Assembly: GCA_028820795.1 (NCBI GenBank)
Contig: JAPPHK010000309.1
Location: 1-41,343 of the forward strand
Length of the DNA: 41,343 nucleotides
Source of the DNA: Nitrospinota bacterium
Lineage (GTDB): Bacteria; UBA8248
Direction of reading: 5' to 3'
Each line of letters starts with the position of its first letter. Positions within the stretch are counted from its first letter, which is position 1. Below, piece after piece: positions 1-41,343 of the stretch. Below the pieces are notes generated by a model, which did no database searches, was not told the origin of the DNA, and saw nothing but the letters and a program-made list of their open reading frames with translations. Made by a program: the position numbers and the translations under genes.

Positions 1-2
1 AC

Positions 3-356
3 GACTATGTCGAAGAACAAGGCAGCGGCTTCCTGGTGAGGATCGACCGCAGGACCAAGTGGGGAAATCCCTTCCGGCTCGGCAAGTACGACGACGTCAT
101 GGCGCGCACCGCCGTCATCGAGAAGTACCGGCGTTGGCTGTGGGAAAAAATCCGGAACGAGGAGGTGGACCTCTACGAACTCGCCGACCTGCAAGGCTGC
201 GAGCTCGGCTGCCACTGCCATCCCCTCCCGTGCCACGGCGACGTCTTAGCGCGCGCCGCCGAATGGGCAGCGAGGTATCTCGACGGGATGCCCAAGGAAG
301 TGGGGCGCAACGAGCGTGGCTACGCTCTTCCCGAATTCAACCATCCCCTCGCCTGA
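3..356 (+). CDS. DUF4326 family protein, 5' end outside window
   Basis: The reading frame is open to the window edge, so the N-terminus is missing. A GTG at 36 could start translation, but it would remove the strand that normally precedes the conserved RTKWGNPF motif in DUF4326 proteins, so the true start is probably upstream. Visible hallmarks are RTKWGNPFRLG near the start and a cysteine/histidine cluster, LGCHCHPLPCHGDVL, near the middle. The family is small, common on plasmids, phages and integrative elements, and has no established biochemical role that I can state. The stop lies 21 bases before the next gene, which has a strong ribosome binding site, so the two are probably co-transcribed. 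Confidence 0.8.
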   Translation, partial: DYVEEQGSGFLVRIDRRTKWGNPFRLGKYDDVMARTAVIEKYRRWLWEKIRNEEVDLYELADLQGCELGCHCHPLPCHGDVLARAAEWAARYLDGMPKEVGRNERGYALPEFNHPLA

Positions 357-377
357 GGACAACGAAAGGAGTGAACG

Positions 378-1331
378 ATGAACGCCACCGCGACACACAA
401 GGAGATGATCATGCACGAGTACGCAGAGCACGAAGCGCAGAACGAATCCTTCACCGCCATGGTATGCGAGCAGGCCGCCCTGTTCGGCGCGACCCCCGGA
501 CCGGACGAGTTCGACAACCGCCCCGTGTGGGACGAGGCCGAGGCCACCGACGCCGTCCTCAAGGCCTTCGGTATCCTGGCCCAAGCCGCGCCCGACGGAA
601 CGCAACTCGCCGATGAGCGGGCGAGCCTCCTGTGGGGCTTCGTCAACACCCTGGACGCGCAGACACAGCGCCTCGACCGCGCCGCCGACAGGCTCATCCC
701 CGGGGTTCGGGAACTCCAGCGCGAGCAGGACGGATCGGAGATCAGGTCCCGCGAACTCGAACTCGCAACCGACAGGGCGCAGAACCTGAATGATCGGCGA
801 GATGCGTTCGAGCAACTCCGTGACGCCGCCGCAGAGGCCTACCGCGCCGAGACCGGCGAGGTATGGAGGCCGAGGCGAGGCTCCCACGTCAGCCAGACCG
901 GCAAGCTCACCTCCGCCGTCATCGAGGCGCGTGACTTCCAAAGGGCGAAAAAGGACCGCGAGAACACCGCGCATCTCCCCCAGGGAACCCTCGTCGCCGT
1001 CGCGGGTGGAAAGGAGTCAACCGACGCGGGCAAAATCATCGCGCACCTCGACAAGGTCAAGGCCAAGTACGCCGACGTCGTCCTCGTCCACGGCGGCGGC
1101 CCGGGTGCCGAGAAGATAGCGGCGGGATGGGCCGAGCGGAACGGCGTCCACCAGATCGTCTGCAAGCCCGACTGGGACGCGCACGGCAGGGCGGCTCCCT
1201 TCCGCCGCAACGACGAGCTGCTCAACCTCCTGCCCAAGGGCGTGATCGCGTTCCCGGGTTCGGGCATCACCGACAACCTCGTCGACAAGGCCCGCTCGCT
1301 CGGCATCCCCGTCCAGAAAATCGCCGCCTGA
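378..1331 (+). CDS. SLOG/DUF2493-domain protein
   Basis: This 317-residue protein starts at an ATG preceded by AAAGGAGTG at ideal spacing. Residues 1-195 are acidic and helical with no recognised domain; residues about 200-317 form a Rossmann-like DUF2493 (YspA-like, SLOG superfamily) domain. Its signatures are VAVAGGKES (about 206-214), the nucleotide-binding loop VHGGGPGAEKIAAGWA (about 237-252) and WDAHGRAAPFRRNDELL (about 266-282). SLOG domains bind nucleotides or nucleotide-derived ligands; DUF2493 proteins with a long N-terminal extension are typical of plasmids and integrative elements in proteobacteria. The substrate here is unknown. With the DUF4326 gene just upstream it suggests that the left part of the window is an element backbone rather than core chromosome. 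Confidence 0.85.
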   Translation: MNATATHKEMIMHEYAEHEAQNESFTAMVCEQAALFGATPGPDEFDNRPVWDEAEATDAVLKAFGILAQAAPDGTQLADERASLLWGFVNTLDAQTQRLDRAADRLIPGVRELQREQDGSEIRSRELELATDRAQNLNDRRDAFEQLRDAAAEAYRAETGEVWRPRRGSHVSQTGKLTSAVIEARDFQRAKKDRENTAHLPQGTLVAVAGGKESTDAGKIIAHLDKVKAKYADVVLVHGGGPGAEKIAAGWAERNGVHQIVCKPDWDAHGRAAPFRRNDELLNLLPKGVIAFPGSGITDNLVDKARSLGIPVQKIAA

Positions 1332-1345
1332 TGCGGGCGCTCCAA

Positions 1346-1375
1346 GGGTCGCGTCGTCGCCCGACGGCGCGGCCC
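1346..1375 (+). terminator. Probable rho-independent terminator after the DUF2493 gene
   Basis: Fifteen bases after the stop codon, GGGTCGCGTCGTCG pairs with CGACGGCGCGGCCC (12 of 14 positions) across a very short loop, followed by CTTCTT. The stem is GC-rich and the T-tract is short and interrupted, so termination is plausible rather than certain. Confidence 0.5.
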
Positions 1376-1650
1376 TTCTTCACGCCTTCGTCCACTCCTC
1401 CCCGCATCGTTCCACTCGCTTCTTCCCGCTCACTCGCCGCGGCGGCTCCCGCTCGCCATGTTCGCCGGCGCTGGTTTCCCCATCTCCCGTTCCCACGGAT
1501 TCGGCAATCTGACGCCCTTCGGCGCTTCGGATTTCACACCGGACGCATCGCCGATGCAGGTGTCGCGTGGGCTGCGAACGACCGCGTTCCCCTGCGCCCC
1601 GCCTTGATGGATCATCCCCCCGCGCATCCCCGTCGCGTCGGAAAAAGTAA

Positions 1651-1803
1651 TACCAACCTGGTGGCACGCGAACCCTTTGAAATTCCTACACTTAAAAGTG
1701 GCGTATGCTCTTTGTAATACAGCGTAATACGGGGATTTCCTGCATGATACCAAATTGGTAGTACTTCGAAACGCGCTGCGGTATGATGGATACCGATTTG
1801 GTA
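1651..1803 (+). promoter_or_regulatory. Array of GGTA/TACC inverted repeats, probable operator of the ribbon-helix-helix gene
   Basis: The gap 1332-1935 holds no convincing gene. It contains several short inverted repeats built on the same half-sites: TACCAACCTGGTG at 1651-1663, the palindrome TACCAAATTGGTA at 1748-1760, CGGTAT/ATACCG with a 5-base spacer at 1779-1795, and TACCGATTTGGTA at 1791-1803. Repeated half-sites upstream of a ribbon-helix-helix gene are the usual arrangement for autoregulation. Binding is inferred, not shown. Confidence 0.45.
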
Positions 1804-1935
1804 TTGCCGGATTCCGGTATCGATTCGAGACCTTCCCGGTTCGCGACGAGTGTATTCGGTGAAAGAAAACCGGAATTTCCCAATCGCTTTGGACCGGAAT
1901 CGGTGAAAATCTTTACGATAGGAGCGACAAAACGA

Positions 1936-2226
1936 ATGGCTCAGACAGCACAGAAGAACATCCGTTTCACGTTTGAGCAGTGGAAACGCGTCGAGAAAGA
2001 GGCGGAAAAACGCGAGATGTCACCCAACCAACTTGTGGTCGAACTCGTGATGGAAGCCCTGGCTCGTCGGGAATGGCCCCGCACAGAGGCGGAAATCCAC
2101 CTGTTGCGCTCCGCCATGTTCACCGCGCAGGCCATCATTCGCGACATGGAGAAGGCCGGACGCGAGGAAGAGATCGAGCAAATCAGCAGGAATATCTCCG
2201 AAGTCGCGCCGGAATTGCCGGACTAA
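1936..2226 (+). CDS. Ribbon-helix-helix (CopG-like) protein
   Basis: I chose the ATG at 1936 (96 residues) because GGAG lies at 1921-1924 and the protein then starts with a typical short strand and two helices: KNIRFTFEQWKRVEKEAE, then SPNQLVVELVMEAL. The frame is open further upstream to an ATG at 1783, but that extension runs through the operator-like repeats and is not family-like. The C-terminal half is a charged helix ending EEIEQISRNISEVAPELPD. Ribbon-helix-helix proteins are dimeric DNA-binding repressors, often of plasmid or toxin-antitoxin genes. No partner gene follows; a transposase remnant begins soon after. A truncated relative of its C-terminus lies at 10417-10503. Confidence 0.7.
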   Translation: MAQTAQKNIRFTFEQWKRVEKEAEKREMSPNQLVVELVMEALARREWPRTEAEIHLLRSAMFTAQAIIRDMEKAGREEEIEQISRNISEVAPELPD

Positions 2227-2289
2227 TCGGCAATTAACCCGAGGGATCGGTCAGATTCGGGGTAGCGTTGATGTGCGAGTTAACCTCCC

Positions 2290-2893
2290 TAATCCGGGGG
2301 AATCAGACAGATAAAGTCAAAGACATTTACAAACGCGTCGGGAACATAGACTGTCTTCGTCGCCTGTGCAACATCATGCTGCCCGACGCTTTCGCTTGAT
2401 ATTTTGCTGTTCAAAATACGGGCTGTTTTTACTCGCTGAACATGCACGGGAGTGAACACGACTGTCGTCAGTCCCAAGTCTAGATTTGCTATGACCGATG
2501 CCAGCCGCGCAGTGGGCGAGACCCTGCGGTGCGATGACGCCAAGCTCCGCTAGATGTCCCCGCAACGCGTTGATTGCCTGGGTGCGCTGGCGAACTAGCA
2601 AATAGTGCGTGCGGAAAAGAATCCCCCTAGGCCTGCTACACTTCGATCTTCACCGCCACGGACTTCATGGTCGGGCTGGAGGCTACCTCGCAGATCGCTT
2701 CCGCATCCGAAGTGTCGTTCTTGTAGTATTTTATGGAGGGCTTCATGTAGACCGGTGGCACGAAATTCACCTCATGACGGAGTATTCCGATCTCGCGGCT
2801 CCAGTAGTATGCGCTCGCGCATGCGTCCATCCCATCGACAATAGCTCCGGCTGCTCTAGTATAACTGACCGCAGGAGTTGCAATCCGCATCAA
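2290..2893 (-). pseudogene. IS110-family transposase remnant (N-terminal and central part)
   Basis: Two stop-separated frames on the minus strand together match the RuvC-like DEDD region of IS110 transposases. 2636-2893 encodes GMDACASAYYW, VPPVYMKP and KNDTSDAEAICE; 2374-2620 encodes LFRTHYLLVRQRTQAINAL, then RGHLAELGVIAPQGLAH. A further frame shift is likely near 2520, since RLASVIANLDLGL continues in another frame. The start with the first catalytic aspartate and the whole C-terminal serine domain are missing. There are in-frame stops near 2635, so this is decayed. It lies between the ribbon-helix-helix gene and the end of the HsdMS-ATPase-HNH operon. Confidence 0.85.
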
Positions 2894-2896
2894 GCA

Positions 2897-3736
2897 TCAT
2901 ATAAAAACTCCCGCTAAATGATTTTCGTGTTTGAACCTATCTAGGTATGAAATACAAAAACTGGAGTAAAGAGAATCAACCCGCCTCATCTTTCTCAAAT
3001 TTGCGATTGCATACTCATAAATATCAACATGGAAAGAATCTCCAGAATCTAATTTCTGAAAAGCCTTCTTAGCAACCTTAATCAATTCCTTCATTTTATC
3101 TCGAAGAGCGATGCGGGATTTCACAAAATCAGTGTGGTTCAGATGATAATACTCAATCGATTTATCGGCTCTTGAATATGCTTTCTTGCTCTCATCCTCA
3201 CCAAACCTAGGCATTGCTTCGCCATCTTCCTTGAATACGATGAACCCAACATCTGCTGCTCGGCAGGGGTCAAGTAGTAAAGGTTCTTCTGCCGAACAGT
3301 CACTTTCAGGAAGCCATGCCCTCGTTGATTCATCCCAAAGTGGAAAATGATCTGCTTTCCCTCCAACGACATCCGTATTCAAATCTCGCCGGCGGCGGTT
3401 GGCTACAATACAGCTGTAACGGTAGTTTTCAGGGGAAAATGCAAGCCACCAATACCCAGGGTGCGGATTTTCTCTATCGCACAACTCAGCAATGCGCTTT
3501 TTGGGTCTATAGTGATCGACATCTACATCGGTCCCCTGTTGGGGAGATTCTGTGTACCAACATTTATCATGAAAGATTTCCCGTAACTGAGGTTTTATCT
3601 GGGCCCAAACGTTGCTGTTAGATTCAATGAGATTCGCTCTTTCGGTTTCGTTTTCCGCTTCGAGTAACTGTTGCTTTAGCAGATCGGTCTGTGAGGGCAT
3701 CTTAATTTTCTCTGGATCATAATCAACACACCTCAT
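2897..3736 (-). CDS. PtuB-like HNH endonuclease (Septu-like), last gene of the hsdMS operon
   Basis: This 279-residue protein starts at the ATG at 3736, with GAGGAG seven bases upstream; a longer frame begins at 3775 but overlaps the preceding gene needlessly. The HNH-type core is visible: HDKCWYTES (about 56-64), VDVDHYRPKKRI (71-82, DH at 74-75) and PGYWWLAFSPENYRYSCIVANR (93-114), the pattern of the nuclease partner (PtuB) in Septu defence and in retron-linked ATPase/HNH pairs. The remainder is helical. The start lies one base past the stop codon of the ATPase gene, the arrangement seen for ptuAB. In Septu the ATPase holds the HNH subunit in a complex that degrades DNA when triggered; that role here is inference from similarity and context. 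Confidence 0.85.
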   Translation of the reverse strand: MRCVDYDPEKIKMPSQTDLLKQQLLEAENETERANLIESNSNVWAQIKPQLREIFHDKCWYTESPQQGTDVDVDHYRPKKRIAELCDRENPHPGYWWLAFSPENYRYSCIVANRRRRDLNTDVVGGKADHFPLWDESTRAWLPESDCSAEEPLLLDPCRAADVGFIVFKEDGEAMPRFGEDESKKAYSRADKSIEYYHLNHTDFVKSRIALRDKMKELIKVAKKAFQKLDSGDSFHVDIYEYAIANLRKMRRVDSLYSSFCISYLDRFKHENHLAGVFI

Positions 3737-3737
3737 C

Positions 3738-5357
3738 TTAAGACTCCTCGAGTTTTTCTTTCTCAAGAAGTCCATGAACGATTTCTTGCGCTTTATCAGT
3801 CCGCCGCTTCAAAACGTCGGGCGTAGGTTCTTCTTCTTGAAATAGCTCGCTTTCGGCTTTGTGTCGGGCTTTCAGAAACTCCTGATAATCGTTATCCCAA
3901 TGGGCTGTGTTAAACCCAAGATATTCAATCGTCTGATCAAGTTCTTTCAGTTTGTTTTGCTCTGCTTGATTGAGTTTTTCTTTTTCGATTAATTTTCTGC
4001 GTTCACGGAGGAGGTTTTCTGTAGGGTTGTCAAGCGTGCCACGTAAGCCAAACATATCGCTGGTAAGAATACCAGCGTACCCCATACCACGTGGACTTTC
4101 GGCAGGAGCTTGAGCGTGTACTTGGCCCCCTCCATCTCTCCAAGTAACCTGCACTTGATTTTTCTCTAATTCAGCGATGGCAAGCGGATGGTGCGTCACC
4201 ATCAACAAATGGCAGACCTCTTTGTTGGGCACAAATTTTCGTAAAAATTGCAAATACTGGATTGCCCATAGTGGGTTAAGATGTGTATCCGGCTCATCCA
4301 ACAAGAAAAGAGAGTCCTTGCCGCCAGTAAACTTCAGTAATCCCAACACGGTCAACAATTGCTGCTCACCTTCGCTAAGTTCACGAAACCTCAGCGGTTC
4401 TTCACATGAACTAACACGGACACGTACACTCACTTCGGAGATGATCTCTGACAACAATGTGCTCTCCAACATCTTGAAGAACACATCTTGGGTCAATCCT
4501 TCGGCAAAGGTACGCAGCGCCTCAACATCTGGCAAAAATAGATGAATAAATTCGTTGGGTTTCCCTCTTCCGGTCAGGGATGTTTCTTCCTGGCGGGTAA
4601 TCTTCACTGGGGCTAACGCGTGAGGATAAATAGTGTCTAAAAAATCCCGGACGACACCTGACGCCCCCCAAAAAAGCTCGTTTTTCTTTCTTGCCCATCC
4701 TGGCTTACGCATTACAAAATGGATGGAATCCAATTCTTCAATACCAAGATGTTCGCGCAAGAATTCTTTTTCTTCGTCATCTTGAGCGCTTAGAAAAAAA
4801 GCCAGAAGAACAAACTGGCTGTGGAATGGCTTCGCATAAAAAAGTGGGCGAATATCAGCTTGTAAGTTGATTTGGCTATTCAGCATCTTTCGGTAAAAAT
4901 TATCCCGATGCCTTCGAAAATAACCTTCCAGTCGGTCACTTGGACCGGAGTAATATGCGAACAGGAAATTCGGAAGAAAGTGGGTTTCGCCCAGACTATT
5001 GCGTTTTACCTTCGAGAGCGGAATAGACTTACCTTGACCGGTGAACTCACCTCCGGGGTAATTCCCAGTCCTAATTCTGTATTGTTGTGCAAGCTTACTC
5101 CTACTTGGGTCCGCATCCACTACAACCCAGCGCACTTTTTCGTCATCGCCCAGCTTGTATTTGATCTCATAGGAAAATGGTGGCGGTTCACCTAAATCAA
5201 GGTTGCGAAAAATCGCAACTAGAGCTTCCAAGATATTTGATTTCCCTGACCCGTTTCGTCCAACGATAACAGTCATCAGGTTGTCTTGATCGAACTCAAT
5301 AGTGATATTTTCCAGATTCTTAAAACGCGAACGAATGCGCAAATAGTCAATTTTCAT
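3738..5357 (-). CDS. Restriction-system-associated AAA ATPase, PtuA-like
   Basis: A 539-residue SMC/ABC-type ATPase. Walker A is GRNGSGKS (33-40) close to the N-terminus, the ABC signature is LSEGEQQ (327-333), Walker B is FLLDEPDTHLNP (351-362) and the H-loop region is VTHHP (387-391). A charged, coiled-coil-like C-terminus (about 450-539) follows. This is the layout of PtuA-like/OLD-like ATPases, and I recall an annotation family described as restriction-system-associated AAA ATPases that sits beside type I methylase and specificity genes. It begins 10 bases after the hsdS stop and is followed almost immediately by the HNH nuclease gene, so all four genes form one operon. Expected role: nucleotide-dependent sensor and partner of the HNH subunit. 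Confidence 0.88.
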   Translation of the reverse strand: MKIDYLRIRSRFKNLENITIEFDQDNLMTVIVGRNGSGKSNILEALVAIFRNLDLGEPPPFSYEIKYKLGDDEKVRWVVVDADPSRSKLAQQYRIRTGNYPGGEFTGQGKSIPLSKVKRNSLGETHFLPNFLFAYYSGPSDRLEGYFRRHRDNFYRKMLNSQINLQADIRPLFYAKPFHSQFVLLAFFLSAQDDEEKEFLREHLGIEELDSIHFVMRKPGWARKKNELFWGASGVVRDFLDTIYPHALAPVKITRQEETSLTGRGKPNEFIHLFLPDVEALRTFAEGLTQDVFFKMLESTLLSEIISEVSVRVRVSSCEEPLRFRELSEGEQQLLTVLGLLKFTGGKDSLFLLDEPDTHLNPLWAIQYLQFLRKFVPNKEVCHLLMVTHHPLAIAELEKNQVQVTWRDGGGQVHAQAPAESPRGMGYAGILTSDMFGLRGTLDNPTENLLRERRKLIEKEKLNQAEQNKLKELDQTIEYLGFNTAHWDNDYQEFLKARHKAESELFQEEEPTPDVLKRRTDKAQEIVHGLLEKEKLEES

Positions 5358-5367
5358 TTGGTTCCTC

Positions 5368-7056
5368 TCATCTCGCTAACGCGAAGATGTCTTCCTCTCC
5401 CCTGCGGTTGCGTGTAATCGTCCCTCTTTTCAATTGTTCCCGAACTTCAAGAAAAAACAATTCCAATTGGTCCGTCGAAACGTCATTGGGATAGCCCGCT
5501 TGCGCCAACAAGTCTTGGGTGCTCAATGGAATGTTTGCCTGCTTTAAGGTATCCAAAACTGAGATCGTTCTGATTCGCCGTTTTTTCTGAGCCATCCTTT
5601 TACCCTCCATGCTCTTGCTTGTCTTTTTTAGATTTTCCCGTTCTTTTCTCCTCAACCGGATGTGCTCCAACAACATATTAGCGGGCTCGTCCGTCAAATC
5701 TTGCGACACTAACTCCCCCCTGAAAGCCTTCGCAAGGATGGAATTCTTAAGAATCGTATTCTTCCTGATCGCATCGTCTACCAAATGACGGACATTTTCG
5801 ATCACCGAAAAAAGATTTTTTATCCGATGAACAATTATTTTCTGCTCTTCTTTGGAACAAAGCGGCACTTCGAATGCGGCAAGTTTCTTGGCATTAATGT
5901 TAGATTGGTTGACGCCGTCACTTTTAACACGCCAACAATAGTCACGCCCCATTGGGCTGTTCAGACAGAATGCAAGAAATTCCGGATCCAACTCATTCAA
6001 GGTACGGATGCGGATTAGATAGCCAGCATAAATAGCAACGCGACCACCAAGATAAACGGCCGTTTTTCCAACCAACTCAGGGCTATTCGTTCGATTGAAC
6101 AGAACGTCTCCAAACGTAAGAGAATACTTCCCAATTTCAGTGGGGTCTGATGTGTACACCAGATTTGACCAATCAAGTTCTCCGTTTTGAATGTTCCCCA
6201 TCCGTAGCACAGGGACTTTACCTGATGAGCTTGATTTCTTAGATGAGCCATATTTGAAGGACGACGCAAGATTCTCCAACTTAATGTAAGCCCAGCTATT
6301 TGGAAGTAGGTCTGATGCTGTTTCTTCCGGGGCATTGGAAATAGCAGCAATTTTTATTGATTCTGAAGAGGACACAACGTTTTCGAGTTGTCGCATTTTG
6401 AGTTGGCGAACTACCTTCTCAATAGGCACCAAATTGTCCCTTGATTCACGCCAGTCGGCAGTTAGATCTCCACAAAAGGCGGCGAGGAGGACAGATTGAC
6501 GGTATTGATCGAGTAGCGCCGAAATGGCAACTAATGCTTCCTTTGTCCGCTGGCTTTGATCCAACAAAGCGTCAGTCTTTTTAACGATGCGATGTTGTTC
6601 GTTAATAGGAGGAAGAAGGATCTCAGTTTGTTCGAATTTTCCTTTAGTGATGTGACGAAGCCCCGCCCCACCATGCGCCTTGCCTATAAGTTCCTGAAGC
6701 TTCTGATTAATTGCATACCGTAGAAAACTCTTGTTAATCCAGTTTTCATCTACCTCGATTTTGAAAATATGTTGGTTAAGGACTGCTGGACCACCGTTCC
6801 AAATATGTGCGCCAAAAGACGTGCCAGGTGTTCCGGACCACGCAAAGAGTAAAGCACCATTATCTATTAGAAATTTTTCGGCAACTTCACCGTTAAAATA
6901 ATTATACGGGGCCCGTGGATTGTTAAGATTCTGAATCCTAACAATTGGCATCCCCTCTTCCACCCAGTCAGACGGTTTGAAAGCTTTACCGTTGATCAAA
7001 TGGCATACCAATCCTATCTCTGCGGACACCCAATTTTTTGGAAGCATCTCACTCAT
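5368..7056 (-). CDS. hsdS: Type I restriction-modification specificity subunit HsdS
   Basis: A 562-residue S subunit with two target recognition domains. TRD1 spans about 1-155 and ends in the conserved LPPINEQHRIVKK segment; a helical spacer follows (about 160-205); TRD2 begins near LPNSWAYIKLENL (about 251) and ends with VPLCSKEEQKIIVHRI; a second helical spacer follows. The last ~75 residues (from MAQKKRRIRTISVL) form an extra helical, lysine-rich domain that resembles a small winged-helix extension. The start overlaps the hsdM stop by four bases (ATGA). It should direct HsdM to a bipartite DNA site; the site cannot be read from sequence. No hsdR gene is present in the window. Confidence 0.95.
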   Translation of the reverse strand: MSEMLPKNWVSAEIGLVCHLINGKAFKPSDWVEEGMPIVRIQNLNNPRAPYNYFNGEVAEKFLIDNGALLFAWSGTPGTSFGAHIWNGGPAVLNQHIFKIEVDENWINKSFLRYAINQKLQELIGKAHGGAGLRHITKGKFEQTEILLPPINEQHRIVKKTDALLDQSQRTKEALVAISALLDQYRQSVLLAAFCGDLTADWRESRDNLVPIEKVVRQLKMRQLENVVSSSESIKIAAISNAPEETASDLLPNSWAYIKLENLASSFKYGSSKKSSSSGKVPVLRMGNIQNGELDWSNLVYTSDPTEIGKYSLTFGDVLFNRTNSPELVGKTAVYLGGRVAIYAGYLIRIRTLNELDPEFLAFCLNSPMGRDYCWRVKSDGVNQSNINAKKLAAFEVPLCSKEEQKIIVHRIKNLFSVIENVRHLVDDAIRKNTILKNSILAKAFRGELVSQDLTDEPANMLLEHIRLRRKERENLKKTSKSMEGKRMAQKKRRIRTISVLDTLKQANIPLSTQDLLAQAGYPNDVSTDQLELFFLEVREQLKRGTITRNRRGEEDIFALAR

Positions 7057-8480
7057 TCTGCTGTCTCGTTTGTATCTGAATACTTGGGTGTCAGTAAATC
7101 GCTGAGTGCATCCATTTCTTCCAATGCAGTGCGGAGATTTTCCATGACTTCCCGGGCGATGCTTTCAGGATCGGGAGGGTTTTCGGTGCCGCTGTTGCCA
7201 TCGTCCTTGAGCCAAGAGATGTCCAAGTTGTCTTTTCGCTTGGCGATGTATTTGCGGCTAAAGCAACGGAATCGCCCTTCCTCGCCCTCATCTTTCCGTT
7301 CGGCTGTGTTATGGGGGTCGTCACCGAATGCTTTTTCAAAAGGCTCAAGATGTTTCTCGCTCAGTGGATTGCGTTTGCCGAAAGAAGGCATATTTGTCCG
7401 CATGTCATAGACCCAGACGAATTTCGTGTTCTCCTTGTCCTGTTTTCCGCGGCTAAAGAACAGCACATTGGTCTTGATGCCCTGACTGTAAAAGATACCC
7501 GTAGGAAGTCGCAAGATGGTGTGGAGATTGCATTTTTCCATTAAGTCTTGGCGGATTTTCTTGCCTACGCCTTCTTCGAACAACGTATTATCCGGTAAAA
7601 CTACCGCGGCTCTCCCTCCTGGCTTGAGGCCAAGGTAAATATGCTGCAAGAACGCAAGTTGTTTATTGGTTGTCAAAAACGGGATGTCTTTGCGCCCGTC
7701 ACGAACGCTTCCGGCTTTCGCACCAAATGGTGGATTTGCCAAGATGAGGTCGGCAAGAACTAGGTCACGCGCATCTTCGGTTAGCGTGTCCCCCAAAATG
7801 ATGTCTGCATCCATTTGGTGTAAAAAAATATTCATCAAGCAAATACGGTGGGTGCTCTTTTCAATCTCCATACCTTGATATGATGGTGGGTTTGAGGCGT
7901 AAGCTTTATAATTGTTTGTGGTACGGAGGAAATGTTCTGCAGAAATCAAAAATCCTCCACTTCCTGCTGCCGGATCCTGTATTTCTTCGCCCAACTGAGG
8001 CTTTGTCAGCTTCACGATGCAATCAACTAAAGTCCGTGGCGTGAAATATTGCCCAGCACCTGAACGCGCATCCTGGGAATTCTTTGCGAGTAATCCCTCG
8101 TAAACTTCCCCGATTCCATCCTCTGTTACTGAATGCCAGTCGATCTTCGCAATTCCATTGATTACGGCTCGGAGGTTTTCTGAATGTGAAAAAACCGTTG
8201 TTGGAAAGGCGTATATCGCTCGTACTGCCTCAGATTTAGCGTATCCGCCTAGGCGTGTCAGCATCTCTTGGTAAAATGCCAAAAGCTTATCACCGTCGTA
8301 ATCTAAAAGATCTCGCCACCGGCAGCCTTTCAGTAACAGTTTTTCGGTTTCGTTTTCTTCAGCAATTTTAAGAAAAAGGAGGTATGTGAGTTCAGAAATA
8401 TACTCGTGATAGCTGATGCCATCACCGCGCAGTATATGGCAAAGATTCCAAACATTTTGGATGATATTTTCGTTGCTCAT
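7053..8480 (-). CDS. hsdM: Type I restriction-modification DNA adenine methyltransferase HsdM
   Basis: A 475-residue N6-adenine methyltransferase. The helical N-terminal HsdM domain (about 5-130) is followed by the SAM-binding motif DPAAGSGGF (169-177) and the catalytic NPPF (249-252), both intact. FTPRTLVDCIV precedes motif I as in other HsdM proteins. The start MSNENIIQNVWNLCHILRGD fits the family. Length is normal for the shorter HsdM class. It is the first gene of the operon hsdM-hsdS-ATPase-HNH. The ATG is only two bases after the stop of a degraded transposase frame on the same strand, so the native upstream promoter may have been replaced by insertion-sequence DNA. Confidence 0.96.
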   Translation of the reverse strand: MSNENIIQNVWNLCHILRGDGISYHEYISELTYLLFLKIAEENETEKLLLKGCRWRDLLDYDGDKLLAFYQEMLTRLGGYAKSEAVRAIYAFPTTVFSHSENLRAVINGIAKIDWHSVTEDGIGEVYEGLLAKNSQDARSGAGQYFTPRTLVDCIVKLTKPQLGEEIQDPAAGSGGFLISAEHFLRTTNNYKAYASNPPSYQGMEIEKSTHRICLMNIFLHQMDADIILGDTLTEDARDLVLADLILANPPFGAKAGSVRDGRKDIPFLTTNKQLAFLQHIYLGLKPGGRAAVVLPDNTLFEEGVGKKIRQDLMEKCNLHTILRLPTGIFYSQGIKTNVLFFSRGKQDKENTKFVWVYDMRTNMPSFGKRNPLSEKHLEPFEKAFGDDPHNTAERKDEGEEGRFRCFSRKYIAKRKDNLDISWLKDDGNSGTENPPDPESIAREVMENLRTALEEMDALSDLLTPKYSDTNETAE

Positions 8481-8482
8481 CC

Positions 8483-9145
8483 CTAGCAGTCCATTGAAAA
8501 AGGGTGGTTCAGCCGGTTTCCTGATTTTCCGTGATGACGCATTCGATGGCGTCCGGAGCGCTCACCGAGGGGAGCCAATTCAGGAATAAGGCAGTGTTGG
8601 GAAGTCCAACCTCTGAGCACAAGTACAAGAAAGAAGAACCAGACCCTTGCCACGGCCTCTACTGGGGTTCCGGCTCCTTCTAGAAAGCGTATCAACAGTT
8701 TGAGATTATGCTTGGTGACATGAATCGAGAAGCGCTTGTGAAAGTTCTCACGACTGTGCAGCAAAGTTCGTCGCATTACGCCCAGATACAGGATGTGGGG
8801 GAAGGATTGCTCGACGATCTCGGCTTGCTTGCGTATGACCCCTTTACCGATGCTCGATCGCAGATGGCCGCGATTGTTGTAGACAGCCCTGAGCGCCTCC
8901 TCATCCCCGTGCCAATGCGAGAAAGTCGCACGCCACTGCTCGGCGAGCCGGGATGTCAAGTGGCTACCATCCAAGTTCTGTAGGACAGCGCGCGAACGGT
9001 AGCATTTTTGGGCCACACGCTCCGCCGGTACTTCCGACGAAGGAGGTCCACCGGCATCCAGTAGATGGCTTTCAGCACTCACTTGCGTGCCCTTGATAGC
9101 CTTGGTATCGCCCTTGTCAGCGGGATACAACTCGGGTGCCACCAC
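8483..9145 (-). pseudogene. DDE transposase remnant (C-terminal part)
   Basis: The 220-codon frame is not a complete gene. It matches, from memory of the family, the C-terminal half of a DDE transposase group in which a conserved tail reads roughly YNNR..LRS..G....R..AEIVE.SF.H......MRR...RGREN.HKR..IHV...NL..L.R...G.GTP. Here one sees AVYNNRGHLRSSIGKG, AEIVEQSFPHI, VMRRTLLHSRENFHKRFSIH and LIRFLEGAGTPVEA. The 5' half is missing. The last bases before hsdM (8481-8500, CCCTAGCAGTCCATTGAAAA) look like an element terminus, though the other end was not found. Family assignment beyond DDE-type (IS4/IS5/IS1182-like) is uncertain. Confidence 0.7.
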
Positions 9146-9651
9146 CGCGCCGATGTCGAGAGCGACGGTGTGTTCCGGCTTGCAAGAAAGACACTGAGCC
9201 CTTCCTTTATCTTAGCAACGTCGACCTGCTGGTCGATCTCGGGCATCCACTCCTTGTTGGACAGCTTTCTGCTTTTGCACTTGTTCGTTCCCCCGAGCGT
9301 GGCATGGGTGATCGTCACGCCCAAGTCGTCTTCTTGATCGGTGATGGTCAAATCCGAAAACGCGATCACTTCCGACAGCAGACTCAGATCGATTATGTCT
9401 GTGCAGAGTTTAAAATCAATGATATTGTCGCTCACGCTGATCGCAGAGAACAGGAAATTGTGTATGCAAGCTCCTCCCGTTAGCGTGTCGTTGCCTATGC
9501 CGCCTTGTGTGTCATCGTTGCCTTGGCAGCCGTATATCGTATCGTCTCCCCCGAAACCGAAGGTAAAGTCTTCGAGAATGCTACTCTCTACCGTGTTGTC
9601 TCGTGATGTCCCGAATTTAGGGCTGACCTGATCCAGCATGCCTTGCTCCAT
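9079..9651 (-). pseudogene. RTX-repeat fragment running into transposon DNA
   Basis: Residues about 30-60 show calcium-binding RTX nonapeptides (GFGGDDTIYG, GNDDTQGGIGNDTLTGG), followed by a segment like the C-terminal domain of serralysin-type RTX proteins (NIIDFKLCTDIIDLS, FSDLTITDQEDDLGVTI). RTX proteins are secreted by type I systems and are usually much longer. From about residue 125 on the frame no longer looks RTX-like and overlaps the neighbouring transposase remnant in another frame. A GGAGGG lies ten bases before the ATG, so the stump may still be translated, but I read it as a broken gene fused to insertion-sequence DNA. Confidence 0.6.
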
Positions 9652-9981
9652 GCATTCTTACCCTCCGACCCAGGAAGTCAGCCGGGAGCATCCAGTGAAG
9701 CGTCTAGTGAAAAGGCGCGAGTTGCGATTACTTCCATCATATTAATGCCGATTGAAATGAAAAATGCAACATCATGACCCGGCCAGAAAAAATCAAAGAT
9801 GTCCCATTTGTCCATTATTGTCATAACGTAGGATTTGGATACAGACATTGTCTTAGGATTCGATTCAACCGAATTTGGCTTTACGGTAGATCCTTTGTGA
9901 ATGTGATGGAAGTTGTCGTCATGGTAAGTGATGACGGACGGCGAAGCGGCATTTTCGCACCTGATGCATGAACACCATTAG
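9652..9981. other. Gap between RTX fragment and IS110 fragment
   Basis: No supported gene. The longest frame (9774-9971, plus) has no recognisable motif. The stretch lies between broken elements and is likely recombination debris. Confidence 0.5.
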
Positions 9982-10335
9982 CTCGGCGCGACCGCTTTGG
10001 TGGCCGCGATGGGTGATCCCGCCGCATTCAGGTCCGGTCGGGAGTTTGCCGCTTGGCTGGGTCTGACGCCCCGGCACATCGGGACCAGCGGCAGGGAGCG
10101 CATGCTCAGAATCTCCAAGCGGGGCGACAGGTATCTGCGCACCTTGTTGATACACAGCGCCCGCGCCGCAAGCGTCCACAGCAAGGCGCCGCGCAAATGG
10201 GTATTGCGCCTGGCCGGACGACGGCCCCCGAAAGTGGTTGTCGTCGCTATGGCGAACAAGATGGCGCGCACGATCTGGGCCCTGCTGACCCATGACCGGG
10301 AATACCAACGAAACTTTATCGGCTATCCTGTGTGA
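9982..10335 (+). pseudogene. IS110-family transposase remnant (C-terminal domain)
   Basis: The frame opens after a stop at 9979-9981 and immediately shows the C-terminal (Transposase_20) domain of IS110 transposases: LGATALVAAMGDPAAFRSGR, EFAAWLGLTPRHIGTSGRER, ISKRGDRYLRTLLIHSARA and the final helix VVVAMANKMARTIWALLTH. In active IS110 elements this part carries the catalytic serine domain and follows an N-terminal DEDD domain, which is absent here. The fragment lies on the opposite strand from the N-terminal remnant at 2290-2893 and belongs either to another copy or to a rearranged one. Confidence 0.88.
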
Positions 10336-10416
10336 GTTTGAATGGCGAGAGAAAACACGAGACCGGAAAGGAGATGACACGCCGAAGGATTGCGCAAGGT
10401 AAGAGGAACCGCACAG

Positions 10417-10503
10417 GTCATATCGCGTTACATGGAAAGGAACAGACGAAAAGAAGAAATCCGAGAGCTCAGTCGCCATATTTCCGAAGTTGCTCCGGAA
10501 TAG
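10417..10503 (+). pseudogene. Truncated second copy of the ribbon-helix-helix gene (C-terminus)
   Basis: Translation of 10417-10500 gives a 28-residue segment, with MERNRRKEEIRELSR followed by HISEVAPE and a stop. Aligned without gaps to the end of the intact protein at 1936-2226 (MEKAGREEEIEQISRNISEVAPE region) it matches at 17 of 28 positions. The DNA-binding half is missing and the IS110 fragment lies just upstream, which suggests that the element destroyed this second gene. Confidence 0.65.
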
Positions 10504-10724
10504 CCAGTGAAACCTTAAATCGGACATCCTATAGCTTGATTCTTAGAGCGGCTAGATGTGAACATGACTCGAGTCATCCTTGGTGTTGGTCGTGGCAGAA
10601 CTCAACCTTTCTGTAATCCAGAGCTAATTGGAGGCTACGCCCTAAATCGATCTCACGTTTGACTACTTTTACATGTTCCTTCGTGGCAAACAGAACATGA
10701 CAAAACAATTGAAAGGCAACCGAT

Positions 10725-13700
10725 TTGCACGACCCCTTCTGCGAACTTCAATCAATATTACTTGAAGCGGACTCCGCTTGTCTTGAGCGTTTCGCAGCTC
10801 GTGCTCTCGGGTCTTTGCTCGGTGTACCCGTTCGGGTTGCCCGCTCCGGCGATCAGAGGGGTGGAGATGGGGGCACATCAAGCATCGGTAGTCGAGATAT
10901 CGTCTTCGAGGCGCGCCGCTATGGACATAAAACAAAGTTAGACGAGCGCAGCATTCTTGGAGAGATCGATCAAGCGACGAATCGGAGTCCCGATCTTGAG
11001 GCCTGGATTCTGGTGACTACTAGAATTGTTCCCGAACAAATCCAGGACACTATGGTCAGGAAAGGCCTCGAACTCGGGATCGGTACCCTTATTATTGACT
11101 GGCTACAACAGCCATTGCCCAAGCTTGCTGTCCTGGCTGCTAGTTGCCCGGAGTGTTTCCAAGCCGAAATCGGACACGGTCATGAACTTATTCTCGAACA
11201 AATAGCTGCTATGCCAAGTTACGCTCCCACATTAGAAAGTATTAAATCCGAGCTTAAGAGTTGGTTGATCGGTTACGAAGCGGTTCGAAAGGCAAGTCAT
11301 GCCTGGTTAGAGGGGATATGGAAGTCGAGGCGAAAGGCTACCGCCAGGTTCAGGCAGGATGTCGCTGGCGGTGAGGCAGAAGCGCATCACGTCCGGCGAT
11401 CGGATCTAATTGACCATCTGGACGCTTGGTTAGAAGCCTCCGCAGTAGACGAGATAGGGGCATTAGTCGGTCCCGAAGGTGTGGGCAAGACCTGGTTGGC
11501 AATCGATTGGTTGCAGTCGAGACTTGTTCGGTTACCGATAATCGTGCTCGCTCCCTCATCCACGATCGGAAATGGAATTACCAGTCGTACCGATCTAATC
11601 AGGTTTATCGCGCGCTATCTGCACGATATATCAGGAGTGCGCAACGAACCGTTCTGGGAACGACGGGTCCGTCGGTTGCTAGAGCGTCCTGCAGCAGAGG
11701 GGCCGGCTTTCATAATATTCTTTGACGGGCTCAATCAGGTCGCTTCATTCGATTGGCTCGGGGTTTTCAAACAACTACAGGACAATCTGTTTTACCAACG
11801 TGCACTGACCCTGATATCCGTACGTACGAGTTTCTACGAAGAAGGTCTGGACGGATTACGCGCTCCAGGCACACAATCAGCTCGGATCGATGTCGGCAAC
11901 TACGATATGGTGCCCGGAGGCGCCTTTGATCAGAAATTGAAAATGGTCGGCCTGTCCCGCGAGGAACTGTCCGATGAATTGATCAGACATGCGGTAGTGC
12001 CGCGACTGTTCGACTTGGTTGTTCAATTGAAAGACTCCCTTGGCGGCGTTTCCGCAGTGACCGTGAATCGTCTTCTCTGGGCCTACGGGGCATCAACCAT
12101 CAGTGTTTCGACGGATGGTGCGTTCAGCGAGAGCACTTGGCGAAATTTCATTCTCCAACTTGCTCAAGAGCATCGGGACGCCCATCGGAACTCCACGATT
12201 CAGCGCATCAAGGAATTGAGCGAAGATGCGACACTAGAGCCGGATCGAATTCATCAACGTGTCTCCGGCGTGATCGACGGCATCTTCACGGAACTCAGCG
12301 GAGACGGTGAACTCCGTTTCCACGAGGATTTCGTGTATCACGCTCTAGGCCTTGCTTTGGTTAAACGCATGGAGCAGATCGGGTCTGACGAAGACGCCAC
12401 AGCTGTTCTTGAACAATTTCTCGACCCCATCGCGAACTATGACGCCCGAGCTGAAACCCTTTGCGCTGCCATAAACATTTCACTTGATCGAAGCAGTCCC
12501 CAACAACCGAGATGGCTGAGTACGTTATGCACTTTCTGGATCCAGACACAGAATCTGCCCGACGAACATATAAAGGAGTTGGAAGTCCTCGCTCCGGAAC
12601 TTCTCACGCCACTGCTGGATGTGATCGAGTCGTCGGGTAGTCATGTACTAAGTACGCCAAGGTATATTGCGGTCAATGCACTTAGCAAAGTCAAGAAGAG
12701 CGACGGGCTTGTTGCACGGAAGATCGCTGAACGCGGGGCGCGGTGGCACAGGTTCATTTCCCTTGAAAATCACGGGAGCGACACCGATCAGGGGGAAAAC
12801 TCTCCATATGGCCACCGCTGCAAACGCCTCAAGGAGCGTATAGGCACCGCCGAGGCCGGAGAAGTGACCGTTGCAGGGCGGGTTTTCGAGATCGTGGAAT
12901 ACAGAGGCGATGATCTCATTATCGCGGCAGCGCAGCTTCTCCAGGGACGCCCTCTGGCTGACACCACCGAATTCTTTTTAACAGGCGCAATTCATCAAGC
13001 GATCGTCGGCGGTGGAACGGAACACGAATCCCAATCCTGGCTGAACGTTCTCAATACGGTCGATCCTGAGAAGACGGCAGAAAGATTAAGGAATGCAGCG
13101 GAAATGGTGCGTGACCGCACACCCGAACCCGGGGTTCATGGCTACCTCAACAAGCGGATTGCGTCGCTTCTGCTTTGGCGAACCGGCTATGCGGAAGATG
13201 CCGAAAAGGCATGGAAAACTGACCCGAAGATCGACCACTGGTTCAGCTACGAGACGGACTACCTGGATAATCCTTCGCGTTCTTTTTACTTCCAGCTTGA
13301 ACGGCGACACACCGCACAGGCACTTCGGGACATCGGCCTCCCCATCATTCGCAGGATCGAGCGGGCGAAGGACGCGTTGCTGGATCCGAGTTTTGAAATT
13401 CCTCCGGAATTCATTGATGAATTGATCTCGACCGGCGAAGGGTTTGATTTCTCCCAAACGGCCACCGGACGTAATCGTACGCGTCACGATCTTGATTGGG
13501 AGCGACTCTCTCTCGCACTGGCACGTTGCGCACCCGGGAAACTTGCGGAACTCGAACGCAAACGCCTGCTTGGTTTTTCTGACCGGCCTGAGAATCAGCG
13601 GTTTGGCGCGTCTCTCGTCGTGCCTGGCGCCATGCTTCTCGTGCGAAAAAACGAGAGCGCAGCCCTGTATACATTACGAAAGCGCGGGAGTAGCGGACAG

Positions 13701-15389
13701 GGCAGCGCCGAGTATACGGCCAAGACCAACTTGCTAATCTCGGAAATTCAATGCAAATCCCCGGGGGCGCAAGTGCGAAGGATAATGGAATCGGGACTCG
13801 AACAAATCGATTTGCATTTGGCCAACGCCTGTGATCCACCTAGTGAGCGTGAGATAGGTCTCCTTCTAGACGAGTATGGCGATAATCAAGAGAAATCAAG
13901 GCGCCTTGCCAGTATCCTCGGTGCTCATAATCTGACCTTGAGCGATCGGGTTTTTGATATCTTCTTCAAGCTATTAAAACCCGGGGATGCCGATGTCGCA
14001 TCGGGGGCGGTCTGGGTGGTTCTGGCGTTCAACGAACCGGTGCGCCTGGGCGCCATACTCGATAACGTCGACTGGGCTTGGTCGCTTGAAAGGCACGTCA
14101 TGGAAAACCATATGGGATCGGTTGCGATTGCTGCATCTGCATCGAACCGGGATGCCCCGTTTATGGAATATGCGCACAGGATCGCTCCAGCCAAGCTACT
14201 CAAGACATTGTCACAAGAAGAACGGTCGCGTGAAGACGTGGAACTTGCGGTCGAATTGTTGACCGGAGTTCTCTTCGGCGATTCCATAGATCCGCCGGAA
14301 CCCGGCGTTGCAATTTTCCACGAACAGGAAAAAGTCGAAATAAAAGGCTACGAATGCACTATTGGGGGTGTTTTGAAGGAAGGCGATAATCGGGATGATA
14401 TCGTGCGATTCCTTGAAAAATTCAATTCGCCCGAAAAGCATGAGAAAAGGCGGCGCGAGATTGTCGAGGCCTATTTTCGTGAGGTCAAGGAAGCGAGACG
14501 ATCTGGCGCTCAACTCTATCGCGTACATTTCACGGCGGAGAATTTCGAACCCGTTTTGAAACATTGCCCTCATGCCGTAGAAACGTGGCTGGAAGGTCTC
14601 GAATCATCGTCGTCGGATTTCATAAGACGCGTTCGATTGGCTGAAGGCTTTTTCGTTGCCCTTTGCGAAGCGCTTTTGAGGGAAGACCCAACACGCGGCA
14701 TAGCTCTGTGGCGAGTCCTGAGGGAGCACTTGATTACCGGATTCATCGGTCGCGCCGACATTGACAGATTGGTGTATGCCCTGTTTACAGCACAACCCTG
14801 TGGAGATGTGAACACCGTACTGGAGGAAATTTACTGCATCGACGAAGCTCGAAACGATGATGATCTAATGGATTTGGTCATCGCGGCTCGTTTGTCGGGT
14901 CGAGTGGACTGGTTGCGACAAATGTTGAGCCGTGACGCGGAGTCTTCCTGTCCGCTACATCGGCAAAGAGCAACCTTCCTGGAACCGCTGTTGGTCCGGC
15001 CTGATATCGCCGGAGACGAAGATTGGCCGGAGGGTGAGGCCGCCAGCGTATTCGACAACATTCGCGAGGAGTCCTGGAAGCTGGCTCAACGTGAGGCTTT
15101 TGCCGCTTATTGGCTAAGGAAATTTGCCGAAGCGAACACGGTCGAGACCGCCCATGCATACTGGCGTCTGTTCAAGGCTTGCGCTGACAGGCGCGCATGG
15201 ATTTGGATGATGAGTATTTACAAGTCGCACACAACGCGGGATGAGCTATTGGAAGCGGTCAAGCAAAAATTCATTAAGCAAGAAGAACACAATCTGAAGA
15301 ATGCGATAGAAGAGAACGAAAAATCCTGGTCCAACAATTTTGCGTGGCGTAGATACCCAAACACTCTAAGGCCATGGAGGTCGGGATAG
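10725..15389 (+). CDS. Large STAND NTPase with N-terminal PD-(D/E)XK-like domain (Avs-like)
   Basis: A 1554-residue protein. The TTG at 10725 is chosen because GAAAGG lies at good spacing, an in-frame stop occurs at 10710-10712 and the first internal Met is near residue 110. Residues 20-130 look like a restriction-endonuclease fold: GDQRGGDGG (42-50), then RDIVFEARRY (57-66), then ILVTTR and TLIIDWL. The usual E-x-K reads E-A-R here, so catalysis may be lost or altered. The NTPase core has Walker A GPEGVGKT (249-256), Walker B FIIFFDGLNQ (329-338) and a sensor-like ISVRTSF (364-370). The remaining ~1100 residues are helical and repeat-like, the region that senses phage proteins in Avs (AVAST) defence proteins. 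It stands alone as a transcription unit. Function is inferred from architecture. Confidence 0.75.
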   Translation: MHDPFCELQSILLEADSACLERFAARALGSLLGVPVRVARSGDQRGGDGGTSSIGSRDIVFEARRYGHKTKLDERSILGEIDQATNRSPDLEAWILVTTRIVPEQIQDTMVRKGLELGIGTLIIDWLQQPLPKLAVLAASCPECFQAEIGHGHELILEQIAAMPSYAPTLESIKSELKSWLIGYEAVRKASHAWLEGIWKSRRKATARFRQDVAGGEAEAHHVRRSDLIDHLDAWLEASAVDEIGALVGPEGVGKTWLAIDWLQSRLVRLPIIVLAPSSTIGNGITSRTDLIRFIARYLHDISGVRNEPFWERRVRRLLERPAAEGPAFIIFFDGLNQVASFDWLGVFKQLQDNLFYQRALTLISVRTSFYEEGLDGLRAPGTQSARIDVGNYDMVPGGAFDQKLKMVGLSREELSDELIRHAVVPRLFDLVVQLKDSLGGVSAVTVNRLLWAYGASTISVSTDGAFSESTWRNFILQLAQEHRDAHRNSTIQRIKELSEDATLEPDRIHQRVSGVIDGIFTELSGDGELRFHEDFVYHALGLALVKRMEQIGSDEDATAVLEQFLDPIANYDARAETLCAAINISLDRSSPQQPRWLSTLCTFWIQTQNLPDEHIKELEVLAPELLTPLLDVIESSGSHVLSTPRYIAVNALSKVKKSDGLVARKIAERGARWHRFISLENHGSDTDQGENSPYGHRCKRLKERIGTAEAGEVTVAGRVFEIVEYRGDDLIIAAAQLLQGRPLADTTEFFLTGAIHQAIVGGGTEHESQSWLNVLNTVDPEKTAERLRNAAEMVRDRTPEPGVHGYLNKRIASLLLWRTGYAEDAEKAWKTDPKIDHWFSYETDYLDNPSRSFYFQLERRHTAQALRDIGLPIIRRIERAKDALLDPSFEIPPEFIDELISTGEGFDFSQTATGRNRTRHDLDWERLSLALARCAPGKLAELERKRLLGFSDRPENQRFGASLVVPGAMLLVRKNESAALYTLRKRGSSGQGSAEYTAKTNLLISEIQCKSPGAQVRRIMESGLEQIDLHLANACDPPSEREIGLLLDEYGDNQEKSRRLASILGAHNLTLSDRVFDIFFKLLKPGDADVASGAVWVVLAFNEPVRLGAILDNVDWAWSLERHVMENHMGSVAIAASASNRDAPFMEYAHRIAPAKLLKTLSQEERSREDVELAVELLTGVLFGDSIDPPEPGVAIFHEQEKVEIKGYECTIGGVLKEGDNRDDIVRFLEKFNSPEKHEKRRREIVEAYFREVKEARRSGAQLYRVHFTAENFEPVLKHCPHAVETWLEGLESSSSDFIRRVRLAEGFFVALCEALLREDPTRGIALWRVLREHLITGFIGRADIDRLVYALFTAQPCGDVNTVLEEIYCIDEARNDDDLMDLVIAARLSGRVDWLRQMLSRDAESSCPLHRQRATFLEPLLVRPDIAGDEDWPEGEAASVFDNIREESWKLAQREAFAAYWLRKFAEANTVETAHAYWRLFKACADRRAWIWMMSIYKSHTTRDELLEAVKQKFIKQEEHNLKNAIEENEKSWSNNFAWRRYPNTLRPWRSG

Positions 15390-15674
15390 CAGAATGTTCC
15401 GTTACTTTTTTGCCATTTGGACAATGTCGATAAGCCATGTTGCCCTTCGCAACTAAAGTCCAAGATCGTGCACGACAGGCTTTTACTTTGGTGCTTTTCA
15501 TGCCTCCGGCGCTAGGTTTTGCGTAGACTCCGAAGATTCCTTCGATTTCCCTACATCATTTCCGGTACAGGTTGGCCGCTCCACCGAACCTATCCTACTC
15601 CTCGCCCACTGCTTCTAGTGCCTAGTGAGGCCTAACTGCATGGAACCGGAGAGCGGGTATTACCGAAGTGCCAC
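15390..15674. other. Convergent intergenic gap
   Basis: No gene or clear terminator was found between the convergent Avs-like and Lit-like genes; only short overlapping frames occur. Confidence 0.5.
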
Positions 15675-16598
15675 CTATAAGTTAGATAAGAGAGTGTCCG
15701 TGAGCGCTCTTGGACTCATTGGATCGAAGCAAACTGGGATGTGTTTCTGACGATAAACGCTAATTAGCAAAGACGAGGTAAAAATCCAAAAGTGATCGTC
15801 GTCCGGCAAGGAAGTGTTGGAAAGAATCGCACTCAACCGGTCGGCCAAGGAAAAATATTCTTGATTGCCCCCGTGGCCCCAAACCGGAGTTATGTCGTGA
15901 AGGATGAGGACCATAAGGGCAAAGCCCATGGAACGCTCTCTCAGCACTTCTTGGTAACTGTGTCCTTTTTCTATGGCGTAAGTCGCGAGTTTAGCCGTCA
16001 TGAATTCTCGGGCCCAGACATCGCATTTCATTTCCTCCTCCTTACGGTCATCTGGACGCTGGCCATCGAGATCCAGCATGACGTGGTGAAATTCATGAAA
16101 CAGAGCGAAACCAAGCGCGAGGCATGTCAGATCATAGGCTGTCTTGTATTGTAGATCTTCCATAGCATCGCGATCCGCACTAGGGCGTGGTAGGTCTGGC
16201 GGCCATGAGATGTCGTGAGAATTCGTCGCACTAATCAGCGACTCGACTGACTTACGTCGCTCTTTGTAATCCCGTTCGACATCTGCAAGTTTCTCATCAT
16301 CTCGGATGAGAGCGGTTATGGGCTGATTCTGACAATACGAACATACCACATGTGGAGAATAACACTCGATGGCGTGCCACCCGCTGAATCCGATCAGCCA
16401 AAACACGTCTATTGTTTTCATGCTAAAAGCTATTCGATCCTTCGTTACGTTCAGTGCAATTCTGCAGGTGTCGGGGGCAATAATGACTTGTGGGTTATAT
16501 TTCCTCCATAGGCGTTCTATGTCATGGCGACGCTCGGGAGTTACACCGAACATGAGATTCAAGACTGCCACCTTCGGGTCAATTGACGGCAAATTCAA
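15675..16598 (-). CDS. Lit-like (peptidase U49-like) zinc metalloprotease
   Basis: A 307-residue protein with a zinc-protease signature in the middle: LALGFALFHEFHHVMLDLDG (161-179), where HEFHH gives the HExxH motif, followed after about 15 residues by EEEMKCDVWAREFM (187-200), whose ExxxD supplies a likely third ligand and support residue. This arrangement matches peptidase U49, the family of the E. coli phage-exclusion protein Lit, which cleaves EF-Tu during T4 infection. A CSYC pair (86-89) in the N-terminal half may bind metal. The ATG at 16598 follows AAGGATGA. Placement between an Avs-like gene and AbiE fits an abortive-infection role. A generic ImmA/IrrE-type protease is the alternative. 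Confidence 0.65.
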   Translation of the reverse strand: MNLPSIDPKVAVLNLMFGVTPERRHDIERLWRKYNPQVIIAPDTCRIALNVTKDRIAFSMKTIDVFWLIGFSGWHAIECYSPHVVCSYCQNQPITALIRDDEKLADVERDYKERRKSVESLISATNSHDISWPPDLPRPSADRDAMEDLQYKTAYDLTCLALGFALFHEFHHVMLDLDGQRPDDRKEEEMKCDVWAREFMTAKLATYAIEKGHSYQEVLRERSMGFALMVLILHDITPVWGHGGNQEYFSLADRLSAILSNTSLPDDDHFWIFTSSLLISVYRQKHIPVCFDPMSPRALTDTLLSNL

Positions 16599-17194
16599 TC
16601 ATCCTTGGATTTGATTCTTGTGGCTGCAAAAAATTGATGTATAGGGCACATTTCGGTTGTTTTCAAGGTCGTGTCAGTCCCCCTGTCGCCTATCATTTCA
16701 TGGAAGGTGATGACAGTTTTATGGATTCCTCCAAGTGCTTTTTGGCAGGGTCAGTGCTTTTTGCTTGCAAGTTTTTTCGACACCAATCGGATGGCAGCAA
16801 TTAAATAAGTATAACGAGCTTCACTAGTTATGTCCCTAACGGAATTCACTGAAAGAACAAACCGTATTGGAAAGGGCAGTTCGTAATAAGCTTTCAAGCT
16901 TTGTTAGAGCCGCGAACCTTGTTGTTCAAAATAGCATCGATTCCGAAGAAGGAGCGAATCTTACTTGCCAGTTCTTGCAATTCACGACTACGACATTCAG
17001 AGTTCTAATTATCCTCGAATGGTAACCAAAGATTTCGATATTGTTGTGATTAATATCCTTAATGTGGATGAAATCCGGATGTCTTAGCGCGGTCGAAAGT
17101 TAATGATACGTTGAACAAATGGCCCTTATGCACGAAATATTCATCGACGATCCGTTCGAGTAAGTTCTCCTTTGTTGTTGTTCGTCTCCCCTCC
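16599..17194. other. Gap of about 600 bases between the Lit-like and AbiEii genes
   Basis: AT-richer sequence with only short open frames (for example 16583-16804, plus) and no recognisable motif, repeat or RNA gene. It should contain the promoter of the Lit-like gene; no clear -35/-10 pair stands out. Confidence 0.5.
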
Positions 17195-18055
17195 TCAAAT
17201 CGCGAAACGTTCGATCATATCTGGGGTCCTTGCCCAGTCCTCGCCCGGGATGAGGTCGATCAGTTCCCGCAAGACCCGCCTGAACGCTTCCTTCGTGGAG
17301 TCTTCGTCCAGGGTCTCGGCGTGCTCGACCGAAACCAGGGGCCGCATGTCCGTAAGAAAAGCTGGATTCGCGAGTTTCGCGAACATTCTTTGCTGCGCTT
17401 CGGCGCGGGAAATACGCAGCCCCGATGCTTCAAGATAGAACACGAGACCTTCCACGACCCGCGCCCTGTCCAATCCTTTGAGCGTGCGCAGCCCGTGATA
17501 GAGATCGAACAGGTCGCGCCCCTTGTTTCTCTGAAGAAGCGCCCGGAGTTTCGTCGCGAAGATTTCCTCAATCGAGAACGTCGCTATGTCCGCCGCCCCG
17601 CTGAACCATGGGTTTTCCACCGCGAACGGAATGGAGACCGGCGGATCGAACGCCTTGATTTCCCGTGTATTGATTTCGATTTTCAGGCGGATCGGGGCGC
17701 CGACGGACGGGTCTTCCGCATCGACCTTGAAACGGAGTTTGGGAGCCGTAGCGCTCGGGGCGAAACCAGCCCGTCCCAGCCATGGTTCGAGAGTTTCCCG
17801 GATGGCATCGAGAACCGGGCCGATCGGTCCGGTCTCGGTCCTGACAAGGTCGATGTCTTCCGAATAGCGAAGGGGTTGAGGAAAATGGAGCTTGTTAAGC
17901 GCCGTTCCGCCGCGAAAGCGCAGCTGTCCGGCCAGTCCGGGATTGGAAAACAGCTCTACGAGCGCGCGGCTGATGACAAGGTCCTGTTCGACCTGGCGCA
18001 GATCCGCCCAGGGGACGACATTCCCCCATGCGATGATGTTCATCCGGGGGATCAT
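17195..18055 (-). CDS. abiEii: AbiEii toxin, nucleotidyltransferase
   Basis: A 286-residue AbiEii/AbiGii nucleotidyltransferase. The catalytic signature is intact: FRGGTALNKLHF (47-58) and RYSEDIDLV (63-71, aspartates 67 and 69), with a third acidic strand at LKIEINTRE (124-132). SIEEIFATKLRALLQRNKGRDLFDLYH further on is the conserved helical segment of the family. AbiEii is the toxin of type IV toxin-antitoxin pairs that abort phage infection; related MenT toxins transfer nucleotides to tRNA acceptor ends. The start codon overlaps the antitoxin stop by four bases (ATGA), with GAGGT upstream. Confidence 0.95.
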   Translation of the reverse strand: MIPRMNIIAWGNVVPWADLRQVEQDLVISRALVELFSNPGLAGQLRFRGGTALNKLHFPQPLRYSEDIDLVRTETGPIGPVLDAIRETLEPWLGRAGFAPSATAPKLRFKVDAEDPSVGAPIRLKIEINTREIKAFDPPVSIPFAVENPWFSGAADIATFSIEEIFATKLRALLQRNKGRDLFDLYHGLRTLKGLDRARVVEGLVFYLEASGLRISRAEAQQRMFAKLANPAFLTDMRPLVSVEHAETLDEDSTKEAFRRVLRELIDLIPGEDWARTPDMIERFAI

Positions 18056-18879
18056 TCGTCGACCTCAGGCAAACGACGGACGATGACGCGCCAGTGTTCG
18101 TCACGTTCCAGCGGGGGTGGCATGAATTCGGGGTCGCGGGTCTCCTTGCGGTCGAGTTCGACCCACGGAAATGCGCCGCGGCCGGACAGCGCGTCGAACA
18201 TCGGTCCGGTTCGGTCCCCGTGCCCGAGGCGGTCCAGCAGATAACCGAGACGCTGCACGATTGAGCGCTCCGCCGCGGATGAAAGCCGCGCCAGTTCCTG
18301 CGAACCGAGTTTCGGGCCGAGATCGGCAAGGACGGTGACGAGGTTGTCGATGCCCCCTGCGGCATGGGAATAGCGCACAAGGTCCAGTGCCGTGAGTTCG
18401 ACGGACGACACTCTCATCGTGCCCGTATCGGTCTTGCGGTTTTCCACGCCGTCCGATACGGTTTTCATATCTTTTCGGTAATGAAAAGCGATCCGGGTTC
18501 TGCCGGCGTGGATTCCGGGCAGCCGTTTGTCCGTGACAACGGGAAACTCCATAACGGCATGATGGGTAGCGCCATGCAGTTCGGCCGCCTTGAGGAGAGC
18601 GACATAATACGGCCGCCCTTCGTGCCGCATCAGGTCATCGATATACCAGCCCGGAGGCGGAGCGCCCCAGGATGCGTACCGGGGAGGAACCACCACATAG
18701 AACCCATTCCGCAGCCTGACGAGATGCCTGCGGCGCTGGAGCCGTTCGGCGGCGTCGAGAAACGCGCCTCGTCCGATTCCCAGCGCCTGCTCCGCCTCGT
18801 CTGCCGAAAAGACTACGCGGCCCTCTGACAGCAGGCCGGAAGTATAGGATGACAATGTTTTTCGTTGGGCATGTATCAT
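18052..18879 (-). CDS. abiEi: AbiEi antitoxin, winged-helix regulator
   Basis: A 275-residue AbiEi-type protein. The N-terminal winged helix is visible at about 10-60 (VVFSADEAEQALGIGRGAFL, then AERLQRRRHLVRLRNGFYVV), followed by the AbiEi antitoxin domain with GWYIDDLM, YYVALLKAAELHGATHH and FPVVTDKRLPGIHAG. AbiEi proteins counteract AbiEii and repress their own promoter by binding inverted repeats through the winged helix. Two inverted repeats lie directly upstream here. It is the first gene of the two-gene operon and translationally coupled to the toxin. Confidence 0.9.
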   Translation of the reverse strand: MIHAQRKTLSSYTSGLLSEGRVVFSADEAEQALGIGRGAFLDAAERLQRRRHLVRLRNGFYVVVPPRYASWGAPPPGWYIDDLMRHEGRPYYVALLKAAELHGATHHAVMEFPVVTDKRLPGIHAGRTRIAFHYRKDMKTVSDGVENRKTDTGTMRVSSVELTALDLVRYSHAAGGIDNLVTVLADLGPKLGSQELARLSSAAERSIVQRLGYLLDRLGHGDRTGPMFDALSGRGAFPWVELDRKETRDPEFMPPPLERDEHWRVIVRRLPEVDE

Positions 18880-18887
18880 GTCTTATT

Positions 18888-18969
18888 ATCCGCTAAAAAA
18901 GCGGATTATTCAACATAATAATTTGACGACAGAAAAATCATTCCTGAAAATCCGCTGGATACACGGATT
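18888..18969 (-). promoter_or_regulatory. Two ATCCG inverted repeats, probable AbiEi operator
   Basis: Just upstream of the abiEi ATG are ATCCGCT/AGCGGAT with a 5-base spacer (18888-18906) and AATCCG/CGGATT with a 9-base spacer (18949-18969). The shared ATCCG half-site and placement in the promoter region match known AbiEi autoregulation. A TATTAT at 18914-18919 on the minus strand could serve as a -10 element between the two. Confidence 0.5.
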
Positions 18970-19456
18970 AATCGAAACGATACTTGAAGGACGACTCAAG
19001 TATAAAACCAGCCCTTTTCCTTGAGACACGGTCCCTCTGACATAAAGTGAGATCCATTGAGGCGCACACGCCCTATTCCTCATAATCATTCTCTTCGAAA
19101 CAGAATTTGCGCAGAACGGCATCACAACCTTCATGGGAGCCAAAGCTCTTACGGGATAGAGCAGGCTCAGGATGTTGCAGGTTGTATCAAAAGCTTCGGC
19201 GAGCCCGCGGATCACAAATGCGATCCTGGACTATAGTTGGGCGCCGCAGTACGACCCAATTTCCTGCGAGATCAATGTCCTGATAGTCCGATCAACATCG
19301 AGAGGCCGGCGCTGGCAAACATTGCGGGTACTGGAAAGACACAATCCGATCTCCTACAATGCGGATAGCATTCAGCTACTCCGCGCCCGAGCCTCCGAGG
19401 AACTCCGAGATTCTCCCTTCACCGATTTATGCGATCGGCCGCAGGAAAAAGGTATC
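18970..19456. other. Divergent intergenic region before the DUF4365-like gene
   Basis: About 490 bases between the abiEi operator and the next start. The downstream reading frame is open back to 19172, but that part has no family-like features and lacks a good ribosome binding site. Nothing else recognised. Confidence 0.45.
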
Positions 19457-21022
19457 ATGGTTCAAAGGATTGACCGACATAGCGAGCATCATTTCGCTTC
19501 TCTCTGCGTAGCCGCAGGAGCTGCTTGCAACATGTCGGAAGATGATCGCCATGGGTGGGACCATATCGTCGAGATACCGCCCAATCCCCATCCCAATCGC
19601 CCACCCGACAAACAGCCTCGACTCATCACGGTTCTTGTCCAGGTAAAGTCGACGAAAACGAATAAACTGACCACAAGAATCAAGCTTTCGAATGCCCTGA
19701 AGGCGGTACAGTCCGATTTGCCATGCTTTATTGTTATGTTCTCCTATAGTGGCACGGAGACCAGGGTGTATGCGAAACACGTTTGGCTCGAACTTACCGA
19801 AAGAATTCTGAAACGGGCAAGAGAATCGGAAAAACTGGGATTGGATTCTCTCCACAAAAAACGGTTTTCGGTCTCGTTCAGAGCAGGGGACCAGATCGAA
19901 GAAAACAAAATAGTAAAATGGATACAGAATACTGTTGCTGCAATCGGCGAAGACTATGCTTCGAAAAAGATTCAAATGTGTACTACCTGCGGATACGATA
20001 AAGGAAGGTACATCGGGAAATTCACATTGGGGCCTTTGAAAAACGTTCAACAAATTGTCGATCATGAAATCGGGTTACTGGAATCTTTGCCAGTGACAGA
20101 CTTTGTGGTGTACGAGAAAAGGTTCGGGATACAATCTACCCATCCAGAAATTTCATCTCCGGAAGGCCACGTTCAGTTGCAAAATGCAGGCGTAAAAAAC
20201 GCTATTCTGGTTATTTCGAACACGTCCGGAGACAAGGTTGAGTTTTCTGCCAATGTCCGTTTACCTTTGCTGATCCCCGTTGACCACGAAGCCTTTAGGG
20301 TGCGAGTGCAAGCCGGTGTCTTGGACTTCACATTTTCTCCGGGCCGAAATCAGGCGCAAAAGTTTCGGTTGAGCTACGATGAACGTGCCGAGTATAGCAT
20401 ATACGATCAGAGCCAATTCTTCGATTTCATTCAATGGTGTAAGGAAGGGGACGTCGATTTACGCCTCATTTCGGAAAGAGGCGTGCTTTGGGGAGCCAAT
20501 GTCCAAATCAGTCATGCGGTGAAGGATTGGCAAATTTCTGATCTGCGATCATACCTCAAGCTTCTCCTCAACATAGGAGGAGACACTCAGTCACGCAAGA
20601 TTCCCACGACAGGAAGGGCGATTCAGGATTCCATGAAGTCGGGGTACTTGATTGCGACGCTAGCGGATGCGCACGACTTGCGAATAGGAACTCACACTTC
20701 TGTATCGGAACCGGAAGTTAGCACGTTTTCTGGCTTCGGCGTCATCAGGTTGGGAAACTGGTATTTTACTTCGATTCTTGAATTTCAAGTGATCAATGTC
20801 TCTCAAAGCCCTGAATTTACCGCTTGGGATTTGCAGTTCAGCAAATTTCTCATGAACAGTGCCAGCTTGGTTGAATTCGAACATGCAAAGGCCACTGTGA
20901 AGGCGGCATTCGATCAGCATGTAGAATCATCCGATTCAAGAATGATGTACTTCGAGGACGGGGATTTGAAGCATTTCGCGAATTTGGGGAATTCCGAGAC
21001 AACAATGAGAACCAACAAGTAG
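19457..21022 (+). CDS. DUF4365-like PD-(D/E)XK protein with unknown C-terminal region
   Basis: I chose the ATG at 19457 (521 residues), preceded by AGGAAAAAGG, over in-frame upstream starts. Residues 1-100 resemble DUF4365/PD-(D/E)XK nucleases: E10 in RHSEHHFASLCVAAGA, D35 in HGWDHIVEI and the QVKS motif at 62-65 (VLVQVKSTKTN), followed by a helix and IVMFSYS. The QVK triad with upstream Asp is the usual active-site pattern. Residues about 110-521 match nothing I recognise; they appear rich in beta strands and include a CTTC pair in the first third. The gene stands alone between AbiE and the HNH-ATPase, in defence context. A role in DNA cleavage is an inference. Confidence 0.65.
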   Translation: MVQRIDRHSEHHFASLCVAAGAACNMSEDDRHGWDHIVEIPPNPHPNRPPDKQPRLITVLVQVKSTKTNKLTTRIKLSNALKAVQSDLPCFIVMFSYSGTETRVYAKHVWLELTERILKRARESEKLGLDSLHKKRFSVSFRAGDQIEENKIVKWIQNTVAAIGEDYASKKIQMCTTCGYDKGRYIGKFTLGPLKNVQQIVDHEIGLLESLPVTDFVVYEKRFGIQSTHPEISSPEGHVQLQNAGVKNAILVISNTSGDKVEFSANVRLPLLIPVDHEAFRVRVQAGVLDFTFSPGRNQAQKFRLSYDERAEYSIYDQSQFFDFIQWCKEGDVDLRLISERGVLWGANVQISHAVKDWQISDLRSYLKLLLNIGGDTQSRKIPTTGRAIQDSMKSGYLIATLADAHDLRIGTHTSVSEPEVSTFSGFGVIRLGNWYFTSILEFQVINVSQSPEFTAWDLQFSKFLMNSASLVEFEHAKATVKAAFDQHVESSDSRMMYFEDGDLKHFANLGNSETTMRTNK

Positions 21023-21072
21023 CTACACAAGACGGCTCTAAACTTTAAGAAGAAGGCCAGTGGAGACGTTAT

Positions 21073-21101
21073 CTGATTTCTGGTATTGGTCGAGAAATCA
21101 G
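21073..21101 (+). terminator. Hairpin downstream of the DUF4365-like gene
   Basis: CTGATTTCT and AGAAATCAG form a perfect 9-base stem with an 11-base loop, 50 bases after the stop. No T-tract follows, so it may stabilise an mRNA end rather than terminate. The rest of the gap 21023-21384 holds no gene that I can support. Confidence 0.35.
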
Positions 21102-21384
21102 TTAGAAACGTGAGGTGTTGGATCCCGTCTCGAGTGGCATGGTCTACAGGCCAAAAACTTCCGCAAGCTCAACTTTGGGTCCGACATTTAACAGGCTAGC
21201 ACTCCCTTGGTTCGATTCTCCTTGCGAGTAGGCAGATCATTTCATTGGTCAGTTCCATTCAGTGTCCGGTCTTCGTTCATGAGATGGTGAAAGCGATCGG
21301 CTAATCATTGAGCGGGCTCCGGATGCTCACATTTCCCGGCGTCTTCAACATGTTACTCGACCCTACTGAATCTATGTATAGCGA

Positions 21385-22653
21385 CTATCCGCCTGACCCC
21401 GTTCCTTCTGGCCTATCGCTACGGAGATGTCCTCGCAGTATGAACGCATCTGGAGGTGTCCCATCGAGCCGAATGACATTCCAGCCGGACCAGGTAACTT
21501 CGTCGAAGTTCATGTCCGTCAACCGTGTGGAGACTATGGTTTGGAATCTGCACTCAGCTGAACCTAGAACTTCCGCATAGCGCTTCAGCCAATCAGTGTC
21601 AATCCGCCAGGAATCAGCATCGAGAATCAAAAGAGTCGGTCTGGTAATGGATAGTTTGGTGGCCGTTATGATTCCGAGCTCCAACATGAGCTTCTCGCAC
21701 TCTGAACTGGCCAATAGCCGTAGCAGCCTGGATTCAATCTGATTGGCGGCTTGCACTTCAACATGCATGTAAACGCCTTCGTCGGTCTCCTCGAAGCGTG
21801 CTCCTTTGAAAAAATCGCTTTTATTGGCTAACTCGTCGCAAATCGCTTGAAGTTCGTACGGGTGCAGTTTCATTGAGTCGGACACAATATCGCGATCATT
21901 GCGCATTTCCTGAAACCGGTGCTCTATGCTTACGGGGAAAATAACCTTTATGGTATCGGTCGACAAAAACGTTTGCTCTCCATCCAACTTGTATCGAGGG
22001 TATTTTGGACATAGAAAATCAACCTCAATCCGGTGCGGGTCTGGGTTATAGTAATCAACTCTGTAAGACAACCGCTTCAGAGAGTCTCGAGTTAATGTTT
22101 CCCATCTTTCCAGATAAGCGGGATTGGAGATTCCAGCAATCCATTCACATAGTGCTGTCTTTCCAACACTGTTCTCACCGACAATTAGATTCAGTTTGGC
22201 GAATTCTATTTCTAAGTCATCAGAAAAAAGGGGCGATGAATGGAGCGTGAATTTATTTATCCATCCGAAAGGTGTGTGAATTCCCGCTTGCTCATGCGCT
22301 ATTCGTGTTTCGTGCAATGCCTTGTAACTATGCAAAGTTTCAGGTGGATATTCCTTGCCTCTGTTCTTGTCAATCAAGCTTGCACAATGGCCACACAACC
22401 AGATAGCGTTTTGCGGGGATTTTAATTCGTCGTAGCTAAGTCCTCCGGTACCACGTGGTCCACCTCCTGAAATGGCAGCGCCATAGATATGGGCAGCGAT
22501 TCCTGTGATTAATGGTTTTTGCGGATCCTCAGCTGGCCCTACCGTTGTTCGATTACAACCTGGGAAACTGCATCTATAACCGGCCCTTTGTGCAGTGAGT
22601 TCTCTTGTCTTCAGAGAAAAATCCGCTCTTTTGTGTTGCTTGTCATCAGTCAT
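21385..22653 (-). CDS. Single-chain HNH nuclease-ATPase
   Basis: A 422-residue protein combining two domains. Residues 20-115 form a zinc-type HNH nuclease: C28 and C33 in YRCSFPGC, AAHIYGAA (53-60, H55), and SPQNAIWLCGHCASLIDKN (79-97; N82, C87, C90). Residues 130-400 form an SMC/OLD-like ATPase: NLIVGENSVGKTALCEWIAG (155-174, Walker A at 159-166) and PTLLILDAD (339-347, Walker B). The ATPase is short and its ABC signature is not obvious. The pairing repeats the Septu logic (ATPase plus HNH) but in one chain with the nuclease first. The ribosome binding site is weak (AGAG). No partner overlaps it; a HEPN-like gene lies about 320 bases upstream on the same strand. Confidence 0.8.
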   Translation of the reverse strand: MTDDKQHKRADFSLKTRELTAQRAGYRCSFPGCNRTTVGPAEDPQKPLITGIAAHIYGAAISGGGPRGTGGLSYDELKSPQNAIWLCGHCASLIDKNRGKEYPPETLHSYKALHETRIAHEQAGIHTPFGWINKFTLHSSPLFSDDLEIEFAKLNLIVGENSVGKTALCEWIAGISNPAYLERWETLTRDSLKRLSYRVDYYNPDPHRIEVDFLCPKYPRYKLDGEQTFLSTDTIKVIFPVSIEHRFQEMRNDRDIVSDSMKLHPYELQAICDELANKSDFFKGARFEETDEGVYMHVEVQAANQIESRLLRLLASSECEKLMLELGIITATKLSITRPTLLILDADSWRIDTDWLKRYAEVLGSAECRFQTIVSTRLTDMNFDEVTWSGWNVIRLDGTPPDAFILRGHLRSDRPEGTGSGG

Positions 22654-22975
22654 ATTTTTCTCTGTGAAACCATGAAGAAGACAACTTGCTTCATCCCATT
22701 CACTCTATGCTGCTTTGTTCTGACCCGAATTTTGCTCTCACGCTCTCCCTCGTGGTTTCTATTAACCTTGTAATCGATTGCTTTGCCGGCGCGGTTTCAA
22801 GGTCAGGAGTGAAGATATTAGACGATGGCTCCAGGCGACAGATATCAAATTGTTCACGCTCGCGACTCGGCACCTACTTACAGACAACACACGATTCCGG
22901 GATTATCGGGTTAGGGGGACAAATTAAATTATTCGATTCGGACCACAACGTGCTGTTGCCCGATGACGGCTGTTG
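22654..22975. other. Gap between the HEPN-like and HNH-ATPase genes
   Basis: No supported gene; presumably holds the promoter of the HNH-ATPase gene (minus strand). No clear motif. Confidence 0.4.
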
Positions 22976-23860
22976 CTATTTTTTCCGTTTCGCCTTTGCG
23001 TCCCGGAGTTGTTTTTTCACCTCGCTCGGAAGCTGGATATTATCAAGCACCCAATCGCAGACCTTCAGCGCCATTGACGCCGATTTGCTGTTTGGCGCCT
23101 GCTCTAGCGGTGTCAGGATCGAGCGTGCAAGAACCGGATTCTGCGACGCTGTCCTGCTCCGCAAGGAACCATGTGGAAAATCGTCCGGCGCAAAGGGAAC
23201 ATTAAGGTTAAGCAAGATTTCACGCAGCCTCTCGCCACGTTTGCCGTTTACCGTCTTCTCGAGCTTGCAGGCCAAGGACACGGTCCACCATTCTTGTTGC
23301 TTCGTCAGAATGTCCCGGTGCGTGATGTTCATCCTGCCCGGGCGCTTCTTCCCCATATAATACGCATCAAGCCGAACACAAAGTCTCCGCAAAGCGTATA
23401 CCATCAGATCGAGCTTAAAGAGATCCTCGCGATGCTGCACAAAACCGTATATCTGGTACCGGTTGTCTGGATTGCCATTGCTATAGAGCCGATGGAAAAA
23501 GCCTTCCGGTGTCTCATCGCGCCAATGGTCGATCTCAAGCTTATCCGGTTTTTCTAAATTGCCCGGCAAGAGGTCCGAAGCGAACGACTTTACGTGTTCA
23601 TAGAGAACTACGATGTCGTGCCTGAAGGATTGGCATTTACCGGCTCTATCGCGGTAACTCTTGCCGGATCGACCGTTCAACAACAGGGCCGCCTTCATGT
23701 ATTTTTCAAGGACATGGACGGCAAGCCAGAAATAGTCGATGTTCAATCCTTCGACAAAACACCAGCGCGCGGTGATGTAATTATCATCCGCAGTATCGAC
23801 GAAAAGCTCCTGAACGATCCGGGCCTGCTCTACATGAATGGGTTCGATGTCGTGTGCCAT
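22976..23860 (-). CDS. HEPN-like domain protein
   Basis: A 294-residue protein taken from the ATG at 23860; the frame stays open to 23962 but the extra 34 residues are not family-like. Residues about 25-90 look like a HEPN four-helix domain: DNYITARWCFVEGLNIDYFW, then LAVHVLEKYMKAALLLNG, then SFRHDIVVLYEHV. HEPN domains are found in RNase toxins and in nucleotidyltransferase partners. The canonical RxxxxH is not clear, so RNase activity is uncertain. A second helical block with LMVYALRRLCVRLDAYYMG follows, and the C-terminus is basic (KKQLRDAKAKRKK). Defence context suggests a toxin-like or accessory role. Confidence 0.55.
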   Translation of the reverse strand: MAHDIEPIHVEQARIVQELFVDTADDNYITARWCFVEGLNIDYFWLAVHVLEKYMKAALLLNGRSGKSYRDRAGKCQSFRHDIVVLYEHVKSFASDLLPGNLEKPDKLEIDHWRDETPEGFFHRLYSNGNPDNRYQIYGFVQHREDLFKLDLMVYALRRLCVRLDAYYMGKKRPGRMNITHRDILTKQQEWWTVSLACKLEKTVNGKRGERLREILLNLNVPFAPDDFPHGSLRSRTASQNPVLARSILTPLEQAPNSKSASMALKVCDWVLDNIQLPSEVKKQLRDAKAKRKK

Positions 23861-24615
23861 GGCAAGGTTCCAGGTTGCTCTTGTTGAGAGTAGCGTCCGG
23901 CTGAAGACGCCCTTCCTCGATTCAATAACGTTTTCTGAAGCTCGTCTTGCGACGATCACCAAGAGGGGAGCCAGGAGTGAATACCGTAGCCAGCCTGTTC
24001 AATACGATATCGAACTCATCCGCCTGTCGAGCAATAACGCCACGACCACCAAATTACATTTTCGTCGTCCGCCTGCATTCTACCCTGAGCAGTATGATCA
24101 AGACTTCCTATTATAACAAGCGAAACCAACCTATCCGATTATTTCAAAAAAACTTCCCTACTGGCTTCTTGGACATGATCTCGTGCAAGTGTAGTCCCTA
24201 CAGAGACACCCCGCCAATAACGCTGGCCGCTGGTGCACCCTGCACTCCACCGAAGCATTCATCTTGATTTCTTCGGCATCCAGCCCTAGGCATGGACGGA
24301 TGGGTGCGCCTTGGGCCGAGGCGGACGTTTTCGGGTGACTCTTGGGGAGAAAATCGTCCTTACTGAGTTCATTGCCTATTCCAACTTGAGCGAATTGCGT
24401 TCAGCGGACGGCGCTTCCTGGTGTACCGCGATTATCGCCAGCTATGTGTTGTTCAGTTTTTCGAATTTCGTCATCATAAGCGTGCAGATAGGCAGCATCG
24501 GTGGACTCCCCTAGATCGAATGAACGATCTGGGGAAATTGCAATTCTCGTTGGTATCCTTGCCTCCTGGCTGCCTGCCACCCTGGTGGAGATGATTATTT
24601 GAGAAGGATGATCCA
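23861..24615. other. Gap of about 750 bases with no recognised gene
   Basis: Short open frames on both strands carry no motif I recognise. An inverted repeat AGATCG/CGATCT lies at 24513-24530. The stretch separates a minus-strand block from the next plus-strand genes and may contain divergent promoters. Confidence 0.45.
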
Positions 24616-24807
24616 ATGAATATAGAACTTCAACCTGAAGATGAACGAGACTTGAGAACCTTGGTAGAGCTTAAATTACAATCTCGGAATTACGTGGAAA
24701 TTAAAGAGTTTTATAAGTGGCCGACCCGGAAAGATTCCGAATCGGTGGAATACCAACCCCCCAGCCCGGAACATTCCTTGACAACGAATAAAATTCGCAT
24801 CAAGTAA
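24616..24807 (+). CDS. Small hypothetical protein
   Basis: A 63-residue frame with a good ribosome binding site (GAAGGA eight bases before the ATG) and a charged sequence rich in Glu, Lys and Arg. No domain recognised. It lies about 100 bases before the 574-residue gene on the same strand and could be co-transcribed. Its reality rests only on the start signal and location. Confidence 0.35.
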   Translation: MNIELQPEDERDLRTLVELKLQSRNYVEIKEFYKWPTRKDSESVEYQPPSPEHSLTTNKIRIK

Positions 24808-24904
24808 ATCGGAGTAGGAATGGCTTCGGCTAAACTTTTGTTAGCTATCGAAGCTCATAATGCTCGCGTTTGACGCACGGACGAAGCGAAAGGAAATAGC
24901 CATT

Positions 24905-26626
24905 ATGCCAAGTTATGAACATAACCAATTGGTCGAACATGTAAAACGTCTCAACGAACTGCCGGAAAACGATGCGGAGTATGCAAACTGGATTAAAGCT
25001 GAGGGACATCTCGCTTTGGTACGGGATAATGCGAAACAAGAGGAATTGATCATTTATGCGTCGAGCGTGTACCCCTTATCTACCTTCATAAGTGCCGTTG
25101 TCGTCAGCGAGAATAGGGTTTCTCCTATAGATCAAGACGATTTGCTGCGTTGGTGTACCAATCCGAAAAGTTCCTTGGCAAGTTATGACTTCGAAATGGG
25201 GAAAGAAGATGTCTGGATCGAAAGAAACGAACATCTTTTGGGGAGTAAGGCACTCGAAAATACTCGTCAACTTGTGTTTAGTCGCCACTTCGATGGTTTG
25301 CAAGCAAAAGATAGCTCATATTTTGAGATCCTGCAGGAATACGCACATCTCAACGAAATCCACTGGCGGCCTGAACTGGGTTCCTATTGCCGCTTCGCCA
25401 GAAATGGAAACTTCGACCATATTGTCTCGGTCACATCTAGGAGGGACAAAGAAACTCCGACGCTCGTCTCGTTCAAGCGCGAACCACTGGAACTGTATCT
25501 TGCCGCTTCAGGCTATGTGCTGATTCGTATCTTTGACTTCAAATTGTATAGATCCGAAACTTTTAATGGTTGGCATGGAAAAAATGAAAAAGAAAAAAAG
25601 ATAATCGAGAGCGACACTTTCTTTTATCTGAAGAGAGTCATCAGCGGATACGCAGGGTATGCCCGGGGCGTACAAATTATTCGCCCGGACCGCCCGAAGG
25701 CGCAGATATTTTCATCTTTTATAAGGCAGTGGTTGGGGCAAGAAGAAGCGGAATATGTTGAGTTTATTGCGTGGGATTGGCGCAATGAGCAGGTCACAAA
25801 GATTTCGACGGACCCGGCAACCACGACCGACTACTTTAATGCAAGGGGAAACTCCCTTCCATACAAGTATTCCCCTGCTTTTTTTCACCCTGACGTCTTG
25901 CTGAAATACAAAGGGGATAGCGATAAATTCACGGTCAGCGAACGAGACATTTATTGCCGTGGCGGGTGGATGCTCGGTAGCTACGATGTGAACGAAGCCG
26001 GGCAAGTGCATACCTACATATCCGATCTCCAGGCTCTACCCCATCCGGAACAACTACACTGGCTCAGCCATAACGAGAAGCCAAAAGCGGGAATCTCTGA
26101 ACGCGCTTTCCTTAACGACTTTCAAGGCAAATGGGCCGATACCAGCCCCCTTGAGGATGTCGTATCCATAGCGCGCAGATGGGCTGAGTCTGCCTGTGAA
26201 TGGTGGAAACTCCGAGAAGAAGCGTTACTTGAGCGCGTCCATATACCCCGCACAGGCAGCCGAGACGAGTGGGGGAGTGCGTTCGGGCTTCTCGCGAATC
26301 TGGTCATCGAGGGCTTCCAAGTCAAAACTATTCGCGCAAGGCTCAAGGAAACGAACATTACCTTTGGCAAAGATGACAAGAGTCTGGCATTGCTTGAAAA
26401 ATTACTCATCGGGCATGACAAACTCGATGATGGCCAGAGTCTTGAAGGGCTGAGAATCGTTCAACATATTCGAAGCATAGCAAGCAGCACCCACCCTCGT
26501 GGTAGTACGGCCAGCGATTTGGCAAATAATGCTTTGGAAGAACATGGGACATATTCAGCTCATTTTGAAAGTGTATGCAGAATCGTTAAAAGTGAACTTG
26601 AACTTATCGAGGGTGCCCTTTCGTGA
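24905..26626 (+). CDS. Unrecognised conserved-looking protein, 573 residues
   Basis: I prefer the ATG at 24905 (GGAAAT upstream) to the in-frame ATG at 24860. The protein appears soluble, with no signal peptide or membrane segments. Segments such as FFHPDVLLKYK, CRGGWMLGSYDVNEAGQVHT, HPEQLHWLSHNEKPKAGIS and FLNDFQGKW look strongly constrained; I have a sense of similar uncharacterised proteins in many bacteria, but know no function. The C-terminal ~150 residues (from WAESACEWWKLREEALLERV) are helical with HPRGSTASDLANNALEEHGT and could be a HEPN-like or sensor bundle. Surrounded by defence genes; a defence role is only guilt by association. Confidence 0.7.
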   Translation: MPSYEHNQLVEHVKRLNELPENDAEYANWIKAEGHLALVRDNAKQEELIIYASSVYPLSTFISAVVVSENRVSPIDQDDLLRWCTNPKSSLASYDFEMGKEDVWIERNEHLLGSKALENTRQLVFSRHFDGLQAKDSSYFEILQEYAHLNEIHWRPELGSYCRFARNGNFDHIVSVTSRRDKETPTLVSFKREPLELYLAASGYVLIRIFDFKLYRSETFNGWHGKNEKEKKIIESDTFFYLKRVISGYAGYARGVQIIRPDRPKAQIFSSFIRQWLGQEEAEYVEFIAWDWRNEQVTKISTDPATTTDYFNARGNSLPYKYSPAFFHPDVLLKYKGDSDKFTVSERDIYCRGGWMLGSYDVNEAGQVHTYISDLQALPHPEQLHWLSHNEKPKAGISERAFLNDFQGKWADTSPLEDVVSIARRWAESACEWWKLREEALLERVHIPRTGSRDEWGSAFGLLANLVIEGFQVKTIRARLKETNITFGKDDKSLALLEKLLIGHDKLDDGQSLEGLRIVQHIRSIASSTHPRGSTASDLANNALEEHGTYSAHFESVCRIVKSELELIEGALS

Positions 26627-26960
26627 GAATTGCGTTATCTAAGTACTCTCCTGATTTCCATGACGCTTCCCGGAGAAATGGTACGCCCTCTTCCTTGCCA
26701 CAGTTTGAGACTGACGGGAGGGTCCGTCCACCCCATCGGATACCGACATCCGTTTTCGTTCAGTCTTGGGGTGATGAGAATGTTGTTACTAATAGTAACC
26801 AGTTGTCCTGGCAGAAGGTGGTCGACCCAAGCCAGTGTTTTCTTTGAGCATTTCCCGCTGCTTTGATACGAACCCCTACCGGCATAGAACGACGAATCAT
26901 CACGTCAAGTGTCATTGTGTAAATGGCGACGGAATAATGCTCCATGCCAAAATATACCAC
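26627..26960. other. Convergent gap with possible gene fragment
   Basis: No complete gene. On the minus strand about 26640-26860 reads without stop as a plausible protein end (for example CRYPMGWTDPPVSLKLW, EIRRVLR), which might be a decayed gene tail. The perfect palindrome GTTACTAATAGTAAC lies at 26785-26799. Neither could be assigned. Confidence 0.35.
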
Positions 26961-28418
26961 TTATGGTCTTTTCTCGGTTATGGCGCGGAGCGGGAAGATG
27001 TACGAGGTTGGGCAACTGCACCTTCCCGCGATCACCATTTCTTCCCAATCATCCGGGGGGCCGTCCTTCAGCAGTTTGAACAGTGTCCTTGTCGTGATGT
27101 CAAATCCCGTGTCGAAGGCCTCTCGATATCTTTCTGACGAAGTCTTTCGCTTTCGGTTGTGCACGATTTCCGACCGTACGGCATAAAACTTCTTCACGGA
27201 TTGCATGATCAAAACCCGCTCTCCCGCACCGCGGCCCAGAAACCACGATGCCCTGATGCGCATCTTGTGGGATATCTCTCCTCCGCTAAGCTCATACATC
27301 CGCTCCAGCGCGATAGCGACGTCCAGAATCCGGTCCTCCGCCGCGAACCGTCCGTTTCTGGCCAGTGCTTCGGCGAGCCGTGCCACGACCGGCGCCAGTT
27401 TCCCGTAACGATCGCCTTTTCTTGCCTCAAAAACGGCCCTCGCTTCCTCAAGTGCTTCTGCCCGAAGCCCCGGGGGGTTGGCAACCGGGGAGAACCGATA
27501 CACCGAAGGCCCCCTTTGGAAAAATCCGTGCCTGTGCGCCAGCCCAAACAGATGGCAGGCGGACCGGTTGAGACATTCCTGAACCGCTGCCAGACACACG
27601 ATTGGTGATCGGTGGGATACCGCCAGGAGTTCCAGAAACTCCAGCGCATCCCCGACGAACGGTTCGGGTGGTTCCGCTTCCACCTCTCTTATGCGGCCAC
27701 TGCGCCGGAAAACAGGCCTCCACCGAAATGGCCTAACCACGGCCCCGACCAGCCGCCAATCCCGAAACCTGACGACATCCGGCGCCGTGTCCTTCAGCAC
27801 CGATTCATCCACGAATGCCCGCGCCCGCTCGAACGGCAGCATCGTCAGGCCGCCTCCGATGCCGACCTCTTCCTCCAGGCACAGGCCATGGAACAGCACC
27901 ACATCGTATCCGATGTCCAAATCGCCCGGCACAGCGGTTGTGTCTTTGCTTTCGGCGGGGTCGAGGAGGGCGTGCAGCTCTCGTGCGGCGGCATGAAAAC
28001 CATCCCCCGGCAGTTCGTCTGCGCGCGCCATCAGTCCCCCGATCAGGTTGCTCAGGGACGTCAGACTGCCCTGACCGCGCATCTGGATCCAGAAATCGTC
28101 GTTGTCGATGAGTGGGCCCACGGCGCGCCACAGCGTGGGATGTGATCGCAAGGTGCTGCGCACTGGGTCGATCACCTCTCGCAGCGTTGCATAGTACTCA
28201 TGCTCGCCGAAGGCTCCCCCGCGGCAGGCCCGGGTATAGAGCATTTGCAGATCGTCCAGAGGAAAGGGCGTCTCGTCTCGTCCATCGACCAAGACATGCT
28301 TACGCGGTGTGCGCCGCCAATATTCCTGCAGGAACGGCTCCTGCGCCCTGGATAGATCGGAGAGCGCCTGCGCGAGCCGCTCTGTCCAACCCTTGGCCTC
28401 GAATTCCTCCGATTTCAT
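26961..28418 (-). CDS. ApeA-like HEPN protein
   Basis: A 485-residue protein from the ATG at 28418, which has AAAGGA eight bases upstream; in-frame starts at 28451 and 28502 are less well placed. The C-terminal third has the layout of ApeA/HEPN domains: RIRASWFLGRGAGERVLIMQ, then KKFYAVRSEIVHNRKRK, where R415 and H420 give the RxxxxH motif used by HEPN RNases. Upstream, DRILDVAIALERMY is the typical preceding helix. The N-terminal 300 residues are not recognised. ApeA proteins are predicted RNase-type anti-phage factors. GC content is visibly higher than in the flanking genes, suggesting a separate origin. Confidence 0.65.
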   Translation of the reverse strand: MKSEEFEAKGWTERLAQALSDLSRAQEPFLQEYWRRTPRKHVLVDGRDETPFPLDDLQMLYTRACRGGAFGEHEYYATLREVIDPVRSTLRSHPTLWRAVGPLIDNDDFWIQMRGQGSLTSLSNLIGGLMARADELPGDGFHAAARELHALLDPAESKDTTAVPGDLDIGYDVVLFHGLCLEEEVGIGGGLTMLPFERARAFVDESVLKDTAPDVVRFRDWRLVGAVVRPFRWRPVFRRSGRIREVEAEPPEPFVGDALEFLELLAVSHRSPIVCLAAVQECLNRSACHLFGLAHRHGFFQRGPSVYRFSPVANPPGLRAEALEEARAVFEARKGDRYGKLAPVVARLAEALARNGRFAAEDRILDVAIALERMYELSGGEISHKMRIRASWFLGRGAGERVLIMQSVKKFYAVRSEIVHNRKRKTSSERYREAFDTGFDITTRTLFKLLKDGPPDDWEEMVIAGRCSCPTSYIFPLRAITEKRP

Positions 28419-28767
28419 AGGCGCATCCTTTCCATATTCACTTGCGCGCATCACTCGGCGGTATCTACGGCATCGCCCGACAGCACACTCCGCGTCGCGC
28501 ATATCGCTGACCGCCCTAATGGAGCCACCCTTGCCCTGGAAATTGGGCCGCTAGTGGGTGCTGAGCCGGAATCACGGACGGGGCAATCACCTTGACCCTC
28601 GAGTATGTCATCGGCTTCGCCGGAATACGCAATGGCCGCCGAGAACGCTGCTGCGAACGACATTTTCAAACCCCCCGGACAAAGTCTTGGAACTGCGCCC
28701 GCGCACGCCAGGTACCACTACAAGCCCGTCTCCCGCCATGTGCCAGTTGCAAGCGTTGACGAATCTG
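28419..28767. other. Gap between DUF2971 and ApeA-like genes
   Basis: No supported gene. A short minus-strand frame (28451-28669) begins with a hydrophobic stretch but has no strong support. Confidence 0.4.
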
Positions 28768-29715
28768 TCACGTCGTCTTTTTGCTGGCTTGCGAGCGCGT
28801 TTTCATTTGTCCGATAAAAGCCAATGTGGTGGCATCGTGCCCTCTTTGCATTCTGTCAATCCACCAAATTGGGTAGTTATTCGACGGATTGTTCAGCCGT
28901 CGGACAATGATGGCCACAATCTCATCCGAGGTGCGATCAGTGACAAGGATGGACGACACGGATTCTTGAGGGACGGTAATGACCGCAATACCACTTCCGG
29001 GCTGCTGTGCTTTCGACAATTCGGTAATCAAACGCCACTCTTGTTCATATTCCCAAGCGACTCCTTTGCTAGACATGAATGCATATGCGTTCTCTTGGTT
29101 GACAACTCGCGGACCCATAACTAGGGGAAGATTATCCTCATATCTGACCTGTCTGATGATCGAAGTGCCAATCAAGTGCCTGACCCAATAATCAATGTTG
29201 TAGCCAATGACAACGCCTTTGCAGTTGTCAGCATAATGTGACCACATCTTCACATCATCTCTTCTAGTCGAAAACGATGTGACCCCGTATCGCTTTGACA
29301 ACTGGTCGCAAGTTAACTCGGCCCCATAGACACGAGGATATTTCTGACGAAATCTTTCCACGTCGTCGACAGAAACTGGCGATTCTGGGAATAGTTCGGT
29401 TAGGGTTGAAGCATATTCTCGATTGATATTCTCCCGATTCTTTTCGTCATCAACAAACGAGGGTTTGTAATTGATCTCATTAATGTCGTTTAACTCGTTG
29501 GGCGGCGTGACGCGGAACGAGCACGGCTTCTCGTCAGGAAGAACATTGTCCAATCGATCTGCAGGAATGTATTTGTAGAGCACCTGTGGGGGTTGTGAAA
29601 ATTGGTCAAAGAACGTTTGGTCTGGATCCAATAGGCGTGCACGCCAAAATTCTTTTTTTATTTTTGTGTGTCCGGATGCGTCAATGGCGTCCAACAGATT
29701 TCGCGTTGTAAACAT
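28768..29715 (-). CDS. DUF2971 protein
   Basis: A 315-residue DUF2971 protein, normal length. Family signatures are present in order: VLYKYIPADRL (45-55), SFRVTPPNELNDINE (66-80), MWSHYADNCKGVVIGY (157-172) and WEYEQEWRLI (221-230). The family occurs in defence islands and has been proposed to be toxin- or effector-like, but I know of no settled activity. The start has a weak ribosome binding site. It is on the minus strand, diverging from mcrB. Confidence 0.88.
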   Translation of the reverse strand: MFTTRNLLDAIDASGHTKIKKEFWRARLLDPDQTFFDQFSQPPQVLYKYIPADRLDNVLPDEKPCSFRVTPPNELNDINEINYKPSFVDDEKNRENINREYASTLTELFPESPVSVDDVERFRQKYPRVYGAELTCDQLSKRYGVTSFSTRRDDVKMWSHYADNCKGVVIGYNIDYWVRHLIGTSIIRQVRYEDNLPLVMGPRVVNQENAYAFMSSKGVAWEYEQEWRLITELSKAQQPGSGIAVITVPQESVSSILVTDRTSDEIVAIIVRRLNNPSNNYPIWWIDRMQRGHDATTLAFIGQMKTRSQASKKTT

Positions 29716-29792
29716 GGCCGTATGGTATCACACGGGATTTCGTTGATGAATAGGAAGGCTCGGCCCCGACAGAAACCCGCCGGGCTACGCTG

Positions 29793-29948
29793 GAGTTATA
29801 ATTCATCCGCTTCCGCTTTGATTACTTCTTCCAGAAAGCAAATCCCCAACGAGGTTGAGAAGAGTTAGTTTTTCTCAATGATATCAACGGAATAATGGGA
29901 TTATATAGCCGCAGCAAATCACCCACTGCCACTAAACGGGCGCAAGAG
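29793..29948 (+). repeat. Dispersed repeat, copy A (about 155 bases)
   Basis: Two blocks recur at 37628-37786 with nearly the same spacing. Block one (29793-29825) matches 37628-37660 at 27 of 33 bases; block two (29923-29948) matches 37757-37782 at 21 of 26 bases; the blocks start 130 and 129 bases apart. The sequence between is poorly conserved. Identity of the element is unknown. The gap 29716-30060 holds no gene. Confidence 0.5.
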
Positions 29949-30060
29949 CCTTGCGCTTTCATTCGTTGCGAGTAAAGACCGTCTAAACCCAAAAAACGCT
30001 AGACCCGATTAGAGGTTCCCTAGTAGTCTAAGGAAGAATTCTTACTGCAAGGGGGCTCCC

Positions 30061-32271
30061 ATGGCTCGATTGAAAATCGCCGCTACCATCCTAGCTGCTG
30101 CCGAAAAATGGAAACAGCGCTGCCTGCTCGAGGACGGCTCGCTCTTTTCCGAACAACGGCTCTGGACCAGGGAAAACTTCGGGGAACTTCAAACCTGCTT
30201 CGTCGAGCGTCCCGATGAGGGAAGCGATTCTTTCGCGGAGAAGCTGCGGCGCCAGCTCGACCCCGCGCCACCGGAAGCGAAGCGTCTGTGGGCGGAGATG
30301 ACGTGGGTGTATTACCTGATCGCAAGTTCCGTAAAACGGGTAACGAAGCTCGACAGGATCAGGACGGTCTGGGAGTGGTCGGGAGCGGCGCTTCCTGAAG
30401 ATCACTGGGCGTTGGGCGAAGTTCTGGACGGAGGGATGGTCAATCCAGGCATGGCCTATTTGAATCACCAGTGGCGTGAGTTCAGGTTCATCATCACCAT
30501 GATGCTGGACTGGAACTCCCGTTCCGCAAGGGAACGGGAGACACTGCTGAACGATCCCTGGGGTTTCGCGGAATGGGTTGACGGGCAGGAAGACAGCCAC
30601 CGACGTCAATTCCGCCATGCCCTGTTGTTCCTTCTGTTCCCGGGCGAGTTCGAGTCCATCGTATCGCGACGCCACAAGAAGGACATCGTCAAGGCTTTTC
30701 GAGAGGAAATCGGTGAAACATACGATGTCGACCGCATGAATCTTACCGAACTCGACAGGGCGTTACTTGCGGTAAGGAGACGCCTCGAAGGCGAGCATCC
30801 CGGGAAAGAAATATATTTCTATGAGCCATCCTTGAGGGAGCGTTGGGACGACGACGATTCGACGACGCCGGGCAATAACGGTCAAATTGAAAAGACCGAT
30901 CATAAGACATGGTTCCAGAAGCGTTTCGGTATGGCGGACGTGTGGGCCATCGCGCCGGGTGAGGGCGCTCGCTTGTGGAGGGATTTCCAGGAACATGGCA
31001 TCGCGGCAATCGGATACGACGAACTAGGAGATCTCAGTGATTACGATTCCAAAGACGCCATCCACAGTGCGTTAATAGAGAACGGCGCATTGCAAAACCC
31101 GATCAACCATTCGCTTGCCGTGTGGGAATTCGTGCATGAGATTAAGAACGGGGATATTCTCATCGCCAAGAGAGGGCGTAAGACTATACTCGCATGGGGG
31201 GAGGTCACCGGAGATTACACATACGAGCCCGAGCGGCCTGAGTACCGCAACCTCCGGAAAGTCGAGTGGCATCCGTGCCGTTCACCGATCAACCTCGAGG
31301 ACCCGATCACCACCAAGACGCTGACTCGATTCACCTCTTACAAGAATTGGTTGCGGGATGTCTTCAAATTGATCGATGAACCGCCAGAAAACGGGCCCGA
31401 TGGGAAACAACCCTATGACATTCCCGCCGCAATCGTTGACTTGTTCTTGGAGGAAACGCAGTTCCGTCGCATTCTCGACTCCATAGCGCTTCGCAAGAAC
31501 CTGATTCTTCAGGGGCCGCCGGGGGTCGGCAAAACCTTCATCGCCCGGCGGATCGCATGGTGCCTGATGGGTCGCAAAGACTCGCGACCCATCGAGATGG
31601 TGCAGTTCCATCAGTCCTATGCGTACGAGGACTTCGTGCAGGGCTGGAGGCCGACTGAAACCGGTGGCTTCAGGTTGCGCAATGGTGTGTTTTACGAGTT
31701 CTGCAAACGCGCGGAACAACAGCCAGATACGCCTTTCGTCTTCATCATCGACGAGATCAACCGGGGCAATCTCTCAAGGATATTCGGGGAACTGCTCATG
31801 CTCATCGAAGCGGACAAGCGTGGCCCCGGGCACGCTATCGCGCTGACATACGGCGCGCCCGGAGAACGCTTCAGCGTTCCTGAAAACGTACATGTACTGG
31901 GACTCATGAACACCGCTGACCGTTCTCTGGCGATAGTGGACTACGCGCTTCGCCGCCGGTTTGCGTTCGAGACGCTCAAGCCCGCGTACGGCACCGGGAA
32001 ATTCCGGGAATACCTGCTGGAAGCGGAAGTCGACAAGGACCTCGTGGACCGGATCGACCGCAACCTGTCGGCGCTCAACGAGCGCATCCGTGACGACAAG
32101 GACCTCGGTCCCGGCTTCCAGATCGGACACAGCTATTTCGTGCCCGAGGGATCGGCAGACGAGCAGTGGTACCTGAGCATCGTCGATACCCAGATTGCGC
32201 CGTTGCTGCGAGAGTATTGGTTCGACCGTCCCGAGCAGGTGGATAAACTGGTCGAGGATTTGAGGCGGTGA
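30061..32271 (+). CDS. mcrB: McrB-like 5-methylcytosine-specific restriction GTPase subunit
   Basis: A 736-residue protein starting at an ATG preceded by AAGGGGGC. Three regions are visible: an N-terminal ~260-residue helical domain of unknown type (WTRENFGELQT, DDGSTTP linker near 265-275); an EVE/PUA-like base-reading domain at about 290-410 (VWAIAPGEGARLWRDF, AAIGYDELGDLSDY, GDILIAKRGRKTILAWGEV); and the McrB AAA+ domain with Walker A GPPGVGKT (485-492), FIIDEINRGN (561-570), the GTP-specificity motif MNTADRS (616-622) and RRRF (631-634). McrB recognises modified DNA and assembles with McrC into a GTP-driven translocating nuclease. The stop overlaps the mcrC start by three bases. Confidence 0.95.
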   Translation: MARLKIAATILAAAEKWKQRCLLEDGSLFSEQRLWTRENFGELQTCFVERPDEGSDSFAEKLRRQLDPAPPEAKRLWAEMTWVYYLIASSVKRVTKLDRIRTVWEWSGAALPEDHWALGEVLDGGMVNPGMAYLNHQWREFRFIITMMLDWNSRSARERETLLNDPWGFAEWVDGQEDSHRRQFRHALLFLLFPGEFESIVSRRHKKDIVKAFREEIGETYDVDRMNLTELDRALLAVRRRLEGEHPGKEIYFYEPSLRERWDDDDSTTPGNNGQIEKTDHKTWFQKRFGMADVWAIAPGEGARLWRDFQEHGIAAIGYDELGDLSDYDSKDAIHSALIENGALQNPINHSLAVWEFVHEIKNGDILIAKRGRKTILAWGEVTGDYTYEPERPEYRNLRKVEWHPCRSPINLEDPITTKTLTRFTSYKNWLRDVFKLIDEPPENGPDGKQPYDIPAAIVDLFLEETQFRRILDSIALRKNLILQGPPGVGKTFIARRIAWCLMGRKDSRPIEMVQFHQSYAYEDFVQGWRPTETGGFRLRNGVFYEFCKRAEQQPDTPFVFIIDEINRGNLSRIFGELLMLIEADKRGPGHAIALTYGAPGERFSVPENVHVLGLMNTADRSLAIVDYALRRRFAFETLKPAYGTGKFREYLLEAEVDKDLVDRIDRNLSALNERIRDDKDLGPGFQIGHSYFVPEGSADEQWYLSIVDTQIAPLLREYWFDRPEQVDKLVEDLRR

Positions 32272-33308
32272 ACGATAGGAAAATTCCCATCGCCAACATC
32301 TACTACCTCCTGTGCTACGCCTGGAACCATGTCGATGAGCGCGATGTGGTACGGCTTGAAGAACTGGAAGGGCTGGAAAAAGTACACGATCTCCTGGGCA
32401 AGGTGCTGGCCGAAGGGACATTCCGGCTTATTCGCAGAGGCATCGACCGCGGCTACCGGGAGTTGCGCGAGGACCTCGCCGGCATCCGCGGAAAAATTGC
32501 CGTGGGAGAGACCGCGAAACGGGCGCTACTCGTCCGCGGACAGGTCGCTTGTGACTTCGAGGAGTTGTCCCATGACGTGCTTCACAACCGCATCTTGCGC
32601 TCCACGCTGAGATCCCTGCTGCGACTCAAGGACCTGCACTCAGGCGTGCGCGCCCAAGTCCGGAACGCCTATTCGAAGCTCGACGGCGTAAGCGTAGTGC
32701 CGTTGCACAGCCGATTGTTCCGGCAGGTGCATATCGACCGCAATCGTCGGTACTATCGGTTCCTGTTGTCCGTGTGCCGACTCATCCATGAGCAGTTGCT
32801 GGTCGACGAACGTTCCGGGCAAGCCACGTTCAGCGATTTCAGCGAAGAGCGGATGGAGAAATTGTACGAGGACTTCATCATAGGGTTTTATCGCCGTGAA
32901 CAGGACCGTTACCGGGTCAACCATCGCGGGCGCACCATCGCGTGGGTTGACGAGGGCACGCCCGATCACCAGCGCTCGAAGCTTCCGCGAATGGAGGCCG
33001 ACGTCATTCTGGAAGCGCCGGAGCGCCGGATCATTATGGATGCCAAGTACTATCGGGAGGCTTTTGGCGGCCGTTACGGCGGGAAGCTGCATTCGAACAA
33101 TCTCTACCAACTCATGGCCTACGTGAGAAATCGCGAGGCAACCGAAGCGACGGGACCAAAGCACGAGGGGATCCTGCTCTACCCGACAGTAGAGGCGCCG
33201 GTGGCGGCCGACGTCCACTTGGAAGGCTTCCCGATCCGGGCCCGGAGCATCGATCTTTCCCAGGATTGGCGCAACATTCACGACGATATGTTGGCCTTAA
33301 TCGCGTAA
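32268..33308 (+). CDS. mcrC: McrC nuclease subunit of McrBC
   Basis: A 346-residue McrC protein starting at GTG overlapping the mcrB stop (GTGA). The N-terminus IPIANIYYLLCYAWN is the family hallmark. The C-terminal PD-(D/E)XK nuclease is intact: RMEADVILEA (241-250, D245), IIMDAKYY (255-262, D258 and K260) and NNLYQLMAY (277-285). McrC stimulates McrB GTP hydrolysis and cleaves DNA between modified sites. This unit forms a type IV restriction system that attacks modified, for example phage, DNA and is transcribed on its own from upstream of mcrB. Confidence 0.96.
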   Translation: MNDRKIPIANIYYLLCYAWNHVDERDVVRLEELEGLEKVHDLLGKVLAEGTFRLIRRGIDRGYRELREDLAGIRGKIAVGETAKRALLVRGQVACDFEELSHDVLHNRILRSTLRSLLRLKDLHSGVRAQVRNAYSKLDGVSVVPLHSRLFRQVHIDRNRRYYRFLLSVCRLIHEQLLVDERSGQATFSDFSEERMEKLYEDFIIGFYRREQDRYRVNHRGRTIAWVDEGTPDHQRSKLPRMEADVILEAPERRIIMDAKYYREAFGGRYGGKLHSNNLYQLMAYVRNREATEATGPKHEGILLYPTVEAPVAADVHLEGFPIRARSIDLSQDWRNIHDDMLALIA

Positions 33309-33644
33309 TTTAGCTTCCTTCTGAGCGCAACGAAGTCGGAGAGTGTCAATGCAGCCCAGAGAGTGGGGCTGACCTAGATAGTTCAAATTCTGCTTGGGCC
33401 TGCCACCCAAGACAAGGGATTCGCTGTTAACTTTTTACCGACTCGCCCTGAAAGCTTTTAGGTTCGGAACGTTACCAGGTACGGGCCGTTTTGAGCGGTC
33501 GGCGAAGGAAGGGACTTGGGAATTACATTTTATATGCGCTCTGGCCCCTTGAAGCCGGATTCGGGCATTGGCTACCATTACCGCGAGTTCCGTTAGTCCG
33601 GGGGCACACTCTCGGTTGGATAAAAGAGCAAGGAAGGAACTTCT
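33309..33644. other. Gap after mcrC
   Basis: No supported gene or clear terminator; it holds the promoter and ribosome binding site of the next gene. Confidence 0.45.
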
Positions 33645-34346
33645 GTGCCGAGGCGCAAACGACCATTGCATACAAGCCGAAGCGAACATTGGCTTCGTAT
33701 AGCGGCAAACGAAGCATCCGTTTTCACGAATGAAAGGATCAGGCTTGCGTTTGGATGGTGCGCTCGAGAAATGATCGATTGGTTGTCGCCTATCAAAGCC
33801 GATCAGTATGCGGAATACTATGATGGCGAGTTCCTGAAGCGTCTGGGAATCTACGAGCTTGCAACTCCCCTGCACTCGTTCTGGCCGCCAAACGGACCGC
33901 GCTGGGACGGCCTCGCCAGAACATCTTCGCACAAGTTCCTGATGGTCGAGGCCAAGGCATATATTGAGGAAGCTGTAGATTTTGGCAGCAAGGCGGGAGA
34001 TACCTCTCGCAACAAGATTGCTGAAGCGCTGAGAGAGTCACAACTCGCGTACGGGGCCAATCCAGACGCAAACTGGGAAGCACCGTTTTACCAATATGCA
34101 AATCGTCTCGCTCATCTTCACTTTCTGGTCGCGAAGAATGAAATCGATGCTTTTCTCGTATTCTTGTATTTCGCGAACGCACCTGATGTACCAAGCCCCT
34201 GTACCGCGAAGGAGTGGGAAGGGGCCAGGAGGTTGACCGAGAAATGCCTCGGTCTAGGCAGTAGTCATACCTACAGCGATCGAATTGCAACCATCGTGAT
34301 AGACGTCCCTGAAATGTGCGAGTCATATCTCGGTGTCAATCCGTGA
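33645..34346 (+). CDS. PD-(D/E)XK-like hypothetical protein
   Basis: A 233-residue protein starting at GTG 33645, preceded by AAGGAAGGAA. The central part GPRWDGLARTSSHKFLMVEA then AKAYIEE shows the D-x(n)-E-x-K pattern of nuclease folds (D88, E102, K104). The following helix and strand (HFLVAKNEIDAFLVFLYFAN) fit the same fold. No helicase or methylase domain is attached. Similar small proteins are annotated as hypothetical; I do not know a tested function. It follows mcrC on the same strand at about 340 bases, so it is probably an independent unit. Confidence 0.65.
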   Translation: MPRRKRPLHTSRSEHWLRIAANEASVFTNERIRLAFGWCAREMIDWLSPIKADQYAEYYDGEFLKRLGIYELATPLHSFWPPNGPRWDGLARTSSHKFLMVEAKAYIEEAVDFGSKAGDTSRNKIAEALRESQLAYGANPDANWEAPFYQYANRLAHLHFLVAKNEIDAFLVFLYFANAPDVPSPCTAKEWEGARRLTEKCLGLGSSHTYSDRIATIVIDVPEMCESYLGVNP

Positions 34347-34706
34347 TGGAGAGTCTAGAGGTGTTCGGTCCCAGCATCGAAAGACCCGTTGTGGAGTTCG
34401 GTGTCAGGCTGTAACACTCTTGTTAATGGTCGGTGAGTTCCAAACAGAGGAAACATAGTGATCTTCGAATATTGTTCGAAGACATCGTTATCCGTGTCAG
34501 CATCCACTTAAGGAACATCGATCACAATACTTTGAAGAGGGTGTCTACCAAATGTGCGGCGACAATGTCTGCACGCACTTACTCCAGCCCGTCGCGAAGG
34601 TGAGAAAGGGGTAAATTCTTCCGGATAATGGAAGCGAGGCATAGAACTGGTGACCATCGCCGTATGTCGGACAGTCGTAGTTCAGGAAAACCAGCAACCA
34701 TAAAAT
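34347..34706. other. Gap before IS110 start fragment, with hairpin
   Basis: No supported gene. A perfect inverted repeat TCTTCGAA/TTCGAAGA with a 5-base loop lies at 34462-34482; it has no T-tract and no assigned role. Confidence 0.4.
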
Positions 34707-34808
34707 TCAGTGGACATCAGCAATACTGACTTTCAAACTGCCGTCTGCATCCACCACGCACACACTCGGCCACTTTAATGACACGTCGAGTCCTGCAAAA
34801 CAGTGCAT
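34707..34808 (-). pseudogene. IS110-family transposase remnant (first 33 codons)
   Basis: From the ATG at 34808, with GAGGAGG four bases upstream, the frame reads MHCFAGLDVSLKWPSVCVVD then ADGSLKV, the signature start of IS110 transposases including the first catalytic aspartate of the DEDD domain. It ends after 33 codons. The intact start signal and upstream sequence suggest that the left end of an element is preserved while the rest was deleted. Confidence 0.85.
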
Positions 34809-34976
34809 AAGTCCTCCTCTTGTGGGTGTGGGAGATCGGACCATCCCGGCTTCACCAATACGTTTCCTGCACTGCGAACGTCGCTCGCACTTCATGACAG
34901 GTGTATCGCAGATTGCGGGACCGCAAGCGCAGTAATAAAGGCCGGCCGTCGACACGGTTCAAGCCCCGGACGCAGA
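34809..34976 (-). mobile_element. Probable IS110 left-end non-coding region
   Basis: This ~170-base stretch upstream of the IS110 start codon is where active IS110 elements encode their bridge RNA. The junction on its far side is the group II intron fragment. I see no hairpin strong enough to define the RNA by eye, so the extent is inferred from position alone. Confidence 0.35.
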
Positions 34977-35203
34977 TCATGTCGGGATCACAGTGTCGAG
35001 AGCATCATCGAGATCACCCCGCCCTGAGGGACACCCGCCACCGGCCTCTGCAAGGCTTCCTCTTCGAGCACCCCCGCATTCAGCCATTGGTCGATGATGC
35101 GCCTTGCGACGCCGTCCTTGACCGCAGGTCGAGGAATGACCGGAGGAGGGTGTGCGTGATCGAGTCGAGGCACTTCGAGATATCGGCATCGATCACCTTT
35201 CAC
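34977..35203 (-). pseudogene. Group II intron reverse transcriptase (LtrA-like) fragment
   Basis: Translated on the minus strand, one frame gives VIDADISKCLDSITHTLLRS and, after a frame shift near 35110, another gives VARRIIDQWLNAGVLEEEAL and VAGVPQGGVISMMLSTL before a stop. These correspond to the RT catalytic aspartate region (DADI..CFD.I.H) and to the PQGGVISPLL block of group II intron reverse transcriptases. The N-terminus, YADD box, maturase and endonuclease domains are absent. It is dead. Confidence 0.85.
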
Positions 35204-35591
35204 TTACGCATGGCCCCCTGCGCGTGTTCGCCTGCCACGGCAGCCCGCGCCAGGTCAACGGGTTCCAGTGGAAGACCACAAAGCCTTCGCACTTTCTCGC
35301 GAAGCGCGCCGGGGTCATGGAGCATCCTCCCGTCGACGGGCGATCCTGCGTCTGGTATCCTGCGCTATCCACGGACGCGGACCGGTTGAGCATGTTCCGG
35401 TGTGCTACGATCACGGGGCGCCGGCTCGCGAAACGGCGAGAGAGGGCATCAGTCAGGAGTTCGTCACGACGATTCGCACCGGGAGGTGGACCACCAGCCT
35501 GGAGATCCTGCCGGGCAGGGAACGGGCTCGCGGGCGCTGCTGAGGGTCCGTGGTCCCGGCTTTCCTCCGGTGCGCCAACCGGGAGGCGCCG
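35204..35591. other. Gap between RT fragment and core-like flank
   Basis: Composition rises to GC-rich in this stretch. Overlapping frames are open on both strands, as expected for high GC, but none has a recognisable motif. This is the likely right boundary of the accessory region. Confidence 0.4.
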
Positions 35592-37448
35592 TTGAGTGCT
35601 CACATCGCCTATCTGGACGGACCGCGCCTGCGCCGGTCTCTGGTAGCCGCCTGCGAGTATACCCGCCAGCAGCGGCAGGAACTGAATCGCATCAACGTCT
35701 TTCCGGTGCCCGACGGCGACACCGGCACCAACCTGGGCCTCACCGTGGAGGCCATCGCGGACCGCCTGCGGCGCAACCGCGACCGGGCGGTTTCCGCCGT
35801 CGCGGACGATGCAGCCGAAGCGGCGCTGCTGGGTGCGCGCGGCAACAGCGGGATGATGCTGTCGCACTTCCTGGTGGGCTTCGCGGCCCACCTGAAGGGA
35901 CGCAGGCGCGTGGATCCGCGCGGGTTCGCCGAGGCGCTGGGCGGGGGCATCGACAACCTCTACAACGCGCTCGACAACCCGGTCGAGGGCACCATTCTGA
36001 CTGTTATCCGGGACACCGCGAACGCCGCGAAGGAGAGCTCCGCTACGGACTTCGTCCCCTGCGTCGACCGGCTGGTGGACGCCGCGCGCGAGTCGCTCGA
36101 GCGCACGCCCTCGCTGCTTCCGGTGCTTGAGGCGGCGGGGGTGGTGGACGCCGGCGGCCGCGGTTTCGTGCACATGCTGGAGGGCGTACTCCTGCTCATC
36201 AACGGGGACCCGATCGCCGCCTCCGGAGACGAGACGGATTACGCGCAGGTCCCGGCGGCCGTCACCGAGGTCGAGTATCCCGGGAATGAGGAGCAGTACC
36301 GCTACTGCACCGAGGCGTTGGTGCGCGGCGAGGGGCTGCCGGCGTCCGCGGTCGTGCGCGAGGAACTGCGCCGCCATGGCGATTCCATCATCGTGGTCAG
36401 CACCGGCGCCCTGCTCAAGGTGCACGTGCACACGGACGGTCCTGAAGGAGTCTTCTCCTACCTGCGAACGCTGGGCAGGCTCGCCACGAAGAAAGCCGAG
36501 GACATGCGCGCCCAGCACGCGGCGGCGCGCCGCGGCGGGGGGGGCCATCAGACCCTGGTGCGGCGTCCCTTCGCGATCGTGACCGACAGCGGCAACGATC
36601 TCCCCGAAGACGTCATCCGCGCCCACGGCATCCACGTGGTCCCGGTCGTGCTCGTGGACGGGGGCCGCCCCCTGCGCGACGGCATCGACATCACCGCGGA
36701 GGAATTCCACGAGAAGATGCGCGACGCCGGCGGAGAACTGCCCACCACCTCGCAGCCTCCGCCGCAGGCCTTCGTGGAGGGCTTCGCGCAGGCAGCCGAG
36801 GACGGCGACCGGATCCTGGGCGTCGTGCTGGGAAGCGGCGTGTCCGGCACCTTCGGTTCTGCGGAAGCGGCGGCGCGGACCTTCGAGGAGGCGCCGGTGC
36901 ACCTGTTCGACTCCTGCGGGGTGTCGATTCTCGAGGGGCTGCTCGTGCTGAAGGCGGCGGAACTGGCGGAGAGCGGGGCGAGCGCCGGCGAGATCCTGGC
37001 CGAACTCTCCCGCGTGCGCGGCCAGTCCGGTATTTTCGCCACCGTGGACACCTTCGACCGCCTGCTGCACTCGGGGAGGGTGGGAAAGGGCCAGGCCTGG
37101 TTCGGGGGCATGCTGGGGGTGAAGCCCATCCTGTCGCTGACCGGAGAGGGGAAGGTCGTTCCGGTCGGCAAGGTGATCGGCCGCAAAAAGGTGCTTCCGG
37201 CGGTTCTCGGTCTTCTGGAGGACCGCATCCCGGCCGGTGCAAAGCAACTCCGCTTCGGCGTGGTGCACGTCGGGTGCCCGGAGATCGTCGAAGAGGTCTC
37301 GGCCGCCCTACACGCGCGTTATGGCGACGTGGACATCATAGGCGGCCCCACGGCCCCGATCTTCGCCACCCACCTGGGGCTGGGCGCCTGGTGCCTGGCC
37401 TACATGGTCGAGGACCAGGGACCACAGCTCAGCCCGGCGAAGGGGTAG
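35592..37448 (+). CDS. Dak2-domain and DegV-domain fusion protein (fatty-acid kinase-like)
   Basis: I chose the TTG at 35592 (618 residues), with GGGAGG five bases upstream; a GTG at 35550 is in frame but has no such signal. The first half is a Dak2/FakA-like kinase region: INVFPVPDGDTGTNLG (34-49) with the Mg-ATP aspartates, GARGNSGMM (81-89) and HVHTDGPE (278-285). The second half, from FAIVTDSGNDLP (327-338), is a DegV (FakB-like) fatty-acid-binding domain with TTSQPPPQAF and GSGVSGTFGSA. In Firmicutes FakA and FakB are separate and phosphorylate fatty acids; the fusion suggests a self-contained enzyme for fatty-acid scavenging. Very GC-rich, core-like gene. The lipid role is inferred. Confidence 0.92.
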   Translation: MSAHIAYLDGPRLRRSLVAACEYTRQQRQELNRINVFPVPDGDTGTNLGLTVEAIADRLRRNRDRAVSAVADDAAEAALLGARGNSGMMLSHFLVGFAAHLKGRRRVDPRGFAEALGGGIDNLYNALDNPVEGTILTVIRDTANAAKESSATDFVPCVDRLVDAARESLERTPSLLPVLEAAGVVDAGGRGFVHMLEGVLLLINGDPIAASGDETDYAQVPAAVTEVEYPGNEEQYRYCTEALVRGEGLPASAVVREELRRHGDSIIVVSTGALLKVHVHTDGPEGVFSYLRTLGRLATKKAEDMRAQHAAARRGGGGHQTLVRRPFAIVTDSGNDLPEDVIRAHGIHVVPVVLVDGGRPLRDGIDITAEEFHEKMRDAGGELPTTSQPPPQAFVEGFAQAAEDGDRILGVVLGSGVSGTFGSAEAAARTFEEAPVHLFDSCGVSILEGLLVLKAAELAESGASAGEILAELSRVRGQSGIFATVDTFDRLLHSGRVGKGQAWFGGMLGVKPILSLTGEGKVVPVGKVIGRKKVLPAVLGLLEDRIPAGAKQLRFGVVHVGCPEIVEEVSAALHARYGDVDIIGGPTAPIFATHLGLGAWCLAYMVEDQGPQLSPAKG

Positions 37449-38069
37449 CGCACATGGGCCGCCAGGCGGGCGAGGCGCGACTCCCGGGACGCGGGGCTGG
37501 TCACCACGAAGAGCAGATCAACTGCCATGCCGCCATTCCCCAAACGTCACCGCGCGGAACCACGCCCACCATGGGGCGAACGTACGGATACGAAGACGCT
37601 CCGACAGGAATGCTCCAGGTTGCGCACGAGTTTGAATTCACTCGCTACCGCTTTAATTACATATTGCAAAAACCGGGTCTTAATCGAAACTCGAAAAAAC
37701 AAATATCCACAACAACTTCAACAAACTACAAAGACTTCACCCCCAATAAGAATCCCCCACTGTCTGTAAACGGGCGAAAGATCCGTCTGCTGAACTGCTT
37801 CCGCAGGAGGTGGTTCGCGTTGACCTCACCCGATGCGATTCCTCCCGGGCCCGTGATACGCGCGACGACTCGTCGCTTGTCGAATCCCGTGGTTCCCCGT
37901 GCCGACTGCCGAAAGGCGGGACACGGGATCCGTCGCACCGGGAGTCCTGACGCGGACTCCAGGCCATGATCCCGATTCCGCCGATGAGGGCGGCAAGTCC
38001 TTCGGGTTCCGGAACGCGACGGGGGAGGCGGCGCAACACCCTGGCTTGCTGCAAACAAGGGCTGCCCGT
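37449..38069. other. Gap of about 620 bases downstream of the Dak2-DegV gene
   Basis: Contains dispersed repeat copy B and AT-richer sequence than the flanking genes. Frames on both strands are open but have no motif; I reject them as genes. Confidence 0.5.
37628..37786 (+). repeat. Dispersed repeat, copy B
   Basis: Matches copy A (29793-29948) in two blocks at nearly the same spacing. Its last 30 bases (37757-37786) also match 39890-39919 at 27 of 30 positions in the same orientation. Low GC relative to neighbours suggests a mobile or imported origin. Confidence 0.55.
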
Positions 38070-39770
38070 CTACTCCGCCCTCCACGCGGCGAAAGAACCC
38101 AGGATCCTGATCGGGTCCGGGTCGGTGGCGCTGCCCGCTGCGGCGGCGGCGAAGGCGCCCGCGGCGGTCGTGGGGTATTCGGTTCGGGCGGCGTCCGTAT
38201 CTGCCGCGGCATCGTTGGGGCCGTAGAACCGGCCGCCCCACGCGCCTTTCAGCGAGGCGCCTCCCAGGGCGCCCCGGCTGGCGCCCTCGAAGCCGGTCGT
38301 GCTGTCGCCGTCCCGCGCGCCCGCGATGACGGGCGCCCTCCCCAGCGTCAGCGAGCCCGCCACGGACATGCCGCCGGCCCTGATGCGGGAGACGCTCCCG
38401 GTGACGACGCCCAGGAGCAGCCCGTCATTCGCGGCCGGGGTGGTAGCGGTTTCCGACGTGGAATCGGCCCCGCCGGTTCCACCGAAGCTGGCCGTCAGGC
38501 TCACGTCCGCGTCGAAGTATTCGACCATGCCGCCCGCCGAATACATGCCCGTCGCGACGCCGTTGTACGTCGCCGTGCCCGTGAGCCCGGCCCTGACCTC
38601 GAACACGTCGCTGCCGCTCGCGAACGCGCCGGCCGCGGCCGGGTCCGCGGCGCCCGCAGCGTCCGGAACGCTCAGCCAGACGCCCCAGGCCAGCCAGTCG
38701 GCGTCGGGCACGGGAGTCATGCCGCTTGCGACGGGCTGCCACCCGTAGCCCTGAACCGCCACGATCACGCCGTCTTGATCGACGCTGATGGCGCAGCCGC
38801 CGACCGTGCCGGGGGCGCAATAAAACCGCCCCGCCTGCGGCGGCAGGTTGTCGGTGGCGGACACGTTCCGCGTTCCCGTGAAGGTCGAACCGTCTCCCGG
38901 AACGTCGCCGGTGATGATCTGGCCGATTGCCAACGCGGCATCATCGGGTCCCGTGCCCGAGCCATCGGCGGTAGCCCCGTAATTCCGCCTCATCCCGGGC
39001 GCCTCGATGTCCGTATAGACGATGGCATAGGAGTCGGAAGCGGCATCCTCCGCCAGTTCCCTGCCCATCCAGCCCCCGCGGGTCGTCAGCAGCGCCGGGT
39101 TTTCGCCTCTCAGCAAGGCGGGGCCGACGCCGGTCACCGTGATTGCGGGTCCGCTCGCGCCGTATTCCGCCGTCGCGCTGACCGGACCGCCCTGGGAGAC
39201 GCTTCCGGCCTGAGCGCCGGGACCATCCGCTACAGCGGTTCGCTCGACAGGATCAGCCGCCGTCGCGGCCAGCTCCGCACCCACTCTCCCCGCGTTGGAA
39301 ACGGGCTCGACGGCGGGCCTGCCCTCGGCGTTCTGGTTGGCGATCCTGTTCGCCAGGGAAGTCAGGCCCAGGCCTCTCGCGCCGGCCGCCTCCACCGCGC
39401 TGTCGCGATGCCCCTCGGCCGCCGCCCGGTACGCCCCGGCCGTCGCCGGAGTTCCGGCCGTCGCCGCCGCGCCGGACGCCTCCCCGGCCATGTCCGCGTA
39501 CACCTGCGCGTTCGCCATCGCCACGGGATCCACCGCGCCCCTCACCGCGGCCATCGCCGCCGTCCAGGCCGCCATGGCGGCGTCGCGGGCTTCCTTGAGA
39601 GCCTGCGCTTCCGTTTCTTCGGGCGCCGGGCCCGGGTCCACGGGTGCGGGCGGGTCCGGCGGAGCGGCAGTCGTGCCGCCGCCACCGCCGCCGCAGCCCG
39701 CCGGCGCCAGCGCGAAGGCGGCCGCCAGCGCGAAAGCGTAAAGCCTGGTTGTCGATTTCTCCCTGAACAT
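38070..39770 (-). CDS. Surface lipoprotein with TbpB-like beta-barrel end
   Basis: A 566-residue protein from the ATG at 39770 (AAGAGGA upstream). It begins with a basic n-region, a hydrophobic stretch YAFALAAAFALAPAGC ending in a lipobox cysteine, then a glycine run and a Pro-rich linker, the pattern of an exported lipoprotein. An Ala-rich helical region (about 50-110) follows. The C-terminal part (about 400-566) is strand-rich and ends GGASLKGAWGGRFYGP, TTAAGAFAAAA and ILGSFAA, like the barrel of transferrin-binding-protein-B-like surface lipoproteins. Probable outer-membrane or surface localisation; ligand unknown. It is flanked by two copies of a 30-base repeat. Confidence 0.75.
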   Translation of the reverse strand: MFREKSTTRLYAFALAAAFALAPAGCGGGGGGTTAAPPDPPAPVDPGPAPEETEAQALKEARDAAMAAWTAAMAAVRGAVDPVAMANAQVYADMAGEASGAAATAGTPATAGAYRAAAEGHRDSAVEAAGARGLGLTSLANRIANQNAEGRPAVEPVSNAGRVGAELAATAADPVERTAVADGPGAQAGSVSQGGPVSATAEYGASGPAITVTGVGPALLRGENPALLTTRGGWMGRELAEDAASDSYAIVYTDIEAPGMRRNYGATADGSGTGPDDAALAIGQIITGDVPGDGSTFTGTRNVSATDNLPPQAGRFYCAPGTVGGCAISVDQDGVIVAVQGYGWQPVASGMTPVPDADWLAWGVWLSVPDAAGAADPAAAGAFASGSDVFEVRAGLTGTATYNGVATGMYSAGGMVEYFDADVSLTASFGGTGGADSTSETATTPAANDGLLLGVVTGSVSRIRAGGMSVAGSLTLGRAPVIAGARDGDSTTGFEGASRGALGGASLKGAWGGRFYGPNDAAADTDAARTEYPTTAAGAFAAAAAGSATDPDPIRILGSFAAWRAE

Positions 39771-39889
39771 CGTCTGGCGAGTCCTCTTGTGCGTTGTGAA
39801 TAGGGAAAAGCGGGATGAACGTGTATGGACGTACATGGGCGCCAATGGAGGGTTCGGCGCAGTGCGGTCAGGCCCTGTCGTACATCCGG

Positions 39890-39919
39890 CCACTGCCTGT
39901 AAACGGGCGAAGGATGCGT
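39890..39919 (+). repeat. Short dispersed repeat, copy C (30 bases)
   Basis: Matches 37757-37786 at 27 of 30 bases in direct orientation, sharing an uninterrupted CTGTAAACGGGCGAA. Together the two copies bracket the lipoprotein gene. The upstream block of copies A and B is absent here. Confidence 0.55.
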
Positions 39920-39950
39920 TCCTGCGTCCGCGAGCGCCCGGCGCGAGCCT

Positions 39951-40592
39951 CTAGCGCTCCTTCCCCCTCCGCGCGCCTCTCTCCTGGGATATAGAAGTCC
40001 AGCGCCGCGCCGAGGCCCACGCCTCGAGGTCCTCGAGCCGGTAGCGCACCCGGGAGCCCGGCTTCCGGAACTCCGGTCCCTCGCCGCTCGCGCGGCAGCG
40101 CTCGAGCGTCTTGGGCGAGAGGCCCAGCCGGGCGGCCGCCTCCCGCGTGTCCAGAAAGTTCCCGTTCGCGGGCAAGTCTTCTCCGGCGTCGACCCCTGCA
40201 GCAGGGGTTTGCGCGGCTTCCCGTGTTGCACCGAAGGGGTCCGGAACGCCCGCCAGCCTCCCGCGGACCGCGCGGAGTTCCTCTTCCGTCGCGTTCGCCG
40301 CCATCCAGGCGCGCACCCGGTCGAAGGTTTCGAGATACGGCGAGGCCCCCCGGCGCAGCCTGCCCACGAAGGCGCGGTCCCCCAGGGCCTCCTCGCCCAG
40401 CACCGAGGCCTTGGTCCCGCTCACCGCCAGGAACGCCTCGACCTCGGCCCTGAGAAGCGGCTCAAGCGGGGGGCATCCCATGAACGCCAGCGCCCGGTCC
40501 GCCGTGCGGAGGCGCAGGGAGCGCCCCCGCGCCAGCGAGCGGAGGAAGCCGGGGTCGCCCATCGCCTCCGCCCCGAAGCGCCGCTCGCTCAT
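39951..40592 (-). CDS. Helix-turn-helix protein with duplicated N-terminal motif
   Basis: A 213-residue protein from the ATG at 40592; the frame continues upstream (LIERLRGAVALWRARRG just before) and a non-ATG start near 40643 is possible. Two similar segments appear in tandem: RFGAEAMGDPGFLRSLARGR then SLRLRTADRALAFM, and VLGEEALGDRAFVGRLRRGA then SPYLETFDRVRAWM. Each resembles a degenerate XRE-type helix-turn-helix. The C-terminus (about 140-200) is an excisionase/MerR-like winged helix: FLDTREAAARLGLSPKTLER and FRKPGSRVRYRLEDLEAW. It is probably a DNA-binding regulator, adjacent to and downstream of an autotransporter gene on the same strand (75 bases or less). Confidence 0.7.
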   Translation of the reverse strand: MSERRFGAEAMGDPGFLRSLARGRSLRLRTADRALAFMGCPPLEPLLRAEVEAFLAVSGTKASVLGEEALGDRAFVGRLRRGASPYLETFDRVRAWMAANATEEELRAVRGRLAGVPDPFGATREAAQTPAAGVDAGEDLPANGNFLDTREAAARLGLSPKTLERCRASGEGPEFRKPGSRVRYRLEDLEAWASARRWTSISQERGARRGKER

Positions 40593-40666
40593 CCCGCGGC
40601 GCGCGCGCCAGAGCGCGACCGCCCCCCGCAGGCGTTCGATCAGCGTCGGGCCGGTATGGCCGGGGT

Positions 40667-41343
40667 CTACCAGCGCCTCGAACCCTTGAGGAGGACGCCG
40701 CTCTCGGTATCCTCCCCGTTCGCGGGCGCGCGCAGGCTCGCCTCCAGTTCGACGTCGAAGGCGGGGCCGAGCTTCCAGCGCGCACCCGCGCGCCAGGTCT
40801 CGCCGCTCCCGGTGAGCGCCACGCCCGTGTAGGGCGTCAGCAGACCGCGCCGGAAATCGAACCCGTAGCCCACCTCGGCGTCCAGGCCCGCGCCGGGCTC
40901 GAACGCCCCGCCGGCGAGGTCCGCCGCCGCGCGCTGCGACCAGAGCCGGTCGACGCCCCCCGCCGCCGCGCCCCACGTCGAGGCGGCGCGCAGCGAGAGA
41001 CCGCGGCCCACCTCGTCCGGGGAGAAGCTCACAGACGCGCTCACCCCCCATTCCTCGTAGTCGTTCTCCTCATGAGCCAGGAGACCGCGCGCGCTGAACT
41101 CCACCGTGAGTCTTCCCGAGGCGTAGCGAAGCCCGCCGCCGAGTTCCAGGCCCGCGCCCGTCTCCGCGTCGCCCCCGTCGTAGCGCAGGCCGAGCTCGGC
41201 GGTGGGCGTGAGGGCGCCGCCCGCGAGCCTCACCTCGCGCGAACCCTCCACCACCAGGCGAAGACGGCTCGTGTCCGCTTCCGCGGCCGCGAGGCCCGCC
41301 GCCGCCTCCGATTCGGTGCGCACGAAGGCCAGGTCGCTCCTGA
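40667..41343 (-). CDS. Autotransporter C-terminal beta-barrel, 5' part outside window
   Basis: The minus-strand frame is open to the window edge (the first codons visible encode RSDLAFVRTESEAA), so only the last ~225 residues are present. Alternating strands with short turns (LTPTAELGLRYDGGDAETGA, LELGGGLRYASGRLTVEFSA, DRLWSQ, LTPYTGVALTGSGETWRAGA) and a terminal aromatic (GSRRW) are typical of the outer-membrane translocator barrel of type V autotransporters. The passenger is not visible. Strongly GC-rich like its neighbours. Gene direction points toward the HTH gene. Confidence 0.85.
   Translation of the reverse strand, partial: RSDLAFVRTESEAAAGLAAAEADTSRLRLVVEGSREVRLAGGALTPTAELGLRYDGGDAETGAGLELGGGLRYASGRLTVEFSARGLLAHEENDYEEWGVSASVSFSPDEVGRGLSLRAASTWGAAAGGVDRLWSQRAAADLAGGAFEPGAGLDAEVGYGFDFRRGLLTPYTGVALTGSGETWRAGARWKLGPAFDVELEASLRAPANGEDTESGVLLKGSRRW

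What the first reader, a model, noticed from the sequence alone, without database searches (positions are those of the whole stretch)
2897..8480. Four-gene operon hsdM-hsdS-ATPase-HNH without hsdR: modification enzyme wired to a Septu-like pair
The sequence shows hsdM and hsdS with intact motifs, overlapping by 4 bases, followed after 10 bases by an SMC/ABC ATPase with Walker A, signature and Walker B, and one base later by an HNH protein. No HsdR-type helicase-nuclease is present in 41 kb. Septu (PtuA ATPase plus PtuB HNH) is established as an anti-phage pair, and I recall an annotation family of restriction-associated AAA ATPases, so the association is not unique; I know of no worked-out mechanism for the four-gene unit. 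Inference: HsdMS marks self DNA and the ATPase/HNH pair attacks or responds to unmethylated DNA or to loss of methylation, in effect a type I-guided Septu.
Basis: partly seen in the sequence, partly recalled or inferred. Interest (0 to 1): 0.8.

Follow-up and report, generated by a model that had tools for sequence, protein, structure and literature searches.

The report
Methyltransferase carrying a plug-in Septu effector
A bacterial DNA-marking enzyme (type I HsdM/HsdS) has an extra small domain on its DNA-recognition subunit that is found only when the two Septu-type defence genes follow it, with or without the usual DNA-cutting subunit, which suggests a widespread family in which the marking enzyme holds and controls a separate kill switch.

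Summary
In detail: hsdM-hsdS-ATPase-HNH, one strand, exact overlaps, intact motifs, no hsdR in the window. The pair are homologues of Septu PtuA/PtuB (PADLOC 675 and 289 bits; PtuB fold match). In 91 related loci from many phyla hsdS-ptuA-ptuB are contiguous wherever the contig allows, with hsdM beside them. About half also carry hsdR, so the pair is an accessory of type I methyltransferases, not a substitute for HsdR. R-less units are nevertheless real: 12 relatives' genomes have no detectable HsdR, and E. coli carries the four-gene unit in fully bounded, hsdR-free islands. New here: every PtuAB-linked HsdS examined has a C-terminal ~65-residue acidic winged-helix domain. In 39 genomes it occurs only in the HsdS before ptuA, not in about 45 other HsdS. 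It tracks PtuA rather than HsdM (partial r 0.81 vs 0.12), has no Pfam family, and in Enterobacter kpr-6 it is grafted with ptuAB onto an EcoKI-type system. I infer an adaptor docking PtuAB on HsdM2S, so that the methyltransferase acts as sensor or guard of a PtuAB effector, as EcoprrI does for PrrC. Docking, trigger and target are untested.

The parts
7053..8480 (-). hsdM, type I N6-adenine methyltransferase subunit (NPPF at 7725-7736)
   Evidence: (PADLOC MTase_I PDLC03026 639 bits)
5368..7056 (-). hsdS, specificity subunit with two target-recognition domains and a C-terminal extension
5371..5598 (-). C-terminal winged-helix tail of HsdS (residues 487-562; structured part about 500-560), proposed adaptor for PtuA
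3738..5357 (-). PtuA-like ABC/SMC-type ATPase
   Evidence: (PtuA1 PDLC00293 675 bits)
5235..5261 (-). Walker A of the ATPase (GRNGSGKSN)
4362..4376 (-). ABC signature of the ATPase (SEGEQ)
4290..4310 (-). Walker B of the ATPase (LFLLDEP)
2897..3736 (-). PtuB-like HNH nuclease (H75 at 3512-3514, N104 at 3425-3427, N113 at 3398-3400)
   Evidence: (PtuB1 PDLC00330 289 bits)
9997..10335 (+). IS110 transposase C-terminal fragment upstream of hsdM: a possible boundary or deletion scar where hsdR usually lies
2374..2601 (-). weak IS110 transposase fragment downstream of the HNH gene
   Evidence: E 0.0055

Best explanation
The operon encodes a type I methyltransferase (HsdM2S) with a PtuA/PtuB effector held on it. 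(1) HsdMS methylates a bipartite host site (from family knowledge). (2) The C-terminal winged helix of HsdS is an adaptor that docks the PtuA ATPase, and PtuB through it (inferred). (3) While HsdMS is intact and its sites are methylated, PtuAB is silent; when a phage inactivates HsdMS, or HsdMS meets unmodified DNA, the change is passed through the tail and releases or activates PtuAB (inferred by analogy with PrrC on EcoprrI and with retron Ec78, where the same PtuAB effector is held by a different sensor). (4) Activated PtuAB cuts nucleic acid, tRNA more likely than DNA, and stops the infection (inferred from characterised PtuAB). HsdR is an optional extra that adds ordinary restriction. I put docking by the tail at about 0.7, and guard or alarm control of PtuAB, given docking, at about 0.65.
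For: S-A-B contiguity with M beside it in essentially all untruncated loci of 91, in several phyla. The tail is in every PtuA-linked HsdS inspected; in 39 genomes its profile gives one strong hit each (1e-10 to 1e-26), in the HsdS preceding ptuA, and none in about 45 other HsdS (the few weak extra hits include IHF-alpha). Tail distances follow ATPase distances (r 0.88; partial T~A|M 0.81, T~M|A 0.12), whereas the HsdS core follows HsdM (0.50 vs 0.18) and HsdM follows HsdR (0.97). In Enterobacter kpr-6 the tail and ptuAB extend an EcoKI-type system (R 89%, M 93% to K-12) exactly where EcoKI HsdS stops. The tail folds as a winged helix (pLDDT 89) with an acidic third helix (net positive in 2 of 83), unlike a DNA binder, and its Foldseek matches include ScpA and RAD21 C-terminal winged helices, which sit on SMC ATPase heads. 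Catalytic residues are kept alike with and without HsdR. PtuAB cleaves tRNA-Tyr in Septu EcB88 and retron-Eco7 (PMC13096335, PMC11555353). PrrC is silenced by a linked type I enzyme and switched on by a phage anti-restriction peptide (PMC2610378).
Against: No interaction or activity was tested. Tail and ptuA are neighbours in DNA, so co-inheritance as one cassette could give the correlation without contact; in the 27 loci with hsdM after hsdS the signal is not selective (T~A|M 0.44, T~M|A 0.56). Winged helices are common and no Foldseek hit is below E 0.001. PtuB distances add nothing to tail distances once PtuA is accounted for (-0.08). In Septu of ATCC 25922 the reported target is nicked DNA (cited in PMC11555353).
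Confidence: 0.5

Rival explanations
1. PtuAB is an alternative restriction module: HsdMS bound to an unmethylated site loads PtuAB, which cuts that DNA, a type I-guided Septu standing in for HsdR.
For: R-less units are recurrent and keep all catalytic residues; the tail would put PtuA on the DNA-bound HsdS; HsdM NPPF is kept, so self-marking probably still occurs; one Septu is reported to act on nicked DNA (cited in PMC11555353).
Against: In about half of the loci HsdR is present, including an EcoKI-type one, so a second restriction subunit would be redundant; characterised PtuAB complexes of retron-Eco7 and Septu EcB88 cut tRNA.
Confidence: 0.27
2. The association is only genetic: PtuAB is an independent Septu that travels with hsdMS in a defence island, and the HsdS tail is a neutral hitch-hiker or a DNA-binding aid.
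For: Defence genes cluster and nest in each other; the window is a defence island; the tail lies next to ptuA and can co-transfer.
Against: Fixed order and near-fusion of genes across phyla, both with and without hsdR; the tail is restricted to ptuA-linked HsdS; its third helix is acidic.
Confidence: 0.15
3. In this window the unit is the decayed remains of an ordinary R-M-S-A-B system whose hsdR was lost through IS110 activity, so its R-less state has no functional meaning here. (This concerns the window only and can hold together with either mechanism.)
For: IS110 fragments lie on both sides; the three closest relatives (L012, L013, L014) have hsdR upstream; the assembly is 79% complete.
Against: All four reading frames are intact with catalytic residues kept; R-less units are maintained in other lineages, including complete E. 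coli chromosomes.
Confidence: 0.3

Closest known systems
Septu type I (PtuA/PtuB)
   Same: Homologous ATPase and HNH nuclease (PADLOC PtuA1 675 bits, PtuB1 289 bits; PDB fold matches to PtuB), same gene order ptuA-ptuB.
   Different: Not seen as a stand-alone pair in this clade; always follows an hsdS that carries a special C-terminal domain.
Retron type I-A (Ec78/Eco7; Septu type II in PADLOC)
   Same: Same PtuA/PtuB effector attached to a separate sensor.
   Different: Sensor here is HsdM/HsdS, not reverse transcriptase plus msDNA.
PrrC-EcoprrI (and RloC)
   Same: ABC-ATPase-containing effector encoded inside a type I R-M operon; likely guard logic.
   Different: PrrC is one protein with an anticodon-nuclease domain and is linked to a complete type Ic enzyme; here two proteins, an HNH nuclease, an HsdS tail, and HsdR is optional.
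NCBIfam TIGR04435 restriction system-associated AAA family ATPase
   Same: Best NCBIfam hit (134 bits); an annotated R-M-linked ATPase family.
   Different: Far below its 300-bit cut-off; no function assigned.
MADS (methylation-associated defence system)
   Same: Type I-like methyltransferase, S subunit and ATPase in one defence operon.
   Different: All NCBIfam MADS models are far below cut-off (88 of 720, 45 of 400, 23 of 420 bits); four genes here, with a PtuB-type HNH.
RRDM island of EPEC (DarTG2 inside a type I R-M)
   Same: Effector module embedded in a type I operon (PMC12255303).
   Different: Toxin-antitoxin effector, with complete R-M.

Membership tests
Septu type I | PtuA-family ATPase with intact ATPase motifs | tested here: met
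Septu type I | PtuB-family HNH nuclease with intact HNH residues | tested here: met
   fold match to PtuB of Septu and retrons
Septu type I | two-gene stand-alone system | tested here: not met
   hsdS directly upstream in essentially all untruncated relatives
Septu type I | anti-phage activity of the pair alone | not testable with these tools
   needs phage challenge
Type I restriction-modification | HsdM and HsdS | tested here: met
Type I restriction-modification | HsdR helicase-nuclease for the same enzyme | tested here: not met
   absent from the window and no family-type HsdR found in the incomplete genome; present in about half of the relatives
Retron type I-A | reverse transcriptase and msDNA | tested here: not met
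   none of the four operon proteins is a reverse transcriptase
PrrC-type anticodon nuclease in a type I locus | single protein with C-terminal anticodon-nuclease domain | tested here: not met
   the nuclease is a separate PtuB-type HNH protein
MADS | MAD proteins above the curated cut-off | tested here: not met
   MAD2 87.6/720, MAD5 44.6/400, MAD3 22.8/420 bits

The most novel reading that the evidence does not exclude
A winged-helix tail on HsdS, kleisin-like in fold, is a dedicated adaptor that plugs the PtuAB effector onto type I methyltransferases, and in R-less members the methyltransferase itself is the infection sensor: a class of type I-derived immunity that needs no HsdR.
Probability: 0.4. 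Interest if true: 0.85.

Novelty: new variant of a known kind. Interest (0 to 1): 0.66.

Why it matters
Current annotation would call these loci type I R-M plus Septu, two separate systems. If the HsdS tail docks PtuA, they are one machine, the PtuAB effector has a third kind of sensor after none (Septu) and retron RT-msDNA, and a set of 'orphan' HsdMS methyltransferases gains a defence function. The system is present in complete E. coli genomes and in an EcoKI-like graft, so it is directly testable in laboratory strains.

Tried and rejected
1) 'HsdR is defining by its absence': rejected, about half of the loci have it. 2) HsdR elsewhere in the window genome serving the operon: C12 and C296 systems have their own M and S; C87 R-like has its own M. 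3) hsdR relic upstream of hsdM: none by tblastn. 5) PF04313 alone as test for HsdR: it found nothing in 4 of 30 positive-control genomes, so an HsdR alignment (A3) was used as well. 6) Weak extra tail hits to about 100-aa ORFs: the one read is IHF-alpha, chance similarity. 7) Single-sequence scans of genome and viral contigs found nothing; the alignment scan worked. 8) Phage records: no relative. 9) MADS membership: below cut-offs. 10) Full-text search for a described hsdMS-PtuAB system or HsdS winged-helix tail found none in the held library; Krishnan et al. 2020 on ABC ATPases (recalled from memory as the source behind a held paper's remark on nuclease-paired OLD-ABC ATPases in R-M-like systems) is not held and may mention the association.
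Full report
OBSERVATION. Pfam, NCBIfam and PADLOC identify HsdM, HsdS, a PtuA-family ATPase (PDLC00293, 675 bits over 535 of 539 residues) and a PtuB-family HNH protein (PDLC00330, 289 bits). The predicted HNH structure (pLDDT 95) matches only PtuB chains of Septu and of type I-A retrons (Ec78, Ec83) among its confident PDB hits. Sequence similarity to solved PtuA chains is weak but significant.

SYNTENY. An alignment-based scan of the collection of 84,980 species genomes found 454 stretches coding for relatives of the ATPase; the best 80 loci were fetched, plus plasmid and viral loci. My own profiles show hsdS-ptuA-ptuB contiguous on one strand in essentially all untruncated loci. The architectures are M-S-A-B (32), R-M-S-A-B (22 plus three near variants), R-S-A-B-M (22) and S-A-B-M (6); the rest are cut by contig ends or are incomplete. 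Hosts span Pseudomonadota, Actinomycetota, Chloroflexota, Acidobacteriota, Fibrobacterota and others. So the pair is an accessory of type I enzymes in general, and hsdR is optional: on the ATPase tree the R state needs 21 changes, 13 of them forced by well supported branches.

IS THE R-LESS STATE REAL? Of 38 genomes whose locus lacked hsdR in my first pass, 14 have no HSDR_N protein anywhere. Because that model found nothing in 4 of 30 positive-control genomes, 35 of the 38 were searched with an HsdR alignment, which recovered such controls at about 850 to 1000 bits. Twelve genomes have neither, seven of them isolates: Rhizobium redzepovicii, Mesorhizobium B2-4-15, Stappia TSB10P1A, P. fluorescens H24, Enterobacter asburiae TN152, P. 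lini and Acinetobacter nosocomialis. In at least one other (L029) an hsdR lies further upstream, beyond my flank. Ten of 5,426 E. coli genomes have a match to the ptuAB query, one of them only 56 bases long. In OW1E2 (mutS-flhA site) and NCTC11121 (yicC-dinD site) the four-gene unit sits in islands visible from integrase to core genes, without hsdR. Their HsdM is 51-53% identical to EcoKI HsdM, so EcoKI HsdR is an unlikely partner (inference). For the window itself, IS110 fragments flank the operon, the closest relatives have hsdR, and the genome is 79% complete, so its R-less state may be a secondary loss.

THE HsdS TAIL. EcoKI HsdS ends with its second conserved region. Every PtuA-linked HsdS examined continues for about 60-100 residues that include a domain of about 65 residues. 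It has no Pfam family, is predicted with confidence to be a winged helix (pLDDT 89), and has an acidic third helix (mean charge -2.2, positive in 2 of 83) after a basic linker. Foldseek gives many winged helices, none below E 0.001. Near the top is the C-terminal domain of the kleisin ScpA bound to an SMC head (TM 0.73 by target, rmsd 1.9 A), and further down the list RAD21-C on SMC1A. Since PtuA is itself an ABC/SMC-type head this is suggestive, no more. A profile of the tail searched in 39 whole genomes gives exactly one strong hit per genome, in the HsdS before ptuA. About 45 other HsdS frames in the same genomes, counted by hand and some of them longer, have none. In plasmids a close tail search hits only two records, both with a close ptuA.

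CO-VARIATION. In 83 loci tail distances follow ATPase distances (r 0.88). The partial correlation with ATPase given HsdM is 0.81, with HsdM given ATPase 0.12; for the HsdS core it is reversed (0.18 and 0.50), and HsdM follows HsdR at 0.97. The subset with hsdM after hsdS is less clear (0.44 and 0.56). Tail and ptuA are adjacent in DNA, so part of this is linkage. Enterobacter kpr-6 shows what the cassette does: an EcoKI-type system (R 89%, M 93% identical to K-12, conserved regions of HsdS almost identical) whose HsdS simply continues into the tail, followed by ptuAB. HsdM and HsdR were little altered; HsdS gained a tail.

MECHANISM. Shown: conserved operon, conserved catalytic residues with and without HsdR, a specific HsdS domain tied to ptuA. 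Inferred: docking of PtuA on HsdS, silencing by intact HsdMS, activation on infection, nucleic-acid cleavage. The nearest worked-out logic is PrrC, silenced by its linked type I enzyme and switched on when a phage peptide neutralises that enzyme (PMC2610378), and retron-Eco7, where the same PtuAB effector degrades tRNA-Tyr (PMC11555353; Septu EcB88 likewise, PMC13096335). Coexistence with HsdR in half of the loci favours an alarm or backup role over a replacement for HsdR; the replacement reading stays open for R-less members.

NOVELTY. The link of such ATPases with restriction loci is not new (TIGR04435 by name; a 2026 paper cites earlier reports of nuclease-paired OLD-ABC ATPases in R-M-like systems). 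I found no description in the held literature of the HsdS tail, of its restriction to ptuA-linked HsdS, or of the R-optional family. I file it as a new variant of a known kind: it contains PtuAB but fails the stand-alone criterion of Septu, and contains HsdMS but, here, fails the HsdR criterion of type I R-M.

Noticed in passing
window 17195-18055 (-) and 18052-18879 (-): AbiEii toxin and AbiEi antitoxin pair (Pfam 9e-38 and 5e-27).
   Followed up: no
window 30061-32271 (+) and 32268-33308 (+): McrB/McrC type IV restriction pair (NCBIfam McrC 339 bits, just over its cut-off; McrB 322 bits, below its own); McrB has about 450 residues before the AAA domain.
   Followed up: no
window 10725-15389 (+): 1554-aa protein with a STAND-like NTPase region and, by eye, an Mrr-like N-terminus; no PADLOC hit, a candidate unnamed defence protein.
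   Followed up: no
window 21385-22653 (-): 422-aa protein with an N-terminal region like CBASS endonuclease effectors and an ABC-ATPase P-loop region (PADLOC PDC-M68A 1.5e-20).
   Followed up: no
L112 and L113 (G000:C87): Contig C87 of the host assembly is a mirror image of itself (same genes and hits from both ends), probably an assembly artefact; it carries another type I-like system.
   Followed up: partly
L007, L144 and L147: Fic/DOC family genes lie next to the unit in several carriers (V. vulnificus plasmid, E. coli ET490 and OW1E2).
   Followed up: no
window HNH 2897-3736 (-), residues around 59 and 109: The CxxC-type cysteine pairs seen in some PtuB relatives (KCWYCE...CxxCN) are reduced to KCWYTE...CIVAN in the window subgroup, so a zinc site may have been lost (alignments).
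   Followed up: no
L039 8535-9996 (Kordiimonadaceae MAG): hsdS is split into two frames before ptuA; could be a frameshift, an assembly error or phase variation.
   Followed up: no
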